Origin: Geobacter sp. DSM 9736
GTDB lineage: Bacteria; Desulfobacterota; Desulfuromonadia; Geobacterales; Geobacteraceae
NCBI RefSeq assembly: GCF_900187405.1
Contig: NZ_LT896716.1
Coordinates: 868,001-932,000, forward strand
DNA: 64,000 nucleotides
Direction of reading: 5' to 3'
Part shown: one piece after another, positions 1-64,000 of the stretch
How positions within the stretch are numbered: the stretch's first letter is position 1
Layout: every line of letters begins with the position of its first letter
Position numbers and translations under genes: made by a program
The notes under the pieces: generated by a model
The model's input: the letters and a program-made list of their open reading frames with translations, nothing else
Database searches by the model: none
What the model was told of the DNA's origin: nothing

Positions 1-3000
1 CTGACGGGTATTCCGCAGGCGGCCCTGGCCGTCGTGAGCTGCCAGGACACGATCAACACGAACACGAGCATCCGCTACAGCGATGCCCTTGTCTCGTTCA
101 AGTCATACAACGGGAAGACATACGCTATTGCCAGATCGGCGGCGACGGGAGGGACTTCCGCCGCAGAGACGTTCTTCGACTTTACTGCCAACATCACCCG
201 CGCGTATGCGCTGACCGGCGACTCTACCGGCTCCCTCAAAAATCTCCTTTCACTTGGCCAGTACGGAGCCGCAACCCCCGTCAGGATAACCAGCACAGAG
301 ATCCAGCAGTTCATCCTTACCCAGTACGGCAAATATCTCGGAAGCTCAGCCACTGCCAAGAGCAGTTACATAGACGCCTGGAAAGAGTACGGCTCAGGCG
401 GGTTCACCGCCATCGATGGATCGATCCTCCCCTATACGAACTGGCCCTCACCGGTTTACACGGGGCAGAACCCGCAGGCCGTCGTCATGGGAGCGGACGG
501 CACATGGACAAGCGGGCTCGATGGGCTGAGAACAGCCCAGATAGTACAGTTCGACGGAGTCCTCGACTGTGCCACCGATTTTTCCCAACCACAGTCGGGT
601 ACCGGTACAACCACGACCCCGCCGCCGACCGGTTCAGGCGATCCCGACCTGGCGAAGCCCGTATGCGGCCAGGATGTGAATGGTAACGGCTATGCTGCCG
701 ACCCGGGAGAGATCGCAAACTGCCTCCAGACGGCACAGGGACTTCTCTGCCCGATCAGCGCCGTCAACTGCGTTGAAAGCTACTCCTCCCCTGTGTGTCC
801 CGCCGGATCAGCGTTGGACACCTCACGTGACATGTGCCAGGCCCCGGCCGGAGTCACATGCGGAGCAGGCTATACCTATGATGCTTCCATCGACCGATGC
901 GTCCAGCCAGTCACCTGCCCGGATGGCGGCACATTCAACGCGGTGACCGATCAGTGCGAAAAGCTGGTCCTGAACGAGTGTCCAACCGGCTACACCTATG
1001 ACAGCACGTTGGACGCCTGCCGCATGAGCGCGAACTGTTCAGGGACTCTCAACCCGGCTAAGGACCGCTGTGAGACTCCACCCGCCTGGAAATGCCCGAC
1101 CGGTTTTACCTACAACGCATCCAGCGCCAAATGCGAGGCAACGCCATACTGTCCGACCGGAACGGCATACGATGCCGGCAGAGATCGTTGCGAGGTTTCC
1201 ATCGGCAGTTGCCCGACCGGATACACCTACAACCTCGTCTTCGACAAATGTACCGCACCGGTCAGCTGTTCGTCCGGGGGAAGCCTCAACGGCACTACCG
1301 ATACATGCGAGACAACCAGTTCAATCTCATGCCCGGCAGGCACGACGTACAACGCTGCTAGTGGCAAATGCGAAGCCCAACCGACATGCTCCTCGCCTGG
1401 CAATTACAGTAAGACCTATGATCTCTGCCTCACTCCTTCAACAGGAACGGTCTGTCCGGCCGGGTACGCATACAGCTCGACTTATGGAACCTGTATCTCC
1501 AGCCCCTCCTGCGTTGGCGGGACATATAGCGCCGTCAATGACCGGTGCGAAACCCCCGTAAGCTACTCCTGCTCAAATGCTGGTTACTCCTACAACTCGG
1601 CAATGGGGCGCTGCGAGAAAACACCGGTCTGCTCCCAGGGTGCCTACAATGCGACCTACAATGTCTGCCTGCAGAGTCACACCCCCACCTGTTCCGCAGG
1701 TTATACTTACAACGCCGGGACAGGCCGGTGCGAACTCGTCCCGCAATGCGGCCAGGGAGCCTATAACCCTGTCACCAACAAATGTGAAAGCGGATCCAGC
1801 TATACTTATCCAGCTACTCCAGTCGTGACGGGCGGCGTAGTTTTCAATAAGCCTATCTATACTTCCAGCACCGGATTTCTTGACTATGTCTATAGCAGTT
1901 CCGGAAGCGGGCACACCATCATTTATGGATACACGGCAGCATCGTCATTCAGTGGCGGAATTCCTGTTTATGTCTATCCACCCTCGGGAAATCTCGCTTT
2001 CGTCTCGTCAGGATACCCTCTTCACAGCTACGTAAGCCCTGTGAATTACGGGGGTATGAAAAAAATCTATTATTCGAGCACCAGCGCCAGAATGCTGGTA
2101 ATCAACTCGCAATATTTTTTCAATGGCTACGTCGCTCCTTCGCCAGGTACTTATGGTGGGACTACCACATATACCTGCCCGAGTGGCGGAACCCTCAGCG
2201 GTACAACCTGCATCGTCAACACCCTTGTCCAGACCAGTCCCACTTGCCCCGGCGGGAACTTCCAGGACAGCGGCGTCTCGGGGGATGTTTGCTGGACAAG
2301 CTATACTCCCTCCTGCCCGGGTGGTATGACGTATGACAGCTCCATAGGCTATTGCACCGTTGCCCCGACTTGCACGAACGGCGTCCTCGACGGCTCGCGC
2401 GACGTCTGTTATCAGTCTGCGAATGCCGGCTGCCTAAGCGGATATTCCGTTTCCGGCAACATTTGCATTGCTTCCACTTCGTGCGGAGGCGGCGGGTCTT
2501 TGAATGGCTCGATTGATTACTGCACGTACCCCGTCTCATACTCATGCCCCAGCGGATACAGTTACAGCGCCACCTACGGCCAATGCTATCAGACCGCCAA
2601 CTGTGGCGTCGGCTCCCTGAGCGGTTCGCTCGATATCTGCCAGCAGTCATACTCGCTCACATGCCCATCCGGTTACACCCTGAACGGTTCCACCTGCCAG
2701 GCGTCACCCTCGTGTACCACCGGGGGGAGCTACAGCGCTTCCCTCGATCTCTGCGATGGCGGCTCGAACGTCTGCAGTTCCCCCCTCGTTCTCGATTCCG
2801 GCGTCGGCAAATGCTATCAGCCTGCCAGCTGTTCCGGTGGAACACTCAACGTCGGAACCGACAAGTGTGAAGCTGCCGCGACCGTGAATTGCGGATCGTG
2901 GACATGGGACGGCTCCGCTGAGGTATGTTTCTCTCCTCCTGTCTGCAACCTTGGTGTTTACGATGCCACTGCCAACGAGTGCCGTGCGACCATCACCAGG

Positions 3001-4266
3001 AATTGCGGCACCTACGGCTGGTCGTCGACACAAGAGAAATGCATCTACGAGATAGTCTGCCCGAAAGATGGTAGCTATTCACTCAGCAGCACGGTTGCCT
3101 ACTCCCCAACCCTCGACAAATGCGTCTCCGACACGCAGCATAGCTGCCCGGCCGGCACAGCGTATAACGGGCTCCCCATCGGCAAATGCGAGGCGGTCCC
3201 CACCTGCACCGGCGACGGGATTTACAACCCGAGGTTTCATACCTGCTATCTGGGCATGAACACCTGTCCCCTTGGTATCCAGTACACCTGCATGAACAAC
3301 AGCGGCACCATGCAGTGCTCGCCAAATCACTGCTTCACTGCCGGTACGAGTGGTACGGAAGAGACGACCACCATGGATGAGTCGATGATGCAGAATGACG
3401 GCCAGCGCGACCAGGACGGCAACTGTCTCGACCAGCTCTTCGTCTTCAACGGCAAGGCATCCCGCTGCCGCCCGCCTGGTCTAACGGTGGGGATGATCAA
3501 CGACTGCTGCCAGAGCGACAGTGTCGGCTCCGACGACATGGGGAGCAATATCTCCATGGTGGCAAATGGGGTTCAGACAGCCTACGAGATCGGCCAGGTC
3601 GCCTATTACTCATACATGGTAGGAACCGGAGCGGCAACGGTCACACCGATTGTCGGGACGGCATCAGTTGGAATTGTTACTGCCACCGGAACCACTACGG
3701 TGAGCGGCGCCGTTGCCACCGGGGTCTCGGCAGCGGCTGCCGGCGGAAGCACCGGGGCCGCAGCGGTTGGTACCGCAATGCAGGCCTATGTCGGCGCTCT
3801 TCTGAATCCCGCCACCATCGCAGTTGCCGTGGTCGTCATGGTCGTGATGAAGGTCCTGATGGGGAACGGATGCGATCAGGGGGACATACAGACCGGGATG
3901 CAGGCGGCTGCGAAAGACTGCCACTACATCGGTGACTACTGTGAGAAGAAGTGGCCTCTCGTCGGCTGCGTCCAGAAGGCGAAGGGGTACTGCTGCTTCA
4001 ACACGAAGATGGCCCGGATCATCCACGAACAGGGCAGGCCGCAACTGCAGGCGTTCGGCACCGATGGCGGCTGGGGAACTGCCGTTTCTCCGAACTGCCG
4101 CGGTTTCACGCCGGATGAGTTCCAGTCGCTCGACTTCTCCCGCATCGATCTCTCCGAGTATTTCGGTGACATTCAGAAGGATCTCGACACGAAGATCCAG
4201 GGAGCGCAGACGACGATTCGGAACAAGGTGCAGCAGCAATTCGGGAAAACGACGGGAGCCCACTGA
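1..4266 (+). CDS. traN: TraN-type mating-pair stabilisation protein, giant repeat-rich form (5' partial)
   Basis: Outer-membrane adhesin of F-type conjugation that stabilises contact with the recipient. The frame is open from base 1 and begins inside what looks like a signal peptide end (ALAVVSC), so the GTG at 34 is probably not the start and the gene is cut by the window edge. The C-terminal part is typical TraN: cysteine-rich blocks with CCQSD and CCFNTKMARIIHEQGRPQL. The middle is unusual: about 17-18 cysteine-rich modules of roughly 40 residues, each with about four Cys and a C-P-x-G-Y-x-Y-N/D pattern, in two blocks (about residues 240-590 and 720-1100) split by a Tyr/Ser/Gly-rich stretch. 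At more than 1400 residues it is over twice the F-plasmid protein (about 600). A Gly/Ala hydrophobic segment lies near residues 1190-1280. Its stop overlaps the traW start by one base. Confidence 0.93.
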   Translation: MTGIPQAALAVVSCQDTINTNTSIRYSDALVSFKSYNGKTYAIARSAATGGTSAAETFFDFTANITRAYALTGDSTGSLKNLLSLGQYGAATPVRITSTEIQQFILTQYGKYLGSSATAKSSYIDAWKEYGSGGFTAIDGSILPYTNWPSPVYTGQNPQAVVMGADGTWTSGLDGLRTAQIVQFDGVLDCATDFSQPQSGTGTTTTPPPTGSGDPDLAKPVCGQDVNGNGYAADPGEIANCLQTAQGLLCPISAVNCVESYSSPVCPAGSALDTSRDMCQAPAGVTCGAGYTYDASIDRCVQPVTCPDGGTFNAVTDQCEKLVLNECPTGYTYDSTLDACRMSANCSGTLNPAKDRCETPPAWKCPTGFTYNASSAKCEATPYCPTGTAYDAGRDRCEVSIGSCPTGYTYNLVFDKCTAPVSCSSGGSLNGTTDTCETTSSISCPAGTTYNAASGKCEAQPTCSSPGNYSKTYDLCLTPSTGTVCPAGYAYSSTYGTCISSPSCVGGTYSAVNDRCETPVSYSCSNAGYSYNSAMGRCEKTPVCSQGAYNATYNVCLQSHTPTCSAGYTYNAGTGRCELVPQCGQGAYNPVTNKCESGSSYTYPATPVVTGGVVFNKPIYTSSTGFLDYVYSSSGSGHTIIYGYTAASSFSGGIPVYVYPPSGNLAFVSSGYPLHSYVSPVNYGGMKKIYYSSTSARMLVINSQYFFNGYVAPSPGTYGGTTTYTCPSGGTLSGTTCIVNTLVQTSPTCPGGNFQDSGVSGDVCWTSYTPSCPGGMTYDSSIGYCTVAPTCTNGVLDGSRDVCYQSANAGCLSGYSVSGNICIASTSCGGGGSLNGSIDYCTYPVSYSCPSGYSYSATYGQCYQTANCGVGSLSGSLDICQQSYSLTCPSGYTLNGSTCQASPSCTTGGSYSASLDLCDGGSNVCSSPLVLDSGVGKCYQPASCSGGTLNVGTDKCEAAATVNCGSWTWDGSAEVCFSPPVCNLGVYDATANECRATITRNCGTYGWSSTQEKCIYEIVCPKDGSYSLSSTVAYSPTLDKCVSDTQHSCPAGTAYNGLPIGKCEAVPTCTGDGIYNPRFHTCYLGMNTCPLGIQYTCMNNSGTMQCSPNHCFTAGTSGTEETTTMDESMMQNDGQRDQDGNCLDQLFVFNGKASRCRPPGLTVGMINDCCQSDSVGSDDMGSNISMVANGVQTAYEIGQVAYYSYMVGTGAATVTPIVGTASVGIVTATGTTTVSGAVATGVSAAAAGGSTGAAAVGTAMQAYVGALLNPATIAVAVVVMVVMKVLMGNGCDQGDIQTGMQAAAKDCHYIGDYCEKKWPLVGCVQKAKGYCCFNTKMARIIHEQGRPQLQAFGTDGGWGTAVSPNCRGFTPDEFQSLDFSRIDLSEYFGDIQKDLDTKIQGAQTTIRNKVQQQFGKTTGAH

Positions 4267-4904
4267 TGAAATTTCTGCTCGTGGTATTGGCCGTCTTAGC
4301 CGCTTCCGTTGTCCATGCAGGAAATCTGGGGACTGTCGGGGCGATGTACGAAATTGCCGAGAAAGATGCTCTTGCGGAGATCGAAGATCGAGCGAGGAAC
4401 ATCGACTGGAGCAAGGTCATCAAAAGGAAACAGATCGAGGATTACGACGGCCCGCGGGATCGTGTAACCCTGCCTCGTGCCGCAAGGGACAGAAGCTTTG
4501 CCGTGGACATGACTTGGACGCTGCAGATGGACGTGCCGGATGGCAAAGGAGGGATTCTCTATCCGAAGGGTTACCGATTCAACCCGCTCGAGTACGTGAC
4601 ATTCGCCAAGACTCTTGTCGTGATCAACGGCAATGACCCGGAGCAGGTGAAATGGTTTGCCGGATCGGAATACAAAGGACGGATGGATGTGACGGTTCTC
4701 CTCACGGAGGGGCAGTACGGAAAGCTCGGAAAGAAGCTCGATGTTCCTCTGTTTTACGCAAACAGCAACATCATTGAGCGGTTGCAGCTATCGGCCGTCC
4801 CCTCGGTCGTAAGGCAGGAAGGAAACGTTATGGTCGTCCATGAATTCCCTTTACCGTCTAAGCGGAGCCGGGACGTTTCAGGGAAGCGGAGAGGGTCACG
4901 ATGA
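4266..4904 (+). CDS. traW: TraW conjugal transfer protein
   Basis: Periplasmic F-type T4SS protein that acts with TraU and TrbC in pilus assembly. The 212-residue product starts with a Sec signal peptide ending VVHAG and has the family layout, with the conserved tail region LFYANSNIIERLQLSAVP and a YPKG..FNPL motif in the middle. The start overlaps the traN stop by one base (TGATG) and its own stop overlaps traU by four (ATGA), so the three genes are translationally coupled. Length fits the family (about 200). Confidence 0.92.
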   Translation: MKFLLVVLAVLAASVVHAGNLGTVGAMYEIAEKDALAEIEDRARNIDWSKVIKRKQIEDYDGPRDRVTLPRAARDRSFAVDMTWTLQMDVPDGKGGILYPKGYRFNPLEYVTFAKTLVVINGNDPEQVKWFAGSEYKGRMDVTVLLTEGQYGKLGKKLDVPLFYANSNIIERLQLSAVPSVVRQEGNVMVVHEFPLPSKRSRDVSGKRRGSR

Positions 4905-5926
4905 TGAAGCTTCGAATCCACCTTGCTCTGTTTGCGGTGGCCTCGATGATGTGGCTGACGGTATACACTGCCCATGCTGCTTCAGTCTGCAAGGGTACTC
5001 CCATAAATCCGGTTACCGACATCTGCTGGCAGTGCATGTTCCCTGCGCAGATCGGCAGCGTTTCCTTCGGCATGGGACAGGAGGCCGCACCTGGAAATAT
5101 CACTACGCCTACCTGTGTCTGTCCCGACAGCAAGCAGGGTGTCATCGCAGGCGTCTCGGTTGCATTCTGGGAGCACGCCCGGATGATCGAGACAGTGAAG
5201 GACCCGTACTGCTTCCCGATCCTGGGAACGGGGATGGAGAATCCGAAACCCGGGTTCTCCTCCGGCACGTCCAAGGGGCCCGGGCACAGCGACAATGAGT
5301 ATTCCTTCCAGCAGGTGCACTACTACACGTTCCCGGCGTGGTCGATCCTGAAACTCTTCATGGACTTCCCCTGTGCAGAACAGGGTGGGTTCGACCTTGC
5401 CTACATGACGGAAGTAGATCCCATGTGGAACGACGACAGCCTCTCGTTCATCATCAATCCGGAGGCGCTCCTGTTCGCCAACCCCGTTTCGCAGGTTGCC
5501 TGCGTCGCGGACAGCGTGGCTGCTACGGTCACGACACCCATCGATCCTCTTTTCTGGTGCATGGGCTCGTGGGGATCGTTCTATCCGCTCACCGGGAGCG
5601 TGAACTCCAGCGATCCTCTGAGTGTGAATGCGGGCCTTGCGGCGAGGATGCTTTTCAAGCTGGGACGGGAATCGCTCATGTTCGATACCGGGATCAACCA
5701 GTGCTCTTCCGCCGGTGTCATCACACCTATCCTCGTGAAGAGCAACTATCGGCTCCAGATCGCCAGACCTGTCCGGGGCACCGCCTGCAACCCGATAGGC
5801 AGGCCAGCCATGATCTGGGGTTCCGGTAAGAACCCTGCATGGGGGGCCGGGGCGAATTCCCCTGACAATTTCTTGTGGTCGCTGACAAGGAGGAGGGTAT
5901 GTTGCGTAGGTTATGGGCTCAATTGA
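4901..5926 (+). CDS. traU: TraU conjugal transfer protein
   Basis: Periplasmic DNA-transfer/pilus assembly protein of F-type systems. The 341-residue protein has a signal peptide (cleavage around TAHAAS), then the family pattern of many conserved cysteines: DICWQCMFP, CVCPD, DPYCFPILG, FPCAEQ, WCMGSWGSFYPL and a CCVGYG end. The usual length is about 330 residues. Two adjacent ATGs exist; the first overlaps the traW stop. The 3' end overlaps trbC by 28 bases, so the whole traN-W-U-trbC set reads as one operon. Confidence 0.94.
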   Translation: MMKLRIHLALFAVASMMWLTVYTAHAASVCKGTPINPVTDICWQCMFPAQIGSVSFGMGQEAAPGNITTPTCVCPDSKQGVIAGVSVAFWEHARMIETVKDPYCFPILGTGMENPKPGFSSGTSKGPGHSDNEYSFQQVHYYTFPAWSILKLFMDFPCAEQGGFDLAYMTEVDPMWNDDSLSFIINPEALLFANPVSQVACVADSVAATVTTPIDPLFWCMGSWGSFYPLTGSVNSSDPLSVNAGLAARMLFKLGRESLMFDTGINQCSSAGVITPILVKSNYRLQIARPVRGTACNPIGRPAMIWGSGKNPAWGAGANSPDNFLWSLTRRRVCCVGYGLN

Positions 5927-6699
5927 CTGCCTGTGCGGCGCTGTTGGCGCCCCTGTTTGGTGTTGCCTCAGGGGAGGAGGGGTCTATCTCCACACACGAT
6001 CTCTCGGAAACCCTGAATAAGGCCGGCCAGGTGGCGGGGAGGCTCACGCTCCCGAAGAACCCCGCCGAGGATGCAATGAAGGAAGCAGCAGGAAAGCTCG
6101 ATTCCTTCTATCGGTCCGAGGAATTCCAGGGACGGGTAAAGGGGGAGGCCGACAGGATAAAGGCCCAGGTTTTCGGGGAAAGCTTCGCCAGGTTCTACCC
6201 CGACAGTGCGGCAGGGGAAGGGAAGGGGAGGCTTGCCGACTCGGAGAGGGTTTATCTCTTTGTATCGTCCTCTATGCCGATCACGACGCTGCGAAATTAT
6301 GCCTCATCGATAGCTGTGATGAAGGATGCACGGGTCATGATGGTGATGAGGGGATTCGTGGGAGGAATGAGCAAGATCCAGCCTACCCTCGACTTCGTAA
6401 GTAATGTCCTTCAGGAAGATGTTTCGTGCACGTTCTCTAACGGGGAATGCCGGATGCGGCAGGTGAATCTTGTTGTTGATCCACTTCTTTTTCGGAGGTA
6501 CGCAATCGATCGAGTGCCGGCGGTAGTCTTTGCGCAAGGTGTCAAATCCGGGGATGCTGCGTTGAGCGAGGGGGACACTAATGTCTCAGCTGCTTACACT
6601 GTCTATGGTGATGCTTCACTTGAATATATTTTGGAAATGATCAGCCGCGAGGCAGGAGCTTCTTCACTCCATGCGGTAATCAAGCATGCGCAGCAATAA
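5899..6699 (+). CDS. trbC: TrbC-type F pilin assembly protein
   Basis: Periplasmic thioredoxin-fold-like protein that works with TraW and TraU in F-type pilus assembly. An upstream GTG at 5875 is in frame, but the ATG at 5899 follows a near-perfect ribosome site (AAGGAGGAG) and gives a clean signal peptide (MLRRLWAQL...GVASGEEG), so I start there (266 residues). The core has the family pattern YLFVSSSMPITTLRNYA (about residue 115), a VMRGFVGG turn, and DPLLFRRYAIDRVPAVVF near the C-terminus. It is longer than plasmid F TrbC because of an N-terminal helical part. It ends 16 bases before a convergent toxin gene. Confidence 0.9.
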   Translation: MLRRLWAQLTACAALLAPLFGVASGEEGSISTHDLSETLNKAGQVAGRLTLPKNPAEDAMKEAAGKLDSFYRSEEFQGRVKGEADRIKAQVFGESFARFYPDSAAGEGKGRLADSERVYLFVSSSMPITTLRNYASSIAVMKDARVMMVMRGFVGGMSKIQPTLDFVSNVLQEDVSCTFSNGECRMRQVNLVVDPLLFRRYAIDRVPAVVFAQGVKSGDAALSEGDTNVSAAYTVYGDASLEYILEMISREAGASSLHAVIKHAQQ

Positions 6700-6715
6700 A
6701 CAGGTACATATCGGC

Positions 6716-7174
6716 TTATGTCCGGGCAGTCAGCCGGAAGTCATATTCAAATGGAGATGTGTCGGCAATGGTTACGGAAGGAAATTCGGCATGAAGGGGA
6801 TTGATCAGGTAATTCCATCCTTCGCCACGAACCACGGCAGAGGGGACTTTGAGGAGCAGGGAACTTTTCCCATGCGCCCAGCTCCTGCCTACCTCTATCA
6901 GCTGGGGGTTGGGATGGGGGAGGAGCCAGGTCGGGGGAAGCTCTGCAACGGTCACTGTCTCAATGCTTGCGGTGTCGGGTATTTCATAGATCACGCGGCA
7001 GTAATGCTTAGGGGTGGAGAGACGGACCAAGACTTCAAGTGCTGCCAGGGCTACGGATTCCGCAGCGTAGATCATCGGAATCCCCTTGGGGTTCCAGCGG
7101 CCACCATACAGTCTGGCGCCTTCACCCGACAGGTCTGCGGCGAACTGCTGTTCAGCGATCCGGTACAGGAACAT
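6716..7174 (-). CDS. RES-domain toxin of a RES-Xre toxin-antitoxin pair
   Basis: 152-residue RES-family protein. Studied members (such as MbcT) deplete NAD+ or ADP-ribosylate a target enzyme and stop growth. Visible family signs are GGRWNPKG (residues 24-31, the conserved Arg), the Tyr at 36, AAES at 37-40 and the Glu at 47. The start overlaps the antitoxin stop by one base (TGATG), the usual antitoxin-first order. The pair lies antisense within the transfer operon, between trbC and trbI. Whether this toxin degrades NAD+ or modifies a protein cannot be told from sequence. Confidence 0.88.
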   Translation of the reverse strand: MFLYRIAEQQFAADLSGEGARLYGGRWNPKGIPMIYAAESVALAALEVLVRLSTPKHYCRVIYEIPDTASIETVTVAELPPTWLLPHPNPQLIEVGRSWAHGKSSLLLKVPSAVVRGEGWNYLINPLHAEFPSVTIADTSPFEYDFRLTART

Positions 7175-7581
7175 CAGACAAAAATCCCGTGCTGAAGCCG
7201 ACCGAGTTCATCAAGGACCTCCTGTGCACCGGTGAACGAGGAGAGATAGTCCAGGGGGCGCTTGAAGCGGAAGGTGTAGTTAGGGGTCTTAAGCCAATGG
7301 ATAGCGTTTTCCTGGGACTCCAGGACTTCGGCAGCACGTTCGTAAACCTTGCCTACCATCAGGACGTGGTCGGAAAGATGGGAATCGAGAGAGCCGCCCC
7401 GGTACCGGGCAAGGGTACGGCGAGACACGGGAACTATGTGGCAGAAATCCTCAAGAGTCAGATCCAGAGCCTCAATAAGGCGCTCAACTGCATCATACGG
7501 GAGGCCTCGCTCGATAATCTCGACAGGAGTCCGGTTCTCTTCCTCGTATCCAAGTATTTCAGCAAGAGCGGGGTTACCCAT
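7174..7581 (-). CDS. Xre/MbcA/ParS-type antitoxin (DUF2384)
   Basis: 135-residue antitoxin partner of the adjacent RES toxin. The N-terminal half has the Xre-like helix-turn-helix seen in this family (about residues 40-65, ending VSRRTLARYRGG). The C-terminal part (AIHWLKTPNYTFRFKRPLDYL, about 93-113) is the hallmark region that plugs the toxin active site. ATG start with a strong ribosome site (GGAGGTTAT). Such antitoxins usually repress their own promoter; an imperfect inverted repeat lies 30-48 bases upstream (7611-7629). Confidence 0.87.
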   Translation of the reverse strand: MGNPALAEILGYEEENRTPVEIIERGLPYDAVERLIEALDLTLEDFCHIVPVSRRTLARYRGGSLDSHLSDHVLMVGKVYERAAEVLESQENAIHWLKTPNYTFRFKRPLDYLSSFTGAQEVLDELGRLQHGIFV

Positions 7582-7610
7582 ATAACCTCCTTTGATCTTT
7601 GTGGGTAAAT

Positions 7611-7629
7611 TGTCTCATATAAAGTGACA
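7611..7629. promoter_or_regulatory. Possible operator upstream of the RES-Xre pair
   Basis: Imperfect inverted repeat with arms TGTCTC and GTGACA separated by 7 bases, in the short gap between the divergent antitoxin and trbI genes. Position and symmetry suit autoregulation by the antitoxin, and binding here could also affect trbI. This is inference from location only. Confidence 0.35.
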
Positions 7630-7662
7630 TTTGGCAAGATAAACAAAATAAGAGGTGTCGTT

Positions 7663-8094
7663 TTGGAAAATACGGAAGAAGAACTTTCACCTGGTGCTTC
7701 GGCACATTGTCCATCAAGGCAGATTGCTAGGCAGAGCTTTCTGTCTGTGGTCGAAATATCTATTTTTGTGTCTCTTGCCATTTCCGCTGCCGCTCTATTG
7801 GCCTATGACCGGTGGGGGGCTCAGAAGGTGGCGGCGGTGGACATGAAGGGCTACATTACCCTGCAGCGCTACAAATACAAGGACGGAAAGATCAATGACG
7901 AGGATCTGCGCAAGGCCTTCGATAGGCTCGAACTGTTGATGAACAGTATCCCCAGGAACAGAGTGGTCATCATGGGGGACACGGCCATACGCAACGCCGA
8001 AGTCTTCAAGCTTGGCCACGAGGAAGAGCTGAAACAGTATGAAGAACTACTTCGCAGATCTTTGCAGGAAAATCCTGCAGCTCAGGAAGAATAG
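7663..8094 (+). CDS. trbI: TrbI-type F conjugation inner-membrane protein
   Basis: Small inner-membrane protein that modulates F-pilus assembly and retraction. The frame opens at a GTG (7624), but TTG at 7663 follows an AGAGGTG ribosome site at good spacing, so I prefer it (143 residues). One N-terminal membrane helix (about residues 25-45 from the TTG) is followed by VDMKGYITLQ, the counterpart of the TFNMKQT segment of plasmid F TrbI, and later by VVIMGDTAIRNA...D/EEL-type helices. The 3' end overlaps the peptidase gene by 56 bases. The call rests on pattern, size and context. Confidence 0.72.
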   Translation: MENTEEELSPGASAHCPSRQIARQSFLSVVEISIFVSLAISAAALLAYDRWGAQKVAAVDMKGYITLQRYKYKDGKINDEDLRKAFDRLELLMNSIPRNRVVIMGDTAIRNAEVFKLGHEEELKQYEELLRRSLQENPAAQEE

Positions 8095-8554
8095 GTGGCT
8101 TTGCATCGCCGTAGTTGCGGCAGTTACTACCGAAACCATAATTCCACGCCATCTCGGCATTATCCTCACTCCGTCTCTCGATCATCGACTGTTCTGGGTG
8201 AACCGGGACCCTCAGCATGTGAAGCGGGGAGAGTACGTCTATTTCGTGGACGAGGAATTGGCAAGGAAGGTTGGGAAACCCGAAGTACCCAACGTCTTCA
8301 AGATCATCCGGTGTGACGAGGGGGATATCCTGAACGTGGACGCCGCGAAGTGCTTTTTCTGCAACGGTGAGTATATCGGCATGGCAAAGGATTATTCCCG
8401 GAAAGGGGAGAAGATGCCGCATTTTGAATTCAACGGCAGAATCCCGCCGGGCTTCATGTTCGTCATGGGCGAGCACAAGGACAGTTACGATTCACGGTAC
8501 TTCGGCCTGGTGGAGAAGAGTCGGGTCGTCGCAAGACTCTACCCGATATTGTGA
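8039..8554 (+). CDS. TraF-like S26 signal peptidase of the conjugation system
   Basis: Inner-membrane serine/lysine peptidase that processes pilin or other transfer proteins. After an N-terminal membrane segment (about residues 19-35) comes LTPSLDHRLFWVN with the probable catalytic Ser46, then KRGEYVYF, then FKIIRCDEGD with probable catalytic Lys88, and a C-terminal GEHKDSYDSRYFGLV box typical of S26 enzymes. It resembles TraF of RP4 and TrhF of R391-type elements rather than the thioredoxin-like TraF of plasmid F. The ATG start overlaps trbI by 56 bases, with GAGGAAGAG upstream. Confidence 0.86.
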   Translation: MKNYFADLCRKILQLRKNRWLCIAVVAAVTTETIIPRHLGIILTPSLDHRLFWVNRDPQHVKRGEYVYFVDEELARKVGKPEVPNVFKIIRCDEGDILNVDAAKCFFCNGEYIGMAKDYSRKGEKMPHFEFNGRIPPGFMFVMGEHKDSYDSRYFGLVEKSRVVARLYPIL

Positions 8555-8565
8555 GGAGAAGGGCA

Positions 8566-8814
8566 ATGCCTATCGAGAGATTCAATCCGCTTCACTACAT
8601 GAACCCCTCCGAGTACACCGGATTCTGGCAGAAGCTCTTCGCCACCTTCCTTTACGGCTTCTGGGGCAGGTTCTTCTTCATTTCGCTCATCGCCCTCGCT
8701 TTCTGGGTCGGGGTACGACAGAGAAATCCGACCTTGGCGGCGCTATGCCTGTTTCTTGCGGCTCTCGTTGCCTACGGCGGCGGTGTCTTGAACCTGATCA
8801 CGTCCCTGATCTGA
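8566..8814 (+). CDS. Small two-helix membrane protein in the transfer operon
   Basis: 82 residues from the ATG at 8566, which has AGGAGAA just upstream; an in-frame GTG at 8551 lacks one. Two hydrophobic helices (about residues 30-47 and 52-75) predict an inner-membrane protein. I do not recognise the family. It sits between the peptidase and a six-helix-like membrane protein, with short gaps on both sides, so a role in the transfer apparatus is likely. Pilin is a weak alternative because of the size and two helices, but there is no obvious long leader. Confidence 0.7.
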   Translation: MPIERFNPLHYMNPSEYTGFWQKLFATFLYGFWGRFFFISLIALAFWVGVRQRNPTLAALCLFLAALVAYGGGVLNLITSLI

Positions 8815-8827
8815 GAGGAGAATAAAG

Positions 8828-9568
8828 ATGTCACGCAGCAGCAATAACACTCAGGATATCATGCCTATCCCTCAGGGGAGCGAGATCCACCCCCGTGGAC
8901 TTCTGGAGGCGATCTCGTACATCGACCAGAATTTCGCGAACGAACTGGGTGGGTGCATCATCCACGCACGCTTTCTGACGACCAAACAGCGGCTGGAGTT
9001 CATGGAAGTCGGTTTCCGGAGCGCCTTCGCCTCTGGATTGGTCTCGGCGCTCCTGACACCGGTGGCCATAGGAGTGATTGAGCGATACATCCCCATGTTC
9101 GGTAATGCCGATCCCTCCCTTTTCGACAAGTTCAGCGCATTCATGCTCGCCCTCGGGTTCTCCCTCGGCTACGCCATCTTCATGGCGAAAACGGCCACCT
9201 GCTACATCGGCAAGTACACCAGGGCGATGATAACGAACCTCCTAGGAGGAATGGCCTTCGGGGCTATCCTCAAGGCGGTGGTAGCCTTCATTGCCTTTCA
9301 CTTCGTCTACTTCAAGGTCCTCTCCGACGGCAACGTGTCGTGGGCCGTCTCCAAGCTCTACCACGCAAGCCTTTCGGAGAAGACGGTAGCGGCAATCTTT
9401 AACTGGGTGCAGGGCTTCAAGAATGTCTTCCTGACATCGGCCTATTTCATCCTGGTCTCTACCGCGATCTTCATTCTGATTCCGCTAATCGCCATGATCT
9501 ACGCCTATTTCCGGAACAGGAAACTGATTGCGGCCGGGTTAATAAACGTTGAAGCATACAAAGGGTAA
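8828..9568 (+). CDS. Multi-spanning membrane protein of the transfer operon
   Basis: 246 residues, ATG with GAGAGGAG upstream. A soluble N-terminus of about 60 residues is followed by about five to six predicted helices (around 66-82, 100-120, 140-160, 200-230) and a short basic tail. I do not recognise a family. It lies directly upstream of traG and 13 bases after the small membrane protein. The position suggests an accessory inner-membrane component of mating-pair formation or surface exclusion; this is inference. Confidence 0.75.
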   Translation: MSRSSNNTQDIMPIPQGSEIHPRGLLEAISYIDQNFANELGGCIIHARFLTTKQRLEFMEVGFRSAFASGLVSALLTPVAIGVIERYIPMFGNADPSLFDKFSAFMLALGFSLGYAIFMAKTATCYIGKYTRAMITNLLGGMAFGAILKAVVAFIAFHFVYFKVLSDGNVSWAVSKLYHASLSEKTVAAIFNWVQGFKNVFLTSAYFILVSTAIFILIPLIAMIYAYFRNRKLIAAGLINVEAYKG

Positions 9569-9580
9569 GCAGTTTCCCGC

Positions 9581-12500
9581 ATGAAACGAAGAACCATTAT
9601 CTCAGCAACGATCCTCCTGATCGTCATTGTTCCCTCTGCCGCTCTGGCCGTCGATTTCGACTACTACGTCTATGGCGGGTTCGATGCGGTAGTCAATGCC
9701 TTCAACAAACTGGCCCTGGTATTCGGGGACAACGGGTACATGTCGTTTTATGCGTTCTCCATCGCTGCGGGAATATTCTTCGGTTGCGTCACCATTGCCG
9801 CCAGAATCCTCGGGGGTGGAAACGGCTCCCCAATGTCGTGGATTGTTCCCTCTCTGGTTGGGATAGGTGTGTACCTGTCTCTTGCCGTCCCGAAGGGAAA
9901 CCTCCATATCTACGACCCGGTGTACAACAAGAACCAGACCATAGGAGGCATACCGAATGGTGTGGTGGCGATTGCCGGAGTACTTAATGCCGTGGAAAGA
10001 GGCTTGGTTGATATCGTCACGACCTCGGGCGATCCGTTGAGTTACGAGAACCAGGCAGGAGGCAAGGGGTTTCTTGGTCTCTACCAGATTTCGAGCCTCC
10101 CACTGTCGGCGGTCAACAGCAACATCGATACCTCGATGCGGAACTACATCAAGGACTGTGTCAGCTACGAGATCATGCGCCCCGGTACGACCCTTACCGT
10201 GGATGCCCTGCGTAAGACCTCAACCGACTTTGCGCCCCTCCTTGCACAGGCTCAAAATCCCTCAGTCTATACGGTCTACTACGACTCGACCACATCGAAC
10301 GGCCAGTCCCTGACCTGTACCGATGCCTGGGCCAACATAAGCGGACAGCTTACGCCGGACAACCTGAAGAACAACATCACCGCTGTCTGCTCAGCTCTCG
10401 GTTACGACCCCAGTAACGCTGCATCCTTGACCCAATGCAAAACTGTCCTGAACAACGTCAACACGGGCGTCGGCCTGGGCGCGGCATCCGTTGATGATTT
10501 CGTGAAGCAGGCTTACATCTCCCAGCGCCTTGATGACATCTTCCGCAGCGGGAATTCCGCTGGTGCTACGAACTACCAGTTTCTTCTCAATGCTTCAGGC
10601 TCCATGAAGGCGGCAAACGAATGGCTGCCCGTTTTGCGGGCGATTCTCACAGCCATAGCGGTCGGGCTGGTGCCGTTCCTGGCCCTCTTTATCCCGACTC
10701 CGATTATCGGCAAGGCTGTCGGTGCCATCTTCGGATTCTTTGTCTGGCTCGCCGCATGGGGCGTCACCGATGCAATCATCCATCAGTTTGCCATCGATTA
10801 TGCGAACCGGACATACCAGTTGGTGCGCCAGAACAATTTGGGGATGGATGCCTTTTACTTTTTCCCGGATCAGACAACCAAGATCCTCGGGATGTTCGGG
10901 ACACTTCGGATGAGCGGCATGATGCTCGCGACAGCTCTGACCGGCATGCTCGTCAAATTCGGCGGGCACGCCATGGCGATGATGGCCGGTTCCCTCTCGA
11001 AGCAGATCCAGTCCGCAGGCAGCCGGGCAGCCCATGAGGTGGAGGACCCTGCCGGCAGGGCTTCATCGATTCAAAGAAATTCCTCCGCTGTGCCGACTCA
11101 GGCTTGGGGCAACGAGCACAGTTTCTGGGCCAGGGGGAACCAGTCCTACCTCGACATGACATCCAAAACCACGGCTTCTAGTGATCTCGTAGACAGTTTC
11201 GGGCTTGGCGGGGCGTCACGGATGATGGCCGATGGCGGAATCGGGAAAACTGTCGGCTTTGGCGGCAAGGGGGCTGCCATGCGGCAGGCGGGGCTGGACA
11301 ACTCTTACGGCCTCAGCATCTTCGACGGAAAAGCCGGGTTGGCACAGTCTGGGGCACTACGTGACGTGATTGACAAGAATTATGGCGGCAATCTGGATTC
11401 CCATGCACAGATGAAAGTGGCGAATGATGCCGCTTTGGGAAAGGTCTTTGGGACTGCCGAAAATTACAAAGGCTTCCTGGAGAAGAACCTCGACAGGAAC
11501 GTCGGCCAACTTGATGGTGAAGTGAAAGCCTACGAAGGAGCCCAGGCGCTGGGGTTCCAGGGGAACTGGCGACAGTTCAATGCATTCCGCTCCGAGATGC
11601 AGGGGCTTGGGGATTACACGAATGCCGCAGCGGTAAACCAGGTGGCCTCGAAATACGGGCTCACGTCAGGCCAGGCGCTACAGATGAAAGCACAGTTCCA
11701 GAATGCAAGGCATCTGTCTGAATCAGCTGAGATGTCGGCTAAGCTTGGTGGAGCGATCAATGCCGGCGCCGAAATGGGAAATGTTGTCGCTGCCGAAAGT
11801 GCAGGGAAGGTTCACGGTGTCTACATGTCCGGTGGCTATGAACACTTCCAGACAATGGCTTCACATGATGTAACTGGCAAAGGCGCACGGTATGACCTGG
11901 TGAGGGGTGCTGCGGACCAGATGGTTGATCGAATAGCGCCTCAGCTGAAGAGCGACCCGGAAATGTACCAGGGAGAGAAGCTGACCGACAAGGGCTTTGC
12001 GCAGATGCAGAAAGCGATGGAGGGGCAGAACATCAATTTCACCACCTCGGACGGCAGGCACACCATGAACGTCGGGATGGATGGTAATGTCGTGAACTCG
12101 AACAGCCAGGGAGTGGTAGCCTCGGGCGACAAGGCCGCTGCCGAGACCCTGAAGCAGGATCTTCGGAAGGCAGGTTTCGGGAAGAATGCAGTGTCCGAGG
12201 TGGATCGTATGATGAAGGCTGGGAAAGGCTTCGCCTATGACATTACCCGGGATCGTGCCGGCAACATCGAATCCTTCTCAATTAACAGGGGAGGGGAGGT
12301 CAACCGGAGAGATATGGCGACATTCCGGGTCGGGCGGGATGCCGAGAGCGTTGATAGGGATGTTCGGACCGTTGATAGGGGACTCCGTGAGACAGTAGGG
12401 AGTTTTATCAAGACGGGATATGAGCATACGGACCTGAATCTTTCTCGGAAAACCGGTGCATACAATGTTTCGGTCGGCGGAAAGGAAATGAAGGTCAACG

Positions 12501-13186
12501 GCGACTGGTATTACGGCCGGAATGAGAAAACAGGCAAGATGGAACTCGTCGGAGGATCTTTCTCGAGCGGTCTTGATAGTTCGGTGCTGATGTACAGCAA
12601 GGACAGGGATGGAGATCTTCATTTTGCGAAGGTTGAAGGAAAGATGGATGCGAGAGGAAACCTGGTTGCAGGGAAAACAACGGACATTACAGAACAGGAA
12701 TTTGTGCAGTTTTCGCAGCATGGCGCTGCAGTTGTGAGTTCACGCGGTGGTGGCGGTGTGATAGCGAGCGTTCGTGCTGATGGGGGAGTAAAGGCTGACT
12801 TCTCGTCAAGGCAGGTAACTGGAACAAGAGTCACGTCAGATCAAAATCTTGCTGGTAGTGCTGCTACCAAAGATTTCACCGAAGGGCGAAGTATTGATGC
12901 CGGCACAGCTGCCACAATGATTGCGATCGGCAGGGATGGATTGCACGAAACTGCTGGGATGGTTGGAGATGTTACAAAGGTGATTGGTCCATATAAGGCA
13001 GCTGTAACACGGCAAGAAGAGACGGTGATGCAGCAAAGCCGAGAGGCAACGGCGGTAGCACGAGAGGCTGAAGCGCGAGTTCAGCGAGGGCTCCAAAAGA
13101 CCGGAAAGATTCTGCAGCATCAGAGCAAAAACTCGCCCCTCCCAAAAAGTGGTGTGCCTGCTCCATCTCGGGGGCCTAAGAGGTAA
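9581..13186 (+). CDS. traG: TraG mating-pair stabilisation and entry-exclusion protein
   Basis: Large F-type TraG (1201 residues; plasmid F about 940). The N-terminal third is the TraG_N membrane region: leader-like helix (about residues 5-23), helices near 50-75 and 90-105, a Cys-containing periplasmic loop, then helices around 350-395 and 430-470. The remaining 700 residues are soluble, Gly/Ala/Gln-rich and helical, as in the exclusion-recognition tail of TraG, which in F and R391 systems is read by the entry-exclusion protein of the recipient. It closes the plus-strand transfer run; traF(thioredoxin-like)/traH partners are not in this window. Confidence 0.9.
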   Translation: MKRRTIISATILLIVIVPSAALAVDFDYYVYGGFDAVVNAFNKLALVFGDNGYMSFYAFSIAAGIFFGCVTIAARILGGGNGSPMSWIVPSLVGIGVYLSLAVPKGNLHIYDPVYNKNQTIGGIPNGVVAIAGVLNAVERGLVDIVTTSGDPLSYENQAGGKGFLGLYQISSLPLSAVNSNIDTSMRNYIKDCVSYEIMRPGTTLTVDALRKTSTDFAPLLAQAQNPSVYTVYYDSTTSNGQSLTCTDAWANISGQLTPDNLKNNITAVCSALGYDPSNAASLTQCKTVLNNVNTGVGLGAASVDDFVKQAYISQRLDDIFRSGNSAGATNYQFLLNASGSMKAANEWLPVLRAILTAIAVGLVPFLALFIPTPIIGKAVGAIFGFFVWLAAWGVTDAIIHQFAIDYANRTYQLVRQNNLGMDAFYFFPDQTTKILGMFGTLRMSGMMLATALTGMLVKFGGHAMAMMAGSLSKQIQSAGSRAAHEVEDPAGRASSIQRNSSAVPTQAWGNEHSFWARGNQSYLDMTSKTTASSDLVDSFGLGGASRMMADGGIGKTVGFGGKGAAMRQAGLDNSYGLSIFDGKAGLAQSGALRDVIDKNYGGNLDSHAQMKVANDAALGKVFGTAENYKGFLEKNLDRNVGQLDGEVKAYEGAQALGFQGNWRQFNAFRSEMQGLGDYTNAAAVNQVASKYGLTSGQALQMKAQFQNARHLSESAEMSAKLGGAINAGAEMGNVVAAESAGKVHGVYMSGGYEHFQTMASHDVTGKGARYDLVRGAADQMVDRIAPQLKSDPEMYQGEKLTDKGFAQMQKAMEGQNINFTTSDGRHTMNVGMDGNVVNSNSQGVVASGDKAAAETLKQDLRKAGFGKNAVSEVDRMMKAGKGFAYDITRDRAGNIESFSINRGGEVNRRDMATFRVGRDAESVDRDVRTVDRGLRETVGSFIKTGYEHTDLNLSRKTGAYNVSVGGKEMKVNGDWYYGRNEKTGKMELVGGSFSSGLDSSVLMYSKDRDGDLHFAKVEGKMDARGNLVAGKTTDITEQEFVQFSQHGAAVVSSRGGGGVIASVRADGGVKADFSSRQVTGTRVTSDQNLAGSAATKDFTEGRSIDAGTAATMIAIGRDGLHETAGMVGDVTKVIGPYKAAVTRQEETVMQQSREATAVAREAEARVQRGLQKTGKILQHQSKNSPLPKSGVPAPSRGPKR

Positions 13187-13191
13187 TCAAA

Positions 13192-13509
13192 TTGATCGAA
13201 AAAATGATTTTTGTGTCAGATGGAGTAATCGCCCTTGTCGCTGAAGGGGAGGAAGTGCCGGTGCAAATTGACGAAGGCGACATCGTATTTGCTCTCAAGG
13301 AATACGGAGCAGAGATTTCCATAGGTGAGATCTCTTTGAAATTGCCAATTGCAGTTCTGAGCCATTTAGAAAAAGCGGAGGATACATTTCTGTACTTCTA
13401 CAGTTCTGATCCGTTTAGCATAATTGCTGATTATAAAGGGAGTATCGTTCTTCAACGGGACGATATTTTGAAACTCAAAGGAGCTTGGGAATACTCAAAG
13501 CCGCCATAA
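13192..13509 (+). CDS. Unknown small protein directly after traG
   Basis: 105 residues, TTG start six bases after the traG stop with AGAGGTAA at good distance. Acidic, no membrane helix or signal, predicted beta-rich (for example DEGDIVFALKEYGAEISIGEISL). Not recognised. Base composition is lower in GC than traG, which suggests separate origin. Its coupling to traG makes it a candidate for an accessory, exclusion or immunity role; nothing in the sequence proves that. Confidence 0.6.
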   Translation: MIEKMIFVSDGVIALVAEGEEVPVQIDEGDIVFALKEYGAEISIGEISLKLPIAVLSHLEKAEDTFLYFYSSDPFSIIADYKGSIVLQRDDILKLKGAWEYSKPP

Positions 13510-13512
13510 TTT

Positions 13513-13878
13513 TCACCAATGGTGGAAGGTTGAGGGATCTTTTTTTCTACGGCGATCACGGAAAATGCGCAGGGGAACACCGAATACAACCCAATTCATA
13601 TACCATTCATACTCTGCGGCCGACATTGCCGGCCTTAGCACAGGCTTCGCATACCCGTATTTCAACATGTGCCACATTCCTGATCGATCAAGGCACCCGC
13701 GGTACAGCCGCAGGTGGACTCTGTCCAGTAGACACCATATGAAAGCGAGTGAGGCAATACCGATTGCCCAGTACCAGAAAGACTTGATGAAGAAGAGCCC
13801 AACCACACCTCCTGCAAGAAAGCAGGGGAGAACGGTCCAAAAAGCAGATGTGATGAAGGCATAAATTTTTCTGGTCAT
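13513..13878 (-). CDS. Unknown two-helix membrane protein
   Basis: 121 residues from ATG 13878 (GGGCGGGTGAC upstream); the frame extends further but without a ribosome site. Two strong hydrophobic helices (about residues 4-27 and 29-48) are followed by a basic soluble tail rich in Arg, Tyr and Trp. Family not recognised. It converges on the small post-traG gene with a three-base gap. In F plasmids a small inner-membrane exclusion protein (TraS) lies next to traG, but here the strand is opposite, so any such role is speculative. Confidence 0.6.
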   Translation of the reverse strand: MTRKIYAFITSAFWTVLPCFLAGGVVGLFFIKSFWYWAIGIASLAFIWCLLDRVHLRLYRGCLDRSGMWHMLKYGYAKPVLRPAMSAAEYEWYMNWVVFGVPLRIFRDRRRKKDPSTFHHW

Positions 13879-14020
13879 GGCGTCACCCGCCCTTTCAATA
13901 ATGATGGATTTACTTTGGGGCATCTTCAGGATTTTTGTCAATGAAAAACCGGCGGGAACAACAGGTGAAACTTCTTTATTTCAAATGGTTGGGTCCTCTG
14001 TCCTGCTGAAACAGAGTGAG

Positions 14021-14527
14021 TCAATTTCCAGGGACTGCTTTCAACATGGTAGCAAACGGAAGGAAAAGTTGGAGTTGACTGTCGGGAATGGGGACAAAGC
14101 CGAATTTCTTGTAGAAATCAGATGCATTCTGATCTTTGGCATCGACAAACAGACCGATGAGACCCGTCTGCTCGGCGACCAGCACTGTACGATGAACAGC
14201 CTCGGCAAGCAAGAGCCCACCGTAACCCTTCCCTTTATACTGCTGTGAAACGGCAAGCCGAGCGAGCCGAAGGGCGGGGAGAGGATGTTTCGGATATTTT
14301 CGGACAAAACGAGCCGGGAGTTTATCTGCCGTGACTTCACAGAGAGTGATGGTGAAGAAGCCCATAATTGTTGAGGGGGTGTCCTGATCAATGAGGACAA
14401 AAGTGCGAGAAATCCCCTTTTGGATGTGCTGCCGAGCCGTGGTTTTAAGGAATGCATTCAGTTCAGGAACGCCGCAATCGAAACTGGACCGATCATGGTC
14501 GTTAGAGAGAGGTACTATTTCCGGCAC
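14021..14527 (-). CDS. TacT-type GNAT acetyltransferase toxin
   Basis: 168-residue GNAT protein of the toxin kind that acetylates aminoacyl-tRNA. It has the family opening (SFDCGVPELNAFL), the acetyl-CoA loop region LAVSQQYKGKGYGGLLL (about residues 91-107) and the end segment DFYKKFGFVPI with the conserved Tyr. The gene overlaps the DUF1778 antitoxin by 13 bases, the standard arrangement. Located in the cargo next to the transfer genes, it likely serves as a stability module. Confidence 0.9.
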   Translation of the reverse strand: MPEIVPLSNDHDRSSFDCGVPELNAFLKTTARQHIQKGISRTFVLIDQDTPSTIMGFFTITLCEVTADKLPARFVRKYPKHPLPALRLARLAVSQQYKGKGYGGLLLAEAVHRTVLVAEQTGLIGLFVDAKDQNASDFYKKFGFVPIPDSQLQLFLPFATMLKAVPGN

Positions 14528-14796
14528 AGGATTTCCTCTCTGTGTTGCATTGCCTTTTTCAGCCGTTCGTTCGGTTCCGGCGGATTCTCGATGAGGTCTA
14601 AAACGGTCTTGGCGGCTTTGGCGGACAGGGTTATAACGCGTTCCCTTTCGACAATATGGTGCGCCTTCTCAACGGCAGATTGTACGAGGAACTGGTTGAT
14701 TGTAGCCCCGATTGAGCTGGCAGCTTCTGAGAGCAGCTCATAGACGTCGTGGGGGACTCTTGCGCAGATCCGGTCCTCGGTTTTTGCATGTGCCAT
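14515..14796 (-). CDS. DUF1778 (TacA-type) antitoxin
   Basis: 93-residue ribbon-helix-helix antitoxin. The N-terminus has the RHH pattern (ICARVPHDVYELLSEAASSIGATINQFLVQSAV), written here in part: ARVPHDVYELLSEAA and INQFLVQSAV. The C-terminal half contains the neutralising tail (ENPPEPNERLKKAM). ATG start with GGAGGTGTCAC upstream. Expected to bind the toxin and repress the promoter between 14797 and 14894; a short inverted repeat GCCA-TTT-TGGC lies there. Confidence 0.9.
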   Translation of the reverse strand: MAHAKTEDRICARVPHDVYELLSEAASSIGATINQFLVQSAVEKAHHIVERERVITLSAKAAKTVLDLIENPPEPNERLKKAMQHREEILCRK

Positions 14797-14830
14797 GTGA
14801 CACCTCCAGGTTTTTCTTTATCATATTGAC

Positions 14831-14841
14831 GCCATTTTGGC
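14831..14841. promoter_or_regulatory. Short inverted repeat in the TacA/YdjM-like divergent promoter
   Basis: GCCATTTTGGC, a perfect 4-bp-arm palindrome between the divergent antitoxin and membrane protein genes. It could be the RHH antitoxin operator. The evidence is position and symmetry only. Confidence 0.3.
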
Positions 14842-14894
14842 AACACTATTCAGCATGGTACGACGTCCAGCTGTACCGGAGGATCAAGTAAATA

Positions 14895-15380
14895 ATGCGG
14901 TGGAAGAGCCATAAACTCACTACCGGAGCTGTGGTATACGCAGTAACGGGAAGCTGCCTGCCAACGTTAATGGCAATCCTTGGTTCACTCGTTCCTGATC
15001 TCCTGGAAATGGGCATTGTCCGGCACCGGACTTTCACGCACTGGCCGCCACCATGGATTGGGTTCGTTGTTGTTTCTTACGGAGCATGCTGGCTTTCCCC
15101 CAAGATCTGGCTTTACCTTTGTTTCTATATCTGCATCGGGGCGCTTCTGCACCTGGGGGAAGACTACCTCAGTATTACCGGAATCCCTTTCAGATCGCCA
15201 GGCGGTCCGCCGCGGGGGGCGAAGCTGTATAGCACAGGAACAACGACTGAGACCATTCTTGTTCTGTCCATAACGGCGCCATTGATGGGTTTCATATGGA
15301 TGCGCGGGTTCTTGAGCCTCCGGCATCTCACGGAGGAAATGAAGAAGATGTATTCCCTGATAGCTCTTTTTTGGAGGTAG
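14895..15380 (+). CDS. YdjM-like membrane-bound metal-dependent hydrolase (DUF457)
   Basis: 161 residues, ATG with a GGAGG just upstream. Several hydrophobic helices carry the conserved YdjM features: an N-terminal HKLTTGAVV, PDLLE, the RHRTFTHW metal-ligand motif (about residues 43-50) and a HLGEDYLS region (about 91-98). YdjM proteins are LexA-regulated inner-membrane proteins of unknown substrate. It is followed six bases later by an HD-GYP gene, so both are probably co-transcribed. Confidence 0.8.
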   Translation: MRWKSHKLTTGAVVYAVTGSCLPTLMAILGSLVPDLLEMGIVRHRTFTHWPPPWIGFVVVSYGACWLSPKIWLYLCFYICIGALLHLGEDYLSITGIPFRSPGGPPRGAKLYSTGTTTETILVLSITAPLMGFIWMRGFLSLRHLTEEMKKMYSLIALFWR

Positions 15381-15386
15381 CTCTAT

Positions 15387-16046
15387 ATGCATATGATCGC
15401 AGAAAACGCGCTGAATATCGCGTTGGAACACAACTCGCTGGTTCTCGTTCAGAAGTGCCTTTATGCACGAAATCTCGATCTGTATCGGCATTCGGTGCTG
15501 ACGGCCGAGATAGCATGGGAAATTGTAGTGGGCACAAAAAAAGACTTCGGCTTGTCCGCTACACAGGCGTACCTGGCGGGAATGCTTCACGATGTCGGCA
15601 AGCTCTTCATCCAGGACCGGATACTGGACAAGCGGCATTCGTTGACGGAGAGGGAATGGGAAGTAATGGAGAAACACCCCGTTTGGGGACATGAATATGT
15701 TCAGGGGACGATCTTCCAGTCTCTCGGCGACATTATTCTCCACCATCACAGGCTTCCTGACGGTTCCGGATATCCAATAGGCTTGCCACCCGAGGCGTTG
15801 GATGACCGGGTTCGTCTCATCGGCTCTGCCGATAAAATAGCCGCGTTTCTGGAGGACCGTCCTTATCGCAGACGCATTTCCAACTTCGATCTTATTTCGC
15901 AGGAGGTGAAGGCGGTGGTAGAGATGTATTTCCAGGGGGAGAAGGCTGAAGCAGTTATTGCTGCCGTTCTGGAAGCGGTTTCCAGGGAACATTCCACGAT
16001 CGTTAACACTGAAAAGCTGGATCGGATGGTTGGAGGATGCCGGTGA
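15387..16046 (+). CDS. Stand-alone HD-GYP/HD-domain phosphohydrolase
   Basis: 219-residue HD protein. Metal ligands are visible at His35, the HD pair in GMLHDVGK (65-72), His97 (MEKHPVWGH, second His 102) and the HHHRLPDGSGYP box (119-130), which matches the HD-GYP signature. Such proteins usually hydrolyse cyclic di-GMP, but there is no receiver or sensor domain here, so the substrate is open. Coupled to the next small gene by a GTGA overlap. Confidence 0.83.
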   Translation: MHMIAENALNIALEHNSLVLVQKCLYARNLDLYRHSVLTAEIAWEIVVGTKKDFGLSATQAYLAGMLHDVGKLFIQDRILDKRHSLTEREWEVMEKHPVWGHEYVQGTIFQSLGDIILHHHRLPDGSGYPIGLPPEALDDRVRLIGSADKIAAFLEDRPYRRRISNFDLISQEVKAVVEMYFQGEKAEAVIAAVLEAVSREHSTIVNTEKLDRMVGGCR

Positions 16047-16288
16047 AGGTTACAGAGCGAACACTGGTGGAGTTGTGTCGCAGGGTCAATGGCGATCAGC
16101 TCAAATGTTGGAATTCAGGCCTGAAGGTGGAGCGCTGCGGTAACGAATACATCCTGATTCGCCTTATCCGAAAGCCAAAGGAGGGACAACCGCGTTACCT
16201 CGACATTTATTCCGGATCGCCACGGGAGGTAAAAGCTTTCATCGACGGCTATGTCCATGCTGCTGAATTGACGAATCGTGGTGATTGA
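16043..16288 (+). CDS. Unknown small protein coupled to the HD-GYP gene
   Basis: 81 residues from GTG 16043, which lies six bases after GGAGG and overlaps the HD-GYP stop; the ATG at 16037 sits against that ribosome site and is less likely. Basic, no membrane segment, predicted alpha/beta. Family not recognised. The tight coupling suggests a partner or regulator of the HD-GYP enzyme. Confidence 0.55.
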   Translation: MKVTERTLVELCRRVNGDQLKCWNSGLKVERCGNEYILIRLIRKPKEGQPRYLDIYSGSPREVKAFIDGYVHAAELTNRGD

Positions 16289-16396
16289 GATTTTGATGTA
16301 ATAACCTGATAGTAAGGTTTTTGTTGGTTTAGGCGCGGATATCTGGTAAAAGCCGGGAATTAAATAATAATAATGCACCATCCGGGAGGGTCACAA

Positions 16397-16960
16397 ATGT
16401 CAACGCTGCTCGAATTAGCATCATCCATTGTCTCGTCACATGCTGCAACCACCCCGATGTCTACCGAAGAACTCCTCCAGGAGATCCAGAAAGTCCATGC
16501 GGCACTTCAGACGCTCGAGACAGGCAAAGATGTGGCTGCTCCCGAGGAGGCTAAGCCTGCTCTTACGGTGAAGCAGGCCTTCAAGGCCAATGAGGTGATC
16601 TGCATGGTGTGCGGCAAGGGTAAGATGAAGACCCTGACCCGCCACCTGAAGAAGGCCCATAACATGAAGCCCGGGGAATACCGGAAGCAGTTCGGGATTC
16701 CCAGGGATCAGTCCCTGTCGGCCAAGAGCCTCACGGAATCGAGGCGGAAGACGGCACAGGAGCGGGGATTGGCTGCCAATCTGGCAAAGGCGCGGGAAGT
16801 AAGAGCGGCCAAACTGAAGGTCCAGAAAGCTCCCGTCAAAGAAGCCGCGGCTGCAAAACCGGCGAAGACGGCGGCAGCGCCGAAGGTGAAGAAAGCTGCA
16901 CCGGCAAAACCGGCAAAAACAAAAGCAGCTCCGAAGGCAGCACCAAAGCCCAAAAAATAA
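16397..16960 (+). CDS. MucR/Ros-family zinc-finger regulator with Lys/Ala-rich tail
   Basis: 187 residues from ATG 16397 (GGGAGGGTC upstream; the earlier in-frame ATG lacks one). A central MucR/Ros domain has CMVCGKGKMKTLTRHLKKAH (about residues 69-88), a C2H2-type zinc site, followed by the family GEYRKQFGIP. The last 60 residues are an AAPKxxKAAPAKPAK low-complexity, histone-H1-like tail that is not part of ordinary MucR. It probably binds AT-rich DNA as a silencer or regulator; the tail would add non-specific DNA contacts. Confidence 0.82.
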   Translation: MSTLLELASSIVSSHAATTPMSTEELLQEIQKVHAALQTLETGKDVAAPEEAKPALTVKQAFKANEVICMVCGKGKMKTLTRHLKKAHNMKPGEYRKQFGIPRDQSLSAKSLTESRRKTAQERGLAANLAKAREVRAAKLKVQKAPVKEAAAAKPAKTAAAPKVKKAAPAKPAKTKAAPKAAPKPKK

Positions 16961-16983
16961 TCGGCCCCTTTCAATAAAGAACC

Positions 16984-17005
16984 AGCCGCTCAGAGATGGG
17001 CGGCT
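16984..17005 (+). terminator. Hairpin after the MucR-like gene
   Basis: Arms AGCCGC and GCGGCT around a 10-base loop, 24 bases after the stop codon. Only a weak AAATTT follows, so termination may be inefficient. Confidence 0.45.
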
Positions 17006-17054
17006 AAATTTCCCCCCACCCGTTCAAGTCTCTCCTTCTGCACCTCATTTTTTT

Positions 17055-17089
17055 GCATAGTAAGTCCATTCACACTGGACATACTATGC
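17055..17089. repeat. Long near-perfect inverted repeat
   Basis: Arms GCATAGTAAGTCCA and TGGACATACTATGC pair over 14 positions with one mismatch around a 7-base loop. Not a normal terminator: the T-run lies before it on the plus strand and only AAAAA follows. It could be an operator, a recombination or transfer site, or a remnant of a mobile element end. Confidence 0.6.
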
Positions 17090-17289
17090 TGAAAAATGTG
17101 ATTTTCTTGCCGTGCCCCGGGTTATTAACCATGTGACTGCCAGGACATTGGAGAAAATCGTTGCGTTTTTCCGTGCTTGGCGGATTTCATTGACTTTGGA
17201 GGCGAAATAGTGTATTAAACCGGCGTAATTTCATGTATTTATGGAGGATAGGGAGATGGCTGCATCCCCCACTATATCGCTGGGACCTT

Positions 17290-17325
17290 AAGCCGCCTTT
17301 GTCAGCAAGTATTGACGGGCGGCTT
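17290..17325 (+). terminator. Strong rho-independent-type terminator, possibly ending a small RNA
   Basis: Arms AAGCCGCC and GGCGGCTT with an inner GTCA/TGAC pair, followed by TTCTT. No gene ends just before it on the plus strand, so it may end a short untranslated RNA starting near 17200 (which has GGGA/TCCC pairing at about 17250-17283) or read-through from the MucR-like gene. Confidence 0.55.
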
Positions 17326-17544
17326 TTCTTATTAAGATCTCTCCTCGAGTCCAACTTATCGAAGAGGTGTCTTTCGCGCATGTATAAAGAACACTGGAAA
17401 TGACCGGGTGGTAGATGAACCACGCACCTGCTTGGTGCCCCAATCTAGTCTTGATATCGCCTCATCGGGATTCCCGCTTTTCGCTTTTACAGAAGTCGTC
17501 AGGTTCGGGGCGTGCTCGACGTTCTAATATCGTGGGAGAAAACA

Positions 17545-19404
17545 ATGAGTGACCTTCGTACCTGCTTTAAGCGGGTGGATTATGATCTTGCTGGGCTGTT
17601 GCATTATATCGATATCGGCGATATCGGTCTGCCTGATATTCAGCGGCCATTTGTTTGGTCCGCCACCAAGGTCCGTGATCTGTTTGACTCCATGTACCGG
17701 GGCTTCCCGGTCGGTTATCTGCTTTTCTGGGCGAATGCTAATGTTGGTGGGGCCAAGGCGATTGGTGTCAGCGAGAAGCCTCATAAGGTGCCCAATCTGC
17801 TGATAGTCGATGGCCAGCAACGGCTGACCTCCCTCTATGCTGTCTTTCGCGGCAGAAAAGTGCTGAACGAGGATTACGCAGAAGCCAGGATCGAAATTGC
17901 TTTCCGGCCTAGGGACGGCAAATTCGAGGTGGCCGACGCCGCTATTAGGAAGGACCCTGAATTTATAGCCAACATCTCCGACATCTGGTCTTCTGGCAAA
18001 TCTAGCTACACTCTGGTCAAAGATTTTCTTAAGGGATTGCGGGAGAAACGGGGCGAGCTGAATGACGAAGAGGAAGAGATGATCAGCCATAACCTGGATC
18101 GTCTCTTCGACCTGCAGAAGTATCCCTTTACTGCCCTGGAGATTGCCCCCACCGTTGGCGAAGAGCAGGTAGCCGATATTTTTGTCCGGATTAACAGCGA
18201 AGGGGTCAAGCTCAACCAGGCAGATTTTATCCTGACCCTCATGTCTGTCTTCTGGGACGAAGGGCGCATGGAACTTGAGTCGTTCTGCCGTGCGGCCAAA
18301 TTACCCACAATTGGCGCCCCATCACCCTTCAACCACTTTATCACTCCCAAACCGGATCAACTGTTGCGTGTCGCGGTCGGATTGGCGTTCCGCCGTGCCC
18401 GGCTGCAGTATGTCTATTCCATACTGCGGGGCAAAGACCTGACCACAGAGCAGTTCAGCCCAGAGCGTCGAGATGCCCAGTTTGAAATCCTCAAGCAAGC
18501 ACAGGCCCGGGTGCTCAACCTGCAGAACTGGCAGGATTTTCTGAAGGTACTTATGCAGGCTGGCTATCGCAGTAGTGCGATGATCAGTTCCGGCACCAAC
18601 CTGCTCTACACCTATGTCTTCTATCTGCTAGGCCGGCTCGAATACGGCGTGGATGAGTACAAGCTGCGACGGGTGATTGCCCAGTGGTACTATATGGTGA
18701 ACCTGACCGGTCGCTACACCAATTCATCCGAATCGCGGATGGAGACCGATCTGGGCAGTTTGCGCACAGTTAAGACGGCGGACGAGTTTGTCGCTACATT
18801 GCGCCGTAGTTGTGATTCCCTACTAACTGGTGATTTCTGGGCCATCACCCTACCCAACGAACTGGCCACCTCGGTGGCACGCAGCCCCTCGCTCTATGCC
18901 TATTTCGCCGCGCAAAACCTGCTCGATGCCAAGGTGCTCTTTTCCCAGCATAAGGTCTCTGAACTGCTAGATCCCTACACCAATGCCAACCGCTCTTCTC
19001 TAGAGCGGCACCATTTGTTCCCCAAGGCGTATCTAAAGCATCATGGGATAACCGACAGCCGCGACACGAACCAGGTTGCAAATTTCACCATGGTTGAGTG
19101 GGGCGATAACGCCAAGATCTCGGATAAGCCGCCCGTCGAATACGTGCCGGAATTGAGCCAGCGCTTTTCTGTCCACGAGATGGAGAAGATGCGTTACTGG
19201 CACGCCCTGCCTGATAGATGGGAGACCATGGAGTACTGGGACTTCCTTAAGCAGCGGCGGGAATTGATGGCCAAAGTTATTGCCGACGCCTATCAGCAAC
19301 TGGCCAAGGATGAACCGGCGAAAGACGAGAGTGCCAACGCAGCTGCCGATTTGGTGGTGCACGAGGAGAGTATCCCCGTCGAGTTCAAGGGGACCCCGTA
19401 CTAA
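17545..19404 (+). CDS. DUF262/HNH (GmrSD-like) protein
   Basis: 619 residues from ATG 17545 (GGGAGAA upstream). The N-terminal DUF262 domain has LPDIQRPFVW (29-38), YPVGY-like FPVGYLLFW and the nucleotide-related DGQQRLT (89-95); FVRINSEG lies further on. The C-terminal domain has an HNH-like ERHHLFPKAYLKHH (about residues 487-500) and NQVANFTMV. DUF262 proteins of this type include GmrSD modification-dependent nucleases and other defence effectors. It stands directly before the type III restriction genes on the same strand, 224 bases away, so it may be a separate defence gene of the island. Confidence 0.83.
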   Translation: MSDLRTCFKRVDYDLAGLLHYIDIGDIGLPDIQRPFVWSATKVRDLFDSMYRGFPVGYLLFWANANVGGAKAIGVSEKPHKVPNLLIVDGQQRLTSLYAVFRGRKVLNEDYAEARIEIAFRPRDGKFEVADAAIRKDPEFIANISDIWSSGKSSYTLVKDFLKGLREKRGELNDEEEEMISHNLDRLFDLQKYPFTALEIAPTVGEEQVADIFVRINSEGVKLNQADFILTLMSVFWDEGRMELESFCRAAKLPTIGAPSPFNHFITPKPDQLLRVAVGLAFRRARLQYVYSILRGKDLTTEQFSPERRDAQFEILKQAQARVLNLQNWQDFLKVLMQAGYRSSAMISSGTNLLYTYVFYLLGRLEYGVDEYKLRRVIAQWYYMVNLTGRYTNSSESRMETDLGSLRTVKTADEFVATLRRSCDSLLTGDFWAITLPNELATSVARSPSLYAYFAAQNLLDAKVLFSQHKVSELLDPYTNANRSSLERHHLFPKAYLKHHGITDSRDTNQVANFTMVEWGDNAKISDKPPVEYVPELSQRFSVHEMEKMRYWHALPDRWETMEYWDFLKQRRELMAKVIADAYQQLAKDEPAKDESANAAADLVVHEESIPVEFKGTPY

Positions 19405-19628
19405 TCTGCATACCGTTGAGAAAGACCCTCGCAGGGAAACGGCAGTGTTGAAGACAATTGCTGACTTTCTGACACCTATGGCGGCTCACTAATTGTCGGT
19501 GTGACGTTTTTTCTGCGAGCTGAGGCTTCAACCATCGAGTTTACTGGTAGCCATACACATCAGTAAATAAAAATGGTTTGCGTGAATTTATTGCTACCAG
19601 TCAGTTCTTGAAAATATGAGGATAATAC

Positions 19629-21158
19629 ATGCCTTTTCTCGATTGGGTTAACAAAACCCAGGCCGTGGGTACGTCGGTCGAAACTCCCTATCATTTACTG
19701 CAATTTCAGGCCGCCTTTGGAGATGCAGCTGCTGACAATTTGCTGATTCAAGGCGACAACCTCAAGGCGCTGAAAGCTCTGCTGCCGTTTTACCGCTCGC
19801 AGGTAAAGTGTATCTACATCGACCCCCCATACAACACCCAGTCGGCTTTCACCCACTACGACGACAAGCTGGAACATTCACAGTGGCTGTCTATGATGTA
19901 TCCCCGGCTTGTGCTACTCCGGGATCTTCTGGCAGAAGACGGAAGCATCTGGGTTTCTATTGATGACCGCGAAGCCCATTATCTGAAGGTTATGATGGAT
20001 GAGATTTTTGGGCGTGGGGCTTTCATCGCTTCGAATGTCTGGCAAAAGCGATATTCTCGCGAAAACAGAGAATCTATCGGTGATGTCCACGAATATATAA
20101 TGGTCTATGCAAAATCACCAGATAGGTTCAAGTCAGCTCGGAATCGAGTCCCGTTAGATGAGGCACAAGCTAAGATTTATCGCAATCCTGATAACCCTAA
20201 AGAGACTGATCCAACAAAAAGGTGGCGTGGTCTCCCAATGACAGCGCAAGGATATCGGCCAAATCAAATGTACACAATTACTGCCCCCAACGGGAAAACC
20301 CACGTTCCTCCTGAAGGGCGTTGTTGGTCGACCATTGAATCTGAATTCTTGAAACTTAAAGACGCAGGCCGAATTTATTGGGGTAAAGACGGTAACGCTC
20401 AACCTAGCGTCATAAGATATTTATCGGAAGTTGAAGGTTTGGTTCCTTGGACGTGGTGGCCTCATGATGATGTCGGGCACACTGACGAGTCAAAAAAAGA
20501 ATGTAATCTTCTTTTTGGAGCTGACGTTAGTTTCGGTACTCCTAAGCCAGAAAGACTTCTTCAAAGAATTCTCCATATTGCACCGAACCCCGGCGACCTC
20601 GTCCTCGATTCATTCCTCGGTTCCGGCACTACGGCAGCGGTTGCCCATAAAATGGGGCGACGCTGGATTGGTGTCGAAATGGGGGAACATGCGGTATCCC
20701 ACTGTATGCCCCGGCTGGAAAAAGTGATTGCCGGCGAGCAGGGAGGAATCTCCAAGGCCATCGATTGGCAAGGGGGCGGTGGCTTCGGCTTCCACACGTT
20801 GGGAGAACCGGTTTTTGATGCCGATGGCGGCATTCATCCGAATGTCCGTTTTGGGCCTTTGGCAGCTTATCTCTGGCATTTTGAAACAGGAGACGCCGCC
20901 AGGCAGGAGTTCACCACACCTTTTCTCGGTGTCCATAACAATACTGCCTATTACCTGCTGTACAACGGCATTCTCGGTGACCGCCGCCCGCAGGGAGGCA
21001 ATGTGCTGACCTCTACTGTGCTGGCATACCTTAACGAGACCTTTCCCCATGATGGCCCCCGGGTGATCTATGGCGAGACTACCCGCCTGGGAGAGGCCCG
21101 GCTGCGAGAAGCCAACATTGTTTTCAAACAAATTCCCTATGACATAAAGGTCCGGTGA
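19629..21158 (+). CDS. mod: Type III restriction-modification DNA methyltransferase
   Basis: 509-residue beta-class amino-methyltransferase. The catalytic DPPYN is at residues 65-69, before the SAM-binding DSFLGSGTT (327-335), the beta order used by type III Mod subunits. The target recognition region lies between them. ATG with AGGATAATAC upstream. The stop overlaps the res start (GTGA). It is somewhat shorter than EcoP-type Mod (about 640). I looked for simple repeats of phase-variable mod genes and saw none. Confidence 0.9.
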   Translation: MPFLDWVNKTQAVGTSVETPYHLLQFQAAFGDAAADNLLIQGDNLKALKALLPFYRSQVKCIYIDPPYNTQSAFTHYDDKLEHSQWLSMMYPRLVLLRDLLAEDGSIWVSIDDREAHYLKVMMDEIFGRGAFIASNVWQKRYSRENRESIGDVHEYIMVYAKSPDRFKSARNRVPLDEAQAKIYRNPDNPKETDPTKRWRGLPMTAQGYRPNQMYTITAPNGKTHVPPEGRCWSTIESEFLKLKDAGRIYWGKDGNAQPSVIRYLSEVEGLVPWTWWPHDDVGHTDESKKECNLLFGADVSFGTPKPERLLQRILHIAPNPGDLVLDSFLGSGTTAAVAHKMGRRWIGVEMGEHAVSHCMPRLEKVIAGEQGGISKAIDWQGGGGFGFHTLGEPVFDADGGIHPNVRFGPLAAYLWHFETGDAARQEFTTPFLGVHNNTAYYLLYNGILGDRRPQGGNVLTSTVLAYLNETFPHDGPRVIYGETTRLGEARLREANIVFKQIPYDIKVR

Positions 21159-23854
21159 GTATGTTCAAACTGAAAGATTATCAGGAACAATCGCTGGCAG
21201 CCCTCGACAACTTTTTCCGGCAACTGCGCATAGGCGGGCTGAATGCTGCGTGGCAAAAATGCGCTCCGTTGCAAGAGAAGCAGGGGCAATCCTGGCAGGT
21301 GCCGTACAATTCCGAGGCGCTTGGTGATGTACCGGCAGTCTGTGTGCGGATACCGACCGGCGGCGGTAAAACCTTTCTGGCTGCCCATGCGGTGGCGCAT
21401 ACCGGCAAGACCCTGCTCGACACCGATGCCCCGGTTGCATTATGGCTGGTTCCATCCGACGCCATTCGTTCCCAGACCTTGGCGGCCCTGTCAGTCCCGC
21501 GCCATCCCTGCCGCATGGCGCTGGCGGAATATTTCGGCGAGCGGATTCGGGTCTGCGCTCTGGATGATCTGGTAACCGTCGGGCCGCAGGATGTGGGCCA
21601 ATCGGCTATCGTCGTCGTGGCGACAATCCAGTCGTTCAACGTGAAGGAGAAAACCCAGCGCAACGTCTATTCATTTGATGAAAACTTTGCCCGTCATTTC
21701 CAGGGGCTCACCCCGCAACAGGAAGAACGGTTGGACAAGGTGACTGAAGCTGATCTTGCCGCGCAACCGTACCTGACCGCGTCCGATCTGGGGCGGGTCA
21801 AATCATCCCTTGCCAACTGGCTGACCCTGCACAAACCAATAGTGGTTGTCGATGAAGCTCACAATAACCGGACCGATCAGGCGTTCCGCACCTTGAAAAG
21901 CCTGCATCCTGCTTGTGTGATCGAGCTAACGGCAACTCCTGCGGACAATAGCAATGTCCTGTACCACGTCGGCGCCGGAGCCTTGCAGCGTGAGGACATG
22001 ATCAAGCTGCCGATTGTCTTGATGGAGCACCCGACCGGCTGGAAGGATGCGGTTCGAGACGCAATCCTCACCAGAGACCGTCTGGAAATCCTTGCTGCAA
22101 AGGAGTCGGATTACATCCGACCGGTGTTGCTGTTTCAGGCTGAACCGAAGAATGGCGAAGTCAACGTTGAGAAGCTTTTGGAGCATCTTGTCAGTCCGGA
22201 TGGGGAGAAACTGGAGAGAAAGCAGATTGCAGTTGCGACCGGAGACCAGAAGGAACTGGATGGTATTGTGCTTGCCGATCCTCTCTGCCCGATCCGCTAT
22301 GTCATCACGGTGGAGGCGTTGAAAGAAGGGTGGGATTGCCCTTTTGCCTACGTGCTCTGCGGTCTGCAGGATATGAAGAGTTCGAAAGACGTTGAACAGA
22401 TTCTGGGGCGGGTATTGAGGATGCCGTATGCCCGGCCTCGCCGGCAGATTGAACTGTCAAAAGCCTATGCCCACATGGTTTCAAGCGTTACGGCGCGGGT
22501 TGCCGATCAGTTGGCCGACCGTCTGGTGAACAACATGGGATTCGAGCCCTATGAAGCTGCCCAGGCTATTGCTCCCGCTCAAACAGCATTGCCGCTGCCG
22601 CAGGGTGGCGAACAGGCTCGCCCCAAGCCTGCCGAAGCTGTTATTACACTTCCGGCAGCACCGACTCAGTCCGTTCCTGAAGACCTGAAACAGACAATTG
22701 AGATTCGGCCAACTACCGGCGGGGCCACGGCAATCGTTCGCGGAGAGCTTACCGAGCAGGTTGAAGAGTTCCTGCTGACTGCTTGCAATGCCAAGCATCA
22801 GCAGACTATTAAGGATTCCATCGAGCGTGAACGGACCCGTCAGGCAGCACTACTGGCTCCGTCGGCAAGAGGCGTTCGTTTTGCGCCACTGCCGCAACTC
22901 TGCCTTGATTGGGATGGAGAACTGCAGCCGGTCGAAAAGCGTATTCTCTCCGAACTGGGAGAGTTCGATCTTTTCAGTTCGCCCATTGCCCTGGCCGGAT
23001 TTACGATCAGGGAGCGTGGCACCGCATTCGAAATCGATCTCGATGGTGGCAAGGTTGTTTACGAGCTGGCAAGCGCAGAACAATTGCATCTGAATGAAAT
23101 TGCCACCCATGCCACTGAAAATGATCTTATCCGTTGGCTTGATCGGGAATGCCGCCAGAAGGATGTTGGCCAGGCGGAGTTGCTCAAGTGGTTATTGGCA
23201 GTTGTTCGTCACTTGCAAGCCGATCGTGGATTCAGCCTGACGGCCCTGGTTCGCGCCAAGTATCCGCTTGCTGAAGCGATCCGCCGCGAGATTGACCGCC
23301 GCAGAGATAATGCTGTTGCTTCGGGCTTTCAGAAGTCCTTGCCAGGATTCCTGGCAGCTCCCCAATTGGAAGACAGTTTCAGCTATGCATTCAGCTTTCA
23401 CCCTACCCATTACCCAGCCCGGCCGCCGTACTATTCCGGACGCTACCGCTTCAAAAAGCACTATTACCCGGTAATCCATGATCTTCGTGAAAAGCGGGCC
23501 GATGGTACTCCGGCAGAAGAGTTTGTGTGTGCCCGGGCGCTGGACATGCATCCGGCTGTCAAGCATTGGGTGCGCAACGTGGAGAAGGAAGACCGATTCT
23601 CCTTCTGGCTACCGACCTCCACGGATTACTTCTATCCCGATTTTGTCTGTGAACTGACTGACGGGCGTGTTCTGGTTGTCGAATACAAGGGGGAGCCCTA
23701 CAAGACCAATGACGATTCACGGGAGAAATCCCAGGTTGGACATCAATGGGAAAGTTCCAGCAACGGGAAATGCGTATTCCTGTTTGCTGTTCAGCAGGAT
23801 GAGCAAGGCCGAAATGTCGAGCAGCAGATAGAATGTGCAATTCGGAAGCGGTAA
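21155..23854 (+). CDS. res: Type III restriction enzyme Res (helicase-nuclease)
   Basis: About 899 residues from GTG 21155 (overlaps the mod stop; ATG 21161 is an alternative). SF2 helicase motifs: PTGGGKT (motif I, about 68-74), VVVDEAHNN (motif II, about 230), ELTATPA (motif III), EALKEGWDCP and QILGRVLRMPYARP (motifs V and VI). A C-terminal PD-(D/E)xK-like endonuclease is suggested by YFYPDFVCEL and LVVEYKGEPYK (about 825-850). It acts with Mod: recognition by Mod, ATP-driven sliding, cleavage by Res. Confidence 0.9.
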   Translation: MSMFKLKDYQEQSLAALDNFFRQLRIGGLNAAWQKCAPLQEKQGQSWQVPYNSEALGDVPAVCVRIPTGGGKTFLAAHAVAHTGKTLLDTDAPVALWLVPSDAIRSQTLAALSVPRHPCRMALAEYFGERIRVCALDDLVTVGPQDVGQSAIVVVATIQSFNVKEKTQRNVYSFDENFARHFQGLTPQQEERLDKVTEADLAAQPYLTASDLGRVKSSLANWLTLHKPIVVVDEAHNNRTDQAFRTLKSLHPACVIELTATPADNSNVLYHVGAGALQREDMIKLPIVLMEHPTGWKDAVRDAILTRDRLEILAAKESDYIRPVLLFQAEPKNGEVNVEKLLEHLVSPDGEKLERKQIAVATGDQKELDGIVLADPLCPIRYVITVEALKEGWDCPFAYVLCGLQDMKSSKDVEQILGRVLRMPYARPRRQIELSKAYAHMVSSVTARVADQLADRLVNNMGFEPYEAAQAIAPAQTALPLPQGGEQARPKPAEAVITLPAAPTQSVPEDLKQTIEIRPTTGGATAIVRGELTEQVEEFLLTACNAKHQQTIKDSIERERTRQAALLAPSARGVRFAPLPQLCLDWDGELQPVEKRILSELGEFDLFSSPIALAGFTIRERGTAFEIDLDGGKVVYELASAEQLHLNEIATHATENDLIRWLDRECRQKDVGQAELLKWLLAVVRHLQADRGFSLTALVRAKYPLAEAIRREIDRRRDNAVASGFQKSLPGFLAAPQLEDSFSYAFSFHPTHYPARPPYYSGRYRFKKHYYPVIHDLREKRADGTPAEEFVCARALDMHPAVKHWVRNVEKEDRFSFWLPTSTDYFYPDFVCELTDGRVLVVEYKGEPYKTNDDSREKSQVGHQWESSSNGKCVFLFAVQQDEQGRNVEQQIECAIRKR

Positions 23855-23870
23855 TTTAAGGAGATAACTT

Positions 23871-25139
23871 ATGATAGCTCATGATCCTCTTCGTGTTGCA
23901 CTTGAGATTCGAGAGCAATTAGCTTCCGAAAAAAGGAAATTTGCTTTCTTTTTTGGAGCAGGAACATCTATGTCAATTGGTGTTCCTGGTATTACTGCTT
24001 TAACACAACAAATATCAAATGAACTAGATGAACCTTATAAAACTCTGTTCAACTCAATTAAAGAAGAACTAGGTAACAACGCAACTGTAGAATTGGTTCT
24101 TGATAGGATTAGAGCAATCAGAGAACTAATGAATAATTCTGAAACAAAAGCATATGACGGTTTAGTTGGTGCAACAGCAGCTATAAATTTAGATATTTCT
24201 GTTTGTCAGCTTATATCGAAAAAAGTGCGAAGTATTGATTACTCAAAAATTCAACCACAATATAAACTTTCTCAATGGATTCATTCATTACATACCAGTA
24301 GGTATTGGCCAGTCGAGATATTTACTACTAACTACGATTTACTTTTTGAAGAGGCTATGGAGCAGGCTAGTGTCCCATTTTTTGATGGATTTATCGGATC
24401 AGTTAATCCTTTCTTCTCACCTGAGTCGGTGGAGGCAGACGATTTAAAATCTGAGTGTTATGCATACCCACCAAAATCTTGGACGAGAATCTGGAAGATA
24501 CACGGCTCAATTAATTGGATAATGACAACTAATCCACTAGATAAAAAGAAACGGATTAGCCGACTTTCTTCTTGTGAGCCAAATCCTGGTGATGAGTTGA
24601 TGATTTTCCCTTCGAGAGACAAATATACCGAGTCTAGAAAATTGCCATTTCTTACATATCAGGACCGGCTCAGAAGATTTGTATCAACGGGAGAAGCCTT
24701 GCTGGTCGTATCTGGATATAGTTTTTTCGATGAACACCTCAATGAAATATTATTCCAAGGCCTAAGGTCTAACCCTAGGCTTTCAATAATAGCATTAATG
24801 TTTGGTGATCCTGTCGAAGTAGAAGGTGAAACGAAACTGAAATTGTCGGAAACTCTTTGTGGTTTCGGTAAATTATACAAAAACTTATCTGTACTGGGGC
24901 CTGATAAAGCATGTATAGGGGGGATTGTTGCGCCATGGGGCGAACCATCCAGAAAAAAGAAAGACACAGAGCTGTGGCCATTCTGGGATAGTGAGAATAC
25001 ATATTTCACTCTCGGGAATTTCTCTTCTTTTGCTGATTACTTGGAATTGTTCATAGGATTTAGAGTTAAGCACGGGTTTGAACCTTCTGTTCAATTACTA
25101 TCAGAAGCAGAATCACAAGGACAATCCAATGCAAACTGA
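23871..25139 (+). CDS. SIR2-domain protein, probable NAD-consuming defence effector
   Basis: 422 residues, ATG with AAGGAGATAACTT upstream. SIR2 motifs: FFFGAGTSMSIG (27-38), FTTNYDLLFEE (about 150-160), WKIHGSINW with the likely catalytic His (about 207-215) and VSGYSFFDEHLNEIL near residues 280-295. Defence SIR2 proteins cleave NAD+ on infection, and SIR2 next to HerA is a known anti-phage pair. It follows res by 16 bases and overlaps herA by 11. The gene is clearly more AT-rich than res and mre11, a sign of modular acquisition. Confidence 0.9.
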   Translation: MIAHDPLRVALEIREQLASEKRKFAFFFGAGTSMSIGVPGITALTQQISNELDEPYKTLFNSIKEELGNNATVELVLDRIRAIRELMNNSETKAYDGLVGATAAINLDISVCQLISKKVRSIDYSKIQPQYKLSQWIHSLHTSRYWPVEIFTTNYDLLFEEAMEQASVPFFDGFIGSVNPFFSPESVEADDLKSECYAYPPKSWTRIWKIHGSINWIMTTNPLDKKKRISRLSSCEPNPGDELMIFPSRDKYTESRKLPFLTYQDRLRRFVSTGEALLVVSGYSFFDEHLNEILFQGLRSNPRLSIIALMFGDPVEVEGETKLKLSETLCGFGKLYKNLSVLGPDKACIGGIVAPWGEPSRKKKDTELWPFWDSENTYFTLGNFSSFADYLELFIGFRVKHGFEPSVQLLSEAESQGQSNAN

Positions 25140-26919
25140 TGTCACTTTTCTTGGTGTAGTGCGAAGAGTAGTCGGGGCAAAGGTTTTTGTTGAAATTTCT
25201 CAAAATATTCCTTCTGCCAATCCTATAATACACGGAAGAGTTTATCGAATAGGTCAGATTGGCTCATTTGTTAGAATTCCTCTGGGTTTTTTAAATCTCT
25301 TTGGTGTTGTCTCAATGGTAGGTGCTTCGGAATTATCCCACCCTGAAGAAAATGATGTGCCAGTGCCTATAGGTCAGCGGTGGATAGAAGTACAGCTTGT
25401 CGGCGAGTCCTACGGACATGAAGGGTTTCAGCGAGGGGTCAGTGTATTCCCTACACTTGATGATGAAGTTCATATTGTTGCAGAAGATGATTTGTCAATA
25501 ATATACGGGAATACAGGCCCTTCTATGATTGAAATTGGCACTCTAGCAGCTTCAGAGAGCCTGCCTGCATTTGTAGATTTAAATAAAATTGTTACAAGGC
25601 ACGCAGCAATAGTAGGCTCAACTGGCAGTGGAAAATCAAACACAGTTGCTGCACTACTAAGGGCATTAACTTCAAGTTCCTATCCAAGTGCACGTATTGT
25701 TGTAATTGATCCGCATGGTGAATATGCATCTGCCTTAGAGGGTAAATCTAAGGTGTATTCAATAGGAAATGAGACTAACCCACTGTTTATACCTTATTGG
25801 GCTATGTCATTTGATGAACTTGGATGGTTTTTAATTGATAGAAAATCAGCTAGTGAATCTGTCCAAGATTCAGCCCTACGTGATGTTGTTTTCGATATGA
25901 AAAAAGCATTCTGTGCAATAACAGGCCAAGTTGACGCTGATGAAATTACAGTGGATTCACCAGTGCCGTTTTCTATCAAAAAGCTATGGTATCACTTTGA
26001 TCGCAAGGATAAAGTTACTTATCTTGATATGGCAAGAACTCAAGAGGCTCTTATACAAGAAGGTGATCCTGAAACGTTAACCTCAGCATCTTTTCAAGCT
26101 CCTGGGGCTGGTAGCAGTGCGCCTTTTAAGCCAACAATGAGCTTGGGGATGGGGAGTTATCTCAATAAGATTTTAGGTCGCTTAAAGGATAGAAGATTTG
26201 ACTTTTTACTCTCGCCAGGTGACTTTGATGGATATACCCATGATCTTGATGTCTTGGTAAAGGAATGGGTTGATCATGAGCATGCGATTACTGTTCTTGA
26301 TCTTGGTGGGGTGCCATTCGAAATAATGGATCTAGTTGTTGGGTTGCTGACGCGCATCCTGTACGAAAATATGTTCTGGGGAAGAGACTTGCCGGGAGTA
26401 GGTCGAGACCGGCCATTATTGATGTTTTACGAAGAAGCTCACGCCTATTTGCCTAAAGGTGGCACTGCGCAGTTCGTTGCTGGTTATGCAAGTAGAGCTG
26501 TCAGAAGGATATTTAAAGAGGGAAGAAAATACGGGATTGGTGCAATTGTAGTAAGTCAAAGACCATCAGAATTGGATGAAACTGCTCTTTCACAATGTGG
26601 GACATTTATTGCTTTGCGCCTATCCAATAGTGATGATCAAGGCAGAATCAAATCTATTGTCCCTGATTCACTTGGTGGACTTGTTGATTTGCTGCCGGCA
26701 CTAAGGACCGGAGAGGCACTTGTTCTTGGTGAATCTGTCAAAATCCCTAGTCGAGTTCGTTTGCCGCTTATTGAACCACGTCCTAAGAGCGACGATCCTG
26801 ATGTTTCGGAGTGCTGGGCAAAAGCACGGGATGCTATGCCGCATTATAAACTAACAATTAATGGCTGGCGACGGCAAAAGATGCCGAAATTAGATCAAGG
26901 AGGAAGTGACAATGATTAG
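25129..26919 (+). CDS. herA: HerA/FtsK-type DNA translocase ATPase
   Basis: 596 residues from ATG 25129 (AAGGA seven bases upstream). N-terminal beta-barrel HAS domain (about 1-130), then RecA-like ATPase with GSTGSGKS (163-170), IDPHGEYAS, Walker B with MFYEEAHAYLPKG (about 430-442) and an arginine/sensor stretch SQRPSELDETALSQC. HerA forms hexameric rings that translocate DNA; in archaea it works with NurA, Mre11 and Rad50, in bacteria with SIR2 or other effectors. It overlaps sir2 (11 bases) and the KTSC gene. AT-rich like sir2. Confidence 0.92.
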   Translation: MQTDVTFLGVVRRVVGAKVFVEISQNIPSANPIIHGRVYRIGQIGSFVRIPLGFLNLFGVVSMVGASELSHPEENDVPVPIGQRWIEVQLVGESYGHEGFQRGVSVFPTLDDEVHIVAEDDLSIIYGNTGPSMIEIGTLAASESLPAFVDLNKIVTRHAAIVGSTGSGKSNTVAALLRALTSSSYPSARIVVIDPHGEYASALEGKSKVYSIGNETNPLFIPYWAMSFDELGWFLIDRKSASESVQDSALRDVVFDMKKAFCAITGQVDADEITVDSPVPFSIKKLWYHFDRKDKVTYLDMARTQEALIQEGDPETLTSASFQAPGAGSSAPFKPTMSLGMGSYLNKILGRLKDRRFDFLLSPGDFDGYTHDLDVLVKEWVDHEHAITVLDLGGVPFEIMDLVVGLLTRILYENMFWGRDLPGVGRDRPLLMFYEEAHAYLPKGGTAQFVAGYASRAVRRIFKEGRKYGIGAIVVSQRPSELDETALSQCGTFIALRLSNSDDQGRIKSIVPDSLGGLVDLLPALRTGEALVLGESVKIPSRVRLPLIEPRPKSDDPDVSECWAKARDAMPHYKLTINGWRRQKMPKLDQGGSDND

Positions 26920-27127
26920 AGAACCTGTTCAATCATCAAATTTGGCGAGTGTGGGCTACGAGATTGAAACATCTACGTTGGAAATTGAGTTTCTTAACGG
27001 AGGTATTTATCAGTACTTCCAGGTACCACAAGAAATTTTTGAGAGTTTAATGACTGCTGGTTCAAAAGGCACATTTTTCCATCAGTTTATCCGAAGTGCC
27101 GGATACCCCTACTCGAAAGCAGGGTAA
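26912..27127 (+). CDS. KTSC-domain protein
   Basis: 71 residues from ATG 26912, with AAGGAGGAA upstream and an 8-base overlap with herA. Almost the whole protein is the KTSC domain: SSNLASVGYE, LEIEFLNGGIYQYFQVP, and SKGTFFHQFIR before a PYSK end. KTSC domains are small nucleic-acid-related domains often found with nucleases or lysyl-tRNA synthetase; function unproven. Its placement between herA and mre11 suggests a role in the DNA-processing complex. Confidence 0.85.
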   Translation: MIREPVQSSNLASVGYEIETSTLEIEFLNGGIYQYFQVPQEIFESLMTAGSKGTFFHQFIRSAGYPYSKAG

Positions 27128-27131
27128 GCCG

Positions 27132-28370
27132 TTGATAGATTTGCGCTTCATCCACACTGCCGACATTCACCTTGGCAAAACCTACCGCACCTCAGTCGGT
27201 GAAGCCGCACGCTACGAAGACTTTTTTCGTATGCTCGGCAGTATTGTGTCTGATGCCATTGCCGAGAAAGTAGATTTTGTCCTCATCGCTGGCGATCTAT
27301 TCCACACCGGCCAGATTCTCCCCCGCACCTTTGCTCGTACAATCGAATCTCTCCAACCTCTGAAGGATGGCGGTATCCCATGCATCGCCGTGGAAGGAAA
27401 CCACGACTGGATTCACCGTCGTGACAGCATTTCATGGATGGAGGCGCTGTCACAGATGGGCTATATCCATCTCCTCCGTCCTACTCGAACTGAGAACGGT
27501 GGCTACCGTTTCGATCCGTTCGATCCCGAAACCGGGATGGGCGGACATATCGAGATCAAAGGACTGAACATCTATGGACTCGGCTACATCGGTGCCCAAG
27601 CAGGCGTGCATGTGCCGCGCATCTGTGAAGCGGTGGAGTCGAAAAACAACATTCTCCTTTTCCATGTCGGGATTTGGACATACTCGCCCGTTGAGATTGG
27701 TAACATGCAGCCGACAGAGGCTCTGCCGCTCGCCGATGTCTTTGACTACGTGGCCCTGGGCCATGGCCACAAACCATATGTCATCGAGACTCCGGAAGGT
27801 CGTCCCTACGCTTTCAACCCTGGCTCACCGGAACGGGTGAATTTCGGCGAAGAAGGGTACGACAAAGGGTACTGGCTTGTCACTGTTGATGACGGTAACT
27901 ATGCAACGGAATTCCGGCAGACTGACCCTCGTCCGATGAAGTCTATCTCAATGAGTCTGGACGGAGCAGAAAGTGTTGATCAGGCCTTGAACCATTTGAG
28001 GGATCAACTGGCAGAAAAGCTGAACGGGGTGGGTGAGCGGCCACTGCTCGAGATGAAAGTCACCGGCCGCGTCCGGTTCCATCCTTTCGAGCTGGGGCGC
28101 GAACGGCTTCGGTCTCTTGTCGAAGAGCTGGCCGATCCACTACACGTCGAGATCAAGAACCACCTGTCCCTGGTGACAGGACGAGGGCTGGAAGAAACTG
28201 AACGACGGAACCTGGAAGAGATTGAGCGTGATGTATTGCATGAACTGATCGGTGCCAACAGTGCGTGGAAAGGGAAAGAGGATGAACTCGTATCGCTGGC
28301 AACTGCCATCCGCGACCAGGTGCTGAAAGGCGACACTGAGGGAGAAGAGCTCTTTGCTCTCTTGAAATGA
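27132..28370 (+). CDS. sbcD: Mre11/SbcD-type nuclease
   Basis: 412 residues from TTG 27132, which has AGGG at good spacing and starts right at MIDLRFIHTADIHLG; the GTG at 27096 would overlap the KTSC gene. Metallophosphatase motifs are all present: DIH (11-13), AGDLFH (54-58), GNHD (89-92), LLFHVG and ALGHGHK. Mre11 subunits are Mn-dependent exo/endonucleases that act on DNA ends together with Rad50. The stop overlaps the rad50 start (ATGA), showing an obligate pair. Confidence 0.92.
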   Translation: MIDLRFIHTADIHLGKTYRTSVGEAARYEDFFRMLGSIVSDAIAEKVDFVLIAGDLFHTGQILPRTFARTIESLQPLKDGGIPCIAVEGNHDWIHRRDSISWMEALSQMGYIHLLRPTRTENGGYRFDPFDPETGMGGHIEIKGLNIYGLGYIGAQAGVHVPRICEAVESKNNILLFHVGIWTYSPVEIGNMQPTEALPLADVFDYVALGHGHKPYVIETPEGRPYAFNPGSPERVNFGEEGYDKGYWLVTVDDGNYATEFRQTDPRPMKSISMSLDGAESVDQALNHLRDQLAEKLNGVGERPLLEMKVTGRVRFHPFELGRERLRSLVEELADPLHVEIKNHLSLVTGRGLEETERRNLEEIERDVLHELIGANSAWKGKEDELVSLATAIRDQVLKGDTEGEELFALLK

Positions 28371-28912
28371 TGCAGATACTTTCGATCCATCTTAAGAATA
28401 TCAAGTCCCATCGTGACACTGAACTCGTATTCTCTCGTGGTATCAATGTTCTCTCCGGGCCGAACGGTGTTGGGAAGAGCACCGTTTTCGAGGCCATCGG
28501 GTATGCCCTCTTTGGTGTCGATGCGCGGGATTTCGTTTCCAATGTTGATCGCTTTCTCACAATTGGCGCCAAACGGGGAGAAATATCCGTCACCTTCGCC
28601 GCCAGTGATGGCGACAGTTACCGCGTAACACGGACTGTGGGGACACCGGCGACATGGCGGCTGGCAAAGGACATGGGCGGCATTTTCGAGGTCGAGGACC
28701 ATGCCGGGGGCGAGGAGACTGAAGAACGGATTCGGGAGCTTCTCGGGCTCTCCAAGGGAAGATCCCTGGCCGAGCAGTTCAAGCTGGTGATCGGGCCTTT
28801 CCAGAGCGAATTCCTCGGGCCATTTGTCAAGAAACAGACCACGAAGCGAAAGGAAGATTTTGACGAGATCCTCGGGATCGACTCCTGGCGCAAGACTTTT
28901 GACGGCACGAAG
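28367..28912 (+). pseudogene. sbcC: Rad50/SbcC-like ATPase, 5' part before the IS insertion
   Basis: Codons 1-182 of a Rad50/SbcC-like gene. Walker A GPNGVGKST lies at 31-39 and the signature-loop context RSLAEQFKLVIGPFQSEF at about 142-159. The frame then runs into an IS3 element after GAAG (28909-28912), the first copy of a four-base target duplication. Without the insertion it would continue in frame at 30118. The fragment alone lacks the coiled coil, hook and second ATPase half, so it cannot form a Rad50. Confidence 0.9.
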
Positions 28913-28926
28913 CGTAAGCTTCCCTG

Positions 28927-29788
28927 TCAAGTAGACAGTTGGAAAGTAGAGTTTCCGGTGTAGTTTTCCATGTATTCGGCTGGCGTCATGTCACCGAGCG
29001 AGTCGTGAGGACGCAGCTCGTTGTAATCGTTCATCCACCAGTACGTGATCTCCCGGACCTCCTTGAGGTTGCGGAAGAGATATAGCGATAGGACCTCCTC
29101 GCGGTAGGTGCGGTTGAAGCGTTCGATGTAAGCGTTCTGGTTCGGTTCGCCCGGCTGAATGTACTGGATAATTATTCCTGCTGAGTCGGCCCACGCAACG
29201 AACTCGCCAGATAAGAATTCAGGGCCGTTGTCGGTTCGCAGCACTTCTGGTAAGCCGCGCTCAACGCGCAGCCGCTCGAACACGCGTATCAGGCGTTTGC
29301 CGGTAATTGAAGTGTCGATCTCGACGGCAAGACACTCCCGGTTGAAGTCATCAATGACGTTGAACGTTCTGAAGCGGTTACCGGCATACAGCGTATCGCT
29401 CATAAAATCTGCCGACCATACTTGGTTCGGCTGCTGTGGCACCAGTAGAGGCTGTTTCACCCTTTTTGGCAGCCTTCTCTTCGCCCGACGCTTCTGGTTC
29501 AGCCGAAGGTTGCAGTAGATCCGGTAGACACGCTTGTGGTTCCAGAGGTGACCCATACGGCGCAATGCCCGGAAACATTTCCAGAACCCCCACCTGGGGT
29601 GGCGATCAATCAGGGTGTTGAGCGCCGAAATCACTTCCTGGTCGGCTTCTGAGGCACAGACTGTGGGTCGGTAGTAGGCCGCACGAGCAAGGCCGACACA
29701 GCGGCAACTGCGCTGGATCGAGAGCCTGTGCTGAGCGATGAGATAAAAGACGGCTTCTCTTTTCTCGGACGGCCTCAGAGCTTTTTTT
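28927..29788 (-). CDS. IS3-family transposase OrfB (DDE integrase), made by -1 frameshift
   Basis: The catalytic frame follows the slippery A7G (29781-29788 on the plus strand) and reads ALRPSEKREAVFYLI before the first internal start at 29634. DDE residues are visible: WSADFMSD (first Asp), RTDNGPEFLS (second Asp) and AYIERFNRTYREE (Glu), then the RPHDSLGDMTPAEY tail typical of the IS407 group. It is probably expressed only as the OrfAB fusion. Confidence 0.9.
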
Positions 29789-30041
29789 CGATCAGGTCTT
29801 TCAGCGCACGGTTCTCAAGCGCAAGATCGGCGTACATCCGCTTGAGACGGCTCATTTCCGCTTCCATCTCCTTCATGCGCTTGAGATCGGAGGCATCCAT
29901 GCCGCCGTACTTCGATTTCCAGTTGTAGTAGGTGGTGTCGCTGATCCCGTGCTTGCGGCAGACGTCCTTTACCAGCATTCCGGACTCAGCTTCCTTGAGA
30001 ATCGTGATGATCTGGGTTTCAGTGAAACGGGCTTTCTTCAT
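29775..30041 (-). CDS. IS3-family transposase OrfA
   Basis: 88 residues from ATG 30041 (CAGGAGGT upstream). MKKARFTETQIITILKEAE opening and a helix-turn-helix CRKHGISDTTYYNWKSKYGG, followed by a leucine-zipper-like helix (ALKDLIEKKL). Binds the element ends and forms the N-terminal part of the OrfAB fusion. Confidence 0.92.
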   Translation of the reverse strand: MKKARFTETQIITILKEAESGMLVKDVCRKHGISDTTYYNWKSKYGGMDASDLKRMKEMEAEMSRLKRMYADLALENRALKDLIEKKL

Positions 30042-30117
30042 TCGAACCTCCTGGCGCTTTAGAATGCCAGAAAGCTCTACTTTTTTCATGTCTCATTATT
30101 GGGGAAGCTTACGGAAG

Positions 30118-32544
30118 GAGCTGGGAAACATTATCAAGGCGAAGCTCACAAACCTGGAGACAGATATTGCCGGCAAAGAGGATCGTATCGCCTGTCTCCC
30201 GCAGCGACAGGAAGAACTCAAAACCCTGGTGCTGGATGAGGAAAAGAAGGGAAGCGAGCTGAAAGGGGTTACCGCGGATCTCGTCGTCGTAGTCGAACTG
30301 CTTCAAACCCTTGAGGAAAAGAAAAATGGAGTCGAGCGACTTCGCAGCGAAATTGTCCAGGTGAAACAAAGTATCGTTTCTGGGAGCGAGCACATAACCT
30401 CTCAAAAGGCGTTGGTCGAACAGGCTGAGACGGCTGCCCGAACCGCTGAACAGGCCCGGCCCGGCAAAGAACGCTACGAGTCCGTCGAAAAGAGGCTTCA
30501 GGAGCTCCGTGAGCGTGAGAAGACGAAACAGGCACTGGATAAGGAAATCAATGATCTAAACCTTCAGGCAACTTCGGCACGTCAGTCCGCCGACCACGAA
30601 GAAAGCGAAGCCGCTCTCCAGGAGGAGAAGCTCCAGGAGGATCGAAAAACGGCCTTAGCCGAAGAGAACGATCTGCGGCAGAACCTGACCAAACTGATTG
30701 AGGAAGAAACGCGCTGTCAGTCCGCAGTCGATCAGGTGAAGAGAATCGAAGAGCAGTTCCGGAATCTTCCGCTGGTGAAGATCGATACCCACATGCCATA
30801 CCTCCGGGTAACTCTCGGGAGACTGGTGGAACTCGATAGTGGTATTCATGAAAAGGAAAGCCAACTCCTGGCCGAGCCGGAATGGAAGGCTGCCGCCGCG
30901 ACACTGGAGCCTCTTCGCAAAGAACGTGAGATCCTGCTCGCAGAGAAAGCCCGGTTCTTGGGGAGAGTGGCCGGCTTGACAGAGGGGGAAGAGAAACTGC
31001 TTGAAGGCAGTTGTCCGTTCTTCGGTGAACAATGTCGGAACATGGATGGCAAACAGTCTCTGGAGGTCTTTCCGGAGCGAAGACTGCAGATCAAAAGTGA
31101 GATCGCGACTATCGAGGCAGCCATTTCCGCAATGGAAATCAAGATTGCTGTAGCAGAGGCTGCAGGAAAAGAGATGGAAAAATTCCGGTTGCTTCGTGCC
31201 GAGATTGCCAGTCTGGAAAAGGAGCGGAACGCGAAAGATAAAGAGCGGGAAGAATACCTCCGACAACTAGACCCTGCCGGCATCGCCGCAACCTTTAGTG
31301 TCTGGGTTGAAGAGCACCAACTTGACGATTGTCGGAAGACGGGTGAAACGCTTAAGGCCGGCGTCTTCTCGGGAGAACCATCCGCACAGCTTGTCACCCT
31401 CGAAGGATGGGAAACCTGCTGTCATGATGTGGCGTCTGCGGTAACGACTATCATCGGCAACATGATGACCACTGCGGAGACGCCACTTGCAGCTGTCAGG
31501 ACAGACAGGGCGAAGGCTGATGCCAGAATCCATGAGCTTGAGCGTCGCTTACAGGAGTTCTCTGAAGCGGGTAAGCGTAACGAGCAAAGAAAGAATGCCG
31601 CTAAACTCCAACGCGAGACGGCCGAGAAGACGGAACGCGAGAAACAGCAGAAAGTGGAATTGCTGGCTGCGTATCAAGACGTTGAGACCGGTATTCGCGA
31701 AGCCGAGGAGGAACGTCGTCTTTCACAGCCCGACCACGAACGTTACCTTCAGGCCGAGCCGATAGCGAAAGACCTGCCGAAGCGGCAGGAAACGCTGGAG
31801 AAGTACAAGAAGCGTCTTGCAGATCTGGAGCGGGATCAGGCTGCAAAAGAGAGTAGTTTGCAAGAAGTAGAGAAGGATTACTCACCCGAGAGCCATGCCG
31901 AACAGCAACAGAAGAAGGAGACGCTGCAGGCATCCGAAGCGACTCTGAAGGAGAGCCTGAAAAACCTTAACCAGTACCGGCAACGTCTGGCGGCAGGAAT
32001 TGCTGAACTGGAGAAGGTTCAGGAGGAGATTCGCAAGAAGCAAGAAGAGGCGCGGGATCTCCGAAAAAAGGAAGAGCTGGTCAAGTTCCTCCGCAACAAG
32101 GTCTTCAAGAACGTTTCGGCTCAGCTTTCCGAGCGATTCCGGGAAGAGATCACCCTCCGTGCCGACCGCATCTACCGAACAATTTCAGAAGCAGACGAGG
32201 AACTGATCTGGGGTGACGACTACAGGATCATCCTTCGTGACATGGTTAACGGCGAAGTGCGTGAGCGCTCAGATGACCAGCTTTCCGGTGGGCAGACCAT
32301 GAGCGCCGTGGTTGCACTACGCTTGGCCCTGTTGCAAACCATCGGCGCCCGGGTAGCTTTTTTCGATGAGCCTACCTCCAATCTCGACGTATCACGGCGC
32401 GAGAACCTCGCCCAAGCTTTCCGTGCCATAGATCATGGGAAGGAGGAGGTGACCGATCACTGGTACGACCAGCTCTTCCTCATCAGCCATGATGTGGCCT
32501 TCACCGAGATTACCGATCAGATGATACAGTTGGGGGAGCAGTAA
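30118..32544 (+). pseudogene. sbcC: Rad50/SbcC-like ATPase, 3' part after the IS insertion
   Basis: Codons 183-990 of the interrupted Rad50-like gene. Long heptad coiled coils flank a central hook-like CPFFGEQC (residues 481-488 of the restored protein), which has six residues between the cysteines instead of the usual two. The C-terminal ATPase half has the ABC signature QLSGGQTMSAVVAL, Walker B VAFFDEPTSNLD and the D-loop/H-loop SHD. Restored length (990) is normal for SbcC. The frame before this point (29932-30117) is IS sequence. Internal starts could give a fragment but not a working ATPase. Confidence 0.9.
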
Positions 32545-32574
32545 GGCTGGGTAAACTTTTGCACTGGAGTGGTT

Positions 32575-33552
32575 ATGGGGGAAAATCAAAAACTGGTGCA
32601 GTATCAATGGTTTGACCAGCAGGTGAAGGCAGGTAGATACCCAAATGCAACAACGCTAGCCCAACAATTTGAAGTAGTGACGAAGACAGCTCAACGAGCG
32701 ATAGATTATATGCGCGATCAGTTAAACGCGCCCCTCCAATACAATTCGACTCGAAAAGGCTATTTCTACACCGACAATACATTTGTTTTGCCAGCATCTG
32801 AACCAACCCAAGAGGAGATGCTAGCAATCCTTCTTGCCCAAAACATCTTAGCCAACAGTGCCCAAGGCGTCATCAGCCAACAGATAAAGTCATTCGGCCG
32901 TAAACTCTTCGGGAAGAATGGACTCTTCGGCGTTACAGAAAAGAGATTTCGTGAGGCTTTTTCCTCTTCATGGAATGAATATGCTCCTGCGCAAGGCCAA
33001 GTATTCAAGACCGTCATGAAAGCACTCATCGAAAATCGACTTCTCACCTTTATTTATACCTCACCTCGCGACCAACAACCTAAAGAACGGACTGTGGAAC
33101 CGCACCATTTGCAGCATTACATGGGAAGCTGGGGCGTCATTGCATTCTGTCATCTTAGGGGTGAATGGCGATCGTTCATGTTGTCACGAATGCGAGATGT
33201 TGAAATGAAATCCGATACCTTCGTCCCAAAACCGAGGTCGCAGTGGAAAAATCAGATGGAAGGGGGATTTGGGATATTTCAAGGAGGACAGCTGATCCTC
33301 GTCAGATTGCACTTCAACCCATTTCGGGCACCGTGGATCCGGGAGCAAATATGGCATAAGGATCAGCAGATCGAAGAGTTAAATGACGGAAGCCTCATTC
33401 TTTCATTTCCAGTTTGCCAGTTTCATGAGGTGAAGATGCGAATCTTGCAGTACGGAGGGGATGTTGTAGTTCTTGAACCGGAGAAGCTGAAACAGGAGGT
33501 TCTGGAAGGAGCAAGGGTAATATGCCGGAATTATGATGAAAATATTTTTTAA
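32575..33552 (+). CDS. HTH-WYL transcriptional regulator
   Basis: 325 residues from ATG 32575 (GGAG six bases before). N-terminal winged helix (about 1-70, LAQQFEVVTKTAQRAIDYM), then a WYL domain: RLLTFIYTSPRDQQPKERTVEPHHL and WGVIAFCHLRGEWRSFMLSRM (conserved positions of the ligand fold), then a WCX-like C-terminus. WYL regulators such as BrxR and CapW repress defence operons until infection cues appear. Placed 30 bases after rad50 on the same strand, it is a likely regulator of this island. Confidence 0.85.
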   Translation: MGENQKLVQYQWFDQQVKAGRYPNATTLAQQFEVVTKTAQRAIDYMRDQLNAPLQYNSTRKGYFYTDNTFVLPASEPTQEEMLAILLAQNILANSAQGVISQQIKSFGRKLFGKNGLFGVTEKRFREAFSSSWNEYAPAQGQVFKTVMKALIENRLLTFIYTSPRDQQPKERTVEPHHLQHYMGSWGVIAFCHLRGEWRSFMLSRMRDVEMKSDTFVPKPRSQWKNQMEGGFGIFQGGQLILVRLHFNPFRAPWIREQIWHKDQQIEELNDGSLILSFPVCQFHEVKMRILQYGGDVVVLEPEKLKQEVLEGARVICRNYDENIF

Positions 33553-33627
33553 CGTAGGACACTTTTAGGGGGAGGTCGTCATTTATTATGGCACCTGAGA
33601 ATATTTCAACACAAAGGGGCTATGAAC

Positions 33628-33912
33628 ATGGCGGACATCCACCAGATCAAGTGCATTAACAAGAGTGATCGCATGAATGCGCATGAACGCATTCGTTCCG
33701 TCGGCGGTACCAACGCAGATGGTACTCGTTGGAAGCTGTCCCAACAAGATGCGATTGTCGGCATCGAGAGCGGAAAATGGAAGTTCTATGTCAGCGTCGG
33801 AGGGAAATCAGTTTGGGTCATTGTCGCTAGCAGAAATGGCAACAAGTATCTGAAAACTGAAAACGATGGAGAACATCCCAATAACCTGCTTAGCCTACCA
33901 GAATGCCCGTAA
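33628..33912 (+). CDS. DUF3892-family protein
   Basis: 94 residues from ATG 33628 (AAGGGG upstream). Family pattern: [46 protein letters not shown]3892 proteins are small and of unknown role; they occur often in phages and islands. It may be part of the defence cargo but shows no catalytic motif. Confidence 0.75.
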
Positions 33913-33942
33913 TTTCCTTTCTCAATAATAAGGGAGGCTCAG

Positions 33943-34227
33943 ATGCCAAGATTCAAGGTAGCACATATCCGGGAACAAGGTGTAGACCTTGTCATTATCC
34001 CTCTGGATAAGTCATTCGGATATAAAACTGAAGATGAAAAAGACTCGATAGTTTCAGAACTACAAATCAGGGCTTCATCTGCGGGATTAGCTGGCACAGT
34101 AGTGCCGGTTTGGGATAATGGTGGTGGACGTATGGCATTTATTGCTCCTCATAATTGGCACCTGTTTTTCAAGAGCTTAAGTCTTCCATTCATTGCCGCA
34201 AATATTAACCGTGAATTGTACTGGTAG
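33943..34227 (+). CDS. Unknown small protein
   Basis: 94 residues, ATG with AGGGAGG upstream. Predicted alpha/beta, no membrane helix. Not recognised; the sequence VDLVIIPLDKSFG followed by SSAGLAGTVVPVW suggests a compact fold. Spaced 30 bases after the DUF3892 gene and 66 before a zinc-ribbon gene, so the three may be co-transcribed. Confidence 0.65.
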   Translation: MPRFKVAHIREQGVDLVIIPLDKSFGYKTEDEKDSIVSELQIRASSAGLAGTVVPVWDNGGGRMAFIAPHNWHLFFKSLSLPFIAANINRELYW

Positions 34228-34293
34228 TGCGGAGAGCTCTATCAGTACAACTACAGGATAACAAAAGCTCAGTTGTGGATGAAGGAGGAGTTT

Positions 34294-34488
34294 ATGGATC
34301 TCGAAGCAGATATTAACTGTCCTGGGTGCAAGCGTAAGATAAAAATCAAAATTAAAGAAATGGTTCCTGGCCGCAAGAAAACGTGCTCGTATTGCAGAGC
34401 AGAAATTCAATTCAGCGGTGATGACGGTCGGAAAGCACAGAAGGCAATGGATGAGCTTGAGAAATCCCTAAAAAGCCTCTTCAAATAG
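34294..34488 (+). CDS. Small zinc-ribbon protein
   Basis: 64 residues from ATG 34294, right after AAGGAGGAG. Two knuckles, CPGC and CSYC, 17 residues apart, make a zinc ribbon in the first half; the second half is a charged helix. Function unknown; such proteins often bind nucleic acid or act as adaptors. Confidence 0.68.
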   Translation: MDLEADINCPGCKRKIKIKIKEMVPGRKKTCSYCRAEIQFSGDDGRKAQKAMDELEKSLKSLFK

Positions 34489-34516
34489 AGGGTTGCATCA
34501 CAAAAAGTGACACCCT
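34489..34516 (+). terminator. Hairpin after the zinc-ribbon gene
   Basis: Arms AGGGT and ACCCT enclose an inner TCAC/GTGA stem. The following T-run is weak here, but a second small hairpin AAGAG-aac-CTCTT with GTTTTT follows at 34533-34551, so termination between the two genes is likely. Confidence 0.5.
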
Positions 34517-34564
34517 AATCTTGTCTCTAAATAAGAGAACCTCTTGTTTTTAAAGGAGAGGAAT

Positions 34565-35611
34565 ATGCTGATACCATTTTTCGGCTTGCCCCGTTGTTTA
34601 TGCAAATTCATTCTTTTGGTAGCGGTAGTGGCTCCTTTAACATCTGGATGTGTAAGTATCCCGACTCGAAATTTTGATGCTTACAGGAGCAGCTTTGCAG
34701 CGGCAAAGACAGCGACAGAAGATATAGTACTTCGTGGGAAAATTGCGGCAAAAGCTCTTGCTGAAGACCCTGCGAACCCACAACCTGCAGCAGAACGCCT
34801 GGCCAAGTTAAAGGAAAGGGACCAGGCAGCAAATGAACGACTTCTGGCGTTGGAAACAATCGACCGTTACAACACGGTACTTGTTCAACTCGCTGAGGGC
34901 AAAAACCCTAAAAACGTCAAATCTAGCCTAGAGTCGTTCAGCAACAGTCTCCTGCAGATTGGGTCAAGTAGAATTACGGAAGCAGTCCAGAAGGCTGTCC
35001 CTTATGCCGGCATTGCAGCCGAAATTATTGCGATGGCTGACGAGGCTACAAATAGGAGGGAATTCCTGAACCTTGTTACGAAGGGAGGGGAACCAGTCCG
35101 CGAGATCATCGGAATATTGATTGCCGATGCAGATGACATCGACAAAATCGTTTCTGAGCAAATGGCAGTACCTCGGGACTTATCCGATAATCGGCTTTCA
35201 GGCCTTCGATTTCAATTCCTTAATGTTGCGGACGAACTACAGGTCGCAACAGAGATCACCGGTGTTATTAAACAAATGAATGATGCAAGGGCTACACTTG
35301 TTCACCAGAAACTGCCTGAGGTTAAACCTCGTGTTGGAGTTCGGACTCCCGGGCATACAGACCTGGCGATGCTAAAGATGCTGGTGGATTCAACAAAGAA
35401 CGAAATTGCAATCGCAAATGCGATAACCAGCAGGATCAAATCTCAGCACGAAGTGATTGTCGAATACAAGAAGCTTCTTAATCAAACCAGAATGTCATTA
35501 CTACAGTTAGAAAAAACGATAAAATACAATCGGCCAGTTGCCACTGCTGATTTTATAAATAGGGCTTTGGGGTTAAGGGAAGCAACTTTGAAATTACGGG
35601 AGGGAGTCTGA
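34565..35611 (+). CDS. Unknown lipoprotein
   Basis: 348 residues from ATG 34565 (AAAGGAGAGG upstream). Signal peptide with lipobox LTSGC (Cys29), so it is probably lipidated and anchored in a membrane. The rest is long alpha-helical, with many heptads, and lacks catalytic motifs. Family not recognised. The next small helical gene starts one base after its stop, so the two proteins likely act together. Confidence 0.7.
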   Translation: MLIPFFGLPRCLCKFILLVAVVAPLTSGCVSIPTRNFDAYRSSFAAAKTATEDIVLRGKIAAKALAEDPANPQPAAERLAKLKERDQAANERLLALETIDRYNTVLVQLAEGKNPKNVKSSLESFSNSLLQIGSSRITEAVQKAVPYAGIAAEIIAMADEATNRREFLNLVTKGGEPVREIIGILIADADDIDKIVSEQMAVPRDLSDNRLSGLRFQFLNVADELQVATEITGVIKQMNDARATLVHQKLPEVKPRVGVRTPGHTDLAMLKMLVDSTKNEIAIANAITSRIKSQHEVIVEYKKLLNQTRMSLLQLEKTIKYNRPVATADFINRALGLREATLKLREGV

Positions 35612-35612
35612 A

Positions 35613-35894
35613 ATGGCGAGTACAACAGAAATATATGAAGCTACAATCGCTAAATTGCAGAACTACGTGAATGACGAGCCTGACCAAGAGAAGAGGGATG
35701 TAGCGACAAAACAAATACGACAGCTTCGAATTGCCATACAAGAGGCGCGTTTCGATGATTTTTGTCAGCGGACTTCACGTCTCACAGAATTAAAGGAGGC
35801 ACTTGAAATTATTGTAAATTATGGGAGTGACGGCTCGGGAGCATCTGGGGCTATTGCGGAACTTGATGAATACGTGAAGGCCATTATACCTTAG
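35613..35894 (+). CDS. Unknown small helical partner of the lipoprotein
   Basis: 93 residues starting one base after the lipoprotein stop (GGGAGG upstream). Mostly alpha-helical, acidic, no signal peptide, so cytoplasmic. Not recognised. The coupling implies linked function, but no clue to which. Confidence 0.65.
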   Translation: MASTTEIYEATIAKLQNYVNDEPDQEKRDVATKQIRQLRIAIQEARFDDFCQRTSRLTELKEALEIIVNYGSDGSGASGAIAELDEYVKAIIP

Positions 35895-35933
35895 CTCGAT
35901 CCACGCTGGAAGAAGGGGCCGGTGTGCGGAGCT

Positions 35934-36212
35934 TTACTTTCCATTGACGCGGGATCTCAATATCGTGCTCGGCTTGAAGGTCAACACACTCCGCGATGAG
36001 ATGGTAATAGCTTCTCCGGTCTGAGGGTTCCTTCCGGTCCGATCCGCCTTCTTCCGAACCACAAAGTTCCCAAAGCCGCTGATCTTCACATGCCCTTCCT
36101 TGACTATCGCCTCTTTGAGCGCTTCCAAGGCAAGTTCCACTAGTTCAATTGAATCGTTCTTCGTGCATGACAGCCTTTCTTGAATTCTTTCCGCTATATC
36201 AGCTTTCGTCAT
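35934..36212 (-). CDS. IHF-alpha/HU-type DNA-bending protein
   Basis: 92 residues from ATG 36212 (AGAGGTCC upstream; the frame is longer but lacks an earlier ribosome site). Full HU/IHF fold: MTKADIAERIQERL, KISGFGNFVVRKKADRTGRNPQTGE and AITISSRSVLTFKPS. The beta-arm RNPQTGE contacts the minor groove. It could support site-specific recombination or transfer of this element, in addition to chromosomal IHF. Confidence 0.9.
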   Translation of the reverse strand: MTKADIAERIQERLSCTKNDSIELVELALEALKEAIVKEGHVKISGFGNFVVRKKADRTGRNPQTGEAITISSRSVLTFKPSTILRSRVNGK

Positions 36213-36340
36213 CCCAGGACCTCTTCGTTTAATATGAGTGCTGTAAATATCACAAATGATTAATAACATCCATCAGATTTGAAGAGACCGGAACACATTG
36301 GGGAGTGCAGGCGGTAATCCCGTACATCCTGGCAAGAGAT

Positions 36341-36602
36341 TCAAGTTTTCAAGGTCAGTAAGTGCTGCGACACCAGAAGTTCCTTGTCTGCCCGATTCAT
36401 GGCCTTGATCTGTGATTCCCTTTTGGCTGCAGAAGAGCGGTTGTGGGCATTTTCGGAATACACAACCTGTAATGGATGTCGTCCCCGGAAATATTTGGCG
36501 CCACTTCCATTTGCGTGCTGCCGGAGGCGCCTATCAATATCCGTGATCATCCCAGTATAGAGTTGTCGGAATAGAGAATTATGTAGACGAGCCAGTTTAT
36601 TG
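36341..36602 (-). pseudogene. Decayed GIY-YIG endonuclease-like gene
   Basis: A GIY-YIG domain in two frames. The upstream frame reads NWLVYIILYSDNS, then the second frame reads LYTGMITDIDRRLRQH and on to the stop. The junction AACTCTATACTGG looks like loss of one CTCT unit, a 4-base deletion. The expected start before NWLVYI is ATA rather than ATG. Intact relatives (YhbQ/UvrC-like) are about 90 residues. The remaining downstream frame could still be read from an internal ATG but lacks the GIY half. Confidence 0.7.
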
Positions 36603-36603
36603 C

Positions 36604-38130
36604 CTAAACCTTCATCGATCTGGCGACGAATTCCGCAAAAGGCTTTATTTCTCCCCGCGAACTCGCCGATTCAAGGCATGCCATATAATCAGATCGTTGT
36701 TCAATCCGGATTACCGTCCACGGGTAACCGCCGGACGCCAGCATGGCATTCATCAGGAACCGGCCCAATCTGCCATTGCCATCAAAATACGGATGGATGT
36801 ACACAAACAGAAAATGTCCCAGAACAGCGCGAACGGCTGCGCTCTGTTCAGCCTCCAACAGGTCGCACAGTTCCGGCATCATGTCACGGACTGCATCCTG
36901 AGAAGGGGGAACGTGCGTTGCACCCCTGATAAAAACCTTGTCAGTCCGGTATCCGGCCAGGTCCGCCGGCTTGAGGAAACCGGCATCGACATTTGGTGAG
37001 AAAAGGTTGCGATACCATGAAGCGTGGTCATGGCGGAAAGCGGCGCCGGGATTTGCTCCGGTCAGAATGCTTCTGATCGTGGTCTTGACCTCGTTATGAG
37101 CGAGCCAGTAACCGTGTGCCGCCATGGCATTTTTCATTTCCGCGTCAGAGCCATTACTTTCCGGATTCCAGTCCCCGGTGGCGACCTTTTGAATAAGATC
37201 CGGAGTGACACGATACCCTTCAATGGAGAGGGAATGATAGGCATCGGTTTTATAGTTTTCTTCAACTGCATCCATGAACTTCTCTATGTCGCACGGGATG
37301 CCTGGTTCAGCGGGGAAAGAGCTCAAGACGATCTCTCGCATGGTTTGCCACATGAGACGCATTCGCAGGACATAGGGCGATTGCGCTCTGGTGAATGCCA
37401 GGGCCGGCGGTGCGATGCTGAAAGGATTCGACTCGTTGACCACAAATCCAGCTGCTCTCATGGTCGCCAATACATCAGCCGCCAATTCTTCTCGCCCCGA
37501 TGCCCGTAGCGCGCCGGCGAGACGCCCGGCTACACTGCTATGGCCCCCTTCCAGGAGTTCCCGGTTGAGATCCGACGCATCCCGCAACTGATGAAGAGCG
37601 ATATGGGCATCCTGGACATAGGTAGTGAAAAATGCCTCCGGCACCCGGATGAGTGCCACCGGCAGTGTTAGAACGCGGATTCGTTCCACCACCTGGATTT
37701 TCCCGGCAGGAATAAAATCCTTTACCTTGTAGTCCAGGATCGAGCAATTGTCAGGCAGCTTCAGCAGACCGTTCTGGCCAAGCGGCGAATGGATCACAAC
37801 CTGCTGCGGTGTAATAGTCTTTCCCGTATGCAGAAACAATGAGTATTCTGCTGATACGTGCCATTGATCACCAAACCGCTCGGTGCAATAGCCTTGGATG
37901 AAGTCACGCATCGCCGCATACCAGGGCGTGCTGTCGCCGGTCTCTTCGCCCGGCCGGCAGGGCATATACCACCCCTTGACAATAGGTCGCAGGAAGCCGT
38001 TCTTAACAAGACTCTCCCGCTGCATTCGAGTCAGGTCACCCGACTTTATGGCGGTTTTACCGTCATCCTGCAATATCTTCAGGGCACTTAGAGCATCGGC
38101 AAGCCTGCGTTGTACCGGAGTTGTTGCCAT
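36604..38130 (-). CDS. Fic protein with N-terminal AbiEi-like winged-helix domain
   Basis: 508 residues. The C-terminal half is a Fic AMP-transferase with IHPYFDGNGRLGRF (about 443-456); the inhibitory helix motif SLSIEG (about residues 299-304, S-x3-E-G) comes before the core, which makes it a class II, self-inhibited Fic. The N-terminal 190 residues resemble AbiEi-type antitoxin wHTH plus domain (VKNGFLRPIVKGWYMP, then a middle beta domain). Such a fusion would let the Fic enzyme bind its own promoter; four regularly spaced repeats stand just upstream (38152-38237). The stop lies next to a GIY-YIG remnant. Confidence 0.87.
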   Translation of the reverse strand: MATTPVQRRLADALSALKILQDDGKTAIKSGDLTRMQRESLVKNGFLRPIVKGWYMPCRPGEETGDSTPWYAAMRDFIQGYCTERFGDQWHVSAEYSLFLHTGKTITPQQVVIHSPLGQNGLLKLPDNCSILDYKVKDFIPAGKIQVVERIRVLTLPVALIRVPEAFFTTYVQDAHIALHQLRDASDLNRELLEGGHSSVAGRLAGALRASGREELAADVLATMRAAGFVVNESNPFSIAPPALAFTRAQSPYVLRMRLMWQTMREIVLSSFPAEPGIPCDIEKFMDAVEENYKTDAYHSLSIEGYRVTPDLIQKVATGDWNPESNGSDAEMKNAMAAHGYWLAHNEVKTTIRSILTGANPGAAFRHDHASWYRNLFSPNVDAGFLKPADLAGYRTDKVFIRGATHVPPSQDAVRDMMPELCDLLEAEQSAAVRAVLGHFLFVYIHPYFDGNGRLGRFLMNAMLASGGYPWTVIRIEQRSDYMACLESASSRGEIKPFAEFVARSMKV

Positions 38131-38151
38131 TGCAATCCCTTTCCCACTTCT

Positions 38152-38237
38152 AGACTATTGTGCATTACAATAACTAGTTTATTCTGTATTGTCAACGCTA
38201 GATTATTGTGCATGGCGGTAGCAAGATTATTCTGTCG
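38152..38237. repeat. Four direct repeats at exact 24-base spacing upstream of fic
   Basis: Units of about 14 bases begin at 38152, 38176, 38200 and 38224: AGACTATTGTGCAT, AGTTTATTCTGTAT, AGATTATTGTGCAT, AGATTATTCTGTCG. Units 1 and 3 share TATTGTGCAT, units 2 and 4 TTATTCTGT. The spacing is constant, about 2.3 helical turns, so bound proteins would lie on nearly one face. It lies 21-107 bases before the fic start and ends about 190 bases before hipB, so it is probably the operator of fic. Confidence 0.75.
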
Positions 38238-38429
38238 AAGCGCCTGCCGGTTTGAAGGTTGGAGCAACCTTCGCTCATCTAGTATCCTCCGTTAATTATC
38301 TAGAATCGGCTATATTCATTCTTTCATGGCGTTGTGGTGAATAACATCAATGATCATGTATATAATGGTGGCCTTGTGGCATTAATGCTGATATATATAC
38401 GAGCGTATATGTGGGGTCATGGAGGTAAC

Positions 38430-38666
38430 ATGAAGATTGCCAGTGCGGAAGACATCGGGCGCATCATCAAACAGAAGCGGAAAAACGATCGCCTCACGTT
38501 GGAAGAGGCTGCTGCTGTTTGCGGAGTGAGCTATGCCTTTATGTCTGCCCTGGAGAACGGCAAGGAAACGGTTCGACTGAACAAGGTGCTCCAGGTAATC
38601 AAGTGCCTGGGTATCGAGTTGGAAGCGAAACCACGGACGTGGGCGACTCCGGGGGCCGAATCATGA
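38430..38666 (+). CDS. hipB: HipB-like antitoxin
   Basis: 78 residues from ATG 38430 with GGAGGTAAC immediately before. A single Xre-type helix-turn-helix: DRLTLEEAAAVCGVSYAFMSALENGK (given in part: LEEAAAVCGVS and MSALENGKETVRL). It overlaps hipA by four bases (ATGA), the standard order. It should bind the hip promoter and hold HipA inactive. Confidence 0.87.
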   Translation: MKIASAEDIGRIIKQKRKNDRLTLEEAAAVCGVSYAFMSALENGKETVRLNKVLQVIKCLGIELEAKPRTWATPGAES

Positions 38667-39910
38667 CTGCAGCTCTCTCGGTGAGAATTGATGATGCAGT
38701 AGTCGGGCGGCTCTGGTTGGACGAGAAGAAGCGGTTCTGCTTCCAGTACGACCAGGACTGGCTGGAGCGTTCGAAAATCCCCCTGTCGCTCTCGCTGCCG
38801 CTCAGGACCGACCCCTATCTTGACGACGAGTCGCATCCCTTCTTCGCGAACCTCCTTCCTGAAGACAAAATCAGGGCAGTGATCGTCCGCAATCTCGGAA
38901 TCTCGCTGAATAATGATTTCGGCCTGCTGGAGCGGATCGGTGGCGACTGCGCCGGTGCTGTTTCTTTTTATCCCGAGACCGGAGAACTGAAACACGAACC
39001 TGGTCGATATCGCCAGCTCTCGGCGGATGAGCTCGCCGCCATCATCAGAGAACTGCCGCGTCGACCGCTTCTTGCCGGCGAGAAGGGGGTACGGCTCTGC
39101 CTTGCCGGCGCGCAGAAGAAGCTGCCCGTCTTCTACGATGACGACCACTTCCATCTCGGATATGGCGCATTCACTTCCAACTACATTATCAAACCGGCAA
39201 TCGAGGACCTTGACGGCTCGGTAGAGAACGAAGCATTCTGCATGGCGCTAGCGGGCGAGATCGGCCTGGATGTGCCGCGCTCGTTCATCCATCAGCATGA
39301 GGATACAAGGGTCTTTGTCGTCAAACGGTATGATCGCATTACAACCGTGGATGGCACAAAGAGGCTGCACCAGGAGGATTTCTGCCAGGCGCTCGGGGTT
39401 CCACCAGAGTTCAAATACGAATCCGAAGGGGGCCCATCACTGGCGGCATGCTTCGATCTGGTACGGAAGACAAGCGTCAGATCGGGAAAGGATGTGCTGT
39501 CACTGCTGAACTGGGTAATCTTCAACTACCTGATCGGCAACTCCGACGCCCACGGTAAGAACATTTCCCTGCTATTACTGCCTGAAGGGCCAATGCTGGC
39601 CCCTTTCTACGATCTCCTTTCCACCCGGATCTACGCCCAGTATGGCCTGGCAGAAGGGCTGGCCATGAAGATCGGCGGAGAGAACGATCCTGGCGACATC
39701 CAGAAGAAGCATTGGGAGCTGTTTGCCGAGGAGGTCGGCATCAAGCCGCGGCTGGTGCTGACCCGTGTCGCCGATCTCGCGCAGAAGATCGAGGTTGCCC
39801 GTCTGCAGCTCTTCAAGGGCGCCTTCGCACCCTACAAGTGTGATGCCCTCTACCGCTTGATGGATTTCATGGGGGAGCAGGCAGAGAAAACCATGCATAA
39901 GCTTGCATAG
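38663..39910 (+). CDS. hipA: HipA-type serine/threonine kinase toxin
   Basis: 415 residues from ATG 38663. Split HipA_N/HipA_C: N-terminal HPFFANLLPED and DFGLLERIGGDCAGAV, then CLAGAQKKLPV (P-loop region, about 146-156), catalytic NYLIGNSDAHGKN (about 295-307) and FYDLLST (DFD-like metal site). HipA kinases phosphorylate a translation factor, GltX in E. coli, and cause dormancy. Full length for the family. Confidence 0.92.
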   Translation: MTAALSVRIDDAVVGRLWLDEKKRFCFQYDQDWLERSKIPLSLSLPLRTDPYLDDESHPFFANLLPEDKIRAVIVRNLGISLNNDFGLLERIGGDCAGAVSFYPETGELKHEPGRYRQLSADELAAIIRELPRRPLLAGEKGVRLCLAGAQKKLPVFYDDDHFHLGYGAFTSNYIIKPAIEDLDGSVENEAFCMALAGEIGLDVPRSFIHQHEDTRVFVVKRYDRITTVDGTKRLHQEDFCQALGVPPEFKYESEGGPSLAACFDLVRKTSVRSGKDVLSLLNWVIFNYLIGNSDAHGKNISLLLLPEGPMLAPFYDLLSTRIYAQYGLAEGLAMKIGGENDPGDIQKKHWELFAEEVGIKPRLVLTRVADLAQKIEVARLQLFKGAFAPYKCDALYRLMDFMGEQAEKTMHKLA

Positions 39911-39933
39911 GTATCCTGCTAGTTTCGCATCTC

Positions 39934-40836
39934 CTATCCCCTCTCACCGGCACCCAGTTGCCGCAAACTTGTAATATCCCGCAAAGGTGGGGCTCCAAAC
40001 ATGCGGTTGTACTCGCGGCTGAACTGCGAAGGACTTTCATATCCAACCTGAAATGCTGCGTTTGCAGCATCCATCCGCTCCGCCAGCATGAGACGCCTGG
40101 CCTCCTGCAAACGTAGCTGTTTCTGGTACTGTAACGGGCTCAATGCCGTCATTGACCGGAAGTGTTGATGAAAGGTCGAGGTACTCATGCGCGCCTGCTC
40201 TGCGAGTTCTTCGATGCGCAACGGCCGCATGAAATTCACCTTCAGCCATTCGATTGTCCGAGCTATCTGATGACTCTGGCTACCCGCCGATGCAATCTGG
40301 CGCAGTCGCGCCCCCTGATCCCCTACCAGCAGCCTGTAGATAATCTCCCGCTGGATAATCGGCGCCAGGATCGGAATATCCTGTGGCTCGCCAAGCAGAT
40401 CGATCAGCCGATGAAAGGCAGTAAGCAACGGAAGGTTGACCTCCCCAGTCGCCATACCACGGCCCGATTGCTGCGTACGCGGTGCAGGAAGGCTGCTGTC
40501 GGCCATGAGTTGTGAAATCTCGCGCTGATCGAGCTTCAGCCTGAGCCCCAGGTAAGGCTTTCCCGGACTCGCTTCGATTATCTGCACGACAGTGGGTAGA
40601 TGTACGGACGTGATCAGGTAGTGGTGCGCGTCATATACGTAGGTATCTTCCCCCAGGATTACGCGTTTCGCCCCCTGTGCTATGAGACAGATGCTCGGTT
40701 CGTACATGCCGCTAACCGGCTCCGTTGGTTGCTCACGTCGGAAAAGGGCCAAGCCGCGAATAGCCGTTTCGTTTGGCTCTATCTGTTCGGTCCATCGGGC
40801 AACTCGCTTTCCCAAAGATTCTATCGCTGTTTCCAT
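39934..40836 (-). CDS. YqhC-like AraC-family regulator (copy 1)
   Basis: 300 residues from ATG 40836 (GGGTGG upstream; TTG at 40866 is an alternative). AraC_N sensor domain (YEPSICLIAQGAKRVILGE, HYLITSVHLPT) and a C-terminal double HTH: IEELAEQARMSTSTFHQHFR and AAFQVGYESPSQFSREYNRMFG. Divergent from an aldo/keto reductase. Relatives such as E. coli YqhC sense aldehydes and switch on yqhD and dkgA. About 70% of residues seem shared with copy 2 at 47515-48423 by eye. Confidence 0.87.
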   Translation of the reverse strand: METAIESLGKRVARWTEQIEPNETAIRGLALFRREQPTEPVSGMYEPSICLIAQGAKRVILGEDTYVYDAHHYLITSVHLPTVVQIIEASPGKPYLGLRLKLDQREISQLMADSSLPAPRTQQSGRGMATGEVNLPLLTAFHRLIDLLGEPQDIPILAPIIQREIIYRLLVGDQGARLRQIASAGSQSHQIARTIEWLKVNFMRPLRIEELAEQARMSTSTFHQHFRSMTALSPLQYQKQLRLQEARRLMLAERMDAANAAFQVGYESPSQFSREYNRMFGAPPLRDITSLRQLGAGERG

Positions 40837-40942
40837 TTGTTCCACCCGCAGGTTCCTGCATGACAATTAGGTTTTTTCCCGCACTCTACATATAGAGCGT
40901 ACCTTATCATCTCTTCGGCTTTCAACGAAAATTTACCGTTCC

Positions 40943-41005
40943 GTAGGATTAGGCAAAAAACACGGAGGATCAATCTACCGCTTTTGCCACTTAATCGGTA
41001 CGATA
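40943..41005 (+). promoter_or_regulatory. Conserved promoter/operator block (copy 1)
   Basis: A stretch upstream of the aldo/keto reductase, beginning GTAGGATTAGGCAA, with GGAGGATC, TCTACCG and later TACGAT at the same spacing as the block at 48524-48586. The repeated GTAGGATC/TCTAC elements are partly palindromic. It is likely the binding site of the AraC-type regulator. Shown by comparison within the window; factor binding is inferred. Confidence 0.65.
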
Positions 41006-41055
41006 CAATTAATAATTGATCAGCTGCTACGGATCAGTTGGGCCGTAAGTGATGA

Positions 41056-42952
<1,897 letters not shown>

Positions 42953-42998
42953 GAAGCCGCTATGCAGGCAATATTGTATGAGCTACGGAGTGTATACC

Positions 42999-43712
42999 AT
43001 GAAAAACAGTGACAGTTCTAGTGGAGGGACAAACCTCACCCGCCGGGAATTCATCAAAGGGGTTGGGCTGGGTGGTGGGGCTGTGGTCCTACTTGGTCAG
43101 TTCGGGGTCCAGGGTTTGGCCTGGGCTCTCTCTGGTGACCCTGAATTGAAGATGGTGCTGGTTGATTATACCAAGTGCACCGGTTGTCGGACCTGCGAAA
43201 CTGCCTGTTCGGCGCAAAACTGGCCGGTGTCAATCGCCGGGCGGAAACTGCCGGGACTGGGAAATCCACGGTTCGCCAATATCCGGGTGCACAGTTTTAA
43301 CCCCGACGTGGATGTGCCGAGTGTCTGCGCCATGTGCAATGATACTCCCTGCGTGAAGGCGTGTCCGGTTGCCCCTGATGCGAAGACTGGGAGGCGAGCC
43401 CTTTATCGGGATCAGGTGACGCGCACCATACACAATGATCCCGAGAGGTGTATTGGCTGCCAAAGTTGCGCCAAAGCCTGCGCGACGCAAAGAACCGGGG
43501 TCATAACCCCCAACTCCCTAACCGGCAAGCCTGAACGAATGTGCACCCTTTGTGGCGGTGAACCGCAGTGCGTCAAGCGGTGCCCCTTTGGGGCGATCTC
43601 CTATGTCGAGGTTCGGAGTGACCGGAAGTTTTACGGCCTCGGCCCGGAAAAAATTGCCGCTGAACTGGCTAAAGGCTGGTATGGGACGGCTGAGTTTGGA
43701 GGGATGAAATGA
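42999..43712 (+). CDS. Tat-exported or Tat-like ferredoxin, AOR electron partner
   Basis: 237 residues from ATG 42999 (GGAG upstream). N-terminal twin-arginine signal LTRREFIKGVG with a hydrophobic stretch. Four [4Fe-4S] cluster motifs: CTGCRTCETAC, CAMCNDTPCVKAC, CIGCQSCAKAC and CTLCGGEPQCVKRC. Stop overlaps the aldehyde ferredoxin oxidoreductase gene (ATGA). It probably carries electrons to or from that enzyme; four-cluster proteins of this kind accompany AOR in other anaerobes. Curiously, AOR itself has no signal peptide. Confidence 0.85.
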   Translation: MKNSDSSSGGTNLTRREFIKGVGLGGGAVVLLGQFGVQGLAWALSGDPELKMVLVDYTKCTGCRTCETACSAQNWPVSIAGRKLPGLGNPRFANIRVHSFNPDVDVPSVCAMCNDTPCVKACPVAPDAKTGRRALYRDQVTRTIHNDPERCIGCQSCAKACATQRTGVITPNSLTGKPERMCTLCGGEPQCVKRCPFGAISYVEVRSDRKFYGLGPEKIAAELAKGWYGTAEFGGMK

Positions 43713-45511
43713 GTAGGAAACCTGGGTACCATGGCGTAATTCTGCACATAGACCTTTCCACTGGCAAAAGTGAAAAAGTGGCCATCCCTGCCGAAGACCT
43801 GGACAAGTTCGTCGGTGGCCAGGGGCTCGGTATGAAGATTCTCTGGGATCGGCTGAAAAAACCGGGCATCGACCCACTTTCGCCCGAAAACCCGCTCATC
43901 TTCATGCCGGGTCCGTTTTCCGGGTTGCCGGTTCCCTCATCGTCCCGGACCTGCGTGGTGACGAAATCCCCCATTACCTCGCCGCTGAAGTCCGAGTATG
44001 ACCATGCCTCGACTGTTTCCTACTCGAATATGGGTGGTTTTTTCGGTCCGGAGATCAGGTTTGCTGGCTATGACGGTCTCGTCATTACCGGCAAAGCGCC
44101 TGAACTCAGCTATGTCGTTATTGATGACGACAAGGTGGAGATTCGCGAGGGGAAGAGATTCAAGGGTATGCGCACGGATGCCTTCGACAAGGTATTCCTG
44201 GATGCGCTTGGCGACCGGCGATTCAAGACTGTCTATATCGGTCCGGCTGGGGAGAATCTCGTTCAGTATGCCAGCATCCTGCATACGGCGGGGCGGGCAG
44301 CTGGCCGGGGGGGCATGGGCTGCGTCATGGGTTCCAAGAACCTAAAGGCCATCGCGGTGAAGGGTTCGGGGCAACCGGGCGTTGCCGATCATCAGCGGTT
44401 CCTGGCCGCTCTGGAAAAGGCGCGATCGGCCTTGTACGGTACCGCTTATGCCAAGTCCTGGGCGGAGCAGGGAACGGCCCGGGCCATCGTTGGCAACAGT
44501 AATGCGGGGACTGAGGCGGTTCGGAACTATCGCGAAGGAACCTTTCCGGATGCCGACAAAATCGGCGGCGACGCTGCCAGGCGCGATGTCTGGGTGAAAG
44601 ACATCGCCTGTTATTGCTGCCCGCTTGCCTGCAAGAAGAGTGGCATAACGAAAGGCAAATACGGCGGCATTGTTCACGACGGCCCCGAGTACGAAACCGG
44701 TGTCATGCTTGGCTCGAACCTTCTGATCTCGGACATGCCCGGGCTGTTGAAGGCAATCACCACCCTCGACGACCTGGGCCTGGATCAAATCTCCACAGGC
44801 AATGTCATCGGCTTTCTCATGGAGGCCTACGAGAAGGGTTTGATCAATAGGACTTTTCTGGACGGCATCGATCTCAAATGGGGGAGCGTCGATGCGACGC
44901 TGGCGATGATCGAGAAAATCGCTGCGAAGGAAGGCGTGGGAGCTCTGGCCGCCGAAGGGGTGAGGGCGCTTTCCTGGCATATCGGCAAGGGGAGTGAGAA
45001 GTTTGCCATACAGGTAAAGGGACTGGAACTGGCCGCGCACAACATCCAGGCAAACCAGCCTCGGGGGCTTTCCTACGTCACCGCCTCCCGTGGGGCCTGT
45101 CACATGAGCGGCGACAATATCGCCATGCAGAACCGGCGGGCCATGCTCGACTCGACCGGCATGTGCTTTTTTCCCACCTTCGAGCCGGCGCTGGAAGAAC
45201 CAATGCTCGCTATGCTCAGCGCCATCACCGGACATGAATACGACAAAGCCGAGTTCGAGAAGGCTGGTGAACGGATCTTCAACCTGGAGAAGTTGTTTAA
45301 TTACCGCGAGGGGTTCCGCCGGGCAGATGACCGACTCCCCGACCGCTTTTTCGAGGATGCTTTCACTATCGGCTCCAAGAAAGGGTCAGTACTTGACCGG
45401 GGTCAGTTCGAGGCCATGCTCACCCAGTACTACAAGGATCGAGGTTGGGATCCAGAGAGCACCAAACCCGGGAAGGCAAAGTTACAAGAGCTCGGACTTG
45501 ATGCTGCTTAA
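43709..45511 (+). CDS. aor: Aldehyde ferredoxin oxidoreductase (tungsten/molybdenum)
   Basis: 600 residues. Family fold: GYHGVILHIDLSTGK opening, FVGGQGLGMKIL, TSPLKSEYDHA, the GRGGMGCVMGSKNLKAIAV pterin loop, the cluster motif CYCCPLAC (about residues 300-307) with the fourth Cys in STGMCFF, and HMSGDN. Oxidises aldehydes to acids, with the bis-pterin metal cofactor and a [4Fe-4S] cluster passing electrons to the adjacent ferredoxin. Cytoplasmic by sequence. Part of the aldehyde cluster. Confidence 0.93.
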   Translation: MSRKPGYHGVILHIDLSTGKSEKVAIPAEDLDKFVGGQGLGMKILWDRLKKPGIDPLSPENPLIFMPGPFSGLPVPSSSRTCVVTKSPITSPLKSEYDHASTVSYSNMGGFFGPEIRFAGYDGLVITGKAPELSYVVIDDDKVEIREGKRFKGMRTDAFDKVFLDALGDRRFKTVYIGPAGENLVQYASILHTAGRAAGRGGMGCVMGSKNLKAIAVKGSGQPGVADHQRFLAALEKARSALYGTAYAKSWAEQGTARAIVGNSNAGTEAVRNYREGTFPDADKIGGDAARRDVWVKDIACYCCPLACKKSGITKGKYGGIVHDGPEYETGVMLGSNLLISDMPGLLKAITTLDDLGLDQISTGNVIGFLMEAYEKGLINRTFLDGIDLKWGSVDATLAMIEKIAAKEGVGALAAEGVRALSWHIGKGSEKFAIQVKGLELAAHNIQANQPRGLSYVTASRGACHMSGDNIAMQNRRAMLDSTGMCFFPTFEPALEEPMLAMLSAITGHEYDKAEFEKAGERIFNLEKLFNYREGFRRADDRLPDRFFEDAFTIGSKKGSVLDRGQFEAMLTQYYKDRGWDPESTKPGKAKLQELGLDAA

Positions 45512-45575
45512 ACCAACTTCGTAACCGCTATATGAAATACACGGTATTGAACACAAGAAAGTAGGAGGCTCGGAC

Positions 45576-46816
<1,241 letters not shown>

Positions 46817-46888
46817 TCAAATTCGAGGTATATCTTTACGTGATATTTCCCTCAGCAGATAAAATCAGTGGCGTGCTGCCGCAGGCAA

Positions 46889-47491
46889 TTAAATCAGTTC
46901 CTTGCTCCAGAACGACATAGTGTGATCACGTTTTGCACCGTCGGTCTCCAGCCACGTGAAGTGTACCGTTGCTCCTGGAACTCGGGCAAAACCTGTGTGG
47001 GCAAGGAATCGTGTAATGGGGACGTAGTCACGAGGTCGTGAGGGGTGATCTTCAGGTCGCTCAACCGTGGCGCAGGTAATCATGTGGTAGCTGCAGAGAG
47101 ACCGGATGTGGTTTTCCAACTGGGCAAGCAGTTTCCGACCGAAACCGCAATTGCGGTATGCCGGGCGAAAGAGCAATTCTCCGACGTAATACACCTCGTT
47201 GAGTGGTAACGCTGTCCCGGCGAAAGCGCCACGCAGTTTGGCATCTTCGTGGATAAGCGGCATGCCTGTAGCAGCCCCAATCACTGTAGATCCGTCATAG
47301 GCGAGAATGACGCAAGCATCAGGTGCCTCGGCATAGGTGCCCAGGTATGTGAGCTCGTCTTCTCGCAGCCCCCGATACAGATAGGGATACTCCTGGAAAA
47401 TTTCGAGACGGAGCGTCGCCAGATCATCCAGAGCATCTGCTATTGCAGCACCGGTCAGCAATTGCTCGGTTATTTCCTTAACGCTTTTCAT
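46889..47491 (-). CDS. GNAT-family acetyltransferase
   Basis: 200 residues, ATG. GNAT fold with VILAYDGSTVIGAATG (beta4), the coenzyme A loop LLFRPAYRNCGFGRKLL (about residues 105-121) and FLAHTGFARV near the end. Substrate unknown. Lies upstream of the second AraC regulator on the same strand with a 23-base gap to it, so may be co-transcribed. Confidence 0.75.
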   Translation of the reverse strand: MKSVKEITEQLLTGAAIADALDDLATLRLEIFQEYPYLYRGLREDELTYLGTYAEAPDACVILAYDGSTVIGAATGMPLIHEDAKLRGAFAGTALPLNEVYYVGELLFRPAYRNCGFGRKLLAQLENHIRSLCSYHMITCATVERPEDHPSRPRDYVPITRFLAHTGFARVPGATVHFTWLETDGAKRDHTMSFWSKELI

Positions 47492-47514
47492 ACCGGTCTG
47501 TTTGATCCTCTCAG

Positions 47515-48423
47515 TTATCCTTTAGCAGTCATCATACGAAGCTTCGTAATGTCCCGTAACGGCGGCGCACCGAACATGCGGCTGTATTCCCGGCTGAACT
47601 GTGAAGGGCTTTCGTAACCGACCTGGAACGCGGCATTTGCAGCATCCAGTGACTCCGACAGCATTAAACGCCTGGCTTCGTACATGCGAAGGTGCTTTTG
47701 GTATTGCAGTGGACTGAGCGCGGTCATGGACCGAAAATGGTTATGAAATGATGAAGTGCTCATGCGGGCCTGGGCAGCCAGATCATCAATACGCAGCGGC
47801 TGTGAGAAGTTGTTTTTTAGCCATTCGATCGCACGTGCTATCTGTTGACTCTGACTTCCCGCCGACGCAATCTGGCGCAAACGCGCCCCCTGTTCACCCA
47901 CAAGTAAACGGTAAATGATCTCCTTCCGGATGATCGGTGCCAGGATCGGTATCTCCTGCTCTTCATCAAGCAGGTCGATCAGGCGCTGAAAGGCAGTGAG
48001 CAGTGGCAGTGTTACTTCACTCGTCGCCATACCATGACCGGATTGTTGCGAACGGTGATGGGGGAAATTACTGTCAACCAGCAACTGAGAAACTTCTTGT
48101 ATGTCAAACGTCAATTTGAGCCCCAGTAACGGCCTTTCTTTGCTTGCTTCGAGGGCATGGACGAACGTGGGCAGGTTCACGGATGTAATCAGATAATGAT
48201 TCTCGTCATACACATATGGTTCAGTCCCCAGCAGCACGCGCTTGGAACCCTGCACGACCATACAGATACTTGGTTCATAGACGACGCTCATCGGTTCGGT
48301 CATTTCGTCCTGTCTGAAAAAAAATAACCCCTGAATTGCGCTTGCATACAGATCACTGTTATTCGTCCATCGGGCAATACTCTCCCGCAAAGCTTCTCGC
48401 GACGATTTTATTTTGTCGTCCAT
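47515..48423 (-). CDS. YqhC-like AraC-family regulator (copy 2)
   Basis: 302 residues from ATG 48423 (AGGA seven bases upstream). Same layout as copy 1: AraC_N with VYEPSICMVVQGSKRVLLG, then two helix-turn-helix motifs RIDDLAAQARMSTSSFHNHF and AAFQVGYESPSQFSREYSR. It is divergent from the YqhD-like alcohol dehydrogenase, as yqhC is from yqhD in E. coli, where it activates aldehyde reductases. Confidence 0.88.
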   Translation of the reverse strand: MDDKIKSSREALRESIARWTNNSDLYASAIQGLFFFRQDEMTEPMSVVYEPSICMVVQGSKRVLLGTEPYVYDENHYLITSVNLPTFVHALEASKERPLLGLKLTFDIQEVSQLLVDSNFPHHRSQQSGHGMATSEVTLPLLTAFQRLIDLLDEEQEIPILAPIIRKEIIYRLLVGEQGARLRQIASAGSQSQQIARAIEWLKNNFSQPLRIDDLAAQARMSTSSFHNHFRSMTALSPLQYQKHLRMYEARRLMLSESLDAANAAFQVGYESPSQFSREYSRMFGAPPLRDITKLRMMTAKG

Positions 48424-48523
48424 AAAATATCCTAATTTATTGTTTATGCAGTGTTTTGTCGAAGCAATCCTGATTGAATCATAGCAAGACGTTTTTTCTA
48501 TTACAATGTTTTTGGAGCACTTT

Positions 48524-48586
48524 GTAGGATCAGGCAATAAATGTGTAGGATCGTTCTACCGACTTATACCGTTAAGCGCTACGATC
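48524..48586 (+). promoter_or_regulatory. Conserved promoter/operator block (copy 2)
   Basis: Same arrangement as at 40943-41005: GTAGGATCAGGCAA, GTAGGATC, TCTACCG, then CTACGATC at identical spacing. The block lies 54-117 bases before the YqhD-like start and 100 or more from the AraC start. Reads as the shared operator of the two regulators. Confidence 0.65.
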
Positions 48587-48639
48587 AAATCATCAGGATT
48601 AAGAATTTCAACCAAAAGACTTATTTCAGGGAGAATCAC

Positions 48640-49827
48640 ATGGAATTCGAGTACTACAACCCAACCCGCCTGATCTTTGCTGCCGGAGCACTCTCACGTC
48701 TGGGGGAGGTTGCCAGCCAGCATGGCAAACGCGCTCTGTTGGTTACCGGCGGCGGCAGTGTCAAGCGCAGTGGTGTTTATGATCGCGCAGTCGCCAGCCT
48801 GAAGCGTGCCGGCGTCTCAACGGTGGAATGCTCCGGCGTCGAGCCCAACCCGAGAATCACCACCGTCAGACGAGGTGCCAAGATCGCTCGGGACGAAGGC
48901 TGCGATGTGATCATCGCCCTGGGCGGCGGCAGCACCATGGATGCAGCGAAGGTGATGGCAGCCGCGTTTTACTATGACGGTGATCCTTGGGATATGATCT
49001 TCCACGGTCAGACCGTGCCGTATGTCCCGACCCGTGCGCTTCCTGTCATAACCGTGCCGACCCTGGCGGCTACCGGTTCCGAGATGAACATGGGTGCGGT
49101 TATATCCAACGAAGAGACGAAGGAAAAGTCATTTGTCCAGGCCCAATGTCTGTATCCCGTTGTCGCCTTGGTGGACCCCGAACTCACGATGAGTGTGCCG
49201 CAGGATCAGACCGCGTACGGCATCTGTGACATAATAACCCATGTGACCGAAGGATGTTTTAACGGCGTTGCTGGCACCCCCATTCAGGACCGCTTTGCAG
49301 AAAGTGTCATCATCACCGCCATGGAATACGGTCTGAAAGCGCTTGAAGATGGAAACAACCTGGAAGCTCGCGCCCAGGTGCAGTGGGCTTCGATCGTTGC
49401 CCTCAACGGCTGGGTTAATGCAGGCACCAACGGGGGGTTCCCCGTGCACATGATCGAGCATACCTTGTCCGCCTATCACGACATCACCCACGGGGCAGGT
49501 CTGGCTGTGGTCAATCCGGCCTGGATGCGCTTTGCCGCCAGCCACAGACAGGAAAAGTTCGTACAGTTTGCCGAACGCATTTTCGGTCTCGATGCAAAGA
49601 ACAGCAGCGATCTGGACTGTGCCCTTGAAGGCATTGACCGCTTTGAAGCATTCCTCAAATCCATCGGTTGCCCCACCCGCCTGTCTGAACTCGGCATCGG
49701 TGACACGTTGCTGACAGAGTATGCCAAGGAAACGGTCCGTATCATCCATGATGACAAGGGGCTTTTGCCAGGTCAGCCGCCGATGAGCGAGGCGGATATT
49801 GTCTCTGTGCTGCGGTCGGCGCTGTGA
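48640..49827 (+). CDS. YqhD-like iron/zinc alcohol dehydrogenase
   Basis: 395 residues from ATG 48640 (CAGGGAGA upstream; the frame is open further back but without a ribosome site). Type III ADH: VTGGGSVKRSG, EPNPRITTVRRG, ALGGGSTMDAAKV (cofactor), PTLAATGSEMN, and the metal site set D in ICDIITH, H in that motif, then HMIEHTLSAYHDITHG with two more His. Reduces short aldehydes using NADPH. The regulator gene is divergent, as in E. coli yqhC-yqhD. Confidence 0.9.
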   Translation: MEFEYYNPTRLIFAAGALSRLGEVASQHGKRALLVTGGGSVKRSGVYDRAVASLKRAGVSTVECSGVEPNPRITTVRRGAKIARDEGCDVIIALGGGSTMDAAKVMAAAFYYDGDPWDMIFHGQTVPYVPTRALPVITVPTLAATGSEMNMGAVISNEETKEKSFVQAQCLYPVVALVDPELTMSVPQDQTAYGICDIITHVTEGCFNGVAGTPIQDRFAESVIITAMEYGLKALEDGNNLEARAQVQWASIVALNGWVNAGTNGGFPVHMIEHTLSAYHDITHGAGLAVVNPAWMRFAASHRQEKFVQFAERIFGLDAKNSSDLDCALEGIDRFEAFLKSIGCPTRLSELGIGDTLLTEYAKETVRIIHDDKGLLPGQPPMSEADIVSVLRSAL

Positions 49828-49867
49828 TCTACTGATATACATTCATTGCGAAAGAGATAGGTTTTAC

Positions 49868-51187
49868 ATGAGTTTTACTTGTGATGATACAGTTGGAATT
49901 ATTACTGATACAGGTTTTGCAGCGGTGCTAACAGGCACTTATGAGAATGCTGCACACGTTGTTTTAGATGAATTGATGCCAGACGGCTATCAGGATGCTG
50001 AATCCGCGTCAAAAACGACACAGGCAGCTTTTACCGGGTGGCAGCTCTGGAGCGCGGTCGGTTCAATGACACTGTGTGTGGCGATGCTGATCGCTTCGGA
50101 ATTCATGCCGGTCAGCCTGTTGACACCGATAGCAGAAGACTTGCGGGCGACCAGCGGCATGGCAGGCCAGGCGATCTCTATTTCCGGTCTCTTTGCGGTG
50201 GTAACCAGTCTGTTCATAGCAACCATCGCCGGGCGCATCGACCGCCGCCATGTGCTGATGGGGCTGACTGGGCTGATGCTGTCCTCGCTGATCCTGATTG
50301 CCGAGGCATCCAACTTTGCCATGTTAATGTTTGCCCGGGCGCTTCTGGGGGTAACGATAGGTGGATTTTGGGCTCTGGCCACGGCGACGATCATGCGCCT
50401 GGTTCCGGAGGAATCCGTTCCAAAGGCGCTGGGGGTCATGTACACCGGCAACGCTTTAGCTACAACCTTTGCCGCGCCCATCGGCAGCTATCTTGGGGCG
50501 ATAATCGGCTGGCGTGGTGTTTTCTGGGCACTTACCCCCATCGTCGTAGTCAATCTGATCTGGCAATGGATCAGTCTGCCGGCCATGCCCCCACAGGCCG
50601 CTCAACCTGTCGCCAAGGTTTTTGGCCTGCTGAAACGACGTAATGTTGCCTTCGCCATGCTGGGTGTGATGCTCACTTTTGCCGGCGCCTTTGCCACCTT
50701 CACCTATCTGCGTCCTTTCCTTGAAACCTACGCCCTAGTGAGTGTGCCCCAGCTGTCCATGCTCCTGCTTGGGCTGGGAGGGGCTGGATTTGCCGGCACA
50801 TACGGAGCCGGTATGCTGCTTGGTCGCCACATGTATTCTCTGCTCAGGTGGCTGCCAATGGCATTAAGTGTGGTGACACTTGGACTTTTGGCGGCTGGTC
50901 ATATCCTCTGGGGAGTGGCAGTTGTGATGATTGCCTGGGGTGCTTTGAACTCGGCTATTCCGGTTTGCTGGTCCACCTGGCTGAGCAAAGGCATCAGCGA
51001 TGAACCTGAAAGCGGTGGCGGGCTGATTGTAGCGGCAATCCAGCTTTCTATCATGCTGGGGGCCGCATTCGGTGGTTTACTCCTGGATCATGTTTCTATC
51101 GCCGCAACATTCATCGGTGGTGCGATTCTTCTGGCACTTGCATCCTTGATGATCGGCAATGGCGATCGCATCAAACCGCGCGGATGA
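49868..51187 (+). CDS. MFS transporter (DHA1 family, NepI-like)
   Basis: 439 residues from ATG 49868. About 50 soluble N-terminal residues, then 12 predicted helices with the MFS motif A region GRIDRRHVLMG between helices 2 and 3 and FAPIGSYLGAIIGWRGVFW (motif C-like). Resembles drug or purine-nucleoside efflux proteins. Probably exports a toxic aldehyde or related compound, but substrate cannot be read from the sequence. Follows yqhD by 40 bases, likely one transcript. Confidence 0.87.
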   Translation: MSFTCDDTVGIITDTGFAAVLTGTYENAAHVVLDELMPDGYQDAESASKTTQAAFTGWQLWSAVGSMTLCVAMLIASEFMPVSLLTPIAEDLRATSGMAGQAISISGLFAVVTSLFIATIAGRIDRRHVLMGLTGLMLSSLILIAEASNFAMLMFARALLGVTIGGFWALATATIMRLVPEESVPKALGVMYTGNALATTFAAPIGSYLGAIIGWRGVFWALTPIVVVNLIWQWISLPAMPPQAAQPVAKVFGLLKRRNVAFAMLGVMLTFAGAFATFTYLRPFLETYALVSVPQLSMLLLGLGGAGFAGTYGAGMLLGRHMYSLLRWLPMALSVVTLGLLAAGHILWGVAVVMIAWGALNSAIPVCWSTWLSKGISDEPESGGGLIVAAIQLSIMLGAAFGGLLLDHVSIAATFIGGAILLALASLMIGNGDRIKPRG

Positions 51188-51239
51188 CGGGCGTTAGGCG
51201 CATTCACACTGAGAGGAAATATTGAAAGGAAGAAAAACC

Positions 51240-51710
51240 ATGAAGAAAAAACTCCAGATAATTTTGGCTTGTTTCTTTATTTCAATACTCAGTGTTGCAA
51301 CCATTGCGGGAGCGCAGACCATGAAAAATGAGAGTGTAAAAAAGTCAGACAGTATAAAAATACGCTTGAGAGTCAATGACAAGATCATCACGGCCACGAT
51401 GATCGACAGCAAAACTACCCGGGATTTCATTTCCCTGCTGCCGCTAACACTGGCCATGAACGATCTGTTCCGCAGGGAAAAATACGGCCATCTGCCCAAA
51501 GCAATCTCGACTGACGGGGGGCGAGCGTACAGGTACGAAGTCGGGGAAATTGTTTACTGGTCTCCTGGTCCTGACGTAGCCATCTACTATCGCCAGGACG
51601 GTGAGAGGATACCCACCCCTGGCATCATCGTCATCGGTAAAATTGATTCCGGTGTGGAGTCTCTAAATGTAGCTGGCTCAGTAAAGGTGACAATTGAGCT
51701 CGTCAAGTAA
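51240..51710 (+). CDS. Secreted cyclophilin-like-fold protein
   Basis: 156 residues from ATG 51240 (AAGGA ten bases before). Sec signal ending around TIAGAQT. The mature part follows the cyclophilin-like family: TATMIDSKTTRDFISLLPLTL, then EVGEIVYWSPGPDVAIYY and IGKIDSGVESL. Members are usually cytosolic and of unknown function, so the signal peptide is notable. Between an MFS gene and a secreted hydrolase. Confidence 0.82.
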   Translation: MKKKLQIILACFFISILSVATIAGAQTMKNESVKKSDSIKIRLRVNDKIITATMIDSKTTRDFISLLPLTLAMNDLFRREKYGHLPKAISTDGGRAYRYEVGEIVYWSPGPDVAIYYRQDGERIPTPGIIVIGKIDSGVESLNVAGSVKVTIELVK

Positions 51711-51781
51711 AGACATGGTAACTAAACAAAAACGATCACAACAACCTGGCAGGCTAACCTGCTAATTGAAAGGAGTTCGAA

Positions 51782-52840
51782 ATGAACAAAACAGGCTTTA
51801 TCACTCGTTGTTTCCGCGTCCTCACCATGATGATACTGGGTATGACAGGCGTTGGCGCTGCATTTGCGGCAGACAAGTCCAATGGAGCAGACAATTTTTA
51901 CAAGAGCGACAAGGTAACCATGCAAAAGGTTGAGTTTAAAAATCAATACAACATGAAGGTTGCAGGGAATCTGTTTATTCCCAAAGGCTTGAAGCAGAAC
52001 AGCAAAAATCCCGCGATCATTGTCGGGCATCCAATGGGCGCCGTGAAGGAGCAGAGCTCGAATCTGTATGCCACGAAAATCGCTGAACAGGGGTTCGTAA
52101 CGTTGTCTCTGGATTTGTCTTTCTGGGGGGAGAGTGAGGGGCAGCCTCGCAACGCTGTCTCGCCGGATATCTATGCCGAGGATTTCAGTGCTGCGGTGGA
52201 CTTCCTGGGCACCCGGCCGTATGTTGACAGGGATCGGATTGGCGCTATCGGGATTTGTGGCAGCGGGAGCTTTGTCATCAGTGCGGCCAAGATCGACCCG
52301 CGCATGAAAGCCATTGCGACCGTCAGCATGTACGATATGGGCACTGCCGTCCGTAGCGGACTTGGGCACTCGCAGACTGTCGAGCAGCGGAAGCAAATCA
52401 TTTCGGCAGCAGCCGAGCAGCGCTATGTCGAATTCACGGGCGGTGAAACCAAATACGTCGGCGGGACGGCACATCAACTAACTGCGGACACCGACCCAAT
52501 TCAGCGTGAGTTTTACGATTTCTACCGCACTCCAAGGGGCGAATTCACTCCCAAGAGCTCGTCGCCCATGCTGACGACTCACCCGACATTGACCAGCAGC
52601 GTCAGATTCATGAACTTCTACCCGTTCAATGACATCGAGACGATCTCTCCGCGACCGATGCTGTTCATCACCGGTGAGAACGCTCATTCCAGAGAGTTTA
52701 GCGAAGATGCCTACAAACTGGCTGCCGAACCGAAGGAACTCTACATTATACCGGGCGCAGGGCATGTGGATCTGTACGACCGGGTGAATCTTATTCCCTT
52801 TGACAAGCTCACATCCTTTTTCACAAAAAATCTGAAATAA
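51782..52840 (+). CDS. Secreted alpha/beta hydrolase (Cys nucleophile)
   Basis: 352 residues, ATG with AAAGGAG upstream. Sec signal (cut near AAFAAD), then the hydrolase fold: oxyanion-side GHPMG, nucleophile elbow GICGSGS with Cys in place of the usual Ser (as in dienelactone hydrolases), ITGENAHS, and catalytic His in PGAGHVDLYD. The truncated paralogue at 42323-42952 shares the elbow. Substrate unknown; perhaps an ester or lactone linked with aldehyde or quinone detoxification. Confidence 0.85.
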   Translation: MNKTGFITRCFRVLTMMILGMTGVGAAFAADKSNGADNFYKSDKVTMQKVEFKNQYNMKVAGNLFIPKGLKQNSKNPAIIVGHPMGAVKEQSSNLYATKIAEQGFVTLSLDLSFWGESEGQPRNAVSPDIYAEDFSAAVDFLGTRPYVDRDRIGAIGICGSGSFVISAAKIDPRMKAIATVSMYDMGTAVRSGLGHSQTVEQRKQIISAAAEQRYVEFTGGETKYVGGTAHQLTADTDPIQREFYDFYRTPRGEFTPKSSSPMLTTHPTLTSSVRFMNFYPFNDIETISPRPMLFITGENAHSREFSEDAYKLAAEPKELYIIPGAGHVDLYDRVNLIPFDKLTSFFTKNLK

Positions 52841-52890
52841 AGCGATGCCCAAGAGAATCTGGAACCACTGATCTGCGTTGAGGAGAAACA

Positions 52891-53403
52891 ATGAAAATTA
52901 CATCGATCCTGTTATCGCTATCCCTGCTTGTTTCAATGGGTGCTTTTGCCAGTCAGGCGCTTGCCGCCGAAGAAATCAAACTATCGCAAACCATAACCCG
53001 GGCCGGCACTCAGGCTTCCTACAAGGTGCCTGCCGAATACTTTACCGGCACTGTTTGGGTCGATCCCCTGTTTGCTGCCAACGACGCGGCACAATACTCC
53101 GGTGCTTATGTCACCTTTGAACCGGGCGCCAGATCTGCCTGGCACATTCACCCGACCGGACAACGCCTGCTCGTTACCGCCGGTGTCGGTCGAACCGGGG
53201 AATGGGGTGGCCCGGTCGAAGAGATCAAGGCTGGTGACGTGATCTGGTGCCCGCCGAAGATAAAGCATTGGCATGGTGCCTCACCCACCACCGCCATGAC
53301 ACATATCGCCCTCACCGGGACCATCAACGGTAAGAATGTGGAGTGGCTGGAAAAGGTCAGCGACGAGCAGTACAACGGTAAACCGGGTGGCAAGCATGAA
53401 TAG
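52891..53403 (+). CDS. Secreted cupin protein
   Basis: 170 residues, ATG with GAGGAG upstream. Sec signal ending ALAAEE. Cupin motif 1 [18 protein letters not shown] (metal ligands His, His, Gln/Glu) and motif 2 [18 protein letters not shown]. Stop overlaps the next gene by 8 bases. Cupin plus carboxymuconolactone-decarboxylase-like proteins frequently occur as neighbours in redox or detoxification sets. Confidence 0.85.
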
Positions 53404-54127
53404 ACTGGTAACCGAGTTCCTGGCAATCATTTTTGCCATGATGTTTATCCTTGCAGCCATAGCGGAGGCGCGACCCATGGAGAAAAAATTGGTACTAAGT
53501 TCAAAACAGCAAGGCATTATCCCCATTGCCGCATTTACCGCCACGGGTGATCTGGAAAAGCTGAAAGTCTCCCTGAATGAAGGGCTGGATGCCGGTCTGA
53601 CCGTCAACGAGGTCAAGGAAATCCTGGTGCAACTGTATGCATATACCGGTTTTCCGCGCAGTCTAAATGGTATCGGTACCTTCATGGGTGTCATGGAAGA
53701 GCGACAGAAGAAGGGAATCAAGGATGAGGTTGGCAGAGAGGCAAGCCCCTTGCCTGCCAATAAAAGCAGCGTCGAACTTGGCACGAACGTTCAGACGAAA
53801 CTTGTAGGCAAGCCGGTCAGCGGGCCGATATATACCTTCACTCCCGCCATCGAACAGTTTTTGAAAGGCCACCTGTTCGGCGACATCTTCGGGCGTGACA
53901 ATCTTGACTTCCAGAGCAGGGAGATTGCCACCATATCGGCGTTGGCTAGCATGGATGGCGTTAATCCCCAACTGCAGGGCCATTTCAACGTCGGACTCAA
54001 TACCGGTCTGACGGAGGCGCAGCTGAAGACCCTGATTTCTGTTCTCAGTGCCAAAGTTGGCAAGAAAGAAGCAGATAATGCCAGTGAAGTATTCGGCAAA
54101 GTTTTGAGCGGTAGAAAATCTCAGTGA
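53396..54127 (+). CDS. Carboxymuconolactone decarboxylase-family protein with signal
   Basis: 243 residues from ATG 53396. An N-terminal hydrophobic leader ([17 protein letters not shown]) precedes two CMD-like repeats: [22 protein letters not shown] and [22 protein letters not shown]. No AhpD-type CxxC is visible, so peroxidase activity is unlikely. Function unknown; overlaps the cupin gene and is followed by a flavoprotein gene. Confidence 0.8.
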
Positions 54128-54149
54128 GATACATTGAAAGGATATTTTT

Positions 54150-54689
54150 ATGTCAAAGAAGATAGTGGTATTGTCCGGAAGCCCCAGGAAAGGCGGCAAT
54201 TCTGAACTGTTATGTGACCAGTTCATTCGTGGTGCAACAGAATCAGGAAATCAGGTAGAAAAGATCTTCGTATGCGACAAGACAATCAATTATTGTACCG
54301 CCTGTGACGCCTGTCAGGGTAATGGCGGCAAATGCGTCCAGAAAGACGATATGGCCGAGATACTCGATAAGATGATCAGCGCTGATGTGATCGTTATGGC
54401 CACTCCAGTCTATTTCTATACCATGAACGCCCAGATGAAGACATTGATCGACCGAACTTATGCTCGGTACACCGAGATCAGCAATAAAGAGATGTATTTC
54501 ATCATGACAGCCGCGGTAGGTAACAAAGACCTGCTAGAAAGGACTCTTGAATCATTCAGGGGGTTCACTGCCTGTCTGACTGGAGCCAGGGAGAAGGGTG
54601 TCATTTGCGGGACCGGGGCCTGGAACAAAGGGGACATCAAGAAAAGCCCCGCAATGAATCATGCGTATGAAATGGGGAAGAATGCCTGA
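54150..54689 (+). CDS. Iron-sulfur flavoprotein-like NAD(P)H reductase
   Basis: 179 residues, ATG with GAAAGGAT upstream. FMN-binding start VVLSGSPRKGGNSELLC and PVYFYTMNAQMKTLIDR, the flavodoxin fold. A compact cysteine motif C-x2-C-x2-C-x6-C at about residues 49-62 matches the cluster motif of iron-sulfur flavoproteins. It moves electrons from NAD(P)H or ferredoxin to an acceptor, in keeping with the redox set before it. Ends the plus-strand cargo. Confidence 0.85.
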   Translation: MSKKIVVLSGSPRKGGNSELLCDQFIRGATESGNQVEKIFVCDKTINYCTACDACQGNGGKCVQKDDMAEILDKMISADVIVMATPVYFYTMNAQMKTLIDRTYARYTEISNKEMYFIMTAAVGNKDLLERTLESFRGFTACLTGAREKGVICGTGAWNKGDIKKSPAMNHAYEMGKNA

Positions 54690-54754
54690 TGGCACTTACC
54701 TGGTATTCATCGCTGTAGGTGAATCTGTGCGCATAATTAACGCAAAAAAGAAAA

Positions 54755-54773
54755 GGCGGCCACAAGGGCCGCC
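54755..54773 (-). terminator. Rho-independent terminator ending the minus-strand run
   Basis: Perfect 7-bp stem (GGCGGCC / GGCCGCC, 5-base loop). Read on the minus strand it is followed by TTTTCTTTTTT, a classic terminator. It marks the 3' border of the 54.8-64 kb minus-strand gene run and protects it from the plus-strand cargo. Confidence 0.85.
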
Positions 54774-54795
54774 TCTATCCAGGCCGGACGGGGCT

Positions 54796-54951
54796 TCATC
54801 CAACCTGAAGACTGTAGCAGGGTCTTCCTCCCGAGAGAATGTAGATCACCTCGATCTCGCCGTCTGAAAAATTGTTCCTCAGTACAGCCTTCTCGAATTC
54901 CTCCCACGAAAGCGAAAACTCCCTGCCGTTTATTCGTGCTCGTACTGTCAT
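54796..54951 (-). CDS. Unknown 51-residue protein
   Basis: Short gene not reached by length filters: ATG 54951 with GGGGGA seven bases before, 51 residues to a TGA. Starts MTVRARINGREFSLSWEEFE and ends RPCYSLQVG. Acidic alpha/beta, no membrane helix. Not recognised. Sits just before the terminator, last of the minus-strand maintenance run, with strong hairpins in the 170 bases upstream. Confidence 0.6.
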   Translation of the reverse strand: MTVRARINGREFSLSWEEFEKAVLRNNFSDGEIEVIYILSGGRPCYSLQVG

Positions 54952-55056
54952 GGCTCTATCCCCCTGTGCTGTTGTGATTGGCGCCCAAAAGGGCTCCCCG
55001 CAACCACCGTGATTACGGAAGCTCCGGGGAACCCTCCTGGGCGAGGGGAGAGAGCA

Positions 55057-55084
55057 GGGGAGGGCGCACTAAGCGCCGCTCCCC
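55057..55084 (-). repeat. Nested GC hairpin upstream of the 51-residue gene
   Basis: GGGGAG-GGCGC / GCGCC-G-CTCCCC pairing with a short loop, one of several consecutive hairpins at 54990-55085 (others: GCCC/GGGC and CCGT/ACGG). It resembles the leader hairpins before other genes of the run but is further from the start codon. Confidence 0.5.
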
Positions 55085-55089
55085 GCATG

Positions 55090-55117
55090 AAAAGAGCCAG
55101 GCTAACCCGCTCTTTTT
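55090..55117. terminator. Bidirectional-type terminator after the small lipoprotein gene
   Basis: Arms AAAAGAGC and GCTCTTTT around an 11-base loop give U-rich tails in both directions. It lies 5 bases past the lipoprotein stop on the minus strand. Confidence 0.75.
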
Positions 55118-55121
55118 ACCG

Positions 55122-55397
55122 TTACTTCGTCTCGGTCTGTGGTGGACCCGGCTGCGACTTTTCCGGTGACGACTCCTTTTTCCGTTCCTCTTCCCGTTGC
55201 TGCACTTTATCCCGCAACTCGTCCTGAGGATCGGTCAGGGCCCTGCCGGCGCTGGCGGTCATATGAACCACCGTGGCTACAGGGTTCAACCAGGAAGCTC
55301 CCTGCGTCGCAAGTTCCACCTTTGCCCATTGGCTGTGACTGCAGCCGGCTACAAAAAGCGTCGCAGCCACCATCGAACCCATCTTTATAACGTTCAT
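55122..55397 (-). CDS. Small lipoprotein
   Basis: 91 residues from ATG 55397 (GAGGGGAGC upstream). Signal with lipobox LFVAGC (Cys about 19) and a charged C-terminus rich in Glu/Lys/Gln. Not recognised; may be an entry-exclusion or transfer-associated lipoprotein, but nothing specific supports it. Confidence 0.72.
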   Translation of the reverse strand: MNVIKMGSMVAATLFVAGCSHSQWAKVELATQGASWLNPVATVVHMTASAGRALTDPQDELRDKVQQREEERKKESSPEKSQPGPPQTETK

Positions 55398-55420
55398 CTT
55401 GATGCTCCCCTCTATCGTGT

Positions 55421-55813
55421 TCATGGTGGAACCTCCATCGTATTTGCTTCCGCGAAATCCTCATCCTCGATCAGACTGTTGATGTCTTTCCCAGTCGCCA
55501 AGTGATTCATCACCAGTCGCATGGCTGACGCCACCTCATGGAGGCAGGTCTTCGGCCCATGATGACAGGAAATCCCGTACAGTGCCTTCACCGCATCCTT
55601 TGCCTCCAGTCCGGACCGAAGTCCGTAGGAGACGAGCCGTGCAATGCCGTCGGCCATGGCGGAGCCGCAGCCCCCGGCCTTGCCGAAGCGGATGAAGACC
55701 TCGAAAGGTTTTCCGTCCATGGTGGTCACAGTCACAAAGAGCTTGCCGCAATGTGACCGCCGTTGAATGGTAAATCCCGGTGCGGCGACGGGACGTGGGT
55801 TTTTGGGGCTCAT
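55421..55813 (-). CDS. Stand-alone TSCPD-domain protein
   Basis: 130 residues, ATG after GGAGGAAACT. The core has the pattern of the TSCPD domain, which elsewhere ends vitamin-B12-dependent ribonucleotide reductases: SHCGKLFVTVTTMDGKPFEVFI, here quoted in pieces (CGKLFVTVTT, PFEVFIRFGKAGGCGSAM) and a conserved Cys-containing ISCHH. Proteins with only this domain are thought to help deoxynucleotide supply or regulation. The gene may support element replication. Confidence 0.78.
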   Translation of the reverse strand: MSPKNPRPVAAPGFTIQRRSHCGKLFVTVTTMDGKPFEVFIRFGKAGGCGSAMADGIARLVSYGLRSGLEAKDAVKALYGISCHHGPKTCLHEVASAMRLVMNHLATGKDINSLIEDEDFAEANTMEVPP

Positions 55814-55835
55814 AGTTTCCTCCGCTCATTCTTGC

Positions 55836-56081
55836 CTACCATCCTCTCTGATCCAGCTGATCCATGACAGCGGCAAGCCCGATCCCGGCAGACTCGAAAC
55901 CCGCATAATGGCCGGTGGCTGTCGAACCTTGGTGTCCGTCGAGGCACTTTCGGACATCGGGCATGAACTCGGAGAGGAAGTTGACCGCTTCACAGCCGTT
56001 GATTTCCTCGCCGTAGAATCCGCTGTCCGGATCGGCCTGCGGGAAAGTCTCTATCAGTTCCTGCAAAAGTTTAATTGCCAT
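55836..56081 (-). CDS. Unknown small acidic protein
   Basis: 81 residues from ATG 56081 (AGGAGAAAGAAC upstream). Acidic, contains an FGYEEINGCEAVNFL-like piece (GFYGEEINGCEAVNFL) and LDGH. Not recognised. Begins 10 bases inside the end of the preceding gene, in the run of mobile-element proteins. Confidence 0.62.
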   Translation of the reverse strand: MAIKLLQELIETFPQADPDSGFYGEEINGCEAVNFLSEFMPDVRKCLDGHQGSTATGHYAGFESAGIGLAAVMDQLDQRGW

Positions 56082-56343
56082 GTTCTTTCTCCTCTCCCGC
56101 GTAATGGGAATACTCCCTTTCGTTTTCGTAATTGTTCCGGGCGACGCGGAGATTGTCCTCGAAGTCGATCTCCATCCGCTCACAGAAGTGCATCAGGTCG
56201 GTGAGCAGATCCTTGACGTCATCTTCGTCGCCATCGAAATCGCATCCTTCAAGGGTGAGGCAGTACGCCTGCATCACCGTATCAATTCGTCCGGCGCGTT
56301 CCTCGTTGGTGGGCTCACCGGACATTGCTCTAAACGTGCTCAT
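56071..56343 (-). CDS. Unknown acidic protein of conjugative elements
   Basis: 90 residues from ATG 56343. Opens MSTFRAMSGEPTNEERAG and has DGDEDDVKDLLTDLMHF, a soluble helical acidic protein. Overall it looks like the small proteins found beside radC in plasmids. Function unknown; one base separates it from the gene above. Confidence 0.68.
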   Translation of the reverse strand: MSTFRAMSGEPTNEERAGRIDTVMQAYCLTLEGCDFDGDEDDVKDLLTDLMHFCERMEIDFEDNLRVARNNYENEREYSHYAGEEKEHGN

Positions 56344-56344
56344 T

Positions 56345-56788
56345 TCACACCCCCATCGCAATCTGCTCATCGTCCGGATACTCCTCACGCTGGTCGTAAT
56401 CGCCGACGTCATCAAGAGTGGTAAGGAGGACCGTGTCGGTAGACCACCGAACCTCGGTGTTCTTGTAAAGGCCGGACCAGTAGAAGCCGGTATCGGTGAC
56501 GTTGAGAAGGTTGCATTCCGCCGGTTTCGGGTATTCCTTCAGAGGTACCTTCCCGCATTCCCATTGCTCATAGTCAGCGTTCCTGAAATCACAGGCATAG
56601 TTGAACTCGGAAATCCTGTAGACGTCCAAGTTGCGGACGGCTTCGGCGAGCTTCCTGATCCGCTCGATCATACCGGCGGAAAGTTCAACTATTGCGTAAT
56701 CTGCTCCCTCAAAGAAATCGTTGTTGTCGAATACGGGCAGGATGAGTTTTTTCGTGAAAGGCTTGATGTCTTCATGTTCCTTTTTCAT
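56345..56788 (-). CDS. Unknown 147-residue protein
   Basis: ATG start with AGAGGACCAAC upstream. Globular alpha/beta (FEGADYAIVELSAGMIERIR, WSTDTVLLTTLDD), no signal or helix. Not recognised. Located between radC and a small acidic gene on the same strand, almost gapless. Confidence 0.66.
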   Translation of the reverse strand: MKKEHEDIKPFTKKLILPVFDNNDFFEGADYAIVELSAGMIERIRKLAEAVRNLDVYRISEFNYACDFRNADYEQWECGKVPLKEYPKPAECNLLNVTDTGFYWSGLYKNTEVRWSTDTVLLTTLDDVGDYDQREEYPDDEQIAMGV

Positions 56789-56820
56789 GTTGGTCCTCTC
56801 TGTTGTGGTCGGACAGGGCT

Positions 56821-57318
56821 TTAGATAAGGCCCTGTTCCGCGAAGCTTGTATAGCTGTCCCCGATGATGATGTGATCCAGCACCTTGATTCCAAGGAGTT
56901 CGCCCGCTTCAGTGAGACGGCGGGTGATCTCCATGTCCTCGCGTGATGGTGTCGGGTCGCCGGAAGGGTGGTTGTGGATGAGGAGGATCGCGGCGGCATT
57001 GGAAAGACAGGCGGTCTTGAAGACCTCCCGTGGGTGAACGACGCATTGGTTCAAGGAACCTATCGACACCCTGTCGAGGCAGGCGATTCTGTTCTTGCCG
57101 TCCAGATGCAGGGCGATGAAGTGCTCCTTGGCCTCGTGACGGAGATTCATGAACATCTCGAAGACCTGTCTTGCAGACGTGAACCGCATCGAGAGCCAAT
57201 CCGGGGCGTCTTCGCGCACCACCTCTTTCCTGAACCTGGCTTCGATTGCGCGGATAGTTATTTTCTTTGTCTCCGGGAGGACTTCCTCTCCGAAGAGATT
57301 TTTGGGGTAGCGGGACAT
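56821..57318 (-). CDS. radC: RadC/JAB-domain protein
   Basis: 165 residues from ATG 57318 (AGGAG nine bases before). JAB1/MPN metal motif HNHPSGDPTPSREDM (about 114-128, His-x-His...Asp), and the family ending VLDHIIIGDSYTSFAEQGL. Plasmid and ICE RadC proteins of this short form lack the HhH domain and lie in maintenance blocks. The exact reaction is unsettled. Preceded by a nested hairpin leader (57339-57377). Confidence 0.88.
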   Translation of the reverse strand: MSRYPKNLFGEEVLPETKKITIRAIEARFRKEVVREDAPDWLSMRFTSARQVFEMFMNLRHEAKEHFIALHLDGKNRIACLDRVSIGSLNQCVVHPREVFKTACLSNAAAILLIHNHPSGDPTPSREDMEITRRLTEAGELLGIKVLDHIIIGDSYTSFAEQGLI

Positions 57319-57338
57319 TCGATTGCTCCTTTCCGGAA

Positions 57339-57377
57339 GGCACGAATGCCCCCGAGGGGACTGTGCCCCCCGAAGGG
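57339..57377 (-). promoter_or_regulatory. Structured leader before radC
   Basis: Minus strand: outer stem GGCAC/GTGCC around CCCCTCGGGGG, preceded by CCC-TTCG-GGG. It lies 20-60 bases upstream of the radC start and belongs to the family of GC-rich nested hairpins seen before other genes here. Confidence 0.6.
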
Positions 57378-57404
57378 TAATGGATGGTAGTGGATGACGA
57401 TCTT

Positions 57405-57632
57405 TCAGAACACTCTGACCGACCTGAATGGAGCGCCTGTTACGGCCGGTCCACCCGATGATCTCCTGGTGTCTATCTCCAGATGACACGGAATCCACCC
57501 GGTCGATCTGCCGACCCAGAAGCGCCTCTTCCCGCCGTAGCAGTCCACCACTTCGACCCTCTTTCCTTCAAGGCCGATGAGCTGGGGCGTGAGTTCAGCC
57601 TTCGAGCGGTAGCCGGTCTGCTGATGTTTCAA
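57405..57632 (-). CDS. Unknown 75-residue protein of mobile elements
   Basis: Start TTG 57632, overlapping the next gene by 38 bases. The sequence ELTPQLIGLEGKRVEVVD..RRFWVGRSTGWIPCHLEI looks like a conserved hypothetical of conjugative elements (SH3-like beta fold). No better start is visible downstream. Function unknown. Confidence 0.62.
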   Translation of the reverse strand: MKHQQTGYRSKAELTPQLIGLEGKRVEVVDCYGGKRRFWVGRSTGWIPCHLEIDTRRSSGGPAVTGAPFRSVRVF

Positions 57633-57852
57633 GATCCGACAGCAGCCGGTATTTCTCGTAAGCTGCCATCGTCCCCCGTTCTTTCGGCAGCGGAGTCAGG
57701 TCCCAGCGGTCAAGCTCTGCGGCAAGCAGGTTGCCCAGTTCCATCACCCGATCGAAACCGAGGGTGCTGCATCCTTCCTCGAAATGGATGACGTACAGAC
57801 CGTTGCCGGGTCCGAAGTAGTCGGTATTTATGGTTACTTTGTTCTTTTTCAC
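57595..57852 (-). CDS. Unknown 85-residue protein
   Basis: GTG 57852 follows AAGGAGGT by five bases, so this start is preferred over earlier triplets. Predicted alpha/beta with TDYFGPGNGLYVIHFEEGC. Not recognised. Preceded by a strong hairpin leader (57879-57915). Probably translated with the genes that follow. Confidence 0.65.
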   Translation of the reverse strand: MKKNKVTINTDYFGPGNGLYVIHFEEGCSTLGFDRVMELGNLLAAELDRWDLTPLPKERGTMAAYEKYRLLSDLETSADRLPLEG

Positions 57853-57878
57853 TCTGAACCTCCTTGAAGACACTCCTC

Positions 57879-57915
57879 CCCATACGGGAGTGTCGGTTGG
57901 GACTCCCGGTATGGG
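57879..57915 (-). promoter_or_regulatory. Structured leader before the 85-residue gene
   Basis: Minus strand arms CCCATACCGGGAGT and ACTCCCGTATGGG form a long stem with one bulge around a 10-base loop; the ribosome site follows about 14 bases later. Confidence 0.6.
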
Positions 57916-57930
57916 CGGGGTGAAGAGGTG

Positions 57931-59442
57931 TCAGACTGACTTGCGTTTAGTGATGAGTGCCTCTTTGAGCAGACCGATCAGTGCGGCAGGCAGCTCTTCT
58001 ATCTGCTTGATGACCGATGATTCTTTGAGCCAGCCCGTGATCGAGCCGTCGAGGATGCCGATTCCGTACACCTCGATGCCGCACGACACGAGCCTTTTCA
58101 CCGCTCTTTTTGTGTTGTCGATGCTGTCGGGTTGGCCGTCGGTCATGGCGATGACGATCTTCCGGCGTTCCGGACGATGGGTGAGAAGCATTCCTGCCCA
58201 TAGAAGGGCCTCCGCCATCGGTGTTCCTCCGCTGGAGCCGATGCTGAAGCATCCGGCCTTCGGCTTTGAGCCAAAGTCCTTCAGCATCAGCACGTTTCTC
58301 CCCCAGGGGAAGGCACCGGCGGCGCAGGTTACTCCCGGCAGAAGTTCAAGCGCCTCCGCAGTAACGAAGGTTGCCTGCAGCGCCACACTCATCTTCTCAG
58401 GATTCATGGAGCCGGAACGGTCGGTGAGCAGCACAATGGCCGTGTTGTCGTCCTGCCTCTCCCGGCGGGCCTGAAATACCCGAGTGTCGGGAGTCCGGCA
58501 GGCGACGCGATGTACCGACCGGCTGTCGATGCGGTAGCCTCCTCTTTTTGCGTTGTACTGTTGCAGTCGGACGGCCTGAAGGAGTCCGGCTAGCTGGCTT
58601 CGCATTCTGCTTGTCTTGCGGCGGGCATAGTCGAAACCCATCTCACCCTCGATCCTTTGCCTGTCTCCGGGACCGCTGCCCCCCTTGTCCCCCGCTGGGG
58701 AGGTGTCGGGGACTTCTTCCAGCGTCCCGAAACAGGCTGCCTTCTGGTGTTCCTTGCCGAGCATGTCGGCCACCATCTGGCCCAAGTTCACTTTCTGCGT
58801 TGCCTTGCCGGCGTCTGCATCCTTGAGTTTCTCGATGCCGTGTTTTCTGTTTCTGATCAGGGCTTCGATCTCTTTGCCGAGATCGACACAGTCGGAAAGG
58901 GAATCGCAGGAGCCGATTCTTGCGAGGCATCCTGCGAACTGATCGCAGAAGGGATCGCCGAAGCTTTCCCTGCTCCATTTCTCCATTTCCTTTGCTATGT
59001 CCGCGAGCGGCTGTCCGAGGACATCCGCGCGGCCCCGGCAAATGAGCCAGCTGGTGAGAAGCGACATGGGCTGGCTTTTGGTGCCCCTGAAGTTGTCGTT
59101 CTGGTTTCTCAGGATGGCGACCAGTTCACGGAGATTCACCGCACACCCGGGAAACTCTTCGCACTGCTTCTTCTCGATGTAGACTTCCTCGATGAGTTCC
59201 CCCCACGTTCCCATGTCTCTTCCGAAGTCGGAATGGCGAACGTGAGCAGCCTCGTGGTCGACGTAACCGCGGGCAAGTGTTGCGGCCCTGAGATCGTCGG
59301 GAGGAAGTGTTGGAATGATGATTTCCTGTCCGTTGGTGTAGGCCTGATCTCCCTCGATACGCAGGGTAACGCCCATTCTTGATCCGAGGGCCTGCAAAGC
59401 GATCCGTAGTCCTCCGATGACGGTGGATAGTTTTGATGGCAT
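57931..59442 (-). CDS. CobT-like VWA protein of a CobS/CobT module
   Basis: 503 residues from ATG 59442 (GAGGGAAAG upstream). C-terminal von Willebrand A domain with MIDAS LLTDRSGSMNPEKM (about 370) and DGQPDSIDNT. The N-terminus holds VDHEAAHVRHSDF (about 60), which contains HExxH and recalls the zincin site of CobT-type proteins. Partner AAA ATPase is the CobS-like gene at 60851. Together with DUF3150 these form a known ICE/plasmid set, likely a chelatase-like or remodelling complex on unknown substrate. Confidence 0.87.
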   Translation of the reverse strand: MPSKLSTVIGGLRIALQALGSRMGVTLRIEGDQAYTNGQEIIIPTLPPDDLRAATLARGYVDHEAAHVRHSDFGRDMGTWGELIEEVYIEKKQCEEFPGCAVNLRELVAILRNQNDNFRGTKSQPMSLLTSWLICRGRADVLGQPLADIAKEMEKWSRESFGDPFCDQFAGCLARIGSCDSLSDCVDLGKEIEALIRNRKHGIEKLKDADAGKATQKVNLGQMVADMLGKEHQKAACFGTLEEVPDTSPAGDKGGSGPGDRQRIEGEMGFDYARRKTSRMRSQLAGLLQAVRLQQYNAKRGGYRIDSRSVHRVACRTPDTRVFQARRERQDDNTAIVLLTDRSGSMNPEKMSVALQATFVTAEALELLPGVTCAAGAFPWGRNVLMLKDFGSKPKAGCFSIGSSGGTPMAEALLWAGMLLTHRPERRKIVIAMTDGQPDSIDNTKRAVKRLVSCGIEVYGIGILDGSITGWLKESSVIKQIEELPAALIGLLKEALITKRKSV

Positions 59443-59452
59443 AGTCTTTCCC

Positions 59453-60391
59453 TCAGAACCATTCCGTAGGCGCCTCTTCAAACTGGGGCACATAGGGAAG
59501 GTCAGGTATTATCTCGATCTCTGTAGACTCCTCCGAGGTTTCCAGTTCTTCCGCCGGCACTTCCTCAGGTGCTTCCTCGACGGGGAGATGTTCCGCAATA
59601 TCGCGGGCCTCCGGGATGTTGCCGAGGAGATGGATTGCCCCGCATAATGCGGCGAAATCCGCCCCTTTTATTGGTCCGGCCTTCGGAAGGGTGGCGAGGG
59701 TTGACCTGATGCCGGTGACCAGCTCGTTCAGGCCGGGCTCGAGAAAGACCAGACCTTCGATCTTGTCGAGCATCGCCCTGACCGGCCGCACCGTTTTCTG
59801 GCCGACCTCCAGTTTCCCACGGAAGGAGTCGTCCCAGGTCCTTTGGGCCTGCTGCCGGACCTCGTGACGGAGCTGATCGGCCAGGCCGTTTATCTCAGTC
59901 TCAAGACCGGTTTCATGACCTTCGACCGGGTTGATGTTGAAAGTCTGAACCTTGAAGGCAAGCTGCCCACCGACGTACTCAGCGGGTTCCACCGCCCGGG
60001 CGATCACTTCTTCCCAGCCGGGGTTCTGTTCTTTCCAATCCTGAACCGTCTTGTCGTACTCAGACAGGAATTCAGTCTTGGCTGCTTCGTATTCCTTCTT
60101 GATCAGATCCAGTTCCGCCATGAGGCCGTCGAGCTTCTCCACGGGTACCGCGTACCCGCTGAGAAACCGGGTGCCTACGGACAGAACAGCCCGTTCCGCC
60201 CGCCTCTTGAATGTCGCAAAAGGCGCAAGCGCTGCCGGGTCCATGACCCGTTTGCTTCCGAGTGAAGCGAGTTTCTGGGGTGGGAGTTCGCTGCCGTCAG
60301 CCAGTTTCAGATCCTCCTGACGGAGCTTCTTGCGCCCCGTCCAGAGCGAAACCGACAGTACGAGGATGGATATGTTGTCGAGTATGTTCAT
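59453..60391 (-). CDS. DUF3150 protein
   Basis: 312 residues from ATG 60391 (GGAGACG upstream). N-terminus INISILVLSVSLWTGRKKLR (here NISILVLSVSLWTGRKKL) is the family mark, followed by helical coiled-coil segments (KKEYEAAKTEFLSEYDKTV) and an acidic tail. DUF3150 genes accompany CobS/CobT-like genes in mobile elements. Its role is unknown. The leader has a nested hairpin (60414-60450). Confidence 0.83.
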   Translation of the reverse strand: MNILDNISILVLSVSLWTGRKKLRQEDLKLADGSELPPQKLASLGSKRVMDPAALAPFATFKRRAERAVLSVGTRFLSGYAVPVEKLDGLMAELDLIKKEYEAAKTEFLSEYDKTVQDWKEQNPGWEEVIARAVEPAEYVGGQLAFKVQTFNINPVEGHETGLETEINGLADQLRHEVRQQAQRTWDDSFRGKLEVGQKTVRPVRAMLDKIEGLVFLEPGLNELVTGIRSTLATLPKAGPIKGADFAALCGAIHLLGNIPEARDIAEHLPVEEAPEEVPAEELETSEESTEIEIIPDLPYVPQFEEAPTEWF

Positions 60392-60413
60392 TTCGTCTCC
60401 TTGAAGTAGAAGA

Positions 60414-60450
60414 GGGAGACGCACCACCCCAGGGGGATGTTTTGTCTCCC
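60414..60450 (-). promoter_or_regulatory. Structured leader before DUF3150
   Basis: Minus strand outer stem GGGAGAC / GTCTCCC, inner CCCC-CT-GGGG; located 23-59 bases upstream of the start. Confidence 0.6.
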
Positions 60451-60463
60451 CCGTTGATGGGTG

Positions 60464-60841
60464 TTAGAACCATTGATCGCTGTTCCGGTCGGACAGCCAC
60501 TCCGTTATTACCTGTCGGCTCAAAGGGGGAGTGGTGTCTGACGGACGAGTGTTCGGTGGTGGATCAGGCGGCGGTGCATTGCGAATCAGATGTGACCAGC
60601 CGGTGCCGGGGAACCATTCCCCGAGCACCCTATAGCCCTTTGCCTTCTTTTCCTCGATTTTTTGATCGAGAAACGTTCGGGAGGGTGCCGGTCCGATAAC
60701 CTTGCTCTGGTTCACCTGACCGGTCTTTCCCCACTGACTGATGACTTCTCTGTCGGTGAGGAATCCGAGCCAGTCCTTGCCGCCGCTGGAGGAGGGAGCC
60801 CTCATCCAGATGCCGTAGTGTGCGTTGCCGGGAACGAACAT
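60464..60841 (-). CDS. WGR-like domain protein
   Basis: 125 residues, ATG with AGGAGG ten bases upstream. The middle resembles a WGR domain: QWGKTGQVNQSKVIG and the end FLDQKIEEKKAKGYRVL. C-terminal Pro-rich linker. WGR domains bind DNA or poly-ADP-ribose-related regulators. In this block, a DNA-binding role beside the CobS/CobT set is plausible. Confidence 0.72.
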   Translation of the reverse strand: MFVPGNAHYGIWMRAPSSSGGKDWLGFLTDREVISQWGKTGQVNQSKVIGPAPSRTFLDQKIEEKKAKGYRVLGEWFPGTGWSHLIRNAPPPDPPPNTRPSDTTPPLSRQVITEWLSDRNSDQWF

Positions 60842-60850
60842 GACCGCCTC

Positions 60851-61774
60851 CTATGCGATGATGCGCTGCACCAGCTCGTGTAGAGCCTGGCGGGACTGAG
60901 GTTCGGCCCGAAAGCCGAGCGCCCGGTCGAGAGCATAGACGATGGGGTTTACTCCCGGTTTGGCTTTGAAAAATGTGGCCAGCTGCGCCCACCTTATGAG
61001 GGTCCGGGTGCAGAAGGTGACCTCGATCTCGCCGCTTACGAAGAGGTCGCGGACCTTGTTGGCCACTTCCACCATTTTCTGCCGGATAGGGGAGGGGACT
61101 TCCGGGACCGCTTTTTCAAGGGCGAGGTTCTCCTCCGCAGGATCGGCATAACCGACCTCCAGCATCATGAACCTTCCCATTGAGGCGAGGTTCTGGCGTT
61201 TCGTCGATTGATAGAGCCCGGTCGCATCGCCGTGGCCGGCGGTGTTACCGGCAAAGATTATTCTCGCGCCGTAGCGCAAGGGATCGATGCTTTCCCCAGT
61301 TTCCGGGACCATGATTGTTCGGCCTTCGTTGACGGCGTTGAGCCCGACGAAGGTGCCGGGATCGAGAGTGTCCGCCTCGTCCAGCAGTATCCACGCTCCG
61401 GCCGGGTCCTTGAGGCCTTGGATGAAGGGGCCGTCTACCCACTCCATGGTGCCGCTGCGGACGACGAAGCGTCCGAACAGTTCCGGCATCTCCATCCTTT
61501 CGTGGCACGAGACCACATAGAGGGGGATGTTGAGCCGGGCGGCGATCTGGGTGATGATCGACGATTTTCCTGATCCGGTTGGACCGACGACGTAGAGAGG
61601 ATCTGTGCCCGCAGCTCCCCGTATCCACGCCAGGATGTCCGAAAGAATGTCCCTTCGGAATACGTAGTCCTGGTTTGTCCGGGGGATCATCGGGTGTTTT
61701 CCGTTGTCGCGGATATCGACGGTTATCGTGGCGGGTGCCTGGATGTCGAATATTTCGGTTATGGGTTTCTTCAT
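60851..61774 (-). CDS. CobS/MoxR-like AAA+ ATPase
   Basis: 307 residues, ATG with AAAAGGAGAC upstream. Walker A VGPTGSGKSSII (about 63-74), Walker B WILLDEADTLDPG (about 128-140), sensor 1 RIIFAGNT and an arginine-finger region. MoxR-type AAA ATPases work with VWA proteins as chaperone or chelatase modules; the VWA partner is at 57931. Preceded by a nested hairpin leader (61797-61829). Confidence 0.9.
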   Translation of the reverse strand: MKKPITEIFDIQAPATITVDIRDNGKHPMIPRTNQDYVFRRDILSDILAWIRGAAGTDPLYVVGPTGSGKSSIITQIAARLNIPLYVVSCHERMEMPELFGRFVVRSGTMEWVDGPFIQGLKDPAGAWILLDEADTLDPGTFVGLNAVNEGRTIMVPETGESIDPLRYGARIIFAGNTAGHGDATGLYQSTKRQNLASMGRFMMLEVGYADPAEENLALEKAVPEVPSPIRQKMVEVANKVRDLFVSGEIEVTFCTRTLIRWAQLATFFKAKPGVNPIVYALDRALGFRAEPQSRQALHELVQRIIA

Positions 61775-61796
61775 TGTGGCCTGTCTCCTTTTTAGA

Positions 61797-61829
61797 GGCG
61801 GACCACTCCCCCGGGGGAGAAGGTCCGCC
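61797..61829 (-). promoter_or_regulatory. Structured leader before the AAA+ ATPase
   Basis: Minus strand outer stem GGCGGACC/GGTCCGCC perfect over 8 bp, inner CTCCCCC/GGGGGAG. It is the most regular member of the leader family. Confidence 0.65.
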
Positions 61830-61871
61830 CCCTGAGAGCTGTTGATCTCCTGGTATGGTTTTCTGTCAGTG

Positions 61872-62156
61872 CTATGGCTTTTTCTGTTTCTCGTTGAGAA
61901 ACAGGGTGTTCATGCCATACCATTCGTGCGCCTGCCTTGCGATATTTTCAAGCAGGGTGCGTATGCCTTCGAGCGCCTCCAGATCCAGGGAACTGTTCTT
62001 CCCTTCGCTCACAAGAAGCAGGGTCAGCAGTGTCCGCTGGTTTTTCAGTGCTACCGGGTCGATGCGCAGCACAAATACCTTCTCGTCGCTTGCATTGATA
62101 CGGTAATGCTTGAGGAGTGCCGCCATAACATCCTTAATTATCTGAGATGACACCAT
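61872..62156 (-). CDS. Unknown 94-residue protein
   Basis: ATG 62156 with GGAGG eight bases before. Helical, with ASDEKVFVLRIDPVALK. Not recognised. Overlaps the downstream membrane protein gene by 23 bases, so the two are co-expressed. Confidence 0.65.
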   Translation of the reverse strand: MVSSQIIKDVMAALLKHYRINASDEKVFVLRIDPVALKNQRTLLTLLLVSEGKNSSLDLEALEGIRTLLENIARQAHEWYGMNTLFLNEKQKKP

Positions 62157-62358
62157 TCCATGCCTCCTCGCTCATTACCGGTGCCACGAACTTCGGCGCC
62201 GTCAGGATCTCGGCCATGACCAAGCCGAAAGCAATGATTATCACCAGGGCAACCGCAGCTGCGATGGTAGCAATCAGTTCTCCAGTGTCGTCCGTGGCCT
62301 TTACTGTTGAAGCAACAGGTGCTCTTTGATCTCTGAGTTGTTCGGTTTGCTGTCTCAT
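62134..62358 (-). CDS. Small single-helix membrane protein
   Basis: 74 residues from ATG 62358 (GGAAAGGAC upstream). One hydrophobic helix (about 29-51, TIAAAVALVIIIAFGLVMAEI). Unknown family. Lies between the Fe-S nuclease and the AAA set. Confidence 0.66.
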   Translation of the reverse strand: MRQQTEQLRDQRAPVASTVKATDDTGELIATIAAAVALVIIIAFGLVMAEILTAPKFVAPVMSEEAWNGVISDN

Positions 62359-62373
62359 AGTATTGTCCTTTCC

Positions 62374-62434
62374 GGGAGCGGATATACGTCTCCCGTGAAA
62401 GGAGCAGTCCCCTTGTCGGGAGCGTATACGCCCC
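62374..62434 (-). promoter_or_regulatory. Structured leader before the 74-residue gene
   Basis: Minus strand GTATACG and CGTATA arms with GGG/CCC outer pairs enclose another G/C-rich hairpin (CTCCCGACAAGGGG..GGGAG). Longer than the others. Confidence 0.55.
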
Positions 62435-62449
62435 CTGTGGGGTGAGTTT

Positions 62450-63469
62450 TCAGGCCGCTTTGGCAAGCGGCGCCGGTGGCAGTTTTTTCACTTCCAGTTT
62501 CGTGTAGGCAGCTTTTGTTTTCTTGCAGGCCTCGAACACGTCCGGATAATCTTTCTTCACTTTCTTCGAGTCGGCATATTCGGATGCGGCTACCGTGGTG
62601 GTCGCCACCGCGATGCCGTCATCCGTGATCCCATGGAAGGACCTGCCGAAGAATGCAATCAGCTCGTTCTTCATCGGGTCCATCCGCTTTTCGAGGTCCT
62701 TTTTCTGGCGGTCGAGGTTTTCATACTCGACAACCCGTTCAGTGATCTCCACCGGGACCTGCTCGTCCTTGTGGGATGAGCAACCGCCACGATAGGGACA
62801 ATAGCCGCAAAGAATCCCCGGCATGGTTGCAGCCGGTATCCTCCCCGCCTTTGCCTCGACCAGCTCCAGCCCCTTCTCGACATAGAATTCGAAAAGGGTC
62901 ATGTCCGGAGAAAAGGAGTTGAACTCCTGTTCCTCGCCGACGCTGAGGTCCGCGGCCAGAATGCTACCCCTGATTTCGACACCAGGGAATCCGACCGCCA
63001 TGAGTCCAAGCTGGATATGGAGCTGGCCGATCCAGTTGCCGTATGGTTCAACGGGTATCCCGTCGGTCGTCTTGCATTCGACGATATGGAGAGAGCCGTC
63101 TTTGTGCTTGATTGCAAAGTCGAGATGCGCGCCTATCGGGTGATCAGGATGCTCAAGAACAAGCTGGCGCGTGAAACAGGGCCCCGCGGCGGTCGGGAAT
63201 TCCTCCGGAGATACTTCCCGGAATCCCATTACTGAAAACCGCTCGGCCTGATCGATCTCGAATATGTGGCCCCTGCGTTTCTGGCGAAGCTCCCTGGCTG
63301 TCGGCCTTGTGGGTGTCGTCATCCTCAACGTCACCTTGCGGAAACAGCTGCAAATCTCAGAGGCGGTGGCCATCTGGTTGCGGGGGCGGGAAAAGTCGTC
63401 AAGGCTCCTGGTGTTGCTCTCTTCGAGCAGCAGAAGAGCCTGGGTGTTGAATGCTACGAGTTTACTCAT
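62450..63469 (-). CDS. Cas4/RecB-like PD-(D/E)XK nuclease with Fe-S cysteines
   Basis: 339 residues from ATG 63469 (AAGGAGACGACC upstream). Nuclease core HLDFAIKHKDG and LHIVECKTTDG (D..E-x-K) at about 120-145 with Q in IGQLHIQLGL. Cysteines in EICSCF (about 39-41) and LCGYCPYRGGC (about 220-230) match the split [4Fe-4S] site of Cas4/AddB-type nucleases. Likely 5'-3' exonuclease used for element recombination, as exo/bet-type genes do in SXT-like ICEs; no single-strand annealing partner is visible here. Confidence 0.85.
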   Translation of the reverse strand: MSKLVAFNTQALLLLEESNTRSLDDFSRPRNQMATASEICSCFRKVTLRMTTPTRPTARELRQKRRGHIFEIDQAERFSVMGFREVSPEEFPTAAGPCFTRQLVLEHPDHPIGAHLDFAIKHKDGSLHIVECKTTDGIPVEPYGNWIGQLHIQLGLMAVGFPGVEIRGSILAADLSVGEEQEFNSFSPDMTLFEFYVEKGLELVEAKAGRIPAATMPGILCGYCPYRGGCSSHKDEQVPVEITERVVEYENLDRQKKDLEKRMDPMKNELIAFFGRSFHGITDDGIAVATTTVAASEYADSKKVKKDYPDVFEACKKTKAAYTKLEVKKLPPAPLAKAA

Positions 63470-63490
63470 GGTCGTCTCCTTGTGGAATGT

Positions 63491-63541
63491 CCCGAAGGAG
63501 ACAAACGCCCCCTGGAGGGAGAGTTCGTCTCCTTGTCGGGG
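63491..63541 (-). promoter_or_regulatory. Structured leader before the Fe-S nuclease
   Basis: Minus strand long stem GGAGACGAAC / GTTTGTCTCC around CCC-TCCA-GGG, extended by CCCCGA and TCGGG. It ends 22 bases before the start codon, right next to the ribosome site. Confidence 0.62.
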
Positions 63542-63557
63542 AATGGGTGATGGTTGT

Positions 63558-63716
63558 CTATATGCAGGCGTAAGCGATGAATGCAGAGGCCAGAAGGGAT
63601 GTCCCAACCATGATCCCGGCGATGATGTTCTTGCACGAGATCTCGATGGATGCCTTCTCAGCTTTCACATAGGTTCTTTTGTTGGCGTATCTGATAGGAA
63701 CGGTTGCTGTTCTCAT
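63558..63716 (-). CDS. Unknown 52-residue membrane protein
   Basis: ATG 63716 with AAAGGAGAC upstream; 52 residues to TAG, below common length filters. Basic N-terminus, one hydrophobic helix (about 31-50, IIAGIMVGTSLLASAFIAYA). Not recognised. Preceded by a structured leader. Confidence 0.62.
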   Translation of the reverse strand: MRTATVPIRYANKRTYVKAEKASIEISCKNIIAGIMVGTSLLASAFIAYACI

Positions 63717-63745
63717 GGTGTGTCTCCTTTTAGGTTACCCTGAGA

Positions 63746-63783
63746 GGAGACACGTACCCCCTGGAAGGGAGACGTAATCTCCC
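63746..63783 (-). promoter_or_regulatory. Structured leader before the 52-residue gene
   Basis: Minus strand GGAGATTACGT / TACGTGTCTCC stem around CCC-TTCCA-GGG. Same plan and nearly the same size as the leader before the nuclease. Confidence 0.6.
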
Positions 63784-63810
63784 CGTTGGGGTCGTTGAGT
63801 GTGGATAAGG

Positions 63811-64000
63811 TTAAGCCCGCCTGCGCCTGTTGGGCCTCCCGGTAACGACGTAGGTGCCGAAAAGGGTTACTTCCAGCATCCCTTCGGTCAGGTACTCGTG
63901 GTACATGTCAGCCGGGATATGCCTTTCGACTTCGCGGCCATTTTCCAACATGATGACCTGAAAGGTTTCGGGAGCAGGGGAGGGTGATGGTTCGGGCTGC
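63811..64000 (-). CDS. Unknown protein (5' partial, runs off the window)
   Basis: The frame is open to position 64000 on the minus strand and ends at TAA (63811-63813). About 63 residues visible: a Pro-rich opening PEPSPSPAPETFQVIML, then a compact end HIPADMYHEYLTEGMLEVTLF and a basic tail RPNRRRRA. Not recognised. Its start lies outside the window. Confidence 0.6.
   Translation of the reverse strand, partial: QPEPSPSPAPETFQVIMLENGREVERHIPADMYHEYLTEGMLEVTLFGTYVVTGRPNRRRRA

Follow-up and report, generated by a model that had tools for sequence, protein, structure and literature searches.

A rad50-like gene in the chromosome of Geobacter sp. DSM 9736 is interrupted by an insertion sequence that we place in the IS3 family. 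The reading we favor, with high confidence, is that a single clean insertion disabled this gene, that it is recent compared with the pace of gene decay, and that it took place in an earlier host or came from a donor since lost. The window analyzed here is a stretch of 64,000 nucleotides (contig NZ_LT896716.1, positions 868,001 to 932,000), and all coordinates are positions within it. The interrupted gene and the element are arranged as follows.

28367-32544, plus strand: rad50-like gene including the insertion, interrupted by the IS3-family element
28367-28912, plus strand: rad50-like N half of 182 residues, comprising the Walker A lobe and the initial coil turns
28909-28912: target duplication GAAG, left copy
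28913-30113, minus strand: IS3-family insertion sequence, 1,201 bp
28913-28924, plus strand: terminal inverted repeat CGTAAGCTTCCC, 12/12 against the opposite end
28927-29793, minus strand: OrfB frame with an rve integrase core and an intact D-D-35-E
29775-30089, minus strand: OrfA, HTH_Tnp_1, ending at a predicted A7G slippery heptamer suited to -1 frameshifting
30102-30113, minus strand: terminal inverted repeat at the other end, exact reverse complement of CGTAAGCTTCCC
30114-30117: target duplication GAAG, right copy
30118-32544, plus strand: rad50-like C half of 808 residues, comprising the coiled coil and the signature/Walker B lobe and lacking a convincing start codon

Joining the flanks in silico at 28912 and 30118, as the first-pass annotation had proposed, gives one continuous frame of 990 residues plus a stop, and its claim of no other damage also stands, with neither an internal stop nor a frameshift across 2,970 bp of coding sequence. 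The predicted empty-site junction (FDGTK/ELG, with the slash marking the site) matches the closest intact relative. The same site is crossed without a gap in 78 of 82 related loci, which bears out the disruption of a rad50-like gene by an IS3 element; the other four loci (L106, L108, L112, and L114) are short contigs without the N-terminal part. Only in the window is the gene split, with residues 1-32 and 32-66 of a 66-residue probe matching 1.2 kb apart. The 870-amino-acid frame at 29932-32544 opens within the element and does not mark a true start of the gene, a correction to the earlier listing. There is next to no chance that the interruption was created by the assembly: the genome is closed in one contig and 99.99% complete, the target duplication is exact, and the element DNA is present as a single copy, leaving no second copy that could cause a false join.

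The ends of the element are set independently of the duplication, because the same termini are common to seven of seven full-length copies, namely, the window copy and six in other genomes. Inverted ends flanked by GAAG had been noticed before and are confirmed here as exact 12-bp ends with the duplication on both sides. An exact 4-bp duplication surrounds three of the seven copies (GAAG in the window, AATC at L018, and TTCG at L019) and is absent at the other four (L017, L020, L021, and L022). The outermost bases are CG...CG in all seven copies, whereas those of the IS3 family are usually TG...CA, a feature that is typical but not defining and that has exceptions. OrfB lies in the -1 frame relative to OrfA and scores 238.4 bits against the NCBIfam IS3 transposase model NF033516 (cut-off, 160), while OrfA alone gives a partial match of 56.8 bits; 35 residues separate the second D from the E of the intact DDE triad. 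Both halves thus match IS3 models, in line with the transposase frames first reported inside the element, although their strand is minus and the original gene listing needs correcting on this point. Relatives annotated as IS3 family occur on Pseudomonas and Xanthomonas plasmids (five records, 68% identity over at least 80% of the length). Two frames, the A7G heptamer, an HTH OrfA, an rve OrfB with D-D-35-E, inverted ends, and a 4-bp duplication support assignment to the IS3 family, and by its sequence features the element appears to be structurally complete and autonomous.

We consider this copy of the rad50-like gene very probably switched off, because the cut separates Walker A from the signature and Walker B. 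The insertion point lies between these motifs, where the first coiled-coil helix has run for 12 residues. In a structure predicted for the N-terminal 240 residues of the closest relative (mean pLDDT of 77, with a poor P-loop region), a single helix at residues 171-239 spans the site at 182/183, and the top Foldseek matches of the modeled region are Rad50 heads. As it stands, the N half runs into a stop at 28963 after 16 element-encoded residues, so the product would be a 198-residue N fragment carrying the Walker A half-site without the signature/Walker B half. The C half would not be translated efficiently, and with the N fragment alone this Mre11-Rad50 complex would not form. A quite improbable alternative is a split but working Rad50, in which the two halves are made separately and reassemble as in two-chain Rad50 head constructs. 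In solved heads such as 1ii8 (A/B) and 3qkr (A/B), the N and C parts are indeed separate chains, the former with 149-203 residues; the N half here keeps 182 native residues and is cut near the place used by structural biologists, and neither half shows decay. However, no sigma-70-like promoter that could read outward from the element into the C half was found in 28600-30500, and none of the twelve in-frame ATG, GTG, or TTG codons at 29932-30700 was judged to have a well-placed ribosome site; the nearest start within the native part of the C half, at 30229, would cost 37 coil residues.

The genes around the interrupted copy form part of a defense island adjacent to conjugation genes, laid out as follows.

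19629-23854, plus strand: type III restriction-modification-like genes Mod and Res, immediately upstream of the SIR2-like gene
23871-25139, plus strand: SIR2-like gene, overlapping herA
25078-26919, plus strand: herA-like translocase of the anti-phage HerA type
27096-28370, plus strand: mre11-like metallophosphatase, overlapping the rad50 start
32569-33552, plus strand: WYL-domain regulator, 24 bp downstream of rad50

A metallophosphatase gene followed by a Rad50-like ATPase, together with the Rad50 fold of the N lobe, resembles Mre11-Rad50 and SbcCD. The mre11-like product carries a Metallophos domain (58 bits), and its true start may be later than annotated since similarity begins at residue 16. 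In the Rad50-like protein, the N end matches AAA_23, the SbcC_Walker_B match is weak and below its cut-off, and the Walker A and signature/Walker B lobes both align to 3aux. In contrast to Mre11-Rad50 and SbcCD proper, the scores fall short of the family cut-offs for both Rad50 (111.6 versus 700) and SbcC (47.5 versus 478.5), as measured on the intact relative L041, and for Mre11 (101.3 versus 600) and SbcD (70.3 versus 77.65). Four relatives gave no PF04423 zinc hook match, and the empty-site product has no CXXC; the family has an invariant C-x6-C mid-protein. We therefore class the protein as Rad50-like rather than as Rad50 or SbcC, as the CXXC zinc hook is missing. An Mre11 gene is adjacent in 70 of 78 named related loci, several of the rest being incomplete. 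Matches to the Rad50 part were found in 4 of 72,556 plasmid records, all haloarchaeal, with less than 30% identity over at most 44% of the query. Elsewhere in the Geobacter chromosome lies a paralogous Mre11-Rad50 pair that is intact (78% for Mre11 and, over the C part, 55% for Rad50) and may cover the lost activity.

The adjacent SIR2 and HerA genes recall SIR2-HerA anti-phage systems, and their best PADLOC matches are SIR2 and HerA. They differ in scoring below the NCBIfam cut-offs (SIR2, 72.4 versus 500; HerA, 287.3 versus 850) and in being followed by Mre11-Rad50. Neither gene is damaged, and the genome carries another, intact Mre11-Rad50 pair, so the earlier suggestion that the defense system may be off is not supported. 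The interrupted gene also belongs to a Mre11-Rad50-like family that occurs in many genomes and mostly without SIR2-HerA (present at 2 of 78 loci). The WYL gene is possibly affected by polarity of the element. TraN-, TraU-, and TraG-like conjugation genes lie at 34-13186. An integrative conjugative element was considered, but the window contains no tyrosine integrase and no tRNA gene that would mark its borders; the genome has six tyrosine integrases, the nearest about 50 kb beyond the right end of the window.

It had also been proposed that precise loss of the element could switch the system. The perfect empty-site frame and the intact duplication mean that precise loss would give a normal product, but the same holds for any clean insertion. 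Elements of the IS3 family transpose by copy-out, which leaves the donor copy in place, and precise loss is rare and host mediated. With SIR2 and HerA also uninterrupted, there is only a very slim chance that loss restores the gene often enough for phase variation of the defense system.

No other IS3-type element accompanies this one in the genome: rve gives one match across the whole genome, and OrfA gives one strong match plus a marginal one in a different, 296-codon frame. The insertion therefore probably dates from an earlier host that carried this DNA, or came from a donor or vector since lost. In this reading, one insertion of an autonomous IS3-family element struck the part of the Rad50-like gene that encodes the base of the coiled coil and duplicated 4 bp of target, either before the DNA arrived or from the lost donor.

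The first-pass annotation called the insertion young. The freedom from lesions agrees with this and tentatively points to an event that is recent by the measure of gene decay, but the bound is loose, and the genome holds no second copy as a source. Lesion-free halves are compatible with up to about 0.5 to 1.2% neutral divergence, a bound that uses assumed indel-to-substitution ratios of 0.05 to 0.2. Relaxed selection gave no signal as a clock, either in dN/dS (window versus L041, 0.05 in the N half and 0.16 in the C half; L041 versus L042, 0.10 and 0.15) or in lineage-specific changes of the C half (51 amino acid versus 68 synonymous in the window; 36 versus 42 in L041). This test is insensitive, because the nearest relative is at a dS of 0.5 to 1.1, and selection that ended recently would leave no visible trace at that distance. 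We allow some chance, though a minor one, that the island brought in a gene that was broken beforehand and has drifted unnoticed for a long time. The insertion probably predates arrival, given that the genome has no sibling element, and the lesion test permits up to about 1% neutral divergence, but the uninterrupted coding bases argue against so old a break.

The SIR2-HerA-Mre11-Rad50 order recurs in four further lineages. In one of these the Mre11-Rad50 pair is divergent, and in Candidatus Desulfaltia (L155) another IS3-type element breaks herA; Desulfoprunum benzoelyticum (L068) has a naturally intact four-gene cluster. The Desulfaltia locus is not a clean case, because herA has a second frame break there and a search for the exact ends of the element found no convincing end pair with a duplication. 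Descent of the four-gene clusters as one lineage was considered, but the Mre11 tree does not group them and implies three to five changes, with the caveats that the label is hardly more clustered than in shuffles (42 of 500 as low) and that L160 sits on a very long branch whose position is uncertain. This tree has 74 rows, leaving out L059 (short), L060 (treated as identical to the L155 contig), and loci without a tblastn match.

In the archaeal herA-mre11-rad50-nurA cluster, herA, mre11, and rad50 stand together as here, and HerA, Mre11, and Rad50 are reported to co-precipitate in Sulfolobus (PMC2288612). The cluster in the window differs in that the genes scanned include no NurA and a SIR2 gene lies beside HerA instead. 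No description of the bacterial four-gene order was found among the open-literature matches listed, as judged from titles and abstract openings. The order may be a composite variant of SIR2-HerA defense, with SIR2 in place of the archaeal NurA. A further, speculative and rather unlikely reading is that the archaeal HerA-Mre11-Rad50 DNA-end module has here adopted SIR2 as its effector, Mre11-Rad50 recognizes or processes the DNA ends of invaders, HerA and SIR2 respond, the composite was assembled several times from different Mre11-Rad50 pairs, and the IS3-type hits in rad50 and in Candidatus Desulfaltia herA reflect repeated disarming of a costly system.

The event itself is ordinary, in that elements often interrupt accessory genes. 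Gene-content counts could score this broken cluster as complete. The insertion provides a clean natural knock-out for one SIR2-HerA-Mre11-Rad50 component, and it raises the question of whether Mre11-Rad50 belongs to the defense system.

The 64-kb window lies on a closed 3.96-Mb chromosome (positions 868001-932000), and its gene row reads from left to right as follows.

34-13186: TraN-, TraU- and TraG-like conjugation genes, at the left end
next: a GmrSD-like gene, then a type III restriction-modification-like pair
23871-32544: SIR2, HerA, a Mre11-like metallophosphatase and a Rad50-like ATPase (28367-32544), the last split in two halves
right of the Rad50-like gene: a WYL-domain regulator, with Fic and HipA genes following it

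The Rad50-like gene is interrupted by a 1,201-bp element with inverted ends that are exact over 12 bp and GAAG on each flank, confirming the insertion described in the first-pass annotation. OrfA carries HTH_Tnp_1 and an A7G heptamer at its end, while OrfB, in the -1 frame, encodes an rve domain with D-D-35-E and scores above the curated IS3 cut-off. Of the 147 genomes searched with the element's DNA, 44 gave matches, the window's genome among them. Seven full-length copies, again including the window's, share the termini CGTAA(A/G)CT(T/C)CCC or close variants, so that the ends of the element are fixed and not open to choice. The target duplication is exact in three of these copies and absent in four, which rearrangement of some copies would fit. 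In the whole genome the element occurs once, and the only rve match and the only strong OrfA match are its own. Since IS3-type transposition leaves the donor copy behind, the element probably did not jump from elsewhere in the present genome. Its being alone there also speaks against simply assuming that it is active in this strain.

In the closest intact relative (L041), the N part (95% identical) and the C part (85%) are directly adjacent. A 66-residue probe from this relative, spanning the insertion site, read across gap-free in 78 of 82 loci, which are partly nonindependent (two contigs come from one genome, and L060 and L155 have mirrored reading frames and were taken as the same contig). 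Because the four remaining loci are contigs without that part of the gene, none of the relatives' empty sites contradicts the frame restored by excision. As an insertion the event is ordinary, though the relatives document it well, and the gene is of interest for another reason; the original observation stands, its interpretation only in part. At one related locus (L035, genome G028), the matches to mre11 and to rad50 are both broken up into pieces that overlap and lie in different frames, and the two genes are about 1 kb apart, reflecting decay or draft-sequence errors.

The insertion had also been called young. No stops or frameshifts occur in the 2,970 coding bases of the Rad50-like gene, which bounds neutral divergence (95%) only at 1.2% to 0.5%, given that 3.8% of substitutions make a stop and assuming an indel ratio of 0.05 to 0.2. 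Relaxation is not visible in dN/dS, for which the nearest relative is too distant to date the event.

A predicted structure of the relative's first 240 residues (mean pLDDT 77, pTM 0.56, P-loop stretch below 60) contains one helix from 171 to 239. The model thus puts the insertion, between residues 182 and 183, where the coiled coil begins, directly past the Walker A lobe. Foldseek ranked Rad50 heads first, with modest overall TM-scores of 0.4-0.5 on the query. The position of the cut resembles that in the two-chain Rad50 head structures 1ii8 and 3qkr, so a protein still working as two chains is conceivable but unlikely: the promoter scan turned up no promoter-like site for the C half in the stretch it covered, and no start codon there is judged convincing. 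We infer that the function of this Rad50-like copy is lost.

A second, intact pair is present in the same genome at about 1.847-1.851 Mb (Mre11 78% identical, Rad50 55% in the C part), with phospholipid methyltransferase-like and multicopper-oxidase-like genes nearby among the four genes scanned. The family to which the window pair belongs falls under every curated cut-off for SbcCD, Mre11 and Rad50, and it has no canonical zinc hook. In the Rad50-like middle (columns 481-488 of A1), CXXC is absent and four relatives share an invariant C-P-F-F-x-E-x-C (C-x6-C), which may be an alternative hook. Synonymous distances for mre11 are 1.10 between the window and L041 and 0.49 between L041 and another related locus, L042; for the rad50 C half they are 0.47 and 0.97. 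Judged by these distances, mre11 and rad50 (window 27096-32544) seem to differ in history, and their different order suggests recombination inside the pair.

This Rad50 occurs at 78 named loci; Mre11 was found at 70 of them, and SIR2 and HerA at two. Most of these loci lack SIR2-HerA within the available stretch, although many stretches are short, and the pair is therefore primarily a Mre11-Rad50-like family. Known SIR2-HerA systems work without Mre11-Rad50. The suggestion that the defence system may be off is thus not supported, given the intact second pair, the undamaged SIR2 and HerA genes of the window, and the rarity of SIR2-HerA in the family.

The four-gene order nevertheless recurs. 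In a phylum sample of 395 genomes, the window HerA has matches at E <= 1e-40 in 22, counting the window's own genome, and the flanks were examined at 20 of the 23 other HerA places. SIR2-HerA is followed by Mre11 and Rad50 in three of these 20 (L153, L155 and L160); of the other 17, at least three stop less than 1 kb past HerA (L149, L159 and L162). With Desulfoprunum benzoelyticum (L068), four lineages beside the window (23871-32544) carry the order. The L160 pair is highly divergent (24% and 30%), its Mre11 gene being confirmed as Metallophos. In a 74-row Mre11 tree, loci with the four-gene order are scattered over more than one group (three to five changes), and they do not cluster strongly (42 of 500 shuffles were as low). 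This fits a repeated association of the four genes, through function or defence-island traffic. In the Candidatus Desulfaltia cluster (L155:4850-8317), from what is recorded as a metagenome bin, an IS3-type rve transposase, whose exact ends were not found, interrupts herA about 25-30 codons past Walker A, and herA has one further frame break. At L034:12549-14708 (genome G009), a 719-aa HerA-domain protein (DUF87, 35.8 bits) is encoded directly upstream of Mre11-Rad50, with the window's SIR2 absent beside it.

According to one study (PMC2288612), archaeal herA and nurA are linked to rad50-mre11, and the Mre11, Rad50 and HerA proteins interact. The window cluster resembles this arrangement in joining HerA to Mre11-Rad50 and differs in that SIR2, rather than nurA, adjoins HerA. 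Since a bacterial Mre11-Rad50 is described as a phage defence against the hairpin-ended phage N15 (PMC12624138), a defence role for the Mre11-Rad50 pair itself is plausible.

Follow-up and report, generated by a model that had tools for sequence, protein, structure and literature searches.

What reads the four repeats that stand in front of a Fic gene in Geobacter sp. DSM 9736, and what do they do there? In the window (the whole stretch of 64,000 nucleotides that was analysed), four 14-base units recur at exact 24-bp steps from 38235 to 38150 on the − strand, which also encodes the Fic protein. They precede the Fic start codon at 38130 in the arrangement ACAGAATAATCTTG-N10-GCACAATAATCTAG-N10-ACAGAATAAACTAG-N10-GCACAATAGTCTAG. 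Stacked in four rows with a step of 24, the units gave 59 of 72 pairwise matches, compared to 39 in the best of 3000 dinucleotide shuffles, and the score of the array was equalled by 0 of 300 shuffles at any step from 14 to 40. These values confirm the original prediction of four related 14-base units at 24-base steps; the coordinates given with it (38152-38237) identified the right array, but were displaced by 2 bp. A second pair of units (≤3 mismatches) was not found elsewhere in the whole 3.96-Mb genome.

The units straddle the sole sigma-70 promoter-like site before the Fic gene, TTGACA-17-TATTGT, as follows.

38222 to 38235, − strand: candidate operator unit 1 (distal), ACAGAATAATCTTG; aligned with unit 1 of orthologues
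38198 to 38211, − strand: candidate operator unit 2, GCACAATAATCTAG; sequence stack, orthologue alignment and genome-wide motif search
38190 to 38195, − strand: putative −35 hexamer TTGACA, in the gap between units 2 and 3
38174 to 38187, − strand: candidate operator unit 3, ACAGAATAAACTAG, between −35 and −10; sequence stack, orthologue alignment and genome-wide motif search
38167 to 38172, − strand: putative −10 hexamer TATTGT, in the gap between units 3 and 4
38150 to 38163, − strand: candidate operator unit 4 (proximal), GCACAATAGTCTAG; sequence stack, orthologue alignment and genome-wide motif search
38137 to 38145, − strand: probable ribosome binding site, GGGAAAGGG; read from the sequence

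Promoter-like sites were present in 58 arrays. Both hexamers fell inside the array span in 49 of these, and in 25 the start of the −35 occupied a common position in the 24-bp register.

The gene downstream encodes a fusion of two parts, with the following features.

36604 to 38130, − strand: AbiEi-Fic fusion gene, 508 aa; model pLDDT 93.4
37426 to 38130, − strand: AbiEi-type module, codons 1-235; model pLDDT 95.8, folded alone
37768 to 37776, − strand: candidate specificity residues, codons 119-121 (Q-N-G); matched to base 10 of the unit
37216 to 37233, − strand: class II Fic inhibitory motif SLSIEG, codons 300-305; 75 homologues
36760 to 36795, − strand: Fic catalytic motif HPYFDGNGRLGR, codons 446-457; motif read and homologues

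A fold search with the full-length protein was swamped by Fic structures, and the N-terminal part was therefore folded alone. The model of residues 1-235 matched 1zel (Rv2827c; Z 10.4, 214 aligned residues, rmsd 4.4) and 6y8q (AbiEi; Z 8.9), the latter being the best Foldseek match (E 3.3e-5, prob 1.00), and nucleotidyltransferases ranked after both. As modelled, residues 1-235 fold as a complete AbiEi antitoxin, with a winged helix (residues 1-57) followed by a nucleotidyltransferase (NTase)-like domain from residue 68. An AbiEi-like winged helix-turn-helix had been foreseen at the N-terminus; the likeness to AbiEi stands, but takes in the whole AbiEi fold rather than a winged helix alone. 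By sequence, the fusion is too distant from AbiEi for Pfam AbiEi_4 (PF13338), which matched 0 of 75 members at E ≤ 1, and a profile comparison with AbiEi was weak (E 0.0012, residues 27-58). A PDB sequence search with the N-terminal 100 residues returned no match, and Pfam, NCBIfam and PADLOC recognised the Fic part alone.

Judged by its motifs, the Fic half is an autoinhibited class II Fic AMP-transferase. Pfam Fic matched residues 393-464 (E 9.7e-13) and was matched by all 75 members; HPYFDGNGRLGR fits HxFx(D/E)GNGRxxR with Y replacing F. A class II inhibitory helix, (S/T)xxxE(G/N), lies N-terminal to the catalytic motif in the same chain, with S300-E304 invariant and G305 nearly so among the 75 homologues. 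The closest solved relative of this half is the animal Fic protein FICD/HYPE (model residues 269-508, Z about 24; hmmsearch E 5e-27), which differs from the fusion in being without a DNA-reading module.

The array is shared by orthologues. Related genomes, together with a bacteria-wide set with a single genome for each species, supplied 109 distinct upstream regions. In a motif-free test, at least 11 of 13 bases matched at lag 24 in 92 of 108 orthologue upstream regions; 13 of 4320 shuffles reached this level, as did 1 of 491 segments taken from farther upstream. An iterated motif then placed a 24-bp direct-repeat array, with consensus RCAYAATAANCTAR, in 104 of the 109, mostly with 3-5 units and usually with four copies. 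The rows bearing an array come from Desulfuromonadia, several proteobacterial classes, Acidobacteria, Bacteroidota, Gemmatimonadetes, Verrucomicrobia-type bacteria and Vampirovibrio; the occurrence of similar repeats before orthologous genes, which had been proposed as a check, thus holds across many phyla. Four of the remaining five (L008, L044, L068 and L070) have 24-bp arrays with another spelling or farther upstream. No recognisable array was found at the loci L065, L206, L203 and L220. The array of L008 and L044 is TCATATG-based and lies ~270 bp upstream of the presumed start, and therefore a leader or another start may exist there.

Two variants had been described as alternating along the array. 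They do so in the Geobacter copy (ACAG and GCAC heads), but the family as a whole does not share this: across 78 arrays of four units, mean identity did not rise from lag 24 (0.775) to lag 48 (0.760), and alternation as a family rule was rejected. So was the idea that 24-bp direct repeats are a habit of AbiEi genes generally. They were absent before 20 ordinary AbiEi_4 genes of the same class, and this layout is therefore particular to the fusion.

Gene by gene, we set the bases of the units against every protein column, and the Fic half served as the baseline that accounts for shared ancestry. Of the core bases, base 10 varied most, and it covaried with residues 119 and 121 far above other columns, with z of 6.8 and 5.8 in the first set (baseline residues 71-508) and 11.9 and 11.1 in 149 arrays. 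The pairing can be written as a rule: R119 goes with G, K121 with C, N121 (without R119) with A, and G121 with T. R119-G and N121-A are classical residue-base pairings. Other strong links join base 5 to residue 52 (in the wing), base 7 to 121, base 12 to 85 and 86, base 14 to 134, base 15 to 136 and base 23 to 232. Because of these positions, protein and unit appear to run roughly parallel, with the winged helix at the 5′ part and the NTase-like domain at the 3′ part. We had expected covariation to be confined to the winged helix; this was not borne out, as the strongest signal lay in the loop of residues 116-122.

The rule was frozen and then applied to unseen loci of three other classes and of plasmids, with base 10 hidden from the array finder. 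All 28 calls were correct, as were 101 of 103 units; as two of the 28 loci are one gene, these amount to 27 independent held-out arrays. For another 13 held-out arrays, the rule did not cover the residues present. In the full set of 149 arrays, it made 134 calls, of which 127 agreed, so that ~5% of called arrays disagree, and the rule gives no call where residue 121 is S, Y, M, H and, in some cases, Q.

Could this code arise from shared ancestry alone? Relatedness among the sequences speaks for this, as does the presence in some clades of a single base with a single loop. However, columns of the Fic half, equal in ancestry, show almost no links: the AbiEi part had 15 above z 5 against 1 for the Fic part, and 9 against 0 above z 6. 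Base 10 has also changed at least 35 times on a quick tree built from the Fic half. Among independent pairs, opposite changes were absent for G with R119 (6:0) and almost absent for A with N121 (about 5:0); strict tests on such pairs were significant for G with R119 alone, and were weak for C with K121 and T with G121. Together with the held-out success and the classical nature of two of the pairings, this makes ancestry alone a very improbable source of the code. The same covariation bears on whether some other DNA-binding protein reads the repeats, for example HipB, which is encoded 300 bp away on the opposite strand, in a hipBA pair oriented divergently from the array in the Geobacter window. 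Base identity follows residues of the Fic protein. While the array is nearly universal, HipA-like genes accompany no more than a handful among the 158 loci surveyed and, outside the Geobacter window, are ~25-35% identical. With hipBA not conserved, we rejected HipB as the reader, to which we give an even smaller chance than to ancestry. Smallest of all is the chance that the units are replication or partition iterons of an integrated plasmid. Homologues of the fusion are indeed frequent on plasmids (79 plasmid records), but the units covary with its residues and their placement over the Fic promoter is fixed. No conserved neighbour gene was found in the 158 loci, where the commonest neighbour family occurred in 10; this survey and the held-out base-10 rule led us to reject plasmid iterons. 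As neither a neighbour nor hipBA is conserved, the array tracks the Fic gene.

Self-regulation by the fusion, which the original prediction had put forward as a hypothesis, is strongly supported by these data: across phyla the repeats accompany the Fic gene regardless of its neighbours, their bases covary with the protein's own AbiEi part, and the rule held on unseen data. The four units are very probably the operator of an autoregulated AbiEi-Fic fusion, which would bind them head to tail and repress itself. Within this reading, binding of the fusion protein to its own array is strongly supported by the comparative sequence evidence. Repression of its own gene is what we infer from the overlap with the promoter and from analogy; covariation speaks for recognition and says nothing on the sign of regulation. 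The original prediction also spoke of a toxin-antitoxin fusion; an antitoxin role of the AbiEi part towards Fic is putative, and the Fic half has an inhibitory helix of its own.

How might such an operator work? We propose that every copy of the protein takes one 24-bp unit and reads it with its N-terminal AbiEi-type module. The 5′ part would be occupied by the winged helix, with the recognition helix (~residues 35-43) near RCAY and wing residue 52 at base 5. The 3′ part would be read by the NTase-like domain: its loop (residues 119-121) would face bases 7 and 10, while residues 85-86 and 134-136 would face base 12 and bases 14-15, respectively. A head-to-tail row of as many as four copies would cover the −35, the −10 and the start region and exclude RNA polymerase. 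This would keep the level of an AMP-transferring enzyme low that could be harmful to the cell, and its own inhibitory helix would additionally restrain its predicted Fic activity. One feature counts against this arrangement. A spacing of 24 bp does not correspond to an integral number of helical turns; adjacent copies would be ~100 degrees apart, and a flexible or wrapping arrangement would therefore be needed.

A different use of the same binding is that the DNA mainly controls the enzyme: bound copies would be inactive or deAMPylating and release would lead to AMPylation (or the reverse), with control of transcription secondary. The activity of CbFic2 from Coxiella burnetii depends on DNA and changes on DNA binding, and the same was suggested for CccR by the authors of that study (PMC10628234). 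The invariant inhibitory helix of the fusion likewise implies that its activity is switchable. Against this, a single four-site operator per genome could hold few molecules, and the promoter position suits plain repression. We regard control of the enzyme as the main role as unlikely, and retain an autorepressing operator as the preferred reading.

This operator resembles, and departs from, those of known systems. AbiEi (Streptococcus agalactiae) and Rv2827c (Mycobacterium tuberculosis) are antitoxins of type IV toxin-antitoxin systems with the same two-domain fold, and are autoregulators with several roughly 24-bp sites over their own promoter, much like the array of the fusion. Autorepression has been demonstrated experimentally for both, and in AbiEi it requires the full-length protein; residues needed for DNA binding lie in both domains of AbiEi (PMC7319586). 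In contrast, AbiEi operators are 23-bp inverted repeats (PMC7319586) and the NTase toxin of these systems is a separate gene, while the fusion has 24-bp direct repeats and a fused Fic domain. Neither a 23-bp inverted-repeat operator of the AbiEi type nor a cognate AbiEii nucleotidyltransferase gene next door was found, with no neighbour family in more than 10 of the 158 loci.

CccR (Yersinia pseudotuberculosis) shares with the fusion a Fic enzyme, a DNA-binding domain and a class II inhibitory motif, and represses its own promoter near −35 and −10 (PMC9755527). However, it is a dimer with a C-terminal HTH and binds two 10-bp inverted repeats 26 bp apart (PMC9755527), while the fusion has an N-terminal AbiEi module and 3-5 direct repeats. 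The CccR-type layout, with an HTH after Fic and an inverted-repeat operator, was not found in the fusion, the chain of which ends with the Fic domain. CbFic2 and SoFic (Shewanella) also combine a Fic enzyme with a winged helix, but there it is C-terminal, with no operator known, while that of the fusion is N-terminal. The PADLOC SoFic model matches the Fic part alone of the fusion.

Autoregulated AbiEi-type and Fic proteins are therefore already known, and what appears to be new is the unusual operator geometry together with a decodable recognition rule. A search of the open-access literature, with subscription papers and preprints outside its scope, did not find a description of the operator of the fusion. 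The array provides a testable candidate operator for a widespread Fic family annotated merely as 'Fic family protein'. It would also place base reading in the NTase-like domain of an AbiEi-type protein, previously known just to be needed for DNA binding, and offers a natural recognition code open to a simple residue/base swap. We see an even chance that these proteins form a class of single-gene toxin-regulator fusions, in which an AbiEi-type head-to-tail filament assembles on 24-bp direct repeats, the base is set by a residue code in the NTase-like domain (R119 G, K121 C, N121 A, G121 T), and operator and reader have been re-tuned together dozens of times. On the same reading, this joint re-tuning would insulate plasmid and chromosomal copies from each other.

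Relatives of the fusion are numerous, with 541 candidate stretches in a scan of genome contigs; none were found in viral contigs or phage records. Some genomes have two copies: L046 in G188, L047 and L033 in G075, and L021 and L002 in G019. One copy of a pair is ~62% and the other ~82-91% like the Geobacter sp. DSM 9736 protein, and in G188 two copies of 61-63% lie side by side. The 62% kind has just two units, within ~50 bp of the start codon. At L023/L057, where a 92%-identical fusion lies near a contig end, the array is lost, leaving remnants such as CTAGCGATGAACGAGG.

In the window, the hipB-hipA pair divergent to the Fic gene (38430-38666 and 38663-39910, both +) is not conserved beside orthologues. 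It is preceded by two imperfect 20-bp repeats (38345-38364 and 38380-38399), which may be hipB's own operator. Downstream of the Fic gene lie a short GIY-YIG ORF (36344-36550, −) and a gene for an IHF-alpha-like protein (35937-36269, −). At a few loci, L049 and L051, a look-alike AbiEi and AbiEii pair, so named from sequence alone, adjoins the fusion, perhaps as a toxin-antitoxin island. About ten close orthologues (L002, L024, L026, L028 and others) have upstream genes in common, including one for a protein starting MKLNLFGEPVPP, and these genes look as if they were carried on one mobile element.
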